64,000 nucleotides of DNA. Origin: Casuarius casuarius. Lineage: Eukaryota; Chordata; Aves; Casuariiformes; Casuariidae. The translations under genes and the position numbers were made by a program. This document shows, piece by piece, positions 1 through 64,000 of this stretch. Every line of letters starts with the position of its first letter. The first letter of the stretch is position 1. The DNA lies in contig PTFA01000340.1 in assembly GCA_003342895.1 (NCBI GenBank), positions 820,665 to 884,664 of the forward strand. The letters run 5' to 3'. The notes beneath the pieces are model-generated. The model saw nothing but the letters and a program-made list of their open reading frames with translations, searched no databases and had not been told where the DNA came from.

Positions 1-2066
1 GTAAGGGATCAGACTAAGTTTTCGGAGGAAGGCGGTAGGACGCGGGGTGGCTCACCTTGCAAAACTGAGTACAAGGCGGACCAGAGGGGAAGGTTTCATC
101 ACACAAGTGAGGCCATGAGCCCTGCCTGCTGCCAGGGGAGCACTGCCTGGCTGTGCTGTGATGCCCTGCTGAAGGCACAAATCCGAGGGCAGTGCAAGGG
201 CCTGCCTTCGCANGCGGCGGCAAGGGCGGCAAGAGCAGCTGCTCCCGAGACTTAGCAGCCTGGCTCATGGCACAGAAGGGAAGTAGTGTAGAAAGCAGCA
301 GCACACACATGCAGTGACACCAAAATCACGTGAGCAGCACTTGGCAGAGCTCTGCTGAAACTGATACAGGGCAAAGCTAAAGCTTCAGAAGCAAAAGCAC
401 AGGGAGGGCGACAGGCAGCAAAGAGTCTCAGCAGCACTTGGGGAATGTGATACTCAATTCCTTCGTATTATAATAAAATTAACCAGGAAGGCAGCTGAAG
501 CTGGTAGCAAAAGAGTAAATCACTTTTAGTACCGGTGAAACCATTTTTGCTGCGGTGGAGATCAGAGAGTGTGGTGACAGGAAAATATCAGGCATGGCCT
601 GGAGCTATGGTCAGGGTGGTGACGTTTTTGTCAAATGCTTGTACCGAAAGCATTGCCTAGCTGGTGCTAGGGTACAACAGCAGCTTACAATTGCTTCCTT
701 ATAAATGTCATTTTTCCAGCTCCCCAGGGCTCCTTCCCGCTGCCCAAGGCACGTGAGCAGAGCCTTCCGGCTGTCAGAGGGATGGCTTCTTACTCCTCTT
801 CCTGATTTTGTCCTTGGAGCTCTTCCTGCACCTGCTAAAACACACATGGCACTGTACCCTGCGCGCTCACCCTGCGATGGCTCCGGCTTCGTCCATGGAG
901 GTGTCCAGCCCAGCCACGGCGGATGTGGCCAGCCAGCCAGTTCCTGGCAACTAGCTGGTAGCAAGATGCTTGGTCAGGGAGCTGCCTCGACAAGCGCTTG
1001 CTCATCTGGCCGTGCACAGATGCTGCCACGTCCTCTGGAGGGTTTGACAGGAATTGTGTTTGTTTAGTTGCCAGGAAAAAGAAAAAAAAGAACTTCCTTC
1101 CCTCCTTCTGAGTAAGTCTCTGATAATTAACATTTTTAACATCTCTCAGGCTATAGGAGTTGTCTTGGACTGTGATACCAACTGGCAGAATCTGTGCATG
1201 TTCCCGGGACATTGGGGAGGTGGAAGGGAGGAGTTGGTGGCAGCGTGTGCAAGCGGCTGAGCATATGCCCTTTCAGGCTCCGCCCTGAAAAGGCATAGGG
1301 AGACACCAGAAAAGATTTTTGTCTTGTTTTGCAAAGCAAAGATTTTTGCCTTTGGGGTGTACTGGCAGGAGAGGCACTCCTCTCCCTGTTGTCCTTGATG
1401 CCGCTGCCCTACCTGGTCCCTACCCCCTGCCTGAGGGCTGGCTCTGCCCTGCAGCCTTGAAGACCTCCAGCTGCAGGGGTAACCTAGGCTTTGCCACCAC
1501 GGTCTTCCTGATACTCATCACAGCCAGCCAGCCCCACTTCTGAGGCTGTGGGCACTTGGGACTTCTCAGAAGAAATGGGCTTCGTCAGTGAAACAAGGTC
1601 AGAAATGCCTGTGGGATTCATGCTGTGAATGCTTTTTAGGGAAGGTTTTAGCCTTGGGGTTTATCTAGTGGCCTTTGAGTGCTTACACATACTAACTGTG
1701 TTTGTAATCAGAAAATCTGCTTTTATTCAAAGGAAATACCTCTGTGCATTTTAACAGAGGAGGTATAAAAGGGATTCGGAGTTTGAGTAACAACCGGGAG
1801 CTCTACAGTCAAAGTGTAAAGCACCAAATAGCCACCCATGCTCCTGTGAGGCAGGCAACAACCTGCGGCTGGTTGTCCCTGTCCTGGGGCTAAGACCCCC
1901 AGGCACACAGTGCTGTTACTCTTATCTCAAATGTCCCGGCCCCTCAAATCACCCCCAGATGTTGGTCTGGGTGTGGGAAGCAGATCCCTCCACATCGTGA
2001 CCACCCACCAGGGGTGGCGCAGGGCCCCGGCTGTACGCTCATGAGCGCCGCTGAACCGCGGGGATG

Positions 2067-2114
2067 CTGGCATCACCCTCCAGGCTGATACTGGCATCAC
2101 CCCCCAGGCTGATA
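2067..2114. repeat. Short tandem duplication (2 x 24 bp)
   Basis: Two adjacent 24-bp copies of CTGGCATCACCCYCCAGGC followed by TGATA, differing at one base. Confidence 0.85.
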
Positions 2115-3161
2115 CCTAGTCTAAGGATCAGCTGCTGGAGACACTTTGCACTTCAACTTCGCACACTGAATAAGCAGCGGGAGGACAACTGAACAAGGTG
2201 AGGACTCCCCTAATCCCCAAAGCCTTCTTGCATCTCCAAAGAAAGGAGGCAGCCCATAACACAGGAAAGTGCACCAGCGGCAAGTTGGCCTCAGCCGCAG
2301 AGGGGCTGAGTGCTAGTGAGGCTGGTGTGGGAGGGAGGGGAGGCTTCTCTAAGACAGAGCATGAAGCTAGTGGAGGTGTGATCATTTAGANCCAAGCTCA
2401 TGGCTAGCGGACCTGTGGTTTTCTTTCATGTCTTATTTGTAACTCTGTGTAGATGTTTCTGGGTTGGGTGTGATAGAAGAGCACAGGTTTTTAGTCCCTC
2501 TGCCCATATATTATTCCAGATTTTTAGTCTCTCTACTCATATATCATTCTTACCAAAAAAATAAATTATCAGGCAGTTCCTTTCTCAGGGTAGAGCAACC
2601 CTGAGAACCGGCATACTCAAGACGCTAACATGTTCTCCAGGCACTCGCCCAAAAGAGCAGCCGAGCACGTGTCCGCAGTACCAGAACGGGCAGCTGAAAC
2701 TGCAGGGCTCGGAAGAAGCAGTGTTGTCCACTGAGCAGCAAAAGCCAGGAAAGCTCCTTAGCACGCAGCAGGATCAAAGTGGCACACTTGAATCTGTAGG
2801 TCCTATAGGACTGAGCTGAACTACCACCTCTGGTCACCATCGGGCTAGTTTTGCNCCCACCCAAAGCTGCCCAGATGAGGACAAAGCCTATACCGTTCTG
2901 CAGGAAGGCAGATGGCCGCTTCCTTGCAAATATTTCCAGCAACAACTGCTAGAGGAGATCAACCAGGTTTTTCACCTGTAGCTCGGAGCTTGTGGCAGCC
3001 CCACATTAATCGAGAGTTTAACGTAAAGTAAGTAACACAGATTTGCAATAGCTAGGAAGGAAGACATTCAAAATGGCCTGTTAATAGCAGTGAGTTACCG
3101 AGGTTGTCATGCCCTGTGTGACATGGGTGACCCGCGGGTTTTCCATCTTCCTCTCCTTCTT

Positions 3162-3167
3162 TTTATT
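3162..3167 (-). promoter_or_regulatory. Candidate polyadenylation signal for gene A
   Basis: AATAAA on the minus strand about 1.36 kb past the gene A stop, the nearest canonical one I found. If gene A has a further tail exon it would lie between here and 4528. Confidence 0.3.
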
Positions 3168-4527
3168 CCTGTGATCTGCAAATGAAAGAGAGGCCAAATA
3201 GCTCTTGCCACTTAGGTTTCCAAAAACAGTCAGTCATTTTAGACAGCACCTCACACTTCATGAGACCTGTGAAGGAAATCTGGCTGCAGAGAGAAATGGA
3301 AATTGGAGCCTTTTGCTTGGGCTAAGCTCCTCTGTTTCTAAGACCAGGAGATCCTTATTTTCAAGGGACAGCAGAGAGGAGAGCAAGAATGAAGCAGGGA
3401 GAATGGACTTCTGTCTATGGATACCCTCCTCGCTTGCAAGCCGCCTCAACTAGTTACGTGGCTCTGAACTGGCTCCCTTTGGGTTTACTCATTCTGTGCA
3501 GTGTTTCCTATATTTCAGGCTCTGAAATGCACAGAGATGCACACTGTGGAATTATGATATTCTCCTCTCAATCTTCTGGAGGGCCCTCCTTCCCCTGAGA
3601 AGCTATGGGTGATGCCAAGGGCTAAGCCAGCACTTTCAGGAAGCCCAAAAGTTGTACAAGGTGCATGTTACTCCTCAGGCTGGTAGCAAGGCAGGCACTG
3701 CCACAGATCCCCTGAGTGAGGACGAGAGCAGAAGGGGGTCTTCTGAAAGGACTGGGATGTCCCCTAACACTGAGACACCACATAGCCTGCNCAGGGGAAA
3801 ACAAATGCAACTGCTAATCAGGTGAGTCAGGGGATTTTTGTGGAAAGGCTACAGAAACCAGAAACTTCCAAAGAAGCAGCTGAAGAAACATGTGAGACGT
3901 GTGCAAAAGCCTCCCTGATCTCTTCCCTCCCACCCCAGAGCTTGAGGCTTGGGAAATGAACGGAATGAACTTCATCTGCAAGAACCAGTTTTTACTGGAA
4001 CAACAGGTCAGCTGCCCTGCTGAGTCTTTACACATTCCCAGACACATTCTTGGCTGTTCAAAGCAGTTTTTTTCACTTTCAAACCCTGCTGCAGCTGAGG
4101 TTTTCAGAACAGAGTATGGGTATTGCCAGGGAAAGCAACAGCAGGATGCTCTGGAGAAGTAACTCACTTTCCCAAAACTCCTACCTGAGCATCCGTGGGC
4201 AAAGCAAAGGTGTTGGCAAGGACCNGCAGATAGAGACCAGTGCCCTACTGTGCCTTTCCTGAAAGGCTGGACATCAAACTACCATCAGTGCTGGGTCCTC
4301 AGCTGCTTTAGACAGTTCCTCTCTCAGCAGAGTCAAAGGCCTTTAAAAAAAGCTGGCTTTTTTTTTTTTTTTTAACTGAAAGCACCTTTCCTCAAGATCC
4401 ACTGCCAGGCTCTGATCACTGCCGGCATGGCTGGAGCAGGGGAGGGATGACAGCTGAGAATAAGCATCTGGCAAGTGGTCAGAGCAGTTANTTATGATCA
4501 CACAATCACTGGCAGGAAACCATGGGG

Positions 4528-4625
4528 CTACGTACGCCATAGGAAGACCAGCAGTATAAACAGGGCTACCACAGCAGGAAGGACGAAGCTGGCTGTCAGA
4601 TCAATGGGCTCCGAGCAGCCTCGCT
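4528..4625 (-). CDS. Gene A exon: transmembrane segment 5 and stop
   Basis: The acceptor is TTCTGCAG. It encodes ERGCSEPIDL and a hydrophobic stretch (ASFVLPAVVALFILLVFLW), then RT and a TAG stop. Gene B at the same point has a GTAAGT donor (T before it) leading to a tail exon. Gene A has GTACGT at that spot (C before it, phase 1), so it may splice onward to a tail exon I could not find. As read, the protein ends directly after the fifth membrane pass. Confidence 0.78.
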
Positions 4626-7600
4626 CTGCAGAAGAGAAAGTGAAAATGGTCAGTGTTTGGCCCTTTGGCCAACATCCCTCTTGAACGCTTACGTGACCTG
4701 AATTTAATCCAGAGCCTTCCTATGAAACAGAGAGGAGAATCCCTGAGCCACCACCACCACCAAAGACTGAGTTAACTACAAGAAACCTTAGATTTGCCTT
4801 CTTGCAGGGCCAGCTGTGCAAAGCTACCTAAGGATGCAGTGAGGCTCAGGCCCGCCAATCCCTCCCAGGTATCCCACCGCTCCCCACAACCAAGGCGAGC
4901 AAGGGAAGGGGCAGTATAAACCTGGGCCACCCCTTACCATTGAGCTGTTGGATATTTTGGAGCAGGAGGCTGGTGAACAGCACGAGGACGATCACTGTGG
5001 TGGGGGTTGCAGTGTCCAGGATGACACAGTGCCCTAGAAGAGGAGAAAACTACTGACAGATGAGACAGAAATGCATAAGGGATACAGGCTCACACTCAGA
5101 GGAGATGAGCTTTGGTGGGCAGGCAAGCAAGCCATGGCCAGTATCTCCAGATGTGTGCCATTAGATGCGTGCTAGGTCTCTCCCGGCAGTGAAAAATTGC
5201 AGAGTATGCTCTTAGACTCTTAACAGGCCTTCTCTGTCAGGGGTTTAGATCCTAAACAGTAACTCACATTTTTTGGTCCTGAAATGGATGAGAGCTGCTG
5301 GTCTGCACGACAGTGTTGCTGTGAGGAGGGCAGTTGTTATTATGGTAGCAAAGAGGAAAAGCCCGAGCAATATGAAGGCAACAGAAGGACCTGTGGGAGA
5401 CAGAATTGAACCAGAACTTAAGATTGGAATGCTTTTTCTGGCTGAGGCAGTGGTCTGAGAAAAAGACGGGGAAAGTTTGCTTCTCTTGCAAGAAACTACT
5501 GTGCATGATCTGTGGCCCAGTGCCGCAGAGCAGAATTGGCCTGGGCATCTGGAACAGGACTGCGCACTGCAGTGAAGAAATGTCCTATGACCTAGGGACG
5601 TGGCTGCCAGCAGTGCTGGCTCAGCACTGCTGGCCAGGGAACTATATCCTACATCTGATGACAATTTTATCCTGGGAGCTGATTGCAAGCAGCATTTTTT
5701 ATAAAAGATACCCTACGGGTAACATGCAGAAAGCACCTTTCTTTCAACAGAGAACAGGGAGAAGGCTCAAGTGTTTCAGGTTTTTTTTGTTTGTCTTAAT
5801 ATCTGTTTGCAGCTTATTATTTAGCACCCGTGACATGACAACTAGGTAGCCTCAGCCTAGAAGAGGGAAGAACTGGCTAAGAAGTACTTGGATATGCTGG
5901 CCAGTTGCAGAACAGCTGGGCTTCATGTTATTCATCCAAGGTCCCTAAAGGACTGGTGGAAGTGGTTTCAAAGCCACTTTTTCATCTTTGAGAAGCCCTA
6001 GAGAAGGGATAGTAGTACTTGAAGAGTGCAAAAAGACCAATGTAGCACTCAGGTTTTAAAAGAGCAGAGAGGGAGGAGTCTGGAGACAGAGCAGTAAACT
6101 CTAACTTCAGTTTCTCTAAATCAAATACCACTAGATCAAAGATGCTGCCTTGAAAACAAAGATGAGAAACCAAAGCACTAAAACCCAAATCAGATTAAGT
6201 GAATGAGTCACAGCGAGAGCCTACCTTCTTGCTGCATCCAGATGATAGAGGTGGCGAGCAGAAGAAGAGAGGAGAAACACAACAGTCCTTGGATGGACAC
6301 AGTCATCCATCTCTCCACTTTCTTTCCTAGGAAAAAGGCAAACGCACCCTAGTGAGAAATCATAACCATACAAGCAGCAGGAATGGTGCAGCCTGCAAAG
6401 GGAAGGTAAACACGAAGCACGGGTTTTCTTTGTGCAGAATTTAATTCTTACGAGATTAAAAACAAACAAACAAACAAAAAAAACAAAGAGAAAACCTGAT
6501 GAACTTCAGAGTGCTTTGTCTGATTTCAAAGCAGCCACAAGAAATCAGCCAGATTTGAGATCGTTCCATTCTGAACCAGACATCAATTCCATCTAGTAAG
6601 ACAGACTTTACAACGCATCTGCCCAGTTTCTGCCACCTACAATAACCTGACAAGTGCTGGATTTTCTCTGGAGACCCCTTTCATTGGGAAAGGTCCACAT
6701 GGTACAAGTTCTTGTCACATACAGCAGGCATGGAGAACCCCTCCGAAGAGACTATCCCCAAAGGCAAGAACTAACACCACAGCCTTCAAATGTCATCGAC
6801 ATAATATTAACAGACAAATACACATGGGACAACTTTCCTGCTAGCTGGAGGACTTCCCCTCCATTCTCCAGATGGCCTCTGCTGTTCTTGGGGCTGTTCT
6901 TGGTGGGCAGAAGAGCATATTAGCAGGTTACAAAGAATGCGTGTGGGAGGATTTGCAGGTGGCTATGTCTTTAGGTTTGTTTCTGTTGACCAATATGCAT
7001 GTTGTTACTGAAGTACCCATTTTAACCTGTAAGCTTCTTGGCATGTGGATCTGCAGCAGTATGTCAAGTCATGACCAGTGTGCTTGGTCACTGAAACTCG
7101 TGCTCTTCAGCACAGCACGTGATCTTTAGTCAGTTCTAAGTACCTTCCAGTGGGAAGGCTCTTCCCATGTAGGCTTTGATAATCTCCAAGTCCTGCGCTT
7201 TTATTTCTTCCTAAGAATGTCCAAGGGACAGGAGAGGAATAGGGACAGGATTTGTATATTTGGTAATGTGGTATTTTCAAGTGGCTCCACTTTCCAAAAA
7301 GCCATTTGGGGTGAACTGTTTCTAGGAAGTTTTATTTCCTTTGCAAGCTGCAGAAACATAAGAAGCAATGCATGAACTGAGCACATTTCTTCACACTACT
7401 GAAGCATCACAGACTGAAGTAGGAAGACAGGAGGGAAGGGGTTTGGCTAAGGCTTTCTGCCATCATCTGTCTGGTTCCTCTGCAGAGAGAAAAGGGTTTA
7501 GTTTGGGGAATTCAGGTGCCGCCCTGCATCCCGGGGCCCAGGCCTGACACTTACCAAGTCCTTGCTCCTCTGGCCAACAGAGCAGGACAGCGAAGCCTGT

Positions 7601-10600
7601 CGCAGAGACTGCAGCAAACAGCAGCACGAGAACAGCCATTCTCTGAGCATGGTGCAGAGGGGGCAGGAGACCTGCAATGAAGGGAGCAGTGAAATCCCAC
7701 TGCTGAGAATGGCTTAGAAACACAGAGAGGCTGTGGGTATCCCAGGAAACTGCAAAATGCTGGGAAACCTGTGGGAAGAGTCCTGGGTCTTCCTTGCTTG
7801 GGAATGCCCATGAGTGACAGTCACCCTACTGGGCAGGGCAGCCATTCCGAGAAAGCACCNGCAGCCGAAACTTGCTGCCCAGACAGAGAGGAGGCAGACC
7901 AGGCCTGGTGTGGCATTCGAATACACAAAGCAGATCGGAGATGGCTGGCAGAGTCATGGGTGCAAGCTAGCTGACATTTAACACACCAACCAACTGCCAG
8001 GTAGCAACACTAACCCTCCAGAGTCAGGTTCAGCACTGCTTCCTTCCAGCTGATCTCATTGCTGACATTGCAGGAGTAGGAGCCACAGTCCGCCTTCTCC
8101 CCTTTCCCAATCTGCAGCACAGTGATGTTTTCAGAGAGCTGATAGCACCTTTCTGGGGGGAGAGGACGTCCCTCCTTCTTCCAGGAGATGGCATCCACTC
8201 TTCCTTTTGGCAGCACGCAGCGCAACTCAATGGGTGAACCTACCAGGCTTGAACTGCACTGGAGCTCAGGCTGGGGCACAGGCTCTGGAAAAGAGATCAC
8301 AGAGTGGCAATAGTCCCAGGAGTGTGAGGCTTCCTTTGTATTACCTTTCTTCATAACTCAGATATCTAAAATTAGCCCTTATTGAGCTGCAAAAGTGCCC
8401 AGCCCTGTGGGGAGTTAGCAGGCCCTTCCCTTCTTGCTTATGCCCCGGCTGGCTCAGTGCCCCAGTCAAGCCTGAAGGGAGAGAAGACACTGCAGCAGCA
8501 GGGCAACATCTGCCGAGTTCACAGCTGCAAAGTGAACATCCCAGTCCTTGCTGCCGAGCCACCCCAGGATGGACACTACCAGCCCACACGGCCCTCGGAG
8601 ATCAGGCATGGCAGTCTGGGCCCAGGGATATGGACCCAGAAGAGCTGCGAGTTGCAGCTGCACTGAAAAGCGATGACAGGGACTTCCCAGAAACTGTCTG
8701 CCTGGGGTGTCCTGGGAGGAAAGGGCTGTTCCCACACAGGCAGTGAGAGCCGGGAAGAAGAGGGTGGGTCAAAGATGCAATGTGGCACTGCCCAGCTGCC
8801 TGCATTTAAACTGGTCAAACTCCTCATGGGCCAAAGCACGCAGAAGCAAGCCTTGCATGCTGGATACCCTTGCCATGTGCAAAAGGAGGGCTGACTCACT
8901 GCCTCAGCTAATGCGTAGGTACCTGCACCAGACAGGGCTGCTATTAACTACATTTGGACTTCCACTTAACAGCAACAGCATGCTCCTTATGTCCTTCTTC
9001 CCTGGGCACGATGTCCTACATTCGGTACGCTCACATAGCAATGCTGAGCTCTACGAAAGGGCAATTCAAAACAAGCTTAGCTCTCATTTCTGTTTATCTT
9101 TCAGGTAAGTTCAGAGACAGAGAAAGGTGAAACTTGTATGAAGGAAGAAGTCTACAGGCACCCAAGACCTGCAGTTACCCTGGGGAACTTCTGTGTGTGT
9201 CTGCGGGGAGCCACAGGAGAGCCAACACTCAGCCACGGCTATATGACAGATGCACCCTCCTGTGAAGAGTGTCTGTAAGTCTGGCTAACCTCACCATGCC
9301 TGATCCTGAAGAGATTAGGATGGCAATTTGTAAGGCAGCAGCTTATCCTGTGATTGCCTACCGAGGAGCTTCTGGTCCCAGTCCTGAGGGACCGGCCATG
9401 GCCTGTGCCAGCAGGGCAGCTCCTCACTTCCTCAAATTATTAGTGTGACAATCATTTTGCTTATCAAATTTGAGCAGAAATAACCTCTCTGAGGGGATTT
9501 TTATAACATGTACTTTCCTGTTCATGATGAAATAATTAGATAAAAACAGAGCAGAAGATGAGAACCCAAGCTGGGCCAGAATGTGCCCCCCCCCATCTCA
9601 TTCACCCCGGGATGAAGGCACCATGCACCCCTATTTCTCCAAAAGGAAACTCAGCCCACTGCCTGTCTGAGTCTCTAAACACCCTCTAGCATTTCCTAGC
9701 AGTGCTTTTAGGGTCTCCAGTCTGTGTCCTTCAAGGCGGTGATGAAACCAGAAAGTCCTCCTCTATTCTGGTTACTGTTCCGTATATGCGGACTCTTCTG
9801 TCATACCGACTGTCAAATCTTTGTCCACGAAAACCATCTTCTCAACACGTTTGACTTACTGATAACTTCAAGTAAAGTCATCCTAGCTTTATCCTGCTTC
9901 AGATCAACTGTTGCTTTATAGACCCCACTGTCTATCTCTTGCAGCTTTTGCAAGAGAAGGGAGCCATTCTCTGGATAGAAAATCACTCTGCCTTGGTAAG
10001 CTGGGTAGATAGTTGGAGACTGTGAATCTGCATAGTACTGCAGGATGAATTCAGGAGTGGTATTTCTTATGTATTCCCACTCAGTGAAGCTTATGTTCTT
10101 GATATCTGGTGCATACAACAGCACAGAGGATCCTTCAGCTACAAATCTTCTTTCTGTGATTTCCACTGCTACGGAAGTCCACTGAAAAATCAAAAAGAGA
10201 CCTGGAGAGAGGAGAGATGCCAGAGAAGGATGAGTTAGTGGTGAAGCAAAAGCCAAAGGGCAATTTAAACTGTTTGCACAACTTTTTTTCTTTTTTTTTT
10301 TTGAACAAGATCCCAACCGTCTCCTGAAGCACACTGTGCCACATGTCTGACTTCCTCCTGTTTTTTGAGAAAAACTGTAAGATGTTTGTGCACATGTTAT
10401 GTAGACCCTTGTTAGCTGGTTAAGATGATTCCTTGCCCTTTGGAATGAAAACAGTGGGAATCTTAGTCCCTTAGGATTTTTCTGCACATCAGAAGCTGCA
10501 AACAGGGACTGTGCAGCTTCCCCCCTGCATGTTGAGTCGTCCCCTCAGCATCAGAAAGGAACTGCCTTGCTTGGAAACCAAGCTGTGAAATGCGCTTTGT

Positions 10601-11727
10601 TGAGACTGCTTAGACCTGGCTGCTGAATTACCGGCCTCTGAGAGCTCACCTTTCTGAACATTGTGAAACCTATACTCATATTCAGCTTATGCCTCACCAA
10701 GCTCTTAGCAAAAGTTAAGTACGGCAAATCTAGTGCCCCTCACTTTGGTACCCAGGGACTACAGAGGTCTGTGGAAAGTGCTAAATCTGTACATACTGAC
10801 ACACTTCTGGCACTTCTGAGTCACACAGGCAAGTGTGCCTCAGGCACGTGAGCTGCTTTTAATATTCAGAGAAATCAGAAAAAGGCTCTTATATAAGGGC
10901 ATTTGTCTTGAAAATGTTTTCTATTTTCCGCAAAAGAACAGATGGGAAAATGAAGCTAATGTGGGGAGCATTCTGCGAGCATGACCCTGAAGCACAGCCT
11001 TGGCTGGACCAGACGGAGGCACGGATATCCTGCTGCAGAACGGCTGGCATAAAAGGCCTCAGCAAGCTAAAAGTCACATCAACCAGCTCCAGCCCCCAAA
11101 CCTGCCTGAACTATCATTCTGGAGCTGCTTTTAGCCCATTTAAAAGGTTAGACTTGTTGCTAAAGAGGTACCGAAAGGAAACCTCTGGTCTGAGCATGGA
11201 GGAAAGATGAAGGAGAGGAGGGTCAGAGACATTCACAGGAGGGTACCAGAGGATACATCATGGTCGGAGCAGAGAAGGAAACTGTGGTGGCCTTGGAGAG
11301 ACTCCCAGGAAAGCAATCTTTAGGCATGCAATAGAGGACCACTGCCTCGTAAGAGGTGGCAGTAATATCCAGGTACTGTGATGCTGAAGCATTTGAGGCC
11401 ACTGGGAGGGAGGCACCTGCCCTGAGCAGCCTGCCACACTGTGACACTCAGCCAGGAAGCTCGGGATGGCTCCTGGGGCTCATGTCTTCAGCGAGACTGC
11501 CACGGCCCGGAGAAGTGATGCGAGGGGAGCACAGAAATGCTGGAAGCGCGTGCTCTCAAACTCCCCGGGGGCCGGAAGAGCGGGAGGGCTGCTCTGCAGC
11601 ACCTGCTGTGCAGCACAGTCTGAACGAGGGACAGGTGAGGTGCACCCAGCGTGCCAGCCCCTCTCTGAACCGGGGCGCCAGCCCGGTACTCACAGCCTGC
11701 GACAGCCGAGCGGAGAGGCATCGGCAT
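4528..11727 (-). CDS. Gene A: two-Ig-domain, five-transmembrane receptor (393 aa, 8 coding exons)
   Basis: Spliced model, exons in transcript order: 11727-11694, 10201-9860, 8284-8015, 7671-7555, 6326-6225, 5390-5268, 5033-4938, 4625-4528. The total is 1182 nt, an open frame of 393 codons plus TAG, and every intron is phase 1. Residues 1 to about 20 form a signal peptide, 12-125 the IgV-like exon, 126-215 the IgC2-like exon, and 216-393 five exons with one hydrophobic segment each. The V domain lacks the usual B- and F-strand cysteines, as in CD2/SLAM-family V domains, but keeps the Trp and the DSGVY motif. The C2 domain ends in a DCGSYSC motif followed by N-x-ISW, as in SLAM-type C2 domains. 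The expected topology is Ig domains outside, five passes and a very short cytosolic end. Gene B is its paralogue. The topology resembles CD47, but the two-Ig ectodomain does not. The function is unknown; a leukocyte surface recognition protein is my inference. Confidence 0.85.
4938..5033 (-). CDS. Gene A exon: transmembrane segment 4
   Basis: 96 nt, phase 1-1, acceptor CTTCTAG and donor GTAAGG. The hydrophobic stretch TTVIVLVLFTSLLL is bounded by WHCVILD and QNIQQLNG. The gene B counterpart is 93 nt (one codon shorter) and shares the SLL/FLI-x-NI end. Confidence 0.82.
5268..5390 (-). CDS. Gene A exon: transmembrane segment 3
   Basis: 123 nt, phase 1-1, acceptor TCCCACAG and donor GTGAGT. It encodes GPSVAFILLGLFLFATII, continuing hydrophobic to TATLSC, and then a polar stretch with LIHFRTKK. 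Gene B has the same exon length, with GPSIAFILP at the start and LIHLKSKTG at the end. Confidence 0.85.
6225..6326 (-). CDS. Gene A exon: transmembrane segment 2
   Basis: 102 nt, phase 1-1, acceptor TTCCTAG and donor GTAGGC. A basic start (GKKVERW) leads into a hydrophobic stretch (SIQGLLCFSSLLLLATSII) and ends in WMQQEG. Gene B has a 102-nt exon with the same W-x-x-W start, SGLVCISS core and WMREEG end, so the two are clearly paralogous. Confidence 0.85.
7555..7671 (-). CDS. Gene A exon: transmembrane segment 1
   Basis: 117 nt, phase 1-1, acceptor ATTGCAG and donor GTAAGT. It encodes a short linker and a hydrophobic stretch (MAVLVLLFAAVSATGFAVLL, residues about 227-246) followed by CWPEEQ. 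The gene B equivalent is also 117 nt. In single-pass SLAM proteins this would be the only membrane segment. Here four more hydrophobic exons follow in phase. Confidence 0.85.
8015..8284 (-). CDS. Gene A exon: IgC2-like domain
   Basis: 270 nt, phase 1-1, acceptor TTTTCCAG and donor GTTAGT. It encodes a C2-set domain with B-strand cysteine (ELRC), C-strand Trp (ISWKKEG) and F-strand DCGSYSC, followed by NVSNEISW. Extra cysteines (LQC, ERC, DCG) leave room for a second disulfide, as SLAM-family C2 domains have. The exon has exactly the same length as its counterpart in gene B and shares the WKK-PLPP and DCGSYSCN signatures with it. Confidence 0.9.
9860..10201 (-). CDS. Gene A exon: IgV-like domain
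   Basis: 342 nt, phase 1 at both ends, acceptor CTCTCCAG and donor GTAAGT. It encodes the end of the signal peptide and a V-set domain of about 100 residues. The B strand reads SSVLL with no cysteine, the C-strand Trp is in EWEY, GRVIFYPENGSLLL covers the D-E strands, and DSGVY marks the F strand, again with no cysteine. Loss of the canonical disulfide is typical of CD2/SLAM/HEPACAM-type V domains. Three N-glycosylation sequons are visible (NIS, NTT, NGS). The homologous exon in gene B is 345 nt. Confidence 0.9.
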
Positions 11728-11765
11728 GGTGGAGACCTGCGGCACGTCCAAACCAGCGCGAGGAA
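11694..11765 (-). CDS. Gene A exon with start codon (signal peptide)
   Basis: The ATG is at 11727 (minus strand) in a strong start context (CCACC before ATG), with a second in-frame ATG two codons later. The 34 coding bases end in a GTGAGT donor at phase 1. Joined to the V exon, they give a hydrophobic signal peptide running MPMPLRSAVAGC into LFLIFQW. Upstream of the ATG a pyrimidine-rich acceptor ends at 11766, so about 38 nt of 5' UTR (11728-11765) sit in this exon. A further non-coding first exon is expected in the CpG island at about 16.1 kb. This start was chosen for its Kozak context, its phase fit and the hydrophobic core it completes. Confidence 0.72.
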
Positions 11766-14700
11766 CTGCAGTGGGGAGAAGTGCACTCTGCAGCAACCTG
11801 CTCCGGGGAGGGCCGCGGCAGGACGGGCTGGCCTGCGAACAACACCAAGAAAAGCTCCATCGGCATCTGCCACACACGCGACGCTCGGGTTGAACAAGCA
11901 GAAGGCCACCCAGCGCAGCGCCTGGGGGGTCTCATCCTTTCTAGCTCAGGGAAATGATCATTTCTGCGTTCAGCTCAGAGCACCGATTTGCCCTGATTAA
12001 AAATAGAAAGATCTGCCAGAGACAAACAGCGCCGATACCTGATGGTGATAAGACCCATGCGGGAGTAGCAGTTGTTCAGAGGGGGCATGTGCACTCAGCG
12101 GCTTTCTGCTGCCCTTCTCCCCCGCTCCCAGCACCCGCAACTGCAACTTCACAACGCCAGCATGTACAGCCCTGCCTCATCCTGGTAGTACCCATTTACG
12201 GACCCACTGGCCATGAAATCGCCCATTCCTGTTTGCATTTACCTCCACAGGTAATTTTTTTTTTTTTTTTGGGCAGAGGGATTTCACTGCCCTGCAGTTA
12301 AAACTAAGGCTAGGGCTAGACTCCTGTTTTTTTAATTAACCCCTAGCCTGGGACCGGAGGAGGTTAAGATGTCACACAGTCTACTTTAGAAATGAGATGG
12401 GGGCTAGTAGGGGGAAAGGCNCTGACTTTGCCCCTTCTCATGCAGAGGTGAGGCGCGTAGTTAGGCTGAGCCCAGTTCAGTGAGTTACCTCCCAGCAGCA
12501 GCCAGCTTTTTCCATAGGCGCCCACAAAGAGCAGATCAGCATCTGAAAGGAAAGGCATTCCAGTGACTTGTGATTCGAAACTGCAGCGTGGTTTAAAATA
12601 AAAACCACACCTACAGCAAAAGAAAAAGAATTCACCCCAAACCCCGATGGACACAGTTTTTACTTGTGTGATAAGCAGGCAAATGCTCCATCTCACCCAC
12701 TAGCCCAGCAAAAACTGCAACAGCACAGGCTGAAAAACAATTCTGGGAAAATCCTCCCGGGAGCTTTGAATTGCACCCTGCAGACAGGGAGCTGCACACA
12801 CGCCAGCCGACCCAAGCTGCTCACCCCGGACCGCTCCCAGCAGCTGCCCGGCCCAGGGTCCTGCTGGGACCTCTGCAAAATGCCCGAAATCCTGGAGGAG
12901 AGTTTGTGACTGGGGCCAGTGCTGATGCCTTTTTTGACTGTTTTCTTTGGTATTCTCTCACATAACATACAGATGTTTGGGCAGGAAATGGTCGTGGTTT
13001 TCTTTTATAGGGAAGTAAGAATTATGTTCTATTTTATAGTTTTTATTTGAAGTTTAGAACAACAGTCGTGGAGACACCAGACACCATCTATGATCTATAG
13101 AGACAGAGAATTTGTTTTTTCCAAGCAAATCCAAATCTGCGCGGCAANGCCCTTCCCACGCAGTGCAACTGGGTGCAGCAGTCTCTGGCATGCCACTGCT
13201 TGGCTCCCCTTTTGTCTACAGCGAGGGGCTACAGGCTTGCAGCCTGCCCCAGAAAATGGAAAATAAGGCGTATTTGGAAGGAGGGCATGCAACACAGCTC
13301 CCCATCCAAGCGCTGCTGCTCTTTTAAAAAATTAATCCCTCAGCCTCCTACTTTATACCTTCCCAAAATGGATGAAAACCTCCTCAAATTCCTCACTGGA
13401 GGAATGGATGAGAGCCTTTGGGTAAAGAAACGCCTATTTAAGTCAGGGGGTTGGTTAAATCTAACTGCAATGATGGCAGAGTACTTTATCACTTCTTCAG
13501 GAGAAACTCTTGTCTTTCTTACACAAAGCATAACACAGGTGAATACTTGCAGCCTGAGAGGAGGCCGTAAATAGGAAGAAAGACTTTTTCAGCCGGGGTG
13601 GTGGTGGTATTTTCAAAAGTTTTAACTGAAATTTATAGTAACAGCGATAGCAATCAGACCCACAAAGACATGCCTAAGTCTATCATGTTCCTCCTCTGCT
13701 CTGCGGCATCTCCTCTATGTTTTGTTATCTTTGATACTTATGAAACCCATATGGAAAAACGTAAAGCAGAAGCACAAATAGCCGCACTGTAGACTGCTGG
13801 CACTTTACAAAGAGGCTTTTTTAAGGCTATTTGATGACCTTTACTACAAAGTGCTTGTTGTGCCCACTGCTCAGCAGCCACAGGAAACACGTCACATGCA
13901 CTTCAGACTCTTGCCCTGCTTTTAATAGGCATGGGAGGTAAAAGAGCTCATTATGTGGCTTGTATTACCAAGATAGCCAAATAAATGTGCTGTTGTTTCT
14001 GCACAAGAGTCAGGACGAAGAAGAAGAGCGTGTCCACACACAGCACGGGAGAGGGCTCCTAAAGCCTCTCCGAGAGGGGTTTAGGGAAGCGGCAACACCT
14101 GCACGCGACGTTGGTCCTGGGAGAGCAGCCCCAGGTGCAGGCACGGCGGTGCGCCCCGAGAAGGGCTCTGCCCTCGCCTCTGCACCGCAGCTGCCTTCTA
14201 CTCCTATGCCGCTCTGCATGTAACCGTGTCTAAAATTAAACTAAAAAAGAGGCTTCGTTTGCATTCTGCGAGAGTAGCTGTACGGAAAGAAAAACAAATG
14301 CAATCAACAACAAGCACACGTGTGCCCGACCTCCTCCGTTGAGCTATCACCCATGCCACCATGNTGAGAAAGTAGAGATAACGGAGAGCCACAGCCCAGG
14401 CGTGCTCGCTATCGCGGCTTGCTAGGCNCCGGCGGGGGACTCCCAGGCTCCACGCTCCGCACGCAAGGGCCGTCGAGGCTGCCCGGCCCCAAGCAGGATG
14501 GGGCTGCTGGGACACTGATTTGCCTGGAAGCAGATAAGCTAAACAAATGAGACAACCGGGCTTCCTACAGTAGGGTGCTGTGTCCTCCTAAAATAGACAT
14601 CAATCTGAGTGAGAAATCACTAAAAGCAGCCCTGCATGGACTTTCCTCTGGCCTTCTACACTACTAATACTGTAGCAGGAAGAAATAAAAGGTATGTGAG

Positions 14701-15689
14701 ATTTGCAAGGACATGCATCAACTCCCATCCCAGGGAGCATGCACGCACGCATGCACATCCACACACAGAGCTGGTGGTACCAGCTGGCACAGTCAGCTCC
14801 TTCGATACGGATGCAACAGAAATGCGGCGGGCAAATACTTTTTTTGCAACCAGAGGTGTCAAAATTGAGCTGCAGTACAGGTTTTGCACGTGCACATGCT
14901 CCTTCTGCTCTCCCTTAAAGCCCTTACTGCAGGCTTTGCAGCAAGATTATGGAGAACGGCCTGTAAACTTTCTGGGCTAGAAAAAAACATGCACATCATC
15001 ACACAGCTTCAGAAGATCAAATATTAGATTAGCAAATATGAAACCTCGCTCTGAGAGAAGCCTAAATCTACTCTCTCTCCCTAATGTCTGCTCAGGCATG
15101 GTAGAAAGAAAATGGCCGGTGGAGCTGATGACAAACACGGGAAAAAAGGGAAAATGCTACTCACCAGTAACGATCAGCACTGAAGAAAGAAAAAATATAT
15201 TTGGACAAAAGCCGCGTCTTCCATAAGCAGCAGGAGAATTGTGAAGGCGCCCTATTTTCCACAAGAACGCAGAATTTGGCAGTCTATCCTTTTAAGTTCA
15301 CAGGAAGCTAGACGGGAGAGGAGCCTAAAGAAAAGCAGCCAGTCAGTTGGAGCCCCGCGGGTTCATGCAGAACCACAGCTCTGCGTAAACAAGGCATCCT
15401 CCCACCTCACCAGTGCAGTTGCTCTTTGCATGCTATGATCAGCACAGGCAAATTAAGCTCCGCAGCAAAGATGGAGATTTCAGGGAGCAAGCATCCAAAA
15501 TCGCATGTGCCAAAGCCCTCCAGACCAGACCAGGAGCACCGTGACGAGCTCCTCCATGGGCAAGGGGACTCCAGCAGCAGCCCGCTCCCAACCCCCATGC
15601 AAAGCAGCGCTGAGGGCCTCGCCAGGTTCAGCAAGCCGGGGCTGCAAAACTGACGGCAAAGAGAAAATGGTCTCTAAGCAGCTCCGTAA
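11766..15689. other. Probable first intron of gene A
   Basis: It lies between the CpG-island donor (16116) and the acceptor before the start exon (11766). The part near 11.77-11.9 kb is CpG-rich. A 16-T run lies at 12255-12270. No coding exon was recognised. Confidence 0.5.
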
Positions 15690-16290
15690 GCGGGCTGGGG
15701 GGGGGGGGGGGGGGGGAAGCGCAGCCCCCCGGGCAGCGATGGTGGCGGGAGGAGGCCTGGCTGGACAAAGCTGGGCGGCCGAAGCGCGGCGCGGGGAGGT
15801 GAGTCTCTCCGGCGAACACTGCTGGGGATGCGGGAGAGCCCGGAGCCGCTCCAGAGATGCGCTGCAAGCAACGGGGGAAACGGGGAGAGCGGGGGCTGCT
15901 CCCGACTGCTGTGAATCCCCCCAGAAGGGCTCGCGTCTCCCCTGCAATGAGGATCTACCAGAGAGCGCGCTGGCAGGGGCCGCGCAGGGAGAGGCAGGCG
16001 CGCGGAGCCTGGGGGCCCGCGGAGGGGGGCACGTCGCGGCCGTGCCCCCAGCCCGGCCCGGCCCGGCCCAGCCCCCTCCGCGCGGCGGCGCAGGGCCCCC
16101 CATGCACTCACTCACCTGGCGGTGGCTGCGCGGGGCCGCGGCAGAGCCCGCAGCAGCAGGCGCGGGGCGTGGAGCGGAGAGGGCCGGGGCGGCTGCGCGG
16201 GGCCGAGCGCTGCGCGCATGCCTCAGAGCCCGCCGCAGGCGGGAGGCCCTGCTCCCCCCGGCATGGACGGGAGGCGACCACCACCCTGTC
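15690..16290 (-). promoter_or_regulatory. CpG island, probable promoter and first exon of gene A
   Basis: The stretch is strongly GC- and CpG-rich, unlike its flanks, and contains a run of 20 G (15697-15716). On the minus strand a consensus donor (CCAG followed by GTGAGTGAG) ends an exon at 16116. That fits a non-coding first exon of gene A spliced to the acceptor at 11766. Long open frames on both strands here come from base composition, not coding. A plus-strand donor-like GTGAGTC at about 15799 leaves open a divergent transcript. Confidence 0.6.
15697..15716. repeat. Poly-G tract (20 G) in CpG island
   Basis: An uninterrupted run of 20 G on the plus strand inside the GC-rich island. Such tracts can form quadruplexes and are prone to length error in assemblies. 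Confidence 0.9.
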
Positions 16291-19200
16291 GGGTGCCCCA
16301 ACAGTGTTCCTGAGGCCTTAGAGGTGACAAAGCTCACCAGATTCTCCATGCGCTTCACATCTCTTGACAAGCCAAGACTGCAACAATACCTAAGTGAGAC
16401 CAGTAGTATCTCCACACGCTGTGCACACAAGCGTGTCTCTGTCTTTCTCCTCCTGGTACCGCTATCATTCTCCCTTCCAGCAGCAGATGTTTGCCCTTCA
16501 TTCTGTGCTTAGCAACAAGAGCTTTGCTCCTGAGTGTTTGTGCACAGGAGGTGATGCTTTTCCCTTAGGTGTCAGAAAAATTCTATAAGCTTTCGGACAC
16601 ATCATCTCTCGGTTTCAAGGTGGAGTTGGCCGTTAAGACGACGGTTGCCACTTAAGTGCCTGTGCCAGCTTGATGCGCTTTTGCTATGGAGATATCTGCT
16701 TTGTGTTGCTCCCCAGCAGGACCTTTAAAGATGTCCAGGTACAACTTCAGAGGCACTGTCAGGGGGCCTCCATCTCCCGGCTTCCTCCACTTCAGCCATT
16801 TTGGCTTCACCAAGGCAGAGCTTTGCATCTCAGAACCACCAGTGGCCTATGCTGTGCCCTGCGACTTGCCCAAACGCAGGCCCCTTGCTGGGGAACCCTG
16901 TCCCAGCTCCCCCTTTGACCATCTCCATGCTCCTCTCTCCTCAAACAGATGCTCCCTTTTTATAGAGCACCCTGGCCTCCATCCCAAGCAGACACTGCTC
17001 TTGGTAAGTCGTAGGATCTGGCCCCCCTCAGTAGGTCTTTGACTTAATCTAGTCTGCTAGATTAAATCACTTTTTTTTTTTAAACCTTAATGGTATTATG
17101 GAGACAACAAGACCTAGCTAACAAAGGCTAAGCAAATATAAAGTCAATAAGTAATTCATGTTCCCAGCTGCTACCAGGGCAACAGGGAAGCTAGACATAA
17201 GGCTCTTTGATAGAGAGATAAACATACATGGTCCATGTCCCCCAGCTAAGCTTTTTTCCATCAGTTACCAACTAGAAATTCTTACGACTTCGTGGCTGTG
17301 AGGGGTGGGGGTAGGGAGAAAATTTCCTTTACAAGTCCCATTAGTGAAACATCAGTCTGAGCCATGTTCACTGCCCCTTAGGCTGGCTGTCAGGTTTCCT
17401 GCATGCAGTACTGCAGATGCTTGGTTATCTTAGGAGGAACACCTGAAGGAGAACTGACAGGACATCTTAAATGTCATAGAAATGGATGTATTCTTGCTCC
17501 TTACCTCTAAGACCATTGCAATCTCTTGTACAGCAGAGAAGGTTGTTCTCAGATTCTGGCAAGCAGCAGAACATCACATTGGCCCAAGCATTCCTCTATG
17601 GGGGCTAGTGCCCCCCCTGAAATTAAGTAGTGGGTAGTTTAAAGTGCTCGTTACTGGGTTCTGAAATTCCTGATGGGATGAGGGCATCGTGGCTAAGACC
17701 AGCTTAGATATTTGCTGCACTCTGTCTGTGAGTTCCTCTGTCTCTTTCTACTCACTGCTGCCCACTTTGATTCACGACTAATTGAAGCTAAGAGCCAAAA
17801 TGAGCTCTGTGGCCTCTGGCAGTTTAACGTTCCCCAACCTCACTGAACTCTGAAACCACAGCCTGAGAGTAATCAATGAGTTGCAGTTTCCCTGTATCTG
17901 CACAAACAGCCCAGTTTCGCTGCATGGGCATAAAACTACAGGCAGCTCAGAGTCTACCCCCAACTTCTTGATTTTAGTGGACATTTTTCTTTATGACACC
18001 ATCTTCTTTACTTTCTGATGTTCAGTTGCATGCTAAGCCTAAGTCAGGTTTTTGGAGAGGGGTCCCTATAAAGGACCATTCCCACGGAAGTTAACAGATT
18101 TTTCCCACGGATTTGATAACACAGGTCCAGGAGCTGTTTCCCTGTGCAGGGGGGAGGCTGAGGAGCAGAGGTGAGGCTGTCCGTTCAGGCAGGAATAACT
18201 GAGAGGGAAGACTAGATAAAATGTTAATGACAATTCAGACTCCTGCTAGTCACAAGAGGTGAGACCTCCCCTTCCCAGAGCCAGCACTGGCCCAGACCAC
18301 AGGCAGGAGGACAGTCTCTGCATCCATAGCATCCGTATCCTGACCTCCCCGAAGGAACACCGAGGAACAAAGCAGTTGCCGTCTACTTTAAACACGCCAG
18401 AGCTGGGGCCCTGGTGATAAGCGCCTTCCCTTACAGGCAACGATGCAAGGGCAAGAAACCCAAGCAGGGAGCTACTGCCAGCACTCCCGGACACAGGATC
18501 GCTGCTTGTATGGAGAGATTTATATTTAACCAAGTAGATTAAAGAGCATGCTAACATCACGTCATGTCATTGGAAGCAGAGTCGTCAGCGGAAGGGAGCC
18601 GGACGTGGGTGGTGATGTGGGTGGTGCTGCTGGCTGCCTGCCTGAACCTCTGAGGGAGGACAGTGGTCCTCTGGCCTCTGGAGACACTGCCCCGTTTGCA
18701 GAGGGGATGAGTTGTCTCGGCTGTGGGTGGGTATGGGGGAAGGGAGGAAAGGCCCCATTTGGGGTAGCGCTGACCCTCTTTGGTCGGCCAGGCCCAGGAC
18801 AGGCAGCAAGGAGGGTTGCTGGGCATGGGTGAAGGGGGAATGGCCAGCACATAGACATAAGGATTAGGGGTAGAGAGCCTGGTCCAACATGCACTGAAAT
18901 CATCTGTGCACCAGGCAGCAAGCAGGTGGGCATAGCCCTGCCTGGCAGTGGGAAGGGGTGAGGTGAACACATTTGGTTAACCATGTATATTTAGAAAAAG
19001 ATGCAGCCTTGTTATTGCAAGAAATTAATGAAAGTGTGTTTCAACCACTTCTTTACTTTTAAATGCACTTGGTTTTAGAGGGATGAAAATGGGAAATTGA
19101 ACCCTCAATGTCATAAAAGAAAGACAGGAGTGGACTTGTTTAATTGCCATTTATTACCAGTATGTAAAAGGCTCAGCCCAGTGAAACTCAGACAGCTACA

Positions 19201-20526
19201 GCCTCACTAAGCATCGACCTTGGAGGATGTTTGGAGTCACTCAGCCAGACGAGAAATACCGCCAGCCTCTAATGGGTAGAAACAGGATCCCTGATGATGG
19301 ACAGAGACATTTGAAAGAACCTGGAAGGAAGAGGCGGTGGGATGTGTTGAGCATCACTGGAGTCGCACGTTGGCAGCTCTGTGCGGGACTGACCCTGGGC
19401 TCATCCTGTTCCTGGAGGTATTCCGTTGGCTCTCCTACCACGCATTCAAATCTGCCCAGGGCAAGAGAGCTGGCCTTTGGCCAGCTGCTAACGGTCCTGT
19501 TATTTTGATAAGATAGCCTGCATCTCCTAAGTCTGCATCTCCTAGCTGTATGTCACAACGCCCTGCAGCTCTCAGCGTCCCCAGACCCCACGTTAGCCAA
19601 AGACCCCAAGCTCTTCATCTTGTCAAGGTCACTCCGTTCCACCTGTTGCGGGTTTTGGCTCATAAATAGGGATGGAGACACTGACTGAGCCACTGCCACA
19701 CCTTGCACAAAACCAGAGCCAGATTGCAGTCCCGTCCTTAAATGAAAGCACTTTGCCCTCTGGCAGCCTCACAGCTCTCCTCCAGCTCCATGGACATCTC
19801 TCAGAGCCCCTGAGCAACGAGTATGACCAGCCAAATACATGCTGATGATGGCACGTTGGATAACCCCAGAGAGCTAGATGTCCCAGAGATCCCAGCAGCG
19901 GGTGCTGCAGAGCTGTAGCACCGTGCTCACTGCGTGGAGGGAAAGGGGCACAGAGGCACGATGCCGAACACCTCCTACATCAGGCAGAGGCAAGACGGGT
20001 GCAGCAGCCTGTCTCTGTGCCCACCCATTGCATGGCCCACAGCCNTATCGAGATGCTACAAATGGCCATGGCTCCGATACTCGTTCCTCTTCAGTTGTCT
20101 TTGCCCAAGGCTGTTTTGGCTGTGGCAAAGAGTAGCTGAGGTGCTGCTGGTGAGGCTGGGGCAAGAGTGGGATATGCCCTGGGGCTCTCCCGTGATGCTT
20201 GCACGTTGGCTAAGCCTCATCCGCAGCACTACTGAAACCCAAAGTGCTTGGGAAAACTCAGCAGGAATTAGGGCTTAAAAGGATTAGTGCTTAATCCTTG
20301 AGCAAGAGCTTTGTGGAGATACTTGAGCAGGTGCTCAGGCACTTTGCTGAATGGGGATCAGAATCAGCCCCTCATGGTGAGGGTGAAATGAGGTGCTGGG
20401 AGGACCAAGCTGGACCACATCTTTCTTTGGGTCTGTGACTTAAAACAAGGCACAGACTAGGTCACATACCCCACTGTTTTCACTTCAAGACAGTCTAAAT
20501 TTATGCGGAACAAGACGATAAGAGAT
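16291..20526. other. Intergenic region between genes A and B, with gene B 3' UTR
   Basis: The right end (about 19.15-20.53 kb) is probably gene B 3' UTR. The rest holds short open frames only; I recognise nothing else. Confidence 0.5.
19150..19155 (-). promoter_or_regulatory. Candidate polyadenylation signal for gene B
   Basis: Canonical AATAAA on the minus strand, about 1.4 kb past the gene B stop. It is the best candidate I noticed for its 3' UTR end. Support is positional only. Confidence 0.4.
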
Positions 20527-20591
20527 TTACCCGTGTTTGTCCAGCCAGCTGGAGTCATGTTCCTCTTTCTGCCATCCCTGAGTTGTGTGAT
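20527..20591 (-). CDS. Gene B exon: cytoplasmic tail and stop
   Basis: The acceptor TCTTGCAG at phase 1 continues the frame of TM5 for 20 codons to a TAA. The tail is polar and partly acidic (QGWQKEEHDSSWLDKHG). No ITIM/ITSM consensus is visible. The phase fit to the TM5 donor supports it, but without transcript data a different last exon is possible. Confidence 0.62.
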
Positions 20592-23500
20592 CTGCAAGAC
20601 AACAAGTCTGTTCCCAGGCATTAGTAAAAAGAGTATGAGAGGCACCAGGCACACAGTATAGGATGTTGTTTTGGGGGATGGTGTCTGAAGCTCACTGGGA
20701 AAGGGAAATGGTAACCGGAGAGGCCTTTGGGTCCTGAGGTCTTAACAAAGGCCGAACAAATGAGTTTTAAATAATTCACATTGTCACTTGATTATGTGGG
20801 GAGAGAGGGATACTACGTTACTGAACAGCAGGCTCTCAGAAGTTCAAGGAAATTAAGGAGCAGGGACACTTACAGCGCAGGAAGATTGCGAGGATTGGGA
20901 GGGCGGACACCGCAGCTGTGCTAACCGCGAGGGTGGTCACATCCACAAACTCCGTGCAACCTTGTTCTGTTGTTCAAACAGACAAAATGACGGCACGAAG
21001 CTCAGCCCAAACCCAAACCAGAAAGAGAGAAATAGAAAGCTAAACTGTCCATGTCAAAAAACGCACACATAATGACCATCAAAGGTGATCAAAACTAGAT
21101 GTCCTTTCGCAAAAGTTTCAAAGGAGCACATGACAAATGGGGAATTTTCCCTGGGAGCCTTCTTTCAGTCCCCTGAAAGCCCCACTCTGGGAAATTTTTC
21201 GGAGGGAGCAGATATAATTCTGAATGGTAGATTCAAAGAGATGTAAGGAGTGTGTACATCATGGGTGAGTTTTAGCCTCAGTATGACAAATCCTTTAGGG
21301 CTTGCCAGACCTCGGTGGTCTAAATGCAGGCCCCTAGATAATCTCTTCTCACCGTGGCGATGGTAGATATTCTTTATCAGGAAGCTGGTAGTCATCACCA
21401 CTGAAACCACCCCTCCGGGAGCAGCATAGCCCATCGTGCGCTGTACTGATGAATGAAAGAAGACAACATGGCGTTACCGTGCATTTTTAGGCACATGCAG
21501 CAGATGTAGAGCTGGCCTGGCCCATGGTCCATGGGGAGATGTACCCGCTTGTGATTTGCAGCTGACTTTTTCACTGCTCCAAAGCTCAGCTATGCTTTTT
21601 GTGATATAAAGCTGTCAATAAGACTGCGTTTTGGGCACTTTCTAGTGATCTTACAGAGCTTCAGGACAGGATGAATTACAGCAGAAGGAAAAATAAAGTT
21701 TTCATTAAAAAAATTGTGTGCGAGATTTTTGGCAAAATAAAAACCCCATTGGCCAGTTTTAACTCCATCCCTGCCATCCTCAGTAGAACAGCTCACCTGT
21801 TTTGCTTTTGAGATGGATGAGTTTTTCAGGCTGGAACGTTACGGTGGCAGAGACCAGGAATGTTACCACAACCACATACGCAAGGAGGATCTCGGGCAGT
21901 ATGAAGGCAATAGATGGGCCTGAAAGAAAACAGCACAAGGCTCAATACCAGCTCTGTATTTGCCCTATTTACCACCTCCATGATTTTGTAGATGTCAGTC
22001 ATATCCCTTTCCCACCATCTCCTTTCCAAACGGAAGAGTCCCTGTCTTTTCAGACTCTCTTAGCAAGCAGTCGCTCTATCCCTTGATTATTTTAGATGTT
22101 CTTCTGCAATTCCCTCTGTTTCAAGTACCTAGGAAAGACCCATGTGCCCCACTTGTAAAGGGGGATAACTGTATTAATTGCACAGACAGGTATGTAACCA
22201 ATATGGTCCAGGCCCCTGTTACAAGCTGAGATCACCCATACGCGGCTGGAGGAGGTGCATGTTGCCTGGGGCTGGGCAGCGTGCAGCTCCGTTCTGCATG
22301 TTTAGTTGTGGGACCTCCCCTCTCTTGGGCATTACCTTCCGTTCGGACACCCACAAGGCTCTAATTCTCCCAGGAGGCCTTTACCCCGTACATTTTTTTA
22401 CAGCAGGGATTGCTTTTGCATGCTGCAACCTGCATGGGGCAAAGGAGTCAGGGCTGGGGTCTGCAGAGCACCACAACACAACCACCCCCAGCCCACCTCC
22501 TACCTTCCTCTCGCATCCAGAGGATCCCAGCGGTGCTTGCCAGGACAGAGGAGATGCACACCAGCCCACTGGTGTAGACACTGAGCCATCGCCACAGCTC
22601 TCCCCCTAAACATGCAGAGCGGTGCTGGAGTGACATCCATGACACGTGTGACAACCTGCCCCTGCCGCCCACTGCCCACAGTGAGATGCAACCCATTTCC
22701 CCCAGATGCCACAGGGTAGCTGGGATGTTTGTTGGGGACTGGCCCAGGCGATGTGGGTCTGAGAGGAGATCTGCCCCTTGGGGACAGGAGCGGGGCCCAG
22801 GCTGGATGCCCCAGTGACACCAGGCACCTGTTCAGGTGCTCACAGCCACCAACAGTACCCATGTCCTGACTCTGCACCTTCACATGGCCCCGTGCTGGCC
22901 AGGGCCCAGGACTCTCCAGCGTGTGGAGCTGGAAAGGGCTCTGTACCCCATCCTACAAGAGGTCTTTCCACTCCTCGTCCACCTCCTAGGCCAACACACA
23001 GGCTGTGACCAGGGTGGCCCCGCTCAGCGTGCCACCCCGATCCCCCGGCAGCCAAAACACTGATGGAGACAGCCAAGATGCTGATTTTCTCCATCAGTCC
23101 CTCAGCAGCCGTTTGCCTGCCTCCCTGCAGCTGGCTACACCGGGGCAGGTTGTGGCCAAGAGCTGGCTCCCTCCTGAGAGTTTATCACCCTGCAGCTGTC
23201 AAACTGAAAAGTCCCGGTGCATGGCTGGGATAAGACCAGTGCTGTCTCATTAGGGCACAAGCACCCAACGGTCTGGACATGTCGTCGCCTCTGACTGTGC
23301 AAGCAGGGGAGCCATAGATTAGCAGGAGCGACTGGGGAGGCTCTCGGCTGGTGTAATCCTGCTCTGTTTTGTGCTGTGGACTTGGCATTGGCACAGACAT
23401 AGGGGAAATGTGTCCAGCTGACAAGAAGGGGCTGATTAAATATGTGCTTATTTGGATAGGTTTTAGTACATATGCCTGTATCACTATTTCTCCCTTTGCT

Positions 23501-26362
23501 CCTATAATTCCTCCAGTGTATTAAAATGGAGGGTTGTAATACAGCTGACTATCAGTTTTTCCCCACAGGAGAATCAGTTTTTGCACCCTCCCTCCCAAGG
23601 GAAACATTTTCAGGGCCTTCCATTGCAGACTCACTTATTCTTTGCTTTTCTGATTGACAGACGGGAAAAATTAAGCCCCATCCCGAGGTGGCAGCAAAGG
23701 CAACAGCAACCACTGCAATCCTCAGTACATCTTGTAAGGCCGGGGAGAGACCTGGAAAAAATCCAGAGAAGCTAAGACTCAGACCACCATAATGCGCCAT
23801 GGGGCTCCTCTGTCACTTGGGACAGACTTGCTTTATTTTCCATCTGGTGGCCAAATTAGTGCTTGCTGTTGCAGACGCTGGTCCATGAAATGTCCAGCCT
23901 GTGACAGGTGGTGCCACATGTACCTTGGTCACTATCCCCAGGGACATGTCCTGCCCACCATCGCCCTGGCCATGGGGGCAGTGACAGTCTGGCCAGGCCA
24001 CAGGACCTTCTTCAAGAGGGAACAGCCGGGTTCCTGTTGCCCATCCTGCCCAGGCTGGACTGCACCCTGCAGCCAGGCAGAAGTGGTGGGACATAGGGAA
24101 ATGTTGCTGGTGGGAGATGGGAAGATGTCATGTGGGGCAGTGGAGGCCAGAAAGAAGACCCTAGACAGCCAGGCTGCCTTGTTGGCAGCGCTGTGCCAGG
24201 CAGCCACTGTAAGGCTGTACCCTCAAGAAAAGGCTGGGAATTGCTGCCAGTCATCCTACAACGGAGGCACTGGAGCTCCTGTCAATGGCCCAGTGGGTGA
24301 GCACAACGTCATGGGAGGGCTAGCCAAGCTTTGGGGGACAGAGGCAGAGAGATGGAGTCAGATCACCCAGCAAACACTGGGGAGGGATGGAGAGCAGAAA
24401 GAGCAGTGGGAGCAGAAGAGTGGGGTCTCTTTGACTTTTCCTGGGCAGCTTGTGGGAAGCAGCAGGTTTCTGCTGGCAATTTTAGCCACGCAGGTCATGC
24501 CACAAGCCTCAGGTCAGGAGCCAACACCAAGCAGCGATCACCTGCAATGGTCACGTTCAGGGAGGCTTCCTGCCAGCTTATCCCATTGCTGGCGTTGCAG
24601 GAGTAGGAGCCACAGTCCGACTTCTTCACCTTCCTCAGGTACAAAACACTGATGCTGCTGGACATATAGAAACCTCTGTCTGGGGGAAGGGGCTGCCCAT
24701 CCTTCTTCCAGGTGATGGTGTCCACTCTGCCCTCAGCCACATCACAGAGCACCTCGACAGTGGACTGTGCCACTAGGGCACTGCTCCGGAGCTGAGGGTG
24801 AGACACGGGCTCTGGAAAGGAGACAGAAACACCAACACTTCTGTCAGACAGGACCTGGAGCATCTGCAATGGGGAGCTGGTGGGAATCAGGGGCACAATT
24901 CTCTCTGCAGCATCCTTGAGTCTGTAACAGTGCAAATGCAGGTACCTTTCCATGGGCAGTCCTACAGGCAGGTATCTGGCACAGACACAGCATCATATAG
25001 GGCTGCTCTGCTTTCTGTTTTTTCTTTTTTCTTAGAAGTAGTAGGGCTGAACCAGTTTTTTGCATCTGGGTTAATATAGGGCATTCTCATTCTCACAAGA
25101 CGAGAAAAGAAAGAGGAAAAGGATGCAGTCCTCAGTCAGATTTCTGAGCAGTGGAATGGACACATGAGTGGTGAAAGGTGGTGAGGACATTATGGCAGCA
25201 AGTACAAAGAAAGGAAAATGCCAGAGCAAATTAACCTGCAAAGTGAAGTGGCAAGAGTGATATTATGGAGGAACCTCTGTGTTATTTAAAATGTACTCTT
25301 ATCACCATGATAGTGGCTGGCACCTCTGAAGAGCAAACAGCCCATCAGTCAGCCTGGGGGCTCAGCTGCCGTTATGGTCAGAGGGGGAGATTTTTTGTGA
25401 CTTCTCCAGAAAGCCCACACTGATGGACATAGCTCCATCAGCTCTCCTAAGTCCCCCTTGCAAAGGATGCCTGAGGTACACTCTGCAGGTGAGGCAGCAG
25501 ACACACAGCATCCTGCCAGTCCTTTAGTCCCCTGCACTGGAAGTAGAAAAAAAGAGAGCAAATGGTCTTTCCAGGATGGAGTCCTGCCCTCTGTCACATC
25601 CACAGGCCCCAGAAGGTCTCTCAGGGCAGCACCACAGAGTTTCCTCCCTGGCAAAGGTTTGGAGCCTCTTCACCAGCTCTCCCTGGTGCATGGCAGGTTG
25701 AAAGAAGGAAACTCTGCATGATTGGTACTCTAGACTTAGCTCAAATCCCTTCACCCAAAATCTTGGCCTGGCCAATGGTCCATGCACATTCAAAAAATAC
25801 CACTGCTCTGCTTGTATCCATCACCTCACTCTTCCCTCCCATACCTGCCACTTACTGAGGACTTCCAGCTGGATTTTGAGGCTCTCCCTTTCTCCCAGGT
25901 TGACGGTCACTTTGTAGATCCCACTGTCAGTTTCCTGTACATCTTCCAACAAGAGAGATCCATTGGATGGATGGAAAATGGCTCGATCGACATAAGGTGC
26001 ATGGATAGCTGGGCTGTGTGAGCCCCCGTAGTGCTGCAGGATGGAGCGGGACTCGGTGCCGTTGAGGTACTCCCACTGCACGGAGTATATGTGTGTGACA
26101 TTATCTGGCACGGGAAGCAGCACTGAGGATCCCACAGCAGCAGCTTTTCTTTCCAGAGGTCCTCCTGCTTCTGCAGCCCATTGCAAGGGCACCAAGAGCC
26201 CTAGATGGAAGAGGAAGAGAAGACAAGCCGGGAAGACAGAGCAAGTCAGCGTGGTTCGAGAGAGGCTGGCTGTGATACCCCCTGGGCCAAGGTTACTCAA
26301 GTGGACCATTTGGTCAGTGGGTGAAAACCTCTCACAAAGCCCTTACCATTGCTGCGTGCCAT
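20527..26362 (-). CDS. Gene B: two-Ig-domain, five-transmembrane receptor (407 aa, 9 coding exons)
   Basis: Spliced model, exons in transcript order: 26362-26347, 26200-25856, 24811-24542, 23751-23635, 22605-22504, 21919-21797, 21445-21353, 20966-20874, 20591-20527. The total is 1224 nt, an open frame of 407 codons plus TAA, and all introns are phase 1. IgV spans residues 6-120, IgC2 121-210, five hydrophobic exons 211-386, and a polar tail 387-407. Like gene A, its V domain has no B/F cysteines and its C2 domain ends DCGSYSC. It lies head-to-tail upstream of gene A on the same strand, and exon lengths match A exactly in C2 and TM1-TM3. The tail (QGWQKEEHDSSW) has no tyrosine signalling motif other than a junction Tyr. 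The function is unknown; the shared architecture with A shows it is a real, conserved protein type. Confidence 0.85.
20874..20966 (-). CDS. Gene B exon: transmembrane segment 5
   Basis: 93 nt, phase 1-1, acceptor GAACAACAG and donor GTAAGT. It encodes EQGCTEFVDV followed by the hydrophobic stretch AVSTAAVSALPILAIFL. The x-GC-E-x-D start is shared with gene A (RGCSEPID). Confidence 0.8.
21353..21445 (-). CDS. Gene B exon: transmembrane segment 4
   Basis: 93 nt, phase 1-1, acceptor ATTCATCAG and donor GTGAGA. It encodes VQRTMGYAAPGGVVSVVMTT followed by SFLIKNIYHRHG. It is less hydrophobic than the other segments, but length, phase and the SFL-I-x-NI end match gene A. Confidence 0.78.
21797..21919 (-). 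CDS. Gene B exon: transmembrane segment 3
   Basis: 123 nt, phase 1-1, acceptor TTCTTTCAG and donor GTGAGC. GPSIAFILPEILLAYVVVV continues hydrophobic to SATVTF and ends EKLIHLKSKTG. The GPS-AFIL start and LIH--K-K end are shared with gene A. Confidence 0.86.
22504..22605 (-). CDS. Gene B exon: transmembrane segment 2
   Basis: 102 nt, phase 1-1, acceptor TGTTTAG and donor GTAGGA. It encodes GELWRW, the hydrophobic stretch LSVYTSGLVCISSVLASTAG, and then ILWMREEG. It aligns closely with the gene A exon (SGLVCISS against QGLLCFSS, and the shared W-M-x-x-E-G end). Confidence 0.86.
23635..23751 (-). CDS. Gene B exon: transmembrane segment 1
   Basis: 117 nt, phase 1-1, acceptor TTTTCCAG and donor GTGAGT. 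The hydrophobic stretch LRIAVVAVAFAATSGWGLIF is followed by PVCQSEKQRI. Length and position match gene A exactly. Confidence 0.85.
24542..24811 (-). CDS. Gene B exon: IgC2-like domain
   Basis: 270 nt, phase 1-1, acceptor CCTTTCCAG and donor GTGATC. It starts KPVSHPQL at the junction and contains VEVLC (B-strand Cys), ITWKKDGQPLPP (C-strand Trp) and DCGSYSCNASNGISW. Relative to gene A it lacks the LQC and ERC cysteines, so the second disulfide is probably not conserved. Confidence 0.9.
25856..26200 (-). CDS. Gene B exon: IgV-like domain
   Basis: 345 nt, phase 1-1, acceptor CCATCTAG and donor GTAAGT. It encodes the end of the signal peptide and a V domain. SSVLLPV sits at the B strand without cysteine, VQWEYLNGT carries the C-strand Trp, FHPSNGSLLLEDVQ covers the D-E strands, and DSGIYKVTV marks the F strand, again without cysteine. 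Sequons NVT, NGT and NGS are present. It shares the ILQ-Y-x-S-x-SP pattern with gene A. Confidence 0.9.
26347..26362 (-). CDS. Gene B start exon (candidate, 16 nt)
   Basis: ATGGCACGCAGCAATG is followed by a GTAAGG donor at phase 1, with purine at -3 and G at +4. Joined to the V exon it gives MARSN then GLLVPLQWAAEA, a short but acceptable signal peptide. An in-frame stop lies 54 nt upstream. An acceptor-like CCTCTCTCAG just 5' suggests an upstream untranslated exon. The small exon size makes this the least certain part of gene B. Confidence 0.5.
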
Positions 26363-29300
26363 GCTGCCAGGCAGTGAGATATCCCAGCCAGAGCTGAGAG
26401 AGGTATTTGGGTGTCATTTCCTAGTCTGTGCGCAGAGGGACTTTCCAATCCTGACCTAATTTCCATGGACTCGTTCCAAATTCCTGATGTCCTTTGGGGC
26501 TGAAAGCCTCCATCCACTCCCAGCACGCCGGGATGGAGCTGTTTTCCCAGCGTGCAGGGCAGCTGCAGGGTTTGCTGCGACTCAGGCTGTAACTGAGGCT
26601 CTGTGGACTTCAAAATGAGCAGTTGTGGGTGGAAGGACTCCTGGGGAGGCTCAGGCCATTTGCCCAGCAGAGAGATTGCAGCTCCAAGCCCAGACTGGAG
26701 TAAAGAGCTGCCATGGCATCTCTCAGCCTGCATGAATTTCTAGGAAAGCTGGGCAGAAATAACTACTAAAATCCTTGCTTGTAAAGTGGTCTCAAAAAAA
26801 AAAAAGGTGAGGGCAAAGAGTTCAAAGCAGGGAGCCAGCCTTAGGCAGATGAAAAGAAAGAAAGGGCATTTATTTATGAGCTACCCAGGCAGAGGTCCAA
26901 TTAATTTGTCTGTGACAAACCTGGTGTGAGAAAGATTCCTGTGACTCCCAGAGGCTGCTCTGAAGGAGATGCTAGGATTTTCGCTAAAAGTCATCTTCTC
27001 CGCTTCCAAGTTTTTAGTCTGACCCTAGTGCAGGAGCGTTGCAACTGTGATTTACTGAAGACGAGAAGGGGGGAACTGGCAGCAGCAATCCCAGCCTCTG
27101 CTGAGATGACCAGTGCCAAGCAATCACAGTCACATCTCCCGACAAAGGTGACATCATGAAAACGTTTCCAGCACCCGGGCCCCAGACACGCAGGTGTCTG
27201 CAGCAAAACGCCGGAGAAACGCTCGGCACGTGAGCCGTATGTTACCTCCGCCCGGGAGCAGCTGGTTCAGACCAGCGCAAACTCACCAGCTGCGCAAACT
27301 GAATTTACTCTATCCGCTCACGGTGTTTCAGTTCTAGCCCTGATAAGCACATATTTACACTGCCTCCTGCTGTTCAAGAAAATTATTAGGAATTTATCCC
27401 TTCTGCTTTGACCAGTTACTTCTCTTAGCAATTTTGCAGGGAAGGTGGGACAGAAAACCGGCATAAAAATCCAAAAAAATCAAGTCCATTTGATCATTTT
27501 CCTTTCTTAGGCTGGTAACCTTGAANAAGAGCTCTCAATTTTCACTTATGTGCCCTGAGGTCCCCAAAATTGTGAGAAATGTGTGCAGGAAGGAGAAACA
27601 GTTTTACAAGTGAAAACCACTAGAAGAACACTATTTATACAGTATGCTATCCACATAACGAACAGTAGCGGTACCGTTAGCACAAGATAAAAGAAAGTAC
27701 TTAATTGTAGCTGGCCTTTTACAAGGGTATCCAAAGTTCATCTTGTTACTCAGAGCTCACTAATAACACAGCATTTGAAAAACTGAAGGTACTGTAAGGG
27801 GTTCCCTTTCTGCTTTAGGTGCTGATCCTGAAAACATTTGTACTTCAAGCTACCCCCGTGCATGTATAAAGACTGCAATGAGATTATTCACATACGACTG
27901 TGATAAATTATGAGCTATTACTTACAGGAATCACAGTATAATTCTAGCCACAGAAGACTTTTAGGCTAGGCACCATGAGCAACTCTTCTGGTTCTTCTAG
28001 CTCCTCTGTCTTTGGACAGCAAAGCAGAGATGCCCTTCCTTTTGTTTTCAGCTTTTCAGAGGAAATGCCCAGTGTAAAAAATCTAGCCTGTGTGGATCAG
28101 GTGCCCATGTACAATTGCAAAACACCACAGAAGTCACGGACACTCCCCCAGTTTACCCCAGGTGAGGATCTGGCTCAGAGTCCACTAGACAGCATCAGCA
28201 CCGAGCCCAGCTCTGGGACAGTTTACCTGCAAGGAGCACCCAGCTGGTCCCCAGCAGCTCCGACAGATGGCAAATCAGCATCTGTTGAGGAAAGTAGTTC
28301 AAAAATTGCTGTGGTTTTAAAATAACCCCTCAAAGGTCCACACCATAGCAAGAATAAACAAATCAGTTCGGATGGTGCAAAGAGTTTTCACAGTCTTGCA
28401 TTCTGGATTTCTGATGCTCACGAGGGCAGTGCCTTGGACAGCCCCAGCCCCAGCCCAAGCCCCAGCCCCAGCTCGCCTCGAGCCCAGACTCACTGTTTTC
28501 CTCCCAGTTGCTCCTCTCCTTTCTTGCTGCCTCCTCTCCTGTCACTCTGCCAGGGAATCCTTCCTGGGAGGCTTCCTGGTCACAGGCAGCAGCTTCACGC
28601 GCTTGCTTGGAGTGCTCTCTGATCCCAGCAGCAGCACGGTGAGCAGAAGCTGGCAGCTCACCAGCGCTGTGGGCTGGGTGCACAGGAGGGCAGAGCTGCC
28701 TGATCATTCCCTGCATCGTGGGAGTGAACAGCAGTTCCCTGGTGCTCAGACCCAGGAGGGCCTTTCCTCACCTCTCTTTCGCTGGTGCCCACACGACAAG
28801 GTGGAGAGAGATCCTGAGAAGGCCACTCTCAGCCATTGCACAGCACATATTGCAGCCCCATGGGAGCAGGATGGACAGAACCACAAGGCATCTGAGAAGG
28901 GCCCTGTCGCAAGAAACGCCAAGCTTGATTGCTAGGCCAAACTTGGGGGGGGAATCAGTCCCACTCCTGTTCTAAGAGGTATTTCTTACTTCTGTTCTTG
29001 CAGCAGTACAAATTGCAGCTGATGTCCCAGATTATTTCCATGCTCTGAAGACTGTAAGGGTTATCCCCATCCCCTTCTCAGACTTCAGGAACCCTCTGTC
29101 CCATCTCCCAAGAGGACGATCCCAGTTCCCTGGCTGCACACTGGCATGAAGAAATCAGCTTTGTTAAGGCACTGGGGGTGGAAGATGGGGACCAAAGTTG
29201 CATATAGGAGGACTGCTGTCTTGAATCAGAACAGAAGGTGATCTCGCGGTTTGGCCTGTTTCTAGTAGCGGCCAGGGGATCAGACAGACTCTGAAACACT

Positions 29301-32300
29301 TGTCTCTCTGCTAGTGGCTTTTTCTTCCACCAAAGCAGATGCAGACTGGGGTCATCCACATCCCTCAAACTTTCTGCAAAGGGAATTTCAGTTTAGAAGA
29401 ATGACATTCCTGGCATTGAAAAGGGAGAAGAAGCACCTGGGGACCAAGTTTTATGCTCTAGAGCAGGACTGAGGAACAGAGAAATGAGATATTTGTGAAG
29501 GTTTGAGCCCTACCACCTCAGAGCGCCAAGAGAAGCTTTCCTGCCTTGCAGAGCACGGCTGGTCTACACAGCTGTCCAACCCCTCTATACCAGCAAAGCT
29601 AGGGCGAGATGGCTGCTGGGACTGGGCAGTTGTGTGCCCAGTGTTAGGAAGTGATGGGTGGATGCTGATGTTGTCAGGCCTAGATTGGGCACTGACACGG
29701 TGGTACCAGGCTGTTCCACTAGCCTTGTCTGCACATTCCCCTGCTAGCCAGGGAAAGCACTCCGGCTCCGGGCCTTCTGCCTGCCAAAGCAGATCCAACA
29801 CACATGCTGAGATCAGCACAGCCCATTATTGTCCTGAGTTAGGCTTGCACGCCTTACTATCTCTTTTCCCATCTCTTGACCTTTCTTTTCTCTGCCCCAA
29901 TCTCCTTCCAAGCAAATAATCTGCCTGCAGTTACTTTTTCTGCGTTGGTCCCAGTTTTGCTGCTTCCACACCTGAATTTAGCATTTCTGACACCATTATC
30001 TAGGCAATCTCAGCCTTATCTGGTATTACTGANTCGATTACCTAGGCTCTGTTGGTCTTGCAAGACTGTCCCTCAAAGGCCCTCAATGCTCTCCTCCAGT
30101 TGTGTGTGAAGTTCAGCTGTTTCTCACATCACTCCCCCTTAACCACTCGTGAAACCCAGCCTTCCCTCACGGCACCAGCTGTAACTTTTGAGACATCTCA
30201 CGCTATTATCTATCACACCCGGCAATTTCTCATGTCCTGTTCAGTAGTCTTCCACATCCTGTTTAGGCTGCTTCGCCTTAGGCCCAAGTTTTGGTCTTAA
30301 CTGTGTCGTTTACTTGCAGCCCTACCTAGCAGGCAGGACAGGAATTCTCAAACAGGAAGGGCAACGACCTTTAAGCTGGTCTACAAGGCAGCTTATAACT
30401 AACTCAGTAAAAACCATATGCCAAGCCAAATGAGTCTGGGGTTCTGGCTCTTTTAAAGAAGAGNGTGCTCCCAGTCAGAATGTGCCTTTCATATTCTTTT
30501 GTTGACAATTCTGCATTTTCATTTTTTAATTTAACTTCTCTTTCTCCCTGTGCCCAGCAAAATGCAAGTTCTCTGTTTCCATCTACTCAGTTCCACAAGG
30601 AAGTGCAGAGTATTTGTTGGGTCATAGCATACATCAGTTAACATTTTGTCATAACAGTTCAGATCTGCTGCATTCTGTGTACAGTTTACTGGAGTTTGAG
30701 ACAGCTGAAAAACTGAAAGCAATGGAAGGAAGTGTAAAGACACTTACAAAACACAAGCAGGAAAATGCATGCATCATAAGGAGCAACAGCTTTGTCTGTT
30801 CCTATGAGTTTCCCACGGAGATTCCCTCCTTAAAGTAGCACATTTGTTAAGTATCTCTTGGTAGCTGCAATGGATGCATCAACGTGAACAGTGAAAACTG
30901 GGGTGACAGTTCAACCTATGGCTTCTTTGGAAAGATGTTACAGAATGAATCTTTTGTTCTCCAGGCAAATGTTTCCTCTGTTCCCAGGAAGGATGGACTG
31001 CTTTAGAAGAGTATCGCCAACCCACCATGTACCCATCATCCGTACCCATCTCTTCCTTTAACTACGCCACAGATTCATTTTTATCAGTCAGACCACTCTG
31101 TCCNTATTACTCCTTTCACAGGTTTTTCAAAGGAAAACTTCTCCACTTAATCTTATATAAACTAAATAAAAAACAAAGCAGATTTCTGTTGGTGCCTAAC
31201 TCCTTTCACAAATATTTTAAAAGCTTTTCTAGCACTGGCATTGCACCTAGCACCTTTTGAGGAGCTGGCAGAGACCAAAAAGAAAACACAGCAGGGAAAA
31301 CCTGTAATTATTGACAAGACTCATACCATGAAGAAGAGTTTGCACACATGCTTCTTTGGGCCAGTGCAGCTTATTATGGTGGCAGAGAGATAGAAAGAGT
31401 GGCTGACCATCAGCAGAGTGAAACTCATGCCACAGACTCTTCCTGAAAGTACAGCCTCAATTCCCTCACTCTCCCCATTCCCATGCTGCTACAACCTGAA
31501 CAGTCACANAGTGATGATCATCCGTCTCTGCTAGAAATCAAAAGTGTTTGGATGAAAGAGAAATGTGATGAAATTTTCCAGCTGATCTCTGGAAATCCAG
31601 TCATCCAGTTGCAAATGGCTCTTGGATGCCCCCCAGTATCCACATAGGCACTCAGCGGAGGTGTCTGCAGAGAACTTTGCTTATGGGGCTCCCCTAAATT
31701 CTCTGCCTAGGGTTAAAAGAGAGAAAAAAACAATCAGTAGAGAGGAGACTTCACTGGATCAATGCTAGCAAAAAAGATGTTGCCTGGAGTCCCAGCTCTG
31801 GAAAACCAAGGAACTGCAGGCTTTTCCAGTCTGCTTACAGAGAGAGCTGTGGCTTGAAGTCTTGGTGGACAACTGTAACCTCGACTGTGCTATGTTCATC
31901 ACTTAAAACTGTCTCACATAGCTATGATATGCATCCTATAGGGTCTGACAGACCCTTGCACAAGGGACAACCGTTAAAGTGTTTTTCTCTCTAAGCAAAT
32001 AGTGTCTCAAAGGATGATATTCAGCCTAATGAGCCTGGGATGGGTTGAGATGCAGAAAAATAAACTGTGAAGAGCAGCAATGCTATTGAGGGGATTGGTG
32101 AACTACTTGAAGTCTTTAAAATAAAAGGCTGCCTACATCCAGTGGGAGGGATTGTGTTCTAAGATGTGGCCAGCACACAGCAGAGCACCTGAGAAAGAGA
32201 TCTGCAAGAACTTAACCCTTTGCAGCCACAAGGAAAACCACACTGACCTTTTAACAGCTTTAAAGAGCTAGCAAAGAAGGGCCTGGGAGGCAGAAGCCTG

Positions 32301-34596
32301 TGAGGAAGCTACCTTGTGAAGGAAATGAGAAAGCGGCAGCAGTCTCTAAAGCCGTCGCGTGGGCTACGTGCAGGCACTGGAGGGATGGGTTAAGAAGAGA
32401 AGAAATCCTTTCCTTGCTGGCAGCAGAGGGTTAGCAGGATAGCAGGGCCCCAGGAGAGGTGGAGAAGACGACAGAAACAGGGAAGCATGAAGAGCATCGC
32501 AGAACAAATGTGGTCAGCTCACAGAATGGTCTGGGTATTTCTATTATCCGTGCACTGGTTGTATGTAGGTGTAATAGCACTTCACCTCTTGGAAAGGCTC
32601 CATACTGGCACCAGGCAGCTTTGACAAGACCCGAGTTGCAAAGGGAGGATTTAATCACATCTGAATTGCACATCCTTACTGCAGACAACCAGAACAAAAC
32701 AGCAGCTCACACTGTGTGCAGCTTCAAGGCAATGGCTGTTACCTATTTTGCTCTACCCCTGCAGGCGTTCAGCATGGCACAGACAGGCTCTGTGTGAACA
32801 AATACCCTGAGATAATCAGAAGTACAGCCTAGGTACCACTGCACAGGGCAGAAGGAAAAGGACACTACAAGGACAAAGAAGATAAGGGAAGGCATGAGCA
32901 TGCACTGGGATAGCTACACCCTGCAAAAAGTGTTACCGCACAGAGCCACAAATCTGCGGATGACTAGGGCTGCTCCTGTCTCTTGGTATTATCTTCTGGG
33001 AAGCAGCAGTTCAGCCTGGGATGTTTTTGTAGCACAGTCTGTGGTTTTCTCCATTCAGATATCCTTTGCCCAGGAGGGAGAGGCCGTTCAGTGAGACCTG
33101 GAGGTTGTGTGTCTAAAAGACTGATGGCCGATGAATTCATTCTATAGAAGGTCTTAATGTCACTACAATACTGAGGCTATCTGGTGACTTACCAAGCATA
33201 GGGGAAGCCAAGTGGTTATTCTGCCAACTCTGTCAAACTGAAGATGAGCTCCATGGCTGCCCACAGTTGTGAAGGACCTGATCTGCATCCTGAGAAATCT
33301 TTCTGTGTGCTTCCACATTCCTGAGGAATGGCGTCTTCAAAGGCCTTCAGTAGTGGGGCAGAGATAGACCCCCAAGTCTGCCGAGAGGACTGTCAGGAAG
33401 GCAGCGACTCTGCATGATTAAGCCTGAGGAGTGACAGCCATATTTCCTGTGTGTTTGTTTGCTCTTTCTTCACTTTTTTAGTACTTTCCTCTCTTCTGCT
33501 ATTTAAGGCCTTACGCTAACCACGGCAATGGCTCTGTTTTTACCTAAGGCAAGCTTTCTGCATTTGTGGTGCTATTAAACCACAAAGTATTTCTGTTTTC
33601 TGGAACAAAGCTCTGTTGTCATGAACACCAGCTTTACAAGAGCTGAGCAGCCAGGCAATGAGACAGGGTTTTACCCTGGGCCAGGAGAGGAGCTGGTGTG
33701 CTAGCTACAGGATATTCACCTGGAGATGCGGGTGGGAGGCAGAGAAAGCTGCATTTGCCACTGTGTGTCTTGTTGTAGAAAACATTTCTTCCCTTGCTAA
33801 AGGGAGGGGACCCCCGAAAAGGAAGACGAGAAGGCAACAGCATTGGTTTCTGTGCTATCTCCAAGAGACTCCTGCCTTGCCACCTGGCTGTCACTGCATG
33901 CTCTGAAAGGGGCTGTGGTTTTAAAGATGCCTGAAAATGCTGGTGCTACTAGAGATGTGGACTTTTGAATTTAAACTAGAATTACACAGTTCTGCTTTCT
34001 TCCACCTACATATGCCTAGTTTTGTGGAAATGACATTATGTGCCAGGAAATCCATTGTACAGAAAGCCCCATCTCCTGGCACTCCACAGGGACATTTCAA
34101 AACAATGGTGGAGGCAGCTATTGTGCTGCGATCCTAAGGTAAAGCTAATCTAATTGCAGGAAGAATATGCACAACAATTATTTGTAACACTCCTAAAAAT
34201 AAGGATGACTTTTCAGTCCAAATAATCTTCATATATTCTTTTAATATGACAAGACCATTGGCAATGAACCTGAGACACATGATTAAGATCCATTTAATGT
34301 TTTCCGTTACCCCTCCAGTTAAGGTGAGTCTATGGAAGAAAGGTTCCCATGGACCAAACTGATGATCTGCCTTTGTCTTATGAATCTTTCTCTTACGCTG
34401 TGTGTCTTTGTACTCTCAGGAAGTATCAAGAAGAAACTAAAACCAGCTCATTCCTCAAATTTAAGAGAGACTGCAGATCGAGGCAAACTAAGGCATTTCC
34501 ATACTCGGTAGCTCCAAATCCTTTACAACCTGCACTCAGTGTGCAGACTAAGAGCTGCTGGAGTAAGAGCACTGAGGGTCACATCAGCAGAGACAG
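26363..34596. other. Intergenic region between genes B and C
   Basis: It may contain an untranslated 5' exon of gene B and the 3' UTR of gene C. A moderately GC-rich patch lies at 28.4-28.9 kb. One minus-strand open frame with an acceptor (29078-29373) is noted as a weak candidate exon. Nothing else is recognised. Confidence 0.45.
28441..28472. repeat. CCCCAG-type simple repeat
   Basis: Imperfect hexamer repeats of CCCCAG on the plus strand, in a moderately GC-rich stretch between genes B and C. Confidence 0.8.
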
Positions 34597-34863
34597 TCAG
34601 TGACAAAAACATCTTCTCCACTTTGAAACAGGACTATCTTTAGCAAAGTTCAAGGCTCCCACTTCAGGCAGATCTGCAGTCGCTGCACAAGACGACAGTG
34701 GCCAATCTGGTCCTGGTGGATCAGAGAAGGTTACGGACATGTACACAATCTCTGGTGTTGCTCTCAGCTGTGGCTGTTCAAAGTTGTCTCCAACTCTGGC
34801 ATAAACACTTGCTATATCCCTCATCATGGTGCTTTCCATGGGAGACTCCTCAGCATTTGAGAC
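34597..34863 (-). CDS. Gene C exon: cytoplasmic tail with two ITIM/ITSM-like motifs
   Basis: 267 nt, phase 0, acceptor TTACCTAG, ending in TGA. The tail of 88 residues contains ASVYARV about 20 residues in and EIVYMSV about 22 residues further. Both fit the [ILVS]-x-Y-x-x-[ILV] consensus, and the spacing is as in SLAM-family tails. It ends KWRRCFCH, where terminal cysteines near basic residues could be lipidated (inference). A possible ATTAAA signal lies at 34293-34298. Confidence 0.84.
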   Translation of the reverse strand, partial: VSNAEESPMESTMMRDIASVYARVGDNFEQPQLRATPEIVYMSVTFSDPPGPDWPLSSCAATADLPEVGALNFAKDSPVSKWRRCFCH

Positions 34864-37800
34864 CTAGGTAAGTGCAAAGAAAACAGAAAAGATAAGAGCC
34901 TTCTCCAGAGGCTCTGTCAGGATCAGGCAGGGTATAGAGCTACTGACTTACAGTAGACATGGAGAAGCTGGCAGCAGTAGGAGCTGTGTAAAGCTGTGAT
35001 GGCTTTACATACAGATACATTATATGCACGGGTACACAGATTTGCGAGAGGGATGAGGAAAGNTTGGTTCCAGCTCTGTCTACATGAATGCAGAACTGGT
35101 GCAGCCTATCAAGTGCACATGACAGGTGCCCTGCTACTCCTCCCATGTATTTTGCCCATGGATCTCTCAGACAAGACCAGGTCCTGCCTCAGGCACAGCT
35201 TTCAGAGCAGACTAGAGAGATCTATGGACTCTGGAAACAAGGATAAAAACCTTTGCTGAAGTTTTGTTGTAGTTCCTGAGACAGAGAGTATACAGTGGGG
35301 AACGTAGCCTCCACCCTAGCTATTTTTGCTGGAAAAAATCACAAAGCCTTTTTTGCCTTCTTTGTATAGAAATTACTACAGGAGAAAGCTGGTAGGATCT
35401 ACAAGAGAGACTCTGTGGAGTATCTCAGTACTTCTGGGTCATCTGCNAGCACCATGGAGTCAACTCCTACGGATTCCCAGTGTTGGGCAGAGAAGTGACT
35501 TGAGCCATCTGACTGACGTCTCTCCCTTAGGTTTCTTTATCTCTTTCTCACTGCTTTATTCAAATTTATAAGATGTCAGCAGCATTTTTTCATGGGTAAA
35601 ACCCTGTGTGAGATGAGTCCCTAGGTCACCCACACCAACCCCTGAAGAAGTGCTGTTGCATAAATTTATGAAGCTAGGAAGCAAGGAAGGATGATTATCT
35701 GACATTTTCTCTCTGTTTAATCATTCTACCTTTTGTCTTGTTGCTGTTGGCCAAAGCTGGCTCCAGGCTTCTCAGCCATGAAGGTAAAATTCAGGTTGAC
35801 GCAGGCAAAGCCTGAAGCTTGAGGTCTGAATGGGAGGGAGGTGGAATGGAAGCGAGCAGCTCGAGTCNAGCTGGGGGAAGGGGCAGGTGCTTTTTAGCCT
35901 TCCCTTGGAATAATGAATTAACTTCCTAATTTTATATTCACAACCTGGTTCTTACAGTTCAGTACATCTTAAGCAAGCCAGCAGTTAGCAGTTACCCAGC
36001 TGCCTGTGTCAAAGTGCTTTTTTATTTTTTTCCTGTACCTCTTGTTGTCCAGTGATTCTTGTTTTCTTCTGTTGAACTGCACCTAGGAAAAGGAGACTTA
36101 CATTTTATTATTTGACAGACACACAAACAGTCTGTATCCTCCTATCTCCTAGTGCTAGAGAACTAGGATTACTCTATTGACACTTTCTCCAGGGTTGTAA
36201 TGTGGATTTTGCCTTTAGGATGGAGATTTCTGTAGCTACTTTCTCTAAGTACAAGGAAAATATCTACTTGGAACCGAAGAAATTTGTTTCTTGACAAATC
36301 CAACTGAAGGTACCCGCAGGGATGAAGGTTTTGAAGACATCACTGATGGAAGCTGTGGAGATACGTGTGTCTTCCTGGTTTATTTTAAAGTGGAAACATC
36401 CTCAGGTATTCTCTCCAACTGGAATTTTAAAGTAACTACAATAGTGTAGTCATAACTACACTTAGAGGATGCATTTTGGAGTGCATGAAATTGTACTTAT
36501 TTTATAGAATAGGTATATTGCAGTATCTTGATTCTGGTCTTAGCACCAAAACATATATGTTCTCCAGAAAACTGTTGTCACTGGGAGTGCAACAGACCCA
36601 TGCCATGCAGCTACTACGTTAAGCTGCATCACAGCCTTTAAACACAATCAGTGACTCTTGAAACTGAAGGAGGCAACACATTTCAGGGGACTCCTTATGG
36701 AAGGAATAATTTTGTAATGAAGAGCAGAACACAGGTCTCACCAGAACCTTCCACTAGCTTTATCCCCTAGAATAGGTCTGGAGGAGCTGGAGGCAGCAAC
36801 TTCAAAGCATAAAATGCAGGAGCAGATCCACTTACCCAGGTGCCATACGCAGCAGAAGAGCAGGAATAGCAGAAGGAAGGAGATTAAACAAGAAGAAACT
36901 CCAATTATGTAGGTAGAGATCTGGCTTGAAATTTCCTTTTTTGGGTCATTATGGTCTGACATTTGAAAGAAAATAGGTGGTGTGAGTGTTTTCTGAAGGA
37001 ATAGTTGTAGTCGTTGCAACACATTTTCCAGAGAACATGCCTTCTGAGTATAGTACTCTCCGTGTGACCAGAAAGCAATATAAGTAGATGGAGAGCAGCA
37101 CTGTGGATGCACAGGTTAAAGCAAATATTTAATTGCAAAAAGCCACCCACATCTACAACCCATCTATGAGTTTCTTTTCCTGCGCTAACTGATTGCACAT
37201 CTAAGCAGCTGTGTTGCCTCCGCTTTGGGCAGTGTGTGCCTTGTGGGCTGCACATGCTGTGCCGTGAGGGGGCTGCTGTAACTCCAAACCAGACACCACA
37301 GCCCTCTTCTCCCCTCCTGGAACTAGTCAAGAAAATATTCTGAGGAATACTTCCATCCTGAAGCAGGGAAAGCATTTTCCAGTCCTTCCCACAGAACACA
37401 GAGATGTTTAGTGCTATGTCTATAATGGTTTGGAGTGTACCATGGTCAGATACTGCCATGCAGATCGTAACATTTGCTTTGTATACAGAATGGCAGCTGA
37501 GTTGTGGAAGAGTCATCACTGCAAATGAAGCACTGTTTCACGCCTTGACACATGGCACTGATCCAGANGAAACCAAGGGAGGGTATTGGAAAATTACTGT
37601 ATACAAAGTCAGAACTATGTTGACCATGGAGAGTGTAAACCAGGCCAGGAAACAGCTGGAGAAATGGGGAAAAAACAACAGGCAAAGCCAGAAACAGAGA
37701 TGGGTTTAATACACGTCATCAAGACTGGGTGGCAACAGTGAATAAATAACGCAAACTCCGCCAGGTTACAGAAGGAGCCCATCCTGTCAGAGGAACCAAG

Positions 37801-39895
37801 GCTGCCAGCTTGCCTGACTTCCCTGCGATGCTATCTGCATTTTGTGTGTACATGAATAGCAGACATTTGGTATACTTTTATTAGCCCATCTGGCCACAGA
37901 TTTATTCCTGAGCCCTTTATTCTCCCCAGTGAATATTGAATTTCCTCCAGTATAAGAGCCAGATCCAGCGGTTAGGTTTCTCAGCCTATTTCTCTCAAAT
38001 GTTTTGATTAATATTAGATAAACATGAGGCTGGTGAAACACCATTACTTATTTAATGATAACCAGCTACACAGGAAGCCATTATACTTCTGATTTAACCT
38101 AGCAAAAGGGGGCAGAATGGGTTTCCTGCCATAAATAGAAGAGCTACTTACAACACCACATATGACATCCCTTGAAATCCTGTCTTCACCGCAGCAACAT
38201 ATCTCTTGGGGAAGTAGGACAAATATCCTACCAGCACCCCCTCTGCTTCCTGTGTGCATTGCCAGGGCAGTTTAGGTGATGTCTGTGCTGAGCACACTTT
38301 CACACTCACACTCACCTGGATTTTTAAGGCTGAANTGAGGGTTGTACACAGTTAAGGTGATGTGCCTGGTTTGGATCTGCTGTTTGAAGGTGACGCTGTA
38401 GACCCCGCTGTCCCTGAGCTGCAGGTCCTGGAGCAGCAGGGATGCATTCTCAGGGAAAAGCACAACACGACCTTGGTATGCAGCATGTAGGAAATGTTTT
38501 GCAGAGCAGTGCTTGGGAGCCCCCTCAGCACTCAGGGAGCAGTTCAGCACCGTGCAGGTGACAATTCGCTCAGAGCGGTTACTGAACGTCCAGTGAAATG
38601 GCAGTGGGAAGTGAGAGGAGCTGCTGAGTTTGTAGGAGACGGGCAGGAGCACGGACTGGCCAACAGTGCCATTGACCAAATCCTGAGGGATTTCAGCAAT
38701 GAAAGCCAGGTTTTCTCCTGTAGAGAACAAGAAGAGGCAGATTAGCAACATCACTTCATCCTGATGTGTGAGAAGACAGACTATCCATTACTGCCTCTTC
38801 TCTTTTTCAAACACTGCCCAGAAGGGGTATTTTCAACACACCTCACTCCACCAACCCATTTTCTGCAGCTTCATCTGTAGAAAGCAGTTCTCAGTAAAAT
38901 GCAGCCACCACATCCATACCTATGGATTTTACAGGGAGACCTGAGCTATCACAGTAAAGAGGGCTCCGTCTCTCTGGAGCTTGTAGAGAGCAACTTGGGC
39001 TGTGAGTGTTGAGACTGCCCACGAGCAGGGGCAGCAATCCCAGTGAGGGCTGAAAAGCACAAGTCAGTTGGTCTTGGAGATGGACTTAACATAGCCAGGA
39101 GCTCCCAGCATTATTTTTCCCCTGGCACTTAAGCACATTGCACCATTTTATGGCCAGATGTACTTTTCTGTATATCTACATTTGAAGGTGCTGTCAGCCT
39201 TCACGCCTCCGCACCCCCAGTTGGGGAAGGGGGAGGCGAAGGCACACTCCACCTCCCGCTCTGCAGCAACTTGTGGGTGGAACAGCCTCTGCCAAGCAAA
39301 TCCCACCAAAAGCCTGTTAGGGACTGATGCCACTGCAGGTTCCTGATGGCACAAGCCAAGAGTGGGAAGGTTCTTTGTCCCCTTCCCTGGACACAACTGA
39401 AGAGGAGAGCTGCGCTCAAACCCTCACAGCAGAGCAGGTTGTGGGTCTGGGAAAAAAGCTGTGAATCTAACCCACAGGCTTAGTTTCCAAGCCCATTTTT
39501 AAGAATGAACAGCATTTGTATGCTTGGAGAAAAGCTCCCTTCCCTGCACACTGGGATCGTGAATGTCTCCTTTCATGAGGAGCCAGCTGAACCTTACCAG
39601 GTGCTGGGATGGGGAGGGCTGAGAGCAGTCTGTGGGAAAGAGCAGACCTTCAGGGCAAACACTTACTGTGAGTTCCCTGGATGGCTCCCCAGCGAGCTGT
39701 GACTCTGACCCAACCAAAGACAAGCATCTGGTGTCACTGCCTGTATTGCCCATCCACAGCACCACGCAGTATTTGCCGGGTTGTTCCCCTGTGGTGTAGC
39801 ACATCCCCCCAGGAGTTTTCAGCTCAGCCTCTCCCAGACTTACCGAGGAGCAGAAGAATGGAGCCAAAGCTCATGCAGTGCCAGCAAGACAACAT
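34597..39895 (-). CDS. Gene C: single-IgV receptor with tyrosine-motif tail (294 aa, 5 exons)
   Basis: Spliced model: 39895-39844, 38717-38316, 36955-36836, 36082-36039, 34863-34597. The total is 885 nt, an open frame of 294 codons plus TGA. Residues 1 to about 18 are the signal peptide, 18-151 one IgV-like domain, 152-191 the transmembrane exon, 192-206 a small cytoplasmic exon, and 207-294 the tail. Intron phases run 1, 1, 1, 0 and only the 44-nt exon makes the tail frame fit, which strongly supports the model. No C2 exon is seen between the V and TM exons, unlike classical SLAM proteins. The tail has SVYARV and IVYMSV, matching the ITIM consensus and resembling ITSMs, so it likely recruits SH2 proteins. 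No charged residue sits in the membrane segment. It is likely an inhibitory or SLAM-like leukocyte receptor; the ligand is unknown. Confidence 0.84.
36039..36082 (-). CDS. Gene C exon: small juxtamembrane cytoplasmic exon
   Basis: 44 nt between acceptor TTTTCCTAG and donor GTACAG. It reads GAVQQKKTRITGQQE and changes the phase from 1 to 0, which the tail exon requires. Gene D has a 38-nt counterpart (GAVLQ start), and a 35-nt one is at 62039-62073. All three are 2 modulo 3, so the shared phase shift supports the call. Confidence 0.8.
36836..36955 (-). CDS. Gene C exon: transmembrane segment
   Basis: 120 nt, phase 1-1, donor GTAAGT. It encodes a polar stalk (DHNDPKKEISSQ) and a hydrophobic segment STYIIGVSSCLISFLLLFLL ending FCCVWHLG. 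It is homologous to the gene D exon (FCYAWHRG end) and to the decayed copy at about 60.0 kb. Confidence 0.86.
38316..38717 (-). CDS. Gene C exon: IgV-like domain
   Basis: 402 nt, phase 1-1, acceptor TCTCTACAG and donor GTGAGT. The domain has GTVGQSVLLPVSY at the B strand and DSGVYSVTF at the F strand, both without cysteine. It has FHWTF for the C-strand Trp and GRVVLFPENASLLLQDLQL for the D-E strands. GTVG and ENxSLLL-DLQL are very like HEPACAM/SLAM V domains. Three cysteines sit in the C'-C'' region (VTC, LNC, KHC). Sequons NGT, NRS, NCS and NAS are visible. One N base makes a residue near the C-terminal end undetermined. Confidence 0.9.
39844..39895 (-). CDS. Gene C exon: signal peptide
   Basis: 52 nt, ATG to a GTAAGT donor, phase 1. 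It encodes MLSCWHCMSFGSILLLLG, a good hydrophobic core. The exon is homologous to the gene D signal exon and to three decayed copies further right. The flanking donor context (GTAAGTCTGGG) is conserved among the copies. Confidence 0.82.
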
Positions 39896-42800
39896 TTGCT
39901 CCTGGTCCGTGGAGATGCAGGTGCTGCAGAGCTCGCAAAAGTCTAAGCCCCAGCTCTCACTGCAAGGGAATGGAAGTTCTCACTNTCCAGTTACCACACC
40001 TCTGGCACGGAGTCACTAACCGCCAGCTCAGGGGAAGTAACCACTCCGTTGCTCCAGCAGTGTTGGCCAAGGTCTCTGCTGAGGCAGCAAGTGAACATCT
40101 CTGAAATTTTGCCTCAGCTTAGAAGGAAGTCGCTGACTCTTCCTTAGTCTCCCCTCTGTGCTGGAGGCTCTATCTGCAAGTGTGAAAGAGTTGAGGCTGT
40201 CTTCCTGTGCTCTGCAATAGCATCTTTTAAGCAGCTAAATGCCTGGACCGTGACCTGGGGAATGATGGTGCCTCGTGCCAGCGACCAGACCCACTCAGCC
40301 CACGGGATCCCAGAGAAATGCGCCGTCCGCTCTCCGTGTGAGCCTGCAGACACACCCTGCTCCCTACTGATATTCAGCCAGATGAAACCGTTTGCAAAAA
40401 CACCCTTCCAGAACTGGTAATCCAAGGAAAGTCAAGTTCATTGCAGAACAGCGGGGCTGTCTAAGTCCTCACTGGTTGCACCAGGGAAAACATGCAACCC
40501 CCTTACCTTCCCTGGGGGCAAGCATGCAGGTGGACAAGAGCTGCTGCCAGGTCCCGCTGCGAGGCACAAGCAGAGCCAGCACAGAGAGCAGAGGAGGCTC
40601 TCAGGCTGCTGGAGGGAAGTGCTTCTCCCCGTGTGGGGCTGAGGGGGAAGTGCAGGTGTGACATCACCGTGCTGGGGCAGGCCCTTGCCAGCCACTGTCT
40701 GTGCTCTGCTGCTGCAGAAATGGAGACTTGGACCTGGGAAGGATGAGCGTGACCTACAAGTCCAGGTGCCACAGGACAGGCCTGACTTGGAGACCCACCA
40801 GCTCCCTGCACCCACAAGACTGCTCTCATGCGAACACAGGGCTGCCCCGCTCCTGTGGCACCTGGATTTCGCTCCCTCACTGTGTTCCCCTGGTTAATAA
40901 TCTCAGCACAGTATGTGCAAGGGTGGGAACTAGGCCTCTTGCACATGGCCAGTCCCCTGTAAGAGCACAACAGGGCAGAAGTGGAGCACCGTCTGCCTGT
41001 TTTAACTTTGAGTTGGTTACTGCTGTTCAGAGCTGACCCACAGCTTTGTGGGCCTGAAGGAGAGATTCGTGTCAGTGCTTGGGGAGCACGGCTGCAACAG
41101 GGCCTGACGGCTCGCCGGGCTGGAAACCCACAGCTGCAAAGTCACCACAAGTCGCATATCGGTCCAACCTCCTCTCTTTCAGTCACATTCAGGGGAAAAC
41201 TAAGAACAGTTTGTAGCACACAGACAAGCTCTGAAGTGCCATGTGGTGCCCATAGCAGTCTGTCTGGGAATTAACATTTCCAGATCAAAACTCTACATCT
41301 AATTATTACAGGGTTTTCTTTCGAGGCTTGCAATGAACCGACTCTTATCCAGTGCAAATCAGGAGGGTCTCCATGAAAACTGCTGTGCTGACCTGATTTT
41401 GTGCTTGGTGAAGACTGGACATAGTTCTTGGGAACAGCAGAGCTACTGGATGGTGAGATGGGGAGCAAGAGAGAGAGGGCAGAAGCACAAAGCTGGAGCA
41501 AAGGAAGAATATTTGGTGATCTGTAGTTTCCACCACAAGCCACTTTATTCTTTCTCCCGCAGAGAACAATCAGTAAATAGGCATGAAAAAGCAGCCTGTG
41601 TTTCCTGACAAACCCATCCTGAAGAGCCTTTAACACTTTAGGCTTGCCAGAAGCTCTGGAAAATTATTTCATTTCTTGATTTGCTGCTGGAACAGCTCTA
41701 AGTGACTCTACAGATCCAGCCTGTATTTTGGGAAGAAAAGGCTGTTGGANGAAGGAGTATTTATTTGCCTGGAGGAAGGGGTGCTGCTTAACAGGAGAGA
41801 GAAAAGGGAACTGAACTGTAAGAAAAGTTACTTGATTGAGGACAAACAAGGAACCTTACTGGAATGGGAAGTTTATTAATGTGAGCTGTCATCTGAGAAG
41901 AGTCACGACTTTTCCACAGACCTTTCCTTTCCAAAATATATTTGCTTCACATTTGATTGTGGGGAGAGAAAAGGCAATTCTTTATTGGATTTTCCTCTGA
42001 TGGAGAAGGTCAATGAAGTGGGAAAAGGCTTTACTGAGCAGGACGTGTATAAGCCCTGCAGAGCTGGACTAGCTGTGAGACGCAGGGAAGAGCACAAAAA
42101 CTTGGTGATGGTGCTGGGCAAGACAGGCTCTAAAGTGATGTGAGTTTTACATGCATTTGGACTTAGCATTGGGTGGGTGGATGGAGATCGTAGCTACCTT
42201 GAATTTAAAGTGGGCTGCAGACACCTCAGGTTTGAAGAGAAGGTTCCTCACCACCATCAGTCCACGCCTGCGTGGGCAGAAGTGCAGAAAACCACTGGAG
42301 GAGGAGTTACAACAAGTGCTGCTTGTCATGCAACATGAAATGAAGGCTGCTGACTGTGGGCAGGGGCAACAATCCTGATGCTGGCTGGAAAATACAAGTC
42401 TCTGCCCTCAGAGATGGTTTTTCTTCTCTTCCAAGAAAGGGCACAGCCTCGGCTGGACCAGCTGTTGTGAATTCCACCGCAGGGGTAAATTCATGATTCC
42501 CAACACATATCTGACACCGGAGAAAGCCAATTCAAATGTATTTTAACATCATGAAAATGCAAGCATAAAAGTTCTTTTGAAATTACAGACATCTTGCAGT
42601 TATCCTTCATGGGCTGTAGAGTGATAATTAAAACAGCACTGATATAATGCAACTATATGGGTAGAAATAGTAAACATGAGCACAATAAGTGGCTGTACTG
42701 CGTCATATTGATAGTCCGGCTGTTTCACTACCTTCTCAGAAAGTGGCTTTGGCAGATGCCTCTCAAGGAGTCTGTGAACCATGCTGTGACACATCCCTCC

Positions 42801-42915
42801 AAATTTCCAGCAATTTGTGATTCACCACCAGCTGTTACCCCTCATCATATCAGCTCATGCATTGTCTTGATTCAGGTTGCTATGTCCCTTTCAGTCTGCC
42901 CCATCCCAGACTTAA

Positions 42916-42967
42916 CAATGAGCAGCAGGACAGAGCAGAGGGTCCAGCAACTCTGGAGGGAGGTCAT
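42916..42967 (-). pseudogene. Decayed signal-peptide exon of a C/D-type copy
   Basis: 52 nt, the same length as the gene C signal exon, with ATG and MTSLQSCWTLCSVLLLI. The donor GT has become TT (GTAAGTCTGGG to TTAAGTCTGGG), so normal splicing is lost. No V exon is seen in the expected position downstream. Confidence 0.7.
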
Positions 42968-45368
42968 GTCTCATTTGTCTCAGCAGAGGCACAGTCATGA
43001 GAAGCAGAGCATCCATACTGGCCTCAAAATTTGTATGGATACAAGTTTACACACTTCCTAGCCATTTCTTGCATCTCATCTGTATCGACAAGCTCTGGGG
43101 CATTGATTTTTAATCACTCCAGATAGTCCTGCTAGAGTCTGGCTGCTGGCTGCAAGCAAGTATTTCACATGGACTAGGTGAGATGCTTAAATCAAAAGAT
43201 AACTAGATATCTAGTCTCTACCATAGTGTATCTGGTTAATATACTCAAGGACATTTTCACAGTGAAATTTCAAGACATATTTAAAAAATATCTAATGATC
43301 TCTAGTAGGCCCCCATGCCAAAGAAAACCCTGTTATTGCAGTTGGTGGCATCAGATCTGCAACAACCTGCATGTCACATGCATCCTCCCTTCTCATTTTC
43401 TCCCACTAAAAAGGGTTGTTTCTATCACATAAAGCAGAACCCTTGCACCACACATCACAGGACAAGATGATCCTGCCCCAGCCAGCATGTCAGGGTTTAG
43501 CAGTGAGCTGGACAAACCATGGATGTGTACTGAAGGTGTATCACTGTTCTCGTAGTCTCTACTCCCATTTCGCTCCATTCCTGCCAATGTGCTCTCCACA
43601 TCTGACACCACGGTTGCAGACCTAGATGAAAACAAAGGGAGAAGACAACCCAGACAGGGTCTTCTCCTTGAGGAAGCTGGATCACAGCGTGGATGTCCTC
43701 TCTTCAGCTGGCAACTGGGCAGCTTCAGGCGACAACCTGTAGCTTTTCCAGCACCACCTTCTGTCTTTGGCTGGAACAGCAGGGCCAGGCTCACTGCCTG
43801 CTCCACAGTAAAAGGACAGTATCTTGGGGGTGGCAGATGACACTGACATCTACAGCCACCAAGTGTGATGCAGTGATGCAGGGCAGAGGATGGACCTGGG
43901 TCTGGAACCCCAGCTCCACAAACCCTACGTATGGCCAAGCCGGCAGAGACGCAGGAGACCTGCTGTAGCCCCTCCCCAGTGCTGCAGGGCAATCTCAGAG
44001 GTGCTCTCCGAGATCTTCCCCACCGGCCTGCCAACAACTGCTAGCCTAGGCTGGAGAGAACAGATGGATTTTAGACAGGGTGCGGGGGGGAGGGGGAGGT
44101 CTGTGTAGGCAAAGGGTCTGGGGAGGTGAGTGGAGATTCAGCACGCACATGGAGGACTGCAGAATTGCAGAAGGACTTTTCAAGGGCTGTGGGACAATTT
44201 GAGGAGGGAATCACCCCTTTTCTCCCCCTTTTTCTTCCTCCCTGGTCCATATTGCTTCTCATGACTGCTCCTTCTCTACCACCGTGGGATAAAAAATCTG
44301 CTCCATCTGGGATCACAGACCTTCTTCCTTCTCCTGTGCAACACCCCACTTCCAATTCCACTCACACGGATGCTCCCGACGTGCAGGAAGGACTGTTAAC
44401 ACTCCTGCCTGCTAAAGAAGTGAAGGAGAAGGACAGGCCAAGAGCCAGACCACTTTCAGGTTCTTTCCTGTGTGGGAGAACTGGAAGAACAGAAGTGGCA
44501 GGGACAAGGTAGAAAGGCAAGGTGAACTTTGGCAACCAGGACTTTCCAATCCAGCTGGTGCCAAGATTGGGTGGTGAGAAAGGGGAACTGGAAATGCAGT
44601 GAGAAGACAGTCTAAGGAAGAGATGCACACTGCCCCCAGCCCACTGCACCAGCCTAGGACAGCCTGTTCCCTCTCCCAGCAATGGGCATCTTTTCCTCTC
44701 CAGTGCCACTGGAAGAGTCAAACCCCCAAACCTCCTCAAATGTTGAGAGGTGAGCCATGCAAAACTGAAGAGCTCTCACTGGAATGTGACCTAAGTGCCA
44801 GTGCAAAATATGCTTTTAGAGATGGGAAAATGGATAATTCCCTGGACAAAATATGTCTACTTTTATCACGATCATGTAAAAACCATGTAGACTTGGCATT
44901 CATAGATCAAGACAAAACTGACTGCTTTTAATTGTAGCTGCATTGATTAGACAGGTCAGAAAAACAGAGCGATGACCAAAATTATCTCATAGAATTATTT
45001 GTCAAGCCACTTGGCATTCCAGATTAGTTTTCCACAAGAAGATATCACTGTAGAAATGATTTAAAGATAACCCACTCCATCTAAAACAAATTTAATGTAA
45101 TCTGAAAAATAGAAAAGAGCTGCAAACTCTCGCAGTTGACCATGGTTTTTATTTTCCCATTAACACCTGTTTTGTTACGTGACTCAAGGAGCTTTGAAGA
45201 ACTGCAGCTGTGCAGACACTCTGAAGGCTAAAAACCAGGAGAACATGCATTCTGGAAGATGGCACCTTTACATCATCAGGGAATCCACATCTGCCAAGGA
45301 ACAATTGTTCTCTGCTTTTGTTTTTACCTTATTTGACTCTTCCCCCCTCTCTCAGCCACACTTTAATG

Positions 45369-45870
45369 TTTTTTTTTTTGCACCAGTTGATCTTTAGCCT
45401 CTTGTTGAATACAGTCCTTTTCTCCCCCACATGCAAGAGTGGCTGAAACAAAAAGGGCAGTGCTAACCCCAAACATAGCTGGGGAGGGAATAACTCCATG
45501 GCATGACTTATCAAGGAGCTTGCCCTGCTCCAGGAGAGAGCCAGAGCTCCAGGGTGGCCCTACCATCCCCTTGTCCTCCTGCCAAGCCCCCCGAGACAGA
45601 AAGTGCTTTGAACCCTGACAATCAGGATGCTGGGGGGGGGGGCAAAAATAAAGTGTTTCATTTGCAATAAACCTCTGAGCGAGGCACCCAGCTGGGCCAG
45701 CTGCTGCCTCCAGCAGCTGCTGCTGCACTGCCTGTCCCCCCCCCTTCACCACATGAACACTGAGGAAGGGCCGTGCAGTGCACATGGGACACAAGCTGCA
45801 AACCCACGCACCCCTGGCACTGGATGAAGGTGCCCAGCCTGCCCAGGGAGCTGGGCATCTCTCAAAACCC
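45369..45870. repeat. Duplicated intron block, copy 1 (pairs with 55610-56110)
   Basis: The block begins with a T-run followed by GCACC/GCACAG and continues collinearly with the intron between the signal and V exons of gene D, with many substitutions and small gaps. It shows that the 46.0-kb relic is a duplicate of the gene D 5' region. Open frames across it are shared by descent, not by coding. Confidence 0.8.
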
Positions 45871-45996
45871 TTCTGAGCCTGGTGGATATACCACTGCCTA
45901 CTTCCTCTTCCGTGCATCCAGGTAGGAGATGGTTCTGGTTGTTTGCTCCTGGTTGGTACACCCTAAGATGCTTTCAGCTCTGCTCCCTCCCAGACC

Positions 45997-46050
45997 TAGC
46001 AGGGAGCAGCAGGATGGAACAGAGGGTCCAGCAGCTCCCAGGAGAGCGTA
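45997..46050 (-). pseudogene. Decayed signal-peptide exon of a C/D-type copy
   Basis: The GSCWTLCSILLL coding core is preserved, but the start ATG is missing and the donor GT reads CT before AGGTCTGGG. It is followed by the intron block also found after the gene D signal exon. Confidence 0.7.
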
Positions 46051-49000
46051 TATCTCCTTGGGCCCTGGGATGTGGCCACAGCAGAGACCATGAAGGAGCT
46101 GAACTGCTGATCTCTGACCCCACAGTCCCCAAAGAAAGGAGTTAGACACTCTTCTTAACCATTGCCTGTGTCTCAGGAGTGTGGCGGGAAACTACCCGCA
46201 CATGGCCAGCAGCTTCCTCACCACCATTCGAAACTGCAGGATCCTACTCATTTGGTTACAAGTGAACTGTCACGTCAGCATGGGGCAGAAGCTGCCATCT
46301 GCCTGCAGCACCTGCACTGTGCAGAAGGGAATAATATATAGCCAGTCATGAGTCAACATTTATCCCTCTGAAAGAGCTCGCTCCAGAAACACACCTTCCT
46401 AGAAAAACAGAAATTTGTCTTTCCGGAAGGAAAGGCGGCTGCACCATAGGGGTGACCCCAGATCTTCTCCTGCTACTTTTTAGGCAAGAAGTACAAGGTC
46501 TGTGCAGTTTCCTCTTCCTTTGAAATATCCACTCTGATGGATGAAATCTGTCAGGAATTCAGGCTTTCACAAACTTCTCAAATACCTGCATTGATTGCGG
46601 AGCTCCAAAAAGCCAGGGCTGGTTAGTCCCTGCAGGATGCAGCACATGGGTCAGTCCAGAGAAGCTTGGAGTCAATGGTGTCCAAATGACATCATCATTT
46701 TTCCCCCTTAGACAGGATCACTCCTCTAATTCCTGCTGGAGCTCTAGCTCAGGATAACTACCAAAGTGTTTACAAGAGATGTTGCTGCCCAAAACCTGCC
46801 CTGCAAGTTGAATCAGGGATGATATTTACAGTAAACTGTGTTTTCCATCTCTCACATTGTCCTGGTTGTTTTGACTTAAAGCTTCATTGAAGGCTGATGT
46901 AAATTCTTGATAAACTCCTTTCCAATATGTTTTCCACAGAAGGCTCACAAGGATGTTGAACCTAGGTGGATCCAAAGCAAGAAAACGTGACAGATAAGGC
47001 CCCTTCCTGTAAGGAACAGGCTGCACTAGGCAGTGAAACACACCCAGTGATTTTGTCTTTATGCAGCAAAGAGTCAAACGTACAACAGACCCTGGTCCTG
47101 CTCATCCCACATCCATTAGCAGGGACACTGGGTCCAGGGCTACCAACCCCAGTTGCTAACAGATTTAAACAAGACCCAGTAGAGACACAAGACATTTATA
47201 TCCCAGGAACTAAGGCTAGGAGGACTCCTGGGCTTTGTGGCTTCGAAGGCTTTGCCAGCCAGACTTGTAGTACCCCCCACCCAGGGGTGCATGAGGGTGA
47301 GTCAGAGCCCAGAAGGCCTGAGTTATGCTCCCACTGTCCTTCATCCTCCCTCCTTGGCAGCACTTCCTCGGCACCCACTGTTATGACATCTGTGTCCGTG
47401 ATAGTGTAGCCTCAGGAGAAGATCATGCTTCCAGCCCAGATGTTTTTTCTCTGTTCATTACTGAAGTTGGGGCTGCTGTTCCAAGAGGAAACTGCCCAGT
47501 GCTGGAGAAGGAGCCTGGCCTGTGGAGAAGCTTTCCTTCTCTTTTTTTAACTAGAAACACAGGATTTGCACAATTTGTCTCCCCTCGTCCCATATTTTGT
47601 TCACTTGCAGAGATACTGTATTTTCTGCCAGGAAACCAGGCTTTCAGAAATTTCCTGACTTGATGCAATGATTGGGGACTTTGGAAACAAAATGTTGGGA
47701 TGTGCTGCGAGAATCTTTTGGGCTGGAGATGAGGCTGCTCAGCTGCTTTGAACCAGCATGTGGGTTGGGTCAGACAAAGGAGAGACAAAAACCTTTCTCC
47801 CTCACCATATGATATGCATTTTATGTAAGTGAGACTACTTTCGCAATAAAAAGAACCAGAACTCCACAACCACCACCCCAGGCCCTCTCAGGAGTTCAGG
47901 CTGAGACTGGCTCACTGAGCTTCCCTTTCTATGTGAGGAATTATTCCAGGGCAGCTGCCATTAGACTCCTTCCCCCATAAACAGCAGTTTGTGGACCTTC
48001 TCACATGCTGCCCAGCATCTCTGTGCTGTCAGGAGGTATTTGGGTAGAAAAGGAAAGCATTCCCTTGCAGGCATTCCTTGATCCCTGCAGAACAAGTACA
48101 TTATATTGGGACAGTGTGAGCTTCCAGGTCTTGCTTACATTTGTTAGCCCTAATCCTATGATGTCCTGTGTACACCACATGGATAGGGCAATTGGAGCAA
48201 TGGTAAGCAGGCTCCGTGTCAGCACAGCCTATGCATTGAAAAAGTTCTTGGGAACACCCTTTTCTTCTCTGGCAGATTCGGTCCAGATTATTGACGGCAG
48301 CTCACAGCAATTCAAAATATTTTGGCACTTCTCTATGTGTTTTGCCACATGGAGCTTTTCCAAAAGACCAGAAACAATCTCAAAACACAGCATGGATGGA
48401 AAATCAGGGGTTCAGTGATGCCCAGACAGGTGGAGATGGCTACAGAAGCTTTCTGTGGACCTTCCATATTTGCTAACCTACAGGCAGGAGAGACAGGCAG
48501 AGCAATCCTTGCAATTTTTACAAGAAAATCACGGGACTGGCTTTGTCCTTGTTATAGTACAATAGCCAGAAGGGAAGCACTGGTGGCAGCAGAGGGCAGG
48601 AAAGCTCCCTGAATCCTTCAGGGAGAATGTGAGCAAGGGCAGAGCATGAAGTACATATGGGCCACATCTCCCTGTGAGTTGAGGCAGTGCCTGGCAGATG
48701 GAATGAACCTATTGGTTTCTGAGTGTGGACTGTGTCAGCTGAGAATCCGGGCAGCCCAGAGTGCATCTGAGCAATGCCCAGATTAATTCTTCCTCCACTT
48801 TGCAGTAGTATTCTCCATGACTGTTTTTTGTTTTTCTACCTCCTGCTTCAGTTCAGCCTGGGACACTGCAGACCTCAGCAGCAAGGGCTGAGCTCGGGGT
48901 TTCCNGCTCGTGCAACCACGCCTGAGATAGAGGAGAGCCGTGCAATTTATTGTGAGAACTTCAAAGCCCCCCCAAACTCCTGGCTTCAACAGCAGTGTTT

Positions 49001-49236
49001 TATGACAGTTAGCAATTTCACACTGTCTTCTTCCCACACCTTTGTGTTTCCAATTGCTCTGATCACACTTGTAGTGGGTAAGATGGGTCATGGTCGACAT
49101 AGCATCCTCCCAGGCTTGACACTGCACCAGAATACTAGCTGCAGCAGGTCGCATCCAGACTGAAACATCCTGGATGGCACCAGCTGTGTCTTTGATCCAG
49201 GCTGTTGCATCCCCATAGCTCGCCCTTCCCAGACTC

Positions 49237-49290
49237 ACTGAGGAGCAGCAGGATGGAGCACAGGTCCTGGAAGGGCCCAAGTATCCCGGG
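49237..49290 (-). pseudogene. Decayed signal-peptide exon of a C/D-type copy
   Basis: It aligns to the gene D signal exon with ATG changed to TTG and about 9 nt missing. The LCSILLLL core and a GTGAGTCTGGG donor remain. No V exon is seen downstream. Confidence 0.65.
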
Positions 49291-50350
49291 CTCCTGGGAT
49301 GTGGCTGCTGCAGAGACTGTGCAGGACCCCAACTGCTTGTCTTTTACCCAACAGAGTGCACCAGAAGGAGCTGATCGGGCTTGCTGCTGTTTCACCATTG
49401 CCAGCCGAGGAAGGGCAACTACCAGCTTAAGACCAGCAATGGAGGACAGTCATCTTTTGAGCGTTTCCACTGTGCTGCGAGTGAGCGGAAGTCTCTGAAG
49501 TACCACCACAGCTGAGGGAGGAGCTGCTAACTGTCCCTCTTTGTGCACAGAGCTGAACTCACAAACGTGCAAGAGGGTAAGGGTTGTCCCTGTGACTTAC
49601 ATCTCAGACAATGGGGAATTCACATGCAAGCCGTGCATCTCAGAGTAAAGTGTGGTGTCAGCCCTCATGGAGAAGAACAAGCACTTGCCTTGCTCAGTTT
49701 GGAAATACAAGTTGTACTTGATTTGCTTTATGCAGATTGTGCAATTTTACTTCTGTGAAAACTGTATATTCTGCCAGGAAACTTTTCTTCCAGAAATTCC
49801 CCAAATACTGCCAGTTCTTGGGGAGGTACAGCCAGGACTTCAAATCAAACCTGGTCTGTTAGAGTGGAAGCAACACATGTATCAGACTAGAGATGCTGGA
49901 TGCAGTGTCATACCTTTACCCTAACCAGCCCTCTCATAATTTTTAAAAATATTCAGATATTTTTATTGCACATTTGATAAACCTCTTGTGTTTTCCCTGG
50001 GATCGTCCAGCTACAAACTCATAGATATGCATTTTCCAGTGATGTTACACTCATCACAATCTAGCCAATATTGTTTGCTCTTAAGTAATATTTGGGAAGA
50101 AATAAGAAGCATAAGACTCCTAAATTCCCACCGATTCCATGGATTTTATATTAAGGCAGGTTAATTAATTCTGGATTAGACTAAGTAGCTTTGAATGCTT
50201 CAATCTCTGTTCATCACAAGCAAGGCAGAGCACCCCAGTAACACTGAGATGTGTTTGTGAGCACAGCCCAGAGTAGTGAAGCTCTCCCACTCGGTCTGAG
50301 ACAAAAACCTACCAAACACTGTTAGAATATTTACCATTGAAAAGGCTCAT

Positions 50351-50356
50351 TTTTAT
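50351..50356 (-). promoter_or_regulatory. Polyadenylation signal, alternative tail exon
   Basis: Canonical AATAAA on the minus strand, 86-91 nt past the stop of the alternative tail frame. Confidence 0.4.
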
Positions 50357-50441
50357 TACATAGAGGAGGGGTCTCACGATTCACAGCTGCCACAGTCATG
50401 ACGGGAGAGGATCTTGCCCCATACCAGCCCTGTCCACTGAG

Positions 50442-50588
50442 TTACAGCTGATATTCAAAGTTTATGGACAAATTCAGTCTGTGACATTGCTCTGAACTGT
50501 CCCTGCTCAAAACCGTATCTAGTTCTATCAGTGACTTACAGGGCTTTGTCAAAATATATTCCATAAGAGGTTCATCAAGATTTGGGAC
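50442..50588 (-). CDS. Possible alternative terminal tail exon of gene D
   Basis: The acceptor TATCAAG is followed by a phase-0 open frame of 48 codons to a stop, starting VPNLDEPLMEYILTKP. The opening V-x-N/S-x-x-E resembles the tails of C and D, and the phase-0 entry matches the donor of the 38-nt exon. An own AATAAA lies 86-91 nt past the stop. It may be a duplicated tail used alternatively, or a relic of another copy. Confidence 0.4.
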   Translation of the reverse strand, partial: VPNLDEPLMEYILTKPCKSLIELDTVLSRDSSEQCHRLNLSINFEYQL

Positions 50589-50669
50589 CTTGATAAATAT
50601 AAATAAAGAAAGCATCAAAGCACCAATGTCTTCCAGGTTTCCCTGGAGTGGAGAGTGTATCAAGTGTTA

Positions 50670-50675
50670 TTTATT
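50670..50675 (-). promoter_or_regulatory. Polyadenylation signal, gene D terminal exon 1
   Basis: Canonical AATAAA on the minus strand, about 415 nt past the gene D stop and upstream (in transcript sense) of the alternative tail exon. Confidence 0.5.
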
Positions 50676-51089
50676 ACTCCAATACAACTGTATAATACAT
50701 TGGCAGAGACAACAGCCATAAAAATTATGAGGTACAGGGTAACATGTAGCAGCATTTGATCTGGAGCCCTGTTTATATAAATACAGAATTAACCTGGCCA
50801 GTTAGGGACTCAGGAGAGGTGCTATGTTATTTCTCCGGTTAGTTTGGCCCCGTAGCCCAAACTGTTCGGTCTCATAGCCAAAAGGTTGTGCTTAGAGTAC
50901 CAGGGTGGTTTCTGACCCCATCAACAGAGCTGGCATCATCTGGGAAAGTGTCCTGCTCCCTGCCAGTTGGAGCCACCTTAACAGTGCTGTGCTTATTCCT
51001 TTGAAAAGCATCTATTTTTCCAGATGAGGAGTTCTAGCTTGGAACAACTCCCACAGCTTTGTTAGCCACGCTTGTACATTGCCTTTGAG

Positions 51090-51206
51090 CTACNGTTTGC
51101 TACATACTGGGTTTTGGCTACCTCTTCCGAAGTAGATGACATTTGCGTAAATCCTTTCCAGGTCTGTGTCTNACCATTCTTCCCAGGGCTCACTAGGACT
51201 TTGGAC
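51090..51206 (-). CDS. Gene D exon: cytoplasmic tail (terminal exon 1)
   Basis: 117 nt, phase 0, acceptor TTTACCCAG. It starts VQSPSEPWEEW, continues to LERIYANVIYFG and ends at TAG. It aligns with the start of the gene C tail. A canonical AATAAA follows at 50670-50675. One N lies in a TNA codon. Confidence 0.7.
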   Translation of the reverse strand, partial: VQSPSEPWEEWXDTDLERIYANVIYFGRGSQNPVCSKX

Positions 51207-54200
51207 CTGGGTAAACACAGATACAGAAAACACTGAAGATGAGAGTCTTTGCCTGGTGGATGCAGAGATCAGCATGTGAGTCTCATTTATGCAGCACATC
51301 CTTGGGTTGCAGCTTTGTCCTCTGACCCCAGACCAGACAGCAGGCCCAGGGCTGCTGACCCATTAACAGCAGAGTGCTGTCTGATAGAGCAACACGAGAC
51401 AGGCGATGGATCCTAGTCTCTTTCCCAGGGTATAAAACACAGAAGCAGCAGGGACACAGCGGACCTGCTGTGCTTCCGCCATCAAGCATTTTGCCCTAAC
51501 CTCTCCATAAAACCTGAAACTGGGCACTCCCGGCAGCCTGAGACTCGCAGGGCTCAGGTATGCCGCAACCATACCTGAGGTTGTGTATGCTGCTTTGAAC
51601 AGAGACAAGGACCCCTTCTTCGCATCCTGCTGCACAAAATGCTGCATCTGTTGGCTGCCTCTGGGAGCTGCACTCTAGGCCTGGCTTGTATATAAGCCTC
51701 TCCCGAGCACTGGGTCCCAAAAGGGAGCTTGACCCTCCCTAATAGAGAGTCAGCTGGAACAAAGGCCCCAACACTCTCTGGTCAGGGGCAACCAACAGAG
51801 CTTGTTAGCAGCAGCTAGACCTTGCTAGAGCTTCTTGGGAGAAGTTAAGGCCTCCTGCAGCTGTCCTTACCCAGTTCTCCTCCGCTGTCAGCAGCGGGTA
51901 CCCTCTATTTCCTTAGAGGGTTCCCAGAAACCCTCCCCCAACCTCCAACAAGGTTTCAGAAGATCTAAGCAGAGCCCAGAAACTGCTGCACAGACTGGTG
52001 CATCTGTTGGCTGCCTCTGTTAGCTGTGCTTCAGGAGAAACTCCCTGTGTGCTGCAGGGATAGTGCAAGAGGGAATGGGGGATGCTGACCCACTGCTAGG
52101 CCAGTACCCTCCCAGGATCCAGAGATCTTTTCTCATATTGCTTTTATACATACATTTACTCTGCCCCAAACAAGGATGGCCACATCTTCTCCCCTAACAG
52201 AGGAAGGCAAGAGGAGAGAGAAGGGACTAGGACCAAGACCAGGGTCAGACATGATCCTGTGTCTGGAAGAGAGCAGAAACAGGGTGCAAGGTGCAAGACT
52301 GAACCTCCTCCTACAAGGTAGCAGTTGTCCTAGTTTGATGACCTACAGAGAGTAAATTCAGACCACAAAGCAAATGCACTTCTCAAAAGGTATGAATATT
52401 TCCAGGCAATTTGTGGTATTATAACAGCTTGAGTGCCTTAGTATCTTAGTCCTCATGAAGACATTCCTATTAACTAACTCAGACTGATTCAAGTGAACAT
52501 GTACCCAGAAGCTCTCATATCTGAGTGGTTTTTCTTCTTACTTTACCTGTTGATTCATACATCTCATTAGCTGAAGAACTGCCCCTGCAAGAAATTTTGT
52601 GCTTTAATTTTTTTTTCATTGATATTTGACAGTCATAATGATGAACAAAGGTATCATTTCTGCTTAGGGAACAAGCACTGCATTGTCTTTCTGAAGACTT
52701 TTGAGTCATCTACCAATGACATAATGTGGACGTTGCTACAGGCTGCAGATTTTTGTGAGGTCTTCCTCAGAGTACAGGCAGAAAATGCTACTTATAAATA
52801 ATGATACCACTCATCCTGCCCAAGGAATCTTTAAGGATTTGGTTTGCAAACATATGATTAGTAAGATTTGGAGAATTTGTGGGTTTCCAAGCAGAAACAT
52901 ATTAAATATCCCCCACGATTTTATATGTCACCTAGTTCAAAGGTTTTAGGATGCAGATATTACTAATTTTTTCCTCTTATCTACAGGAACAATCTTTTTT
53001 TCCCCACAGAAGAGTGAGTTTGTGCTCCAGAACTCAGAGACCAGCATGTTGTATGAATCAGCTTCATGCAGTACACCCATGCTGTGTATCTGATACCTTA
53101 TACTAAATTGCAAATTCTAAATATACCCAGTGACTGTACATCGGGCCTTGGAGCTCAGTTGGACTGATGGCTTGGAGTGTCCAGGATATTTCGTGTCACT
53201 TTGTTTGTGAGGGGCAAGACATTTCTGGATCTACAGGATTACTGACCACAAAAAAGTTCAGGAGGAATCAGGACAGAAGGTGTAAAGGTGAAATATGGGA
53301 CTAGATCCACTCACCCCTGTGCCATGCATAGCAGAACAGCAGCAGAAGTAGCAAGATCAAACAGAAGCATCCGGCAATAATAACAAGGATTTTCTGTCCA
53401 GATCTCCCTCCTCTGGCATCAGTGTCTGAAATATGAAAGAAAGTATTCTCCATGAGTATTTTAAAGAGTTAATTATAACTGTTTAAATATATTTACCACA
53501 GAAGGCTCCCTCTGGTTACAACACAGGAAAGTACTGATCACTATGGAGGATCTTCTGCGTAAAGGAAACTTGTCAGTAGGAAATGGCCATCCTACGGGTG
53601 GGATGTGTAACCTCACCCTGGCTGCAGCGTGTGCCTGCGTCATGTCTGCTTGCCTCTGCCCGCACCNTGGGCTGCGTGCTTGGTGCTCTGAGTCATTACT
53701 GCAGCCCTGGGCAGGGGACATGTCACNATCACTGGCAGGGCTCAACCCCCTCAGAGAACATTGCATTTATGACATGTAGTGCAGGACAGATTAGCTCTCT
53801 TAAGGAATTCTGAAAATTCAAATAATTATTTCTTTGTGGGCAAATGTGAAGTTGGTTTTGGGCTTTTCTAATTGATTATAACTCATTCCCATGAGTTCCA
53901 GGTTTCACCGAGCTCTGGAAACTCCTTTCTAAGAGCTAGTGTCCTGCCAGTTCTCTCAGGATTACTTTGGGCCAAAATGCAAAAGTTCTTGTGTAAATTA
54001 TTTGGATTATATCACAGTCAGATGATAGAGGCAGAATTATTTCATTTATTTGACTTTTATAGCAGATCGCAACAGGGACGTAAGACAGTCACTGCTGTAA
54101 TAAAGTCTTGTGTATCTCAAGATAAGGCAATAACATTCATTAGAATTAACCAAACATAAAGTTAGAAATGTTAAAGGGCTACACAGATCAGAGAGGATGT

Positions 54201-56577
54201 TTGGATATATTGCGGAAATGCTGCAGAACGTTTACACAGCTAAACCCACGCGCTGCTTGAAACAGAGACAAAGCAATGTCCAGATTACATGGCAAAGTCA
54301 GAATAGATATTCCAGCCTTGACCATCTTACTAAAAGAATCTGATGATCCAGGTCCGACAGGTAATTAATTAATTACCTAAGAATCTCCTAGGGTTTTTTT
54401 TTTTTTTTTACTTGCAAATATCACAAGCCACAAAGTTTATATATTTTTGTAGATTTCCAGACTCAAGCTTGTCATTTGATTCATATTAAGGTCTAAGCTG
54501 TTCTGAGCCATAATTCACAACTTCGCTAGTGAAAAATAACTTCATTTAGCAATTACTGGTACTAGCAAAATCTCTCCCAGTGATTGAGAGGAAGTTCAGT
54601 ACGAGCTTCTAAAAGAGTTACTTTATCTGGCAGAAAGGTTGGAACCAGCCAGCTGCTACTGGAAAGACTCACACCTCTCAGCAGCTTCCCCACAGCTGAC
54701 CGAGCCCCTGTCTCTGCAACTTAAAGGAAAACTGAAAAGTGCTGTGATGTTGCTCGTTCACCTCCCTGGTATGTATTTGCTCAACAGAGGTCAGGCATAT
54801 CAAAGATAGTGCATGGCCAGTGCCACACTTACCAGCACGTGCCTCACTGTACACAGTTAAGGTGATGTGCCTGGTTTGGATCTGCTGTTTGAAGGTGATG
54901 CTGTAGACCCCACTGTCGCTGAGCTGTAGGTCCTGGAGCAGCAGGGATGCGTTCTCAGGGAAAAGCACAACACGACCTTGGTATGCGGCATGTAGGAAAT
55001 GTTTTGCAGAGCAGTGCTTGGGAGCCCCCTCAGCACTCAGGGAGCAGTTCAGCACCGTGCAGGTGACAATTCGCTCAGAGCGGTTACTGAACATCCAGTG
55101 AAATGGCAGTGGGAAGTGAGAGGAGCTGCTGAGTTTGTAGGAGACGGGCAGGAGCACNGACTGGCCAACAGTGCCATTGACCAAATCCTGAGGGATTTTG
55201 ATGAGAACAGCCCGGGAGAGACCTGCAATAAAAGGTAAAAAGCAGAGATCAGCAAGATCAGTTTTATGGAGTTAGCGCAGCCTCCTTCAATTTACAAATG
55301 AAGATTGTATTTACAAATGTCATTTTTTCATATAAATGAGAATAGATAATAGAAGTGGCATGCTAACAGCCAGTCCCAAATACTTACACTTTTCCCCAGT
55401 CACAGTTTGTTCTGTTATAGGACTCCTTGGGAGGTTGTTGCTCAGACAGCAAATATTTAACTGCCCAAGGCTGAGAAATATAAATCTTTCTCTGAAATGG
55501 GTGGGGGGAAATCTCCTCCCACTATTGTAGTCTGCTGTCATTTTCACTTTATGTGACTTTTTTTTCCTCCTCTCACACACACCTAGCACATGGCCCCACT
55601 TTAACATGTTTTTTTTTTGCACAGGTGAATCTTCGGCCTCTCGTTGAGCGCAGTCCTCCTCCTGGCCCACCCAGATGCATGAGTGAAAGCGATGGGGGTA
55701 ATGCTAGCCCTGAGCATGGCTGGGAAGGGAATAACTCCATGGCATGTCTCAGCGAGGGGCCAGCCCTGCTCCAGGGGAGAGCCAGAGGTCCGAGGGGGCC
55801 CTGCCTTCCCCTTGTCCTCTTGCCGAGCCCCCCTCCCCCAAGACAAAATGTACTCTGAACCCTGAAAACCAGGATGTTGGGGGGCCAAAAATTTGCAATA
55901 CACCTCTGAACAAGGGGCCCAGCTGAGCCAGCTGCAGCCTCCAGCAGCTGCTGCCACCACCAAGCCTGTCCCCATGTGTGCCACATGCACACTGAGGCAA
56001 AGCCACACAGCGCACACGGGACACAGGCTGCAAAGCCACGAGTGCAGCAGGCACCTCCCAGGTGGCACAGCCTGCCCAGGGACCTGGGCACCTCCCAGAA
56101 CACTTCCAAGGCTGGTGCCTGGAGCAGCCGTTGTGAGGTCTGTCCAGGCAAAAGCTGGAGAGAAGCCACCGCACTCCCTCAGTGACAAGGGATACCCCGG
56201 GGGGCNGAAAGGTTGGGGCCACCCTTCCTCTCCTGGCCCAGGCAGTTGAGGGGAGAGCTGGACTGGGAGCCTCCAGGGAATGGGTACGTCATGCCTCAGC
56301 GTCTGCTGCCTCGAGCTGAGCTCCAGGGTGGAAATGTGATGCCCAGTCTGAGATAAATCTCGTATGTCTGAGAGCAAAAAAATAAAAAAAGATTCTCAGA
56401 GCAAAGAAAGGAAAGTGCTTTTGCAGAGTGAACAGCAGAAAAGGTTCCTGTTGCACAGCTTGCAGCTGTCTGCTTTCAGAAGTAAGTTTAATAGTAGATA
56501 GAAAGTGCATTCTCCTTCCCAGACTTACGAAGTAGCAGGATGGAGCAGAGGGTCCAGCAGCCCTGGGTAGGGCCCAT
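51090..56577 (-). CDS. Gene D: single-IgV receptor, paralogue of gene C (234 aa, 5 exons)
   Basis: Spliced model: 56577-56529, 55222-54833, 53425-53315, 52584-52547, 51206-51090. The total is 705 nt, an open frame of 234 codons plus TAG. Exon order and phases (1, 1, 1, 0) equal gene C. The V domain is nearly identical to C over 117 residues, while signal, transmembrane and tail exons have diverged. The tail is short and has RIYANV followed by VIYFG. YANV fits a GRB2-type Y-x-N site but not the ITIM consensus, so signalling may differ from C. An N falls in a codon TNA of the tail (51171-51173 region), which could be Leu, Ser or a stop, so intactness of the tail is not certain. An alternative last exon lies at 50442-50588. 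Confidence 0.8.
52547..52584 (-). CDS. Gene D exon: small juxtamembrane cytoplasmic exon
   Basis: 38 nt between acceptor TTCTTGCAG and donor GTAAAG. It reads GAVLQLMRCMNQQ and shifts phase 1 to phase 0, as the 44-nt exon of gene C does. Confidence 0.75.
53315..53425 (-). CDS. Gene D exon: transmembrane segment
   Basis: 111 nt, phase 1-1, acceptor CATATTTCAG and donor GTGAGT. It encodes a stalk (DTDARGGRSGQK) and a hydrophobic segment ILVIIAGCFCLILLLLLLF ending CYAWHRG. There is no charged residue within the membrane. Confidence 0.87.
54833..55222 (-). CDS. Gene D exon: IgV-like domain
   Basis: 390 nt, phase 1-1, acceptor TATTGCAG and donor GTAAGT. It is the same V domain as gene C, with three visible amino-acid changes in the shared tract (HWMF for HWTF, LSDS for LRDS, YSI for YSV). 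It has different ends: LSRAVLIK replaces ENLAFIAE, and SEARAG replaces the C-terminal segment. One N base lies in the B strand. It lacks the canonical B/F cysteines, as in C. Confidence 0.9.
55610..56110. repeat. Duplicated intron block, copy 2 (intron 1 of gene D)
   Basis: The counterpart of 45369-45870, lying between the gene D V exon and signal exon. Shared landmarks include GGAATAACTCCATGGCATG and the CTGCTCCAGG segment. Confidence 0.8.
56529..56577 (-). CDS. Gene D exon: signal peptide
   Basis: 49 nt, ATG to a GTAAGT donor, phase 1. It encodes MGPTQGCWTLCSILLLR. The CWTLCS core recurs in the decayed copies at 42.9 and 46.0 kb. Confidence 0.8.
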
Positions 56578-58740
56578 GTTGTCTCCCCAGCTGGAGCAGA
56601 GGCCCCAAGGAAGCAGGTCTCTCACTGCCGGCACCACTCGTTGCCCTGAGTTGATCTGCAGGAGCACTCTGGTCATTTAGTGCCTCCAGGATGAGATGAT
56701 TTCAAGGGCTGACAGACTCATGCCTGATCTGCTACTGTCTGGCTGCCAGCAGATGTTACTGAAATAAAACCTCACCTCAGGAAGGAAATTTCTAACTCTT
56801 CCTCAGACCCTCTTTGTGTGGCTCAGCTTATTTATAAGCACGGAGGTGTGAAAACTCCTCACACTCTGTTCTGTTTTACTCATTTCTTTGTAGTTCTTAG
56901 GGGGAAAGAAAGAAAGGAAAAAAAAAGACCACATGATCAGACAAGAATGACGGAGTGAAACCTGAAAAAGCACCAAGTTATCCATATCCAGGTGCTGCTC
57001 AACAAGGGGATGGGGCTTGAGGCTCATGCAGGGAATGGCTATGGTTTGCACCTTTCGCTGCATTTAACTTTCCCGCATTTTAGTGACATGTTCCTCTCTG
57101 CCAGAGCCAAATGGGGCTTTGCAAGGGGGACAGTAAGAGGCAACTTGGAGGTGGCAGAACAGGCCGGGAGGGACTGGGGGCAAGAGGAATGCCTCCAGCG
57201 GGCTCAGGGACCAGGGAGGCCCCTCCTGCCCAGCTGCTGGAGCCCAGCCCAGCCCCTGGGGACTGGAGGTCTCTCTGTCTCAGGCTGATGGACGTGCCAG
57301 CTACTTCCCCGTTTGCAAGTTCAATGAGTAGCGAGGCTCGCCGTGTATTCCAGAGACACACACTCATGCACTAAGGACACTAACGCAGCTAAGCAAACTG
57401 CCACAGACAGGGCACTGCCTGTAACAACACCCACATATAAGACTACCAGAACTCACATAAAACCCAGGTACAGATAGCCAAATCCCATTCCTCCTCTGCA
57501 GCTGACTGGGATTGAAGTTCACTAGTGAAAACACACACGCCCTCACTCTCTAGATCCATAAGCACCCCACNCTCATGAATCCTGCGAATATCAGCATGCA
57601 CTCTCAGGCTGCCTAATATCCCTGCCCAGACCCTGGGCCTCCTACTCATAGCTAGCTTGAGGATTTCCAGTGAATAACATGCTTATCTCCACGCACACCG
57701 GGTTAGTGAAAAATATAAACACTCCACTCTCCCCAGGTGCTGGCATCCAGACACACGGGTCCTATGACCCATGGTTCTTCCAGCTGCTGATGCTGAGACC
57801 CTCACTTTCTCCAGTTGCTGGCACCACAGACACAGGGGCCATCATTGCTTGAGGTCTGACTTCAGCCGCTGGCACCTAGACCTTGCAGCACTCACACATA
57901 GGATAGAGAGTGAGACTACACAGAAGGCCAGTTAAGAAAGGGGTTAATAAGAAGATGGGATTGACTGCAGTGATCAGGCACGGGGCTCAGTCAGACAAGC
58001 AGACTGATCAATGGCTGGTCACACACGACTGTCCCTTTTTGGCCCACTTCTCTATTCCCCCCACTCCTTCCTTCCCAATCCCCTTCCCTAAACATTCCTT
58101 AATTAGCTTTGCGTAGTCCCACAGGCCCCCCTCAAATACCTAGAATCCTCATTTTTGTCTTGTTTCCCCCTTCCTTATCAGCTACAAAGTCCAGGTCGGC
58201 CCTCTCCAAAGCTCTGTCTGTAGTTTCTTAATGGCCCATCAATTAGTGGCTGAAGAGTTTTGGCCTTTTCATCATTTCCATTATTGCTTGTCTATCTGGT
58301 TTGTGTCTCTCTGTTTTGTTTATCGCTTTCTGTTTTACTTATTATCCCCTTTGACTGAAGAAGTTCTTGATCCGATAATGTTTACAAAGAAGATGCTCTC
58401 ATATTTCACATACCTCACAGTTTCACAATTAGCAGACCTTCAAGTGGTGGGACCTCAGGACATTTTAATGAAATGACATCAGCACTGGTTTGCACAGAAA
58501 TGCATCCAGACTACCTAGGATAAATATATTTGTTAGCATGGATATTCATGGAGAACAGACTCAAAAGAATTCAAACACAAAGCAAGTGCCCTTATTAGAG
58601 GGAATAAATTTTCCTAGGCAGGTGGTGGTTCCTTACCAGCCTAGAGCTTCTTTGCACTTTGATCCTCAAGCATAAATGAATAACAACTGACTTGGCTTCA
58701 TCCAACAGTCAGTTAAGTATTATACAAATGCCTACACACC
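56578..58740. other. Region upstream of gene D
   Basis: It contains a stretch rich in CACACAC/GGCACC-type words at 57.35-57.9 kb and a pyrimidine-rich stretch at 58.02-58.2 kb. The gene D promoter should lie here, but no TATA box or CpG island is evident. Confidence 0.4.
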
Positions 58741-58844
58741 ACAGCATTTCCTTATTTTATTACAATANCTTTTTTTGCCTTATAATTCTGGTTGTCTTCT
58801 GCTGAATTTCAATTAAGGAAGATATCTATTAATAAATAAAAATT

Positions 58845-58895
58845 TATTAGTACTATACTGCTGTTAATATATTATATTAATATTAATAATAGGTA
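58845..58895. repeat. AT-rich low-complexity tract
   Basis: Almost only A and T with TTAATA-like repeats, in the decayed intron of unit E. Confidence 0.7.
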
Positions 58896-59091
58896 GTCTA
58901 CCTGACAGAGGCATTCCTTTGATCTCCCTGTTCTAGTCAGATTGCCTTTTGCTATGCTCCTTTTAAACTTACTGACATTTCTACTAATGACATAATATGG
59001 CATGGATATTGCCTGTAAGTTAAAGATTTCTTTGCCAGAGAAATTAGGAAAAGTGTTGCCAGCAGGTTGAAAGAAGTGATCTTTCCCCCTC

Positions 59092-59513
59092 ACTGAGCCT
59101 TGGGGAAGCCACACTTGGAGTGCTGGGTCCAGTTCTGGGCTCCCCAGTACAAGAGAGACATGGAGCTATGGGAGTGAGTCCAGCGAAGGGCTACTAAGAA
59201 GATTAAGGGACTACAGAATACCTCATATGAGGAAAGGCTGAGAGCGCTGGGACTGTTTAGCCTGGCAATGGGCACAGACTGAAACACAGGAAATTCCATC
59301 TGAATCTAAGAAAAACTTTCACTGCAAGGGTAACAGAGCACTGGAACAGGTTTGTCCAGAGAGGTTTTGGAGTCTCCACTCTTGGAGATACTCAAAAGCT
59401 GTCTGGACACGGTCCTGGGCAATGTGCCCTAAGTGACCCTGCTTGAGCAGGGGTGTTGGACTGGATGATCTCCAGAGATCCCTTCTAACCTCAACTGATC
59501 TGTGATTCTGTGA
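59092..59513 (+). mobile_element. CR1 LINE fragment, 5'-truncated with internal deletion
   Basis: It shows recognisable CR1 3' landmarks in order: GGAAGCCACACTTGGAGT, TATGAGGAAAGGCTGAGAG, TTTAGCCTGG, GCACTGGAACAGG, TTGGACTGGATGATCTCCAG, and the terminal TGTGATTCTGTGA. It lies in sense on the plus strand, opposite to the gene cluster, inside what was an intron of unit E. CR1 is the dominant LINE of birds and other sauropsids. Confidence 0.9.
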
Positions 59514-59958
59514 AACAGGAGAATCATCGTTGCAAATAAGTGTGTCAATTCCCTGACATCCATCCAGAGCCATATTTAAGGATTTGGGTTTGCCAGACAT
59601 AAGAGATGAAAGCCTGGGACAGATATGTATCTGCTGAGGGTGTTTTTAACTGGAATACAACGTTATCCAAATTGTCAGCGATAATTAATTTTCAAGGTGG
59701 TGGCAGCAAACACTCTACCAATTTGCACGTGCATCGCTCAAGCCTAGCAGTGTCTCGGCCCTGAGTGGTAGCAATCAAACAAGCAGTTTCCATTCATATT
59801 TGTTGAGCCTAGGACAAAGCAGTTACTCATCTGTTTTCCTAAGCTCAGTCACAACATCCAGATACTCCCAGTGAGTCCATCCTTTATATGGCTTTACATA
59901 TTAGGAGAACCAGAAGCTGCAGGGGCAGCAGGTGAAACACATGAGCAAACCCACTCAC

Positions 59959-60062
59959 AGAGGTGCCCTTGGCAGCAGAAGAACAGCAGCAGTAGGAGTA
60001 AGGTGAAACACAATCTCCAGCAGTGTAGGAGGGGAATAAAATCATTTTCTTCTCCCATTCCT
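59959..60062 (-). pseudogene. Decayed transmembrane exon of another C/D-type copy (unit E)
   Basis: The frame stays open through NDFIPLLHCW and the hydrophobic FTLLLLLLFFCCQGHL, then a phase-1 GTGAGT donor as in genes C and D. The FCC-x-x-HL end matches gene C. The upstream border is unclear (a C-run on the plus strand), and the cytoplasmic exon expected at about 58.8 kb has lost its acceptor AG, so the copy looks dead. Confidence 0.55.
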
Positions 60063-62038
60063 CCCCCCCCCCAGAACAACTGGAAGAAAAGGAAGAGTGC
60101 TTGTTTCAGAAAGAATTATCAGCATCACATTTTTAATGAGAGGTTCTTCCTGTTTGCAGGATTGTTCTCATGCTCCATTTAAGCAGGTGAATCCCCCTCC
60201 TACTAAGAGCATCTGGTCCAGGAAAGCTCTGATACGTGAAGCCCGAGGTTCCAAAGATCAAATTCCAGAGTCCTACAGGTTTTCCTAAGCACAGATATGA
60301 CAAGAGGTATTCACAAATATTTCTTCAGCTCCACTCATGCGCAGGAAATTTCCTTAGTACTACCAGGTGATCCAACTGGCATGGCAGTGGTGTTTCTCTT
60401 CCACAGAGGGGCAACATTATTTTCTACTGGTTACAACACAGGCAAGTCAAAAAATCAGATTTCCACTGGCACACTTAAGATATTTTCCCAAAAGTCTCAA
60501 GTGTCCTGACACATTTTTACCTCTTCTGCCTTTGTTAAAATTGAGATGCTCCAAAGGTGGGCTTGGAGATACTTTTAACATGAGAAAAGTACATTTTCCA
60601 GACTCTTAACACTCCTAGTTTTTCCCTACTAGCTATTAGCCCACTTTCTCCCAACCTGTTCATGACCAGCTGCCTGCAGCAGTTCAGCCTGGCAGATGAG
60701 GATGCTGCAAAGTCTTGAGTGTGACAAGGGACCTGTGAGCAAATTTGCCCCCAGAGCTGAGCTCTTGCTGCGTAAGCAGCAAGGAGCAATGCAAGGTAGG
60801 ACATGCAGAGCTCTCTAAACCTGCACACGGCTCCCCCCAGAGTAGCTGCTTCCTAAACTTAGGGTTCATATACTTATTTCGGTTATTTAGGGGATGAAGA
60901 GGCAGGTTTGCTGCTACGAATGCAGTAACTGGGTTATTTCACTTTGCCAGAGCCAGCAGAGCCATTTCTTTTTTCTTTCTATGACAGATGGCAGCAGAGC
61001 TGCAAAGTGAACTGCCTGTTTACCGTGATCAATGCCAATAACAACAACAAAAATCCAGAAGAAGGGAGATGCTAATTAGTATGTTTTTAAATGCAAGTTA
61101 GGGGTATAAAACTCTCCCTTTTCACATTCATCACCAAGCACAACACACCGTCATCTAAAGGAGTTCAAGAAAGCATGAAGCAGAATAGACAGACAATGGG
61201 AATTTTAAGGGAATTTTGTAATTTAGTGCCAAAATGCGATTGTGCAGTCAAAGGATTCCCACTTCACTCCAGGAGCCTGTTCTGCCAAAAAATCAAAGCC
61301 AGACAGCACAAATGAACTGTCCTGCTGGATGGGCTAATTCCCCCTCCACTGATCTTACCTGAAATTTTTATCAGCAAGGACTTGAAATATCCTTCTTTAG
61401 CCCATTGAGCTACAGATTTGTCTTCTGTTGTTCTCTCGGAGAAGGTTATAAGCAGCCTTGACCTTTCTCACACCTGTGCACCAATGAACAGTAAATAATG
61501 CAAGGCTTCTGGGGGCGGGCAGGCAAGCAGGCACACACACATGCACACACAAAAAAATCTCTCAGTAGGAAGAAAAAATATTCCACCTTGTCAGCAGGAA
61601 GCTCTCACACCAGTGCTTTAATCTTGCAGAAGCCAGCAGAGCCATTTATTGCAGTCTGCATGACACCCTCAAACTGCCTGACTTCATGTCAAAGCTCCAT
61701 TGCCCACAGGTGAGGGAGAGATATCCGAGCCCAGGCTCCCTCCTTCCTGCCTGGTATGTGGCCAGGGCCGTCAGGGCATTGCTCCTGAGCACTGTGTCAC
61801 CCTCACTTATTGGCTTCAATGTTTATTGGGAATAAACCCAGGAGGGATGCAGGCACAAAGCATCCAATATTTGTATATTCACGAGCAGGTCAGGGTTTGT
61901 GAGCAGCTACTCTTATTTTACATTTATTACTCAGAAACTCTCAATAGCTAACTCAGCCTAATTCCAATGGTCCGTAAGGCATTATCTAGCTGTCTCTGTG
62001 TCAAAGTGACTTCTTATTCTTACAGCACATCTTCTTAC

Positions 62039-62073
62039 TTCATGATTCTTATCTTCTTTGAGTAACTGCATCT
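62039..62073 (-). CDS. Small cytoplasmic exon of a further C/D-type copy (unit F, partial)
   Basis: 35 nt between acceptor CTTTCAG and donor GTAAGA. It reads RMQLLKEDKNHE and has the same 2-modulo-3 length and flanking sequence as the 36.04-36.08 kb exon of gene C. The transmembrane region expected at about 62.8 kb is not clearly hydrophobic, and V and signal exons would lie beyond the window, so the copy may be intact, divergent or decayed. Confidence 0.4.
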
Positions 62074-63379
62074 CTGAAAGATTTTTTNAAAAACCTATTA
62101 GTATTTGACAGTCACAGTAAATGATCTGCACAGAGATATTCCCCATCTCTTAGCACTAGAGAACAGGAGTTATGCAGTGTTTCCTGGAGCCTGATAAGAC
62201 TTCAGAACTTGCCTTTGAGTGATGTGGACTTTATCTTGAAGTTTCCTTGGGTATTTCCTTGGATTTAGAAACATAAAATGTTGTTTCACTATAAGAGCTT
62301 CAGTTCCCCAGCAAATCCAGCCCAAAAAGCTTTTAAGGTGATAGTTTGAAATATGTGACAGCTGGAAGCTTTGCAGGGCGTCTCTCCCTCTTTCCCTCCA
62401 TTTTAACTGAAACATCCTGAAGCAACTCCCTTACTTTTACAGGATCCGTCCTNGCACAAAATGTGTTTGCATCACAAAATGCATTTGCTTTACAGAAGTG
62501 TCGCAACATCCCAATCCTGAGCATAGCACTCAAAGGTGCACATTATGTGTCAGCCTGTTTTGGAAAGATGGCTGTAACAGTCATGTTGCAGAAGTTCTCA
62601 TACACATAAAGTCTTTCTCTGTCCCAGGAGATCTGCTGCCCTGTATGTGGGGTCCTCTAGCACATCTGAGAGTTGGCTACTTCAGAGAGAATGGCTAGGA
62701 TTGAGGGGCAGGTCTTCGTCCTTTCTGCAGTCCTCTCACAGCCACCAATGTTCTCACAAAAAATCTTTCAGAAGCAGAATTTGCAACTGCAGCGGATGGC
62801 AGATGAGCTCATCCTCACCTCTGCCACCTGCAGCAGCCTCCACAGAGACGCAGAAAATCCCCTATTATTTTTCCAGTGTTGACATTAGAAAGAAACATCC
62901 TCCCCAGCCTCCATAGCTTCATAGTTCTTTATAAAGACAAAGTTATAAAGATAAAAGTTTTCCATAAAAGATCCTTTTGTTCACAGAGCTGTCTGTGCTC
63001 TCAGGAAGCAATGCAGGAAGGTGCCCAACATCAACTACCAACCGAAAAAGAGCATCTTCATCGGAAAAGCCTGAGCATCCATTTCTGTTACCAAACTGCA
63101 TGTCCAGGTAGCTATGAGACCTTTGCTTCATTCTGTGGGCTCCTGTGCTGTGTGCAAGCTGTCATGCAAAGGCTATTTTAGAGATATGATTAATCACTGC
63201 AAACCCTGTGAGATACAGGTCCAGAAAGCTGACAGAACATCCATATTCTCCCCCAAGATGTAACCTTGGCACTCCATAGATCTACTGAAAACCCAGGAAC
63301 AAGATACNTAATTGCTAAAGGTTTCATTGAGCCCCTAAAACATCCCTACCGTCTCCCTCTCTCCCGCCGCAGCCACCAG

Positions 63380-64000
63380 CGTAAGAGATATCGACCTTAT
63401 CACTGGCAGAAATACTAAAAGCAGTTTACAGTACATCTTTACAGTACATCTTTATCCTTCTCCGACGACTCCAAAATGCTAGCCTGCCTTTTCTCAGCCT
63501 TTACAAAACCAGCCACAGAGCGACACAGGAGCTGCTTGAGAAACACCAATCTGATGGGTAAAACCACTGAGCAGCCCCGACCATGGCAGGGAGCTGCAGG
63601 TGGGTTTTCTCCAGAACTGAGCTCTTGTGGGGCACCAGAGCCACGAGCAGGAAATGGCCATAGCCGGACGAGGTTTGTGCACGAGTCCACGTGCGAGAGA
63701 GTTTGTCCTTGAGGACCCGCGTCATGTCAGGGGAGCCGCCTGGCACTTCCATCCTGGCCCTGTCCCTCTCGTTGCCCCAAAAGACAGCTGCAAGAGAAAG
63801 CTCTGCACAGAACCCAAAGCAGCGTTTTACCAGGCAGAGGAGCCACCTGATTCCTGACCAGCCCCTTCTGCCGGCCGCAGCACAGCTGCCATCGCCCACG
63901 GCTTTCCACGGGGCTCGGCGCAGCGCCCCGCCCCGCTCCGCTCCCGGCAGCCCCGGCGGCACGGGCAGCCGCTCCCCGCCCCTGAGGCATTGCCACACAG
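63380..64000. promoter_or_regulatory. GC-rich edge, possible start of a CpG island
   Basis: GC and CpG content rise sharply over the last about 150 bp (GCGCCCCGCCCCGCTCCG). It may be the promoter of unit F or of a neighbouring gene. It is cut by the window edge. Confidence 0.35.

Follow-up and report, generated by a model that had tools for sequence, protein, structure and literature searches.

What kind of protein is made from a gene that places two immunoglobulin (Ig) domains ahead of five hydrophobic segments, each on an exon of its own? The question arises from a gene, here gene A, on the minus strand of a 64,000-nucleotide window of the Casuarius casuarius genome (the whole stretch of DNA that was analysed), where five phase-1 exons, with one hydrophobic segment each, come after the exons for an IgV and an IgC2 domain. 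Within the Ig superfamily it is CD47 that is known, as far as we are aware, for crossing the membrane five times and for having its Ig head tethered, a build that matters for its role as a 'marker of self'. The reading that we favour, with a probability of about 0.6, is that gene A is a ten-exon gene specifying an adhesion or recognition protein, with its Ig head presumably held by a bundle of five helices, as in CD47.

The succession of IgV, IgC2 and five phase-1 hydrophobic exons had been recognised in a first-pass annotation, and exon borders, phases and hydropathy all bear it out. The same annotation had the protein stop right after the fifth segment, and here it must be corrected. Its 393-aa model resulted from reading exon 8 through to a TAG which sits within a splice donor (CTATGGC/GTACGTAG, the donor falling after 4536) and is hence intronic; the orthologues continue beyond this point, and two tail exons (3099-3175 and 790-831) are present in the window. 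Gene A spans 790-11727 on the minus strand, as compared with 4528-11727 previously, and the model now comprises 10 exons and 430 aa, as follows.

11694..11727, minus strand: exon 1, start codon and start of the signal peptide (ATG, donor GTGAGT, phase-1 end, resembling the beginning of emu P0001)
9860..10201, minus strand: exon 2, remaining signal peptide and IgV (AG/GT borders, phase 1-1; Pfam V-set 34.7 bits, cut-off 26)
8015..8284, minus strand: exon 3, IgC2 with the extra cysteine, DCGSYSC (phase 1-1; Pfam Ig_3 38.8 bits, cut-off 30; I-set 38.1, cut-off 23.7)
7555..7671, minus strand: exon 4, predicted helix 1 (117 bases, phase 1-1; hydropathy 2.59)
6225..6326, minus strand: exon 5, predicted helix 2 (102 bases, phase 1-1; hydropathy 1.87)
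5268..5390, minus strand: exon 6, predicted helix 3 (123 bases, phase 1-1; hydropathy 2.53)
4938..5033, minus strand: exon 7, predicted helix 4 (96 bases, phase 1-1; hydropathy 1.88)
4536..4625, minus strand: exon 8, loop cysteine (ERGCSE) and predicted helix 5 (90 bases, phase 1-1; hydropathy 2.68), then donor GTACGT
3099..3175, minus strand: exon 9, predicted cytoplasmic tail (matching emu residues 391-419 with 79% identity, E 2.7e-5; AG/GT borders)
790..831, minus strand: exon 10, VQEELQGQNQEEE and stop (TAGCAG tandem acceptor; identical to the end of emu P0001 save for one residue)

Exons 2 to 8 are each preceded by AG and each start in phase 1, and the V-set, I-set and Ig_3 matches all lie above the Pfam cut-offs. 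The model has the same length as emu P0001 (430 aa) and is identical to it at 397 of 430 residues; two predicted ostrich isoforms, P0004 and P0005, differ by a single Q, as the TAGCAG tandem acceptor would add. Because an emu protein matches 99% of the 393-aa model with 93% identity, and 210 proteins were retrieved with this model at E<=1e-3 in a protein database search, the arrangement is more than a chance succession of exons. That gene A consists of a signal exon, two Ig exons, five phase-1 exons of one predicted helix each and two tail exons appears to us very likely.

Predicted members of the family are found in birds, turtles, an alligator and the tuatara, with more distant relatives in the platypus and a frog, and the IgV-IgC2-five-helix architecture recurs in orthologues and paralogues when bird and reptile proteins are searched. 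A search of the literature retrieved no description of such a family. The proposal that it is of an undescribed type stands to that extent; the predicted proteins themselves are, however, already in databases, as 'uncharacterized' or under the borrowed names of 2B4, CD48 or HEPACAM-like. If the family is what it seems to be, the immunology of birds and reptiles gains a set of surface molecules now hidden under these names. The genome of Casuarius casuarius has two paralogues, gene E on another contig and gene B in the same window, the latter with the following exons.

25856..26200, minus strand: IgV exon (345 bases; 80% to pigeon P0246)
24542..24811, minus strand: IgC2 exon (270 bases; 70% to pigeon P0246)
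23635..23751, minus strand: predicted helix 1 exon (117 bases, phase 1-1; 79% to pigeon P0246)
22504..22605, minus strand: predicted helix 2 exon (102 bases, phase 1-1; 70% to pigeon P0246)
21797..21919, minus strand: predicted helix 3 exon (123 bases, phase 1-1; 75% to pigeon P0246)
21353..21445, minus strand: predicted helix 4 exon (93 bases, phase 1-1; 80% to pigeon P0246)
20874..20966, minus strand: loop cysteine (EQGCTE) and predicted helix 5 exon (93 bases, phase 1-1; 84% to pigeon P0246)

The lengths of the Ig and helix exons, all of phase 1, are 342/270/117/102/123/96/90 in A, 345/270/117/102/123/93/93 in B and 345/273/117/102/120/96/93 in E. The neighbours of gene A also encode Ig proteins, apparently single-pass.

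Membrane segments were called by a 19-residue hydropathy scan, and as such are predictions only. In gene A the scan gives five segments after the Ig domains, on five exons. Lysines and arginines, counted loop by loop and then in the tail, number 3, 0, 4, 1 and 6, a pattern that fits a protein with its Ig domains outside and its tail inside, which is the topology that we infer. Of 17 family proteins scanned, with gene A among them, 12 showed five segments, as did the CD47 used as a control; the exceptions were P0007 and the frog protein (four), the platypus protein (three), and P0024 and P0050 (six). A crude count over 128 database members, some of them short or partial records, gave five segments in 71, four in 39, fewer in 16 and six in 2.

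Symmetric exons can be skipped without a shift of the reading frame, and there are indeed predicted isoforms or models that lack the helix exons (P0011, P0249 and kiwi P0105, a shorter predicted isoform of 233 aa which ends after the Ig domains). Gene A might then be an ordinary single-pass receptor of the CD2/SLAM or CEACAM type, the later hydrophobic exons being alternative ends used one per transcript. By contrast, donors and acceptors of exons 4 to 8 join in a single frame without a stop, and all five helix exons have been kept in A, B and E. Furthermore, three proteins whose single source is 'lgn' (P0043, P0092 and P0101), and whose contigs do not exceed 1.6 to 2.2 kb, display an unbroken frame of 431-436 aa across helix region and tail; they probably represent spliced transcripts, and hydropathy finds five segments in two of them and four in the third. 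Transcripts ending after the first helix, a possibility raised early on as fatal to the five-helix model, were not seen as the rule, and we consider the single-pass explanation very improbable.

The family shares with CD47 an Ig head, five helices, a short tail and a cysteine in the loop between helices 4 and 5. In Casuarius casuarius CD47, the IgV of which is on a different contig from gene A, an IgV exon of 348 bases is followed by five helix exons of 90/102/93/96/93 bases, all of phase 1-1, so that one helix per symmetric phase-1 exon is the rule there as in genes A, B and E. A true kinship would account for the equal number of helices and their exon arrangement, for helix 2 and helix 4 exons of the same length in the two genes (102 and 96 bases), and for the cysteine that the two conserve early in the helix 5 exon: an ancestral Ig/five-helix gene would have gained a second Ig domain, its helix module coming from the common ancestor. 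However, CD47 has a single IgV domain, of another IgV family, whereas gene A has two Ig domains (V-set and I-set/Ig_3). In Pfam, the CD47-type IgV (PF08204) is not among the matches listed for gene A of the window or for emu P0001, and the CD47 transmembrane family (PF04549) has none at E<=1 in gene A or its helix part; the latter is also absent among the 25 families listed, of 95 matched by 49 family members. Comparison of the helix region with that of CD47, using hhalign and exon-profile tests, detected no sequence similarity. Since the helix part bears no detectable similarity to CD47, the gene A family, with its predicted CD47-like build, is not a CD47 member on the tests run. Common descent seems to us unlikely. 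Should the predicted build be correct, a second CD47-like build exists without detectable similarity to the first; an Ig head seated on five helices would then be either a reusable design or a very old one, and the gene A family would be a natural comparison for work on CD47.

Another view would be that gene A encodes a scaffold, or a channel- or transporter-like membrane protein, with auxiliary Ig domains unrelated to recognition between cells. It is consistent with a helix part that belongs to no named family, the Pfam matches of which fall short of the cut-off and point to membrane proteins that are unrelated, but the helices have few charged residues, the loops are short and the ectodomain is akin to that of adhesion receptors, which makes this function quite improbable.

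Judged from sequence, the ectodomain is indeed CD2/SLAM- or CEACAM-like. As in CD2/SLAM proteins such as CD244/2B4 and CD48, an IgV-IgC2 pair is found with a first domain devoid of the canonical disulfide: 48 of 49 aligned family members have no cysteine in domain 1. This absence is a trait of the CD2 family, shared with CEACAMs and therefore not exclusive. The Receptor_2B4 family (PF11465) is matched by the emu gene E protein (25.0 bits, cut-off 21) and, at E<=1, by 12 of 49 gene A-type members, but not by gene A of the window. A search of the PDB gave as best two-domain matches, after multi-domain titin, the ectodomains of CEA (1.9e-17) and the CEACAM1-type biliary glycoprotein (1.9e-14); among named relatives CEACAMs rank ahead of CD2/SLAM proteins, and in profile comparison several other adhesion receptors score in between the CEACAMs. 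The anchors differ. CEACAMs are single-pass or GPI-anchored and have no five-helix part, unlike the five predicted segments of gene A. CD2/SLAM proteins, too, are single-pass or GPI-anchored, many of them with tails carrying the T-x-Y-x-x-V/I motif (ITSM), whereas the gene A family combines five predicted helices with tails in which no ITSM was found (24 tails examined). The initial contention that two Ig domains with five helices set gene A apart from both CD47 and CD2/SLAM thus agrees with the sequence. Chicken chB6/Bu-1 is comparable in being avian and reptilian, CD2/SLAM-like and endowed with two Ig-like domains, and the available text of one source states that it has no clear mammalian counterpart (PMC11882424). 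The same text describes it as a transmembrane protein of type I, palmitoylated at a CCC site and with a tail that binds SH3 (PMC11882424), as opposed to the five predicted helices of gene A. On balance, the gene A product is probably a cell-surface molecule of adhesion or recognition.

How might the head be held? In CD47, the Cys33-Cys263 bond ties the Ig domain to the membrane domain and is reportedly required for signalling, as the available text of two sources has it (PMC10902115, PMC3564380). In the gene A family, an extra domain-2 cysteine is present in 49 of 49 aligned members, and the cysteine of the helix 4-5 loop in all of these but the tuatara protein, which is gapped at this position (48 of 49); both also occur in B, E and platypus proteins. 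Among 107 members, the ectodomain has 3 cysteines in 15, 4 in 60, 5 in 31 and 7 in one. With 3 or 5 (15 + 31 of 107) parity fits an Ig-to-helix tether, while with 4 (60 of 107) a tether leaves one unpaired and a bond inside domain 2 is equally likely. That these two cysteines, Cys192 and Cys365 in emu P0001, form a disulfide which pins the Ig domain nearest the membrane to the helices is a tentative proposal, with chances slightly short of even.

In the favoured reading of an Ig head on a five-helix bundle, the CD2- or CEACAM-like first domain would bind, on an opposing cell, a partner that is most probably an Ig protein too, for example the product of one of the neighbouring, apparently single-pass genes. 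Should the protein signal at all, it would do so by way of molecules that associate laterally with the helices, since no signalling motif can be recognised in the tail. A looser tyrosine pattern occurs in the 24 tails as IKYQEA alone, in three gene E tails. It may be, though we hold it rather doubtful, that the family forms a second five-helix Ig class beside CD47, as old as tetrapods, with three bird paralogues and a loss in placentals and marsupials, in which a 2B4/CEACAM-like double-Ig head disulfide-pinned to its five-helix base would serve adjacently encoded leukocyte Ig receptors as surface ligand or co-receptor.

The first-pass annotation had proposed for gene A a protein of 393 residues from eight exons. 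This model was regenerated by computation on the minus strand, but the stop placed directly after the fifth membrane segment has to be given up, because its TAG is part of the splice donor GTACGTAG that follows the end of exon 8 at 4536. Beyond helix 5, the emu orthologue P0001 (430 residues) continues with a basic stretch and then an acidic end. When this protein is searched against the genome from which the window comes, emu residues 391-419 fall at 3093-3179 of the window, and the final residues of gene A lie at 790-831, downstream of a tandem TAGCAG acceptor. The complete model comprises 430 residues from 10 exons and matches P0001, gap-free, at 397 of 430 positions. Two predicted ostrich isoforms, P0004 and P0005, differ by a single glutamine, which is what the tandem acceptor would add. 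The genes considered here are as follows.

790-11727, minus strand: gene A (10.9 kb), with IgV, IgC2, five predicted helix exons and two tail exons
20874-26200, minus strand: gene B, a paralogue of the same plan, open from IgV through helix 5
about 36700-38800 and about 53400-55300, minus strand: genes C and D, V-set above cut-off in their IgV exons
contig C270 of the same genome, 1592901-1596915, minus strand: gene E (L009), the third five-helix gene
contig C395 of the same genome, about 805400-807900, plus strand: gene L020, a relative that lies upstream of the window
contig C382 of the same genome: CD47

The end of the window coincides with the end of its contig.

Among the listed proteins, P0043, P0092 and P0101 have 'lgn' as sole source, their longest contigs being of 1957, 1611 and 2214 bases, and an uninterrupted frame of 431-436 residues spans helix region and tail (hydropathy segments: five, five and four, respectively). 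Because gene A occupies 10.9 kb, we infer that these contigs represent spliced RNA. A 19-residue hydropathy scan predicts five hydrophobic segments in gene A, in agreement with the initial count, and also in the CD47 control. Five were found in 12 of 17 family proteins, other counts being four in P0007 and a frog protein, three in a platypus protein and six in P0024 and P0050; a wider, crude count gave five in 71 of 128. A topology with the Ig domains outside, and loops 1 and 3 and the tail inside, is predicted for gene A, since the numbers of lysines and arginines in successive loops and then the tail (3, 0, 4, 1, 6) fit it.

The Ig and helix exons of genes B and E have nearly the lengths of those of gene A, with identical phases. 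Each of the seven exons of gene B shares 70-84% identity with pigeon P0246; near 20583 a likely tail exon of gene B has HTTQGWQKEEHDSSWLDKHG followed by a stop, and differs from the pigeon tail end. In gene E the helix 4 exon has a weak donor, GTCAGG, the splice being consistent with emu P0241; the listed contigs of the emu A and E orthologues are equally long (28048201). Genes C and D, with IgV exons nearly identical to each other, each show a hydrophobic stretch downstream of that exon (FCCVWHLGKW and FCYAWHRGEW), which makes them apparently single-pass; they are candidate partners. L020 combines IgV, IgC2 and one hydrophobic stretch, and reaches 25.9 bits for PF11465 (cut-off 21), the best stretch lying within its second domain.

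The protein search recommended at first pass did retrieve relatives: with gene A as query, 210 proteins reach E<=1e-3. The 120 of them that were listed come from birds of many orders and from turtles, alligator and tuatara, the closest being those of emu (93%), kiwi (83%) and rhea (78%). Of these 120, 49 were aligned; identity per column averages 39%, and the alignment takes in the helix region along with the Ig part. Gene E as query found 11 proteins: E-type proteins of emu, rhea and ostrich (five records), B-type proteins of pigeon and songbird (four), and two more distant matches, from platypus (33% over 79%) and from a frog (30% over 49%). Behind two Ig domains, platypus P0249 has three hydrophobic segments and P0251, from the frog Dendrobates, four; the models may lack helices that the genes have, or the genes may lack them too. 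Among the matches listed for the two queries, which the search finds only through exact words shared with the query, there is no protein of a placental or marsupial mammal.

Domain 1 is cysteine-free in 48 of the 49 aligned members; first domains of CD2-family and CEACAM proteins typically lack a disulfide. Domain 2 has the usual cysteine pair and an extra cysteine in all 49 (DCGSYSC in gene A). A PDB search with gene A places titin first (several domains summed), CEACAM ectodomains next and CD48 far lower, a profile search reaches SLAMF6 at 3e-9, and in Pfam emu gene E exceeds the Receptor_2B4 cut-off while window gene A has no match to that family. As far as this goes, the ectodomain looks CD2/SLAM- or CEACAM-like, with no finer placement.

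In CD47 of the same genome, an IgV exon of 348 bases accompanies helix exons of 90, 102, 93, 96 and 93, all of phase 1-1; the helix exons of gene A measure 117, 102, 123, 96 and 90. The loop cysteine lies at the start of the fifth helix exon in CD47, and in gene A it is residue 4 of that exon. Membership of gene A in the CD47 family failed the sequence tests: hhalign gave a probability of 0.1 on a scale of 100; pairing exon profiles helix n with helix n came 78th by raw score and 30th by Z out of 120 pairings (first of 120 by Z when gene A was compared with gene E); PF04549 was absent among the matches listed for gene A, its relatives and gene E; and the helix profile met no PDB chain at E<=1. 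Judged by sequence, gene A is thus of CD47-like build outside CD47 membership. The two may share an ancestor beyond detectable age, or the five-helix Ig build may have been assembled independently.

Passages of the reviews PMC10902115 and PMC3564380 describe a bond between Cys33 in the Ig domain of CD47 and Cys263 in its membrane part, and in one of them signalling is lost once the bond is broken. The ectodomain cysteines of window gene B, pigeon P0246 and emu P0241 are the usual pair and the extra one only. This extra cysteine stands five residues ahead of the F-strand cysteine, where the Ig fold has its EF turn, which in a membrane-proximal domain lies on the side of the membrane; the helix 4-5 loop would be outside, close to it. 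Of 132 members examined, 107 show all landmarks, and 60 of these have four ectodomain cysteines, so that there one would be unpaired or a bond within domain 2 would compete. We put slightly below one in two the probability that a disulfide from the extra cysteine to the helix 4-5 loop acts as a tether.

If it acts as in CD2, CD48, CD58 and CEACAMs, domain 1 would bind another Ig protein on an opposing cell. The five-helix base and the short tail without ITSM suggest that the gene A protein may, like CD47, present a ligand or act via lateral partners, rather than recruit SAP-type adaptors. The initial remark that no described family of this kind was known holds for the mainly non-subscription literature searched on the family, its relatives and its names, where no description of an IgV-IgC2-five-helix family was found. 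An earlier description may exist in subscription journals, which reportedly include the work on the frog CD2 family. Passages of PMC11882424, PMC10902115 and PMC3564380 give no account of the five-helix family. Automated names across it range over 2B4, CD48, HEPACAM, CEACAM, A33, hemicentin-2, VEGF receptor 2 and glycine N-acyltransferase.
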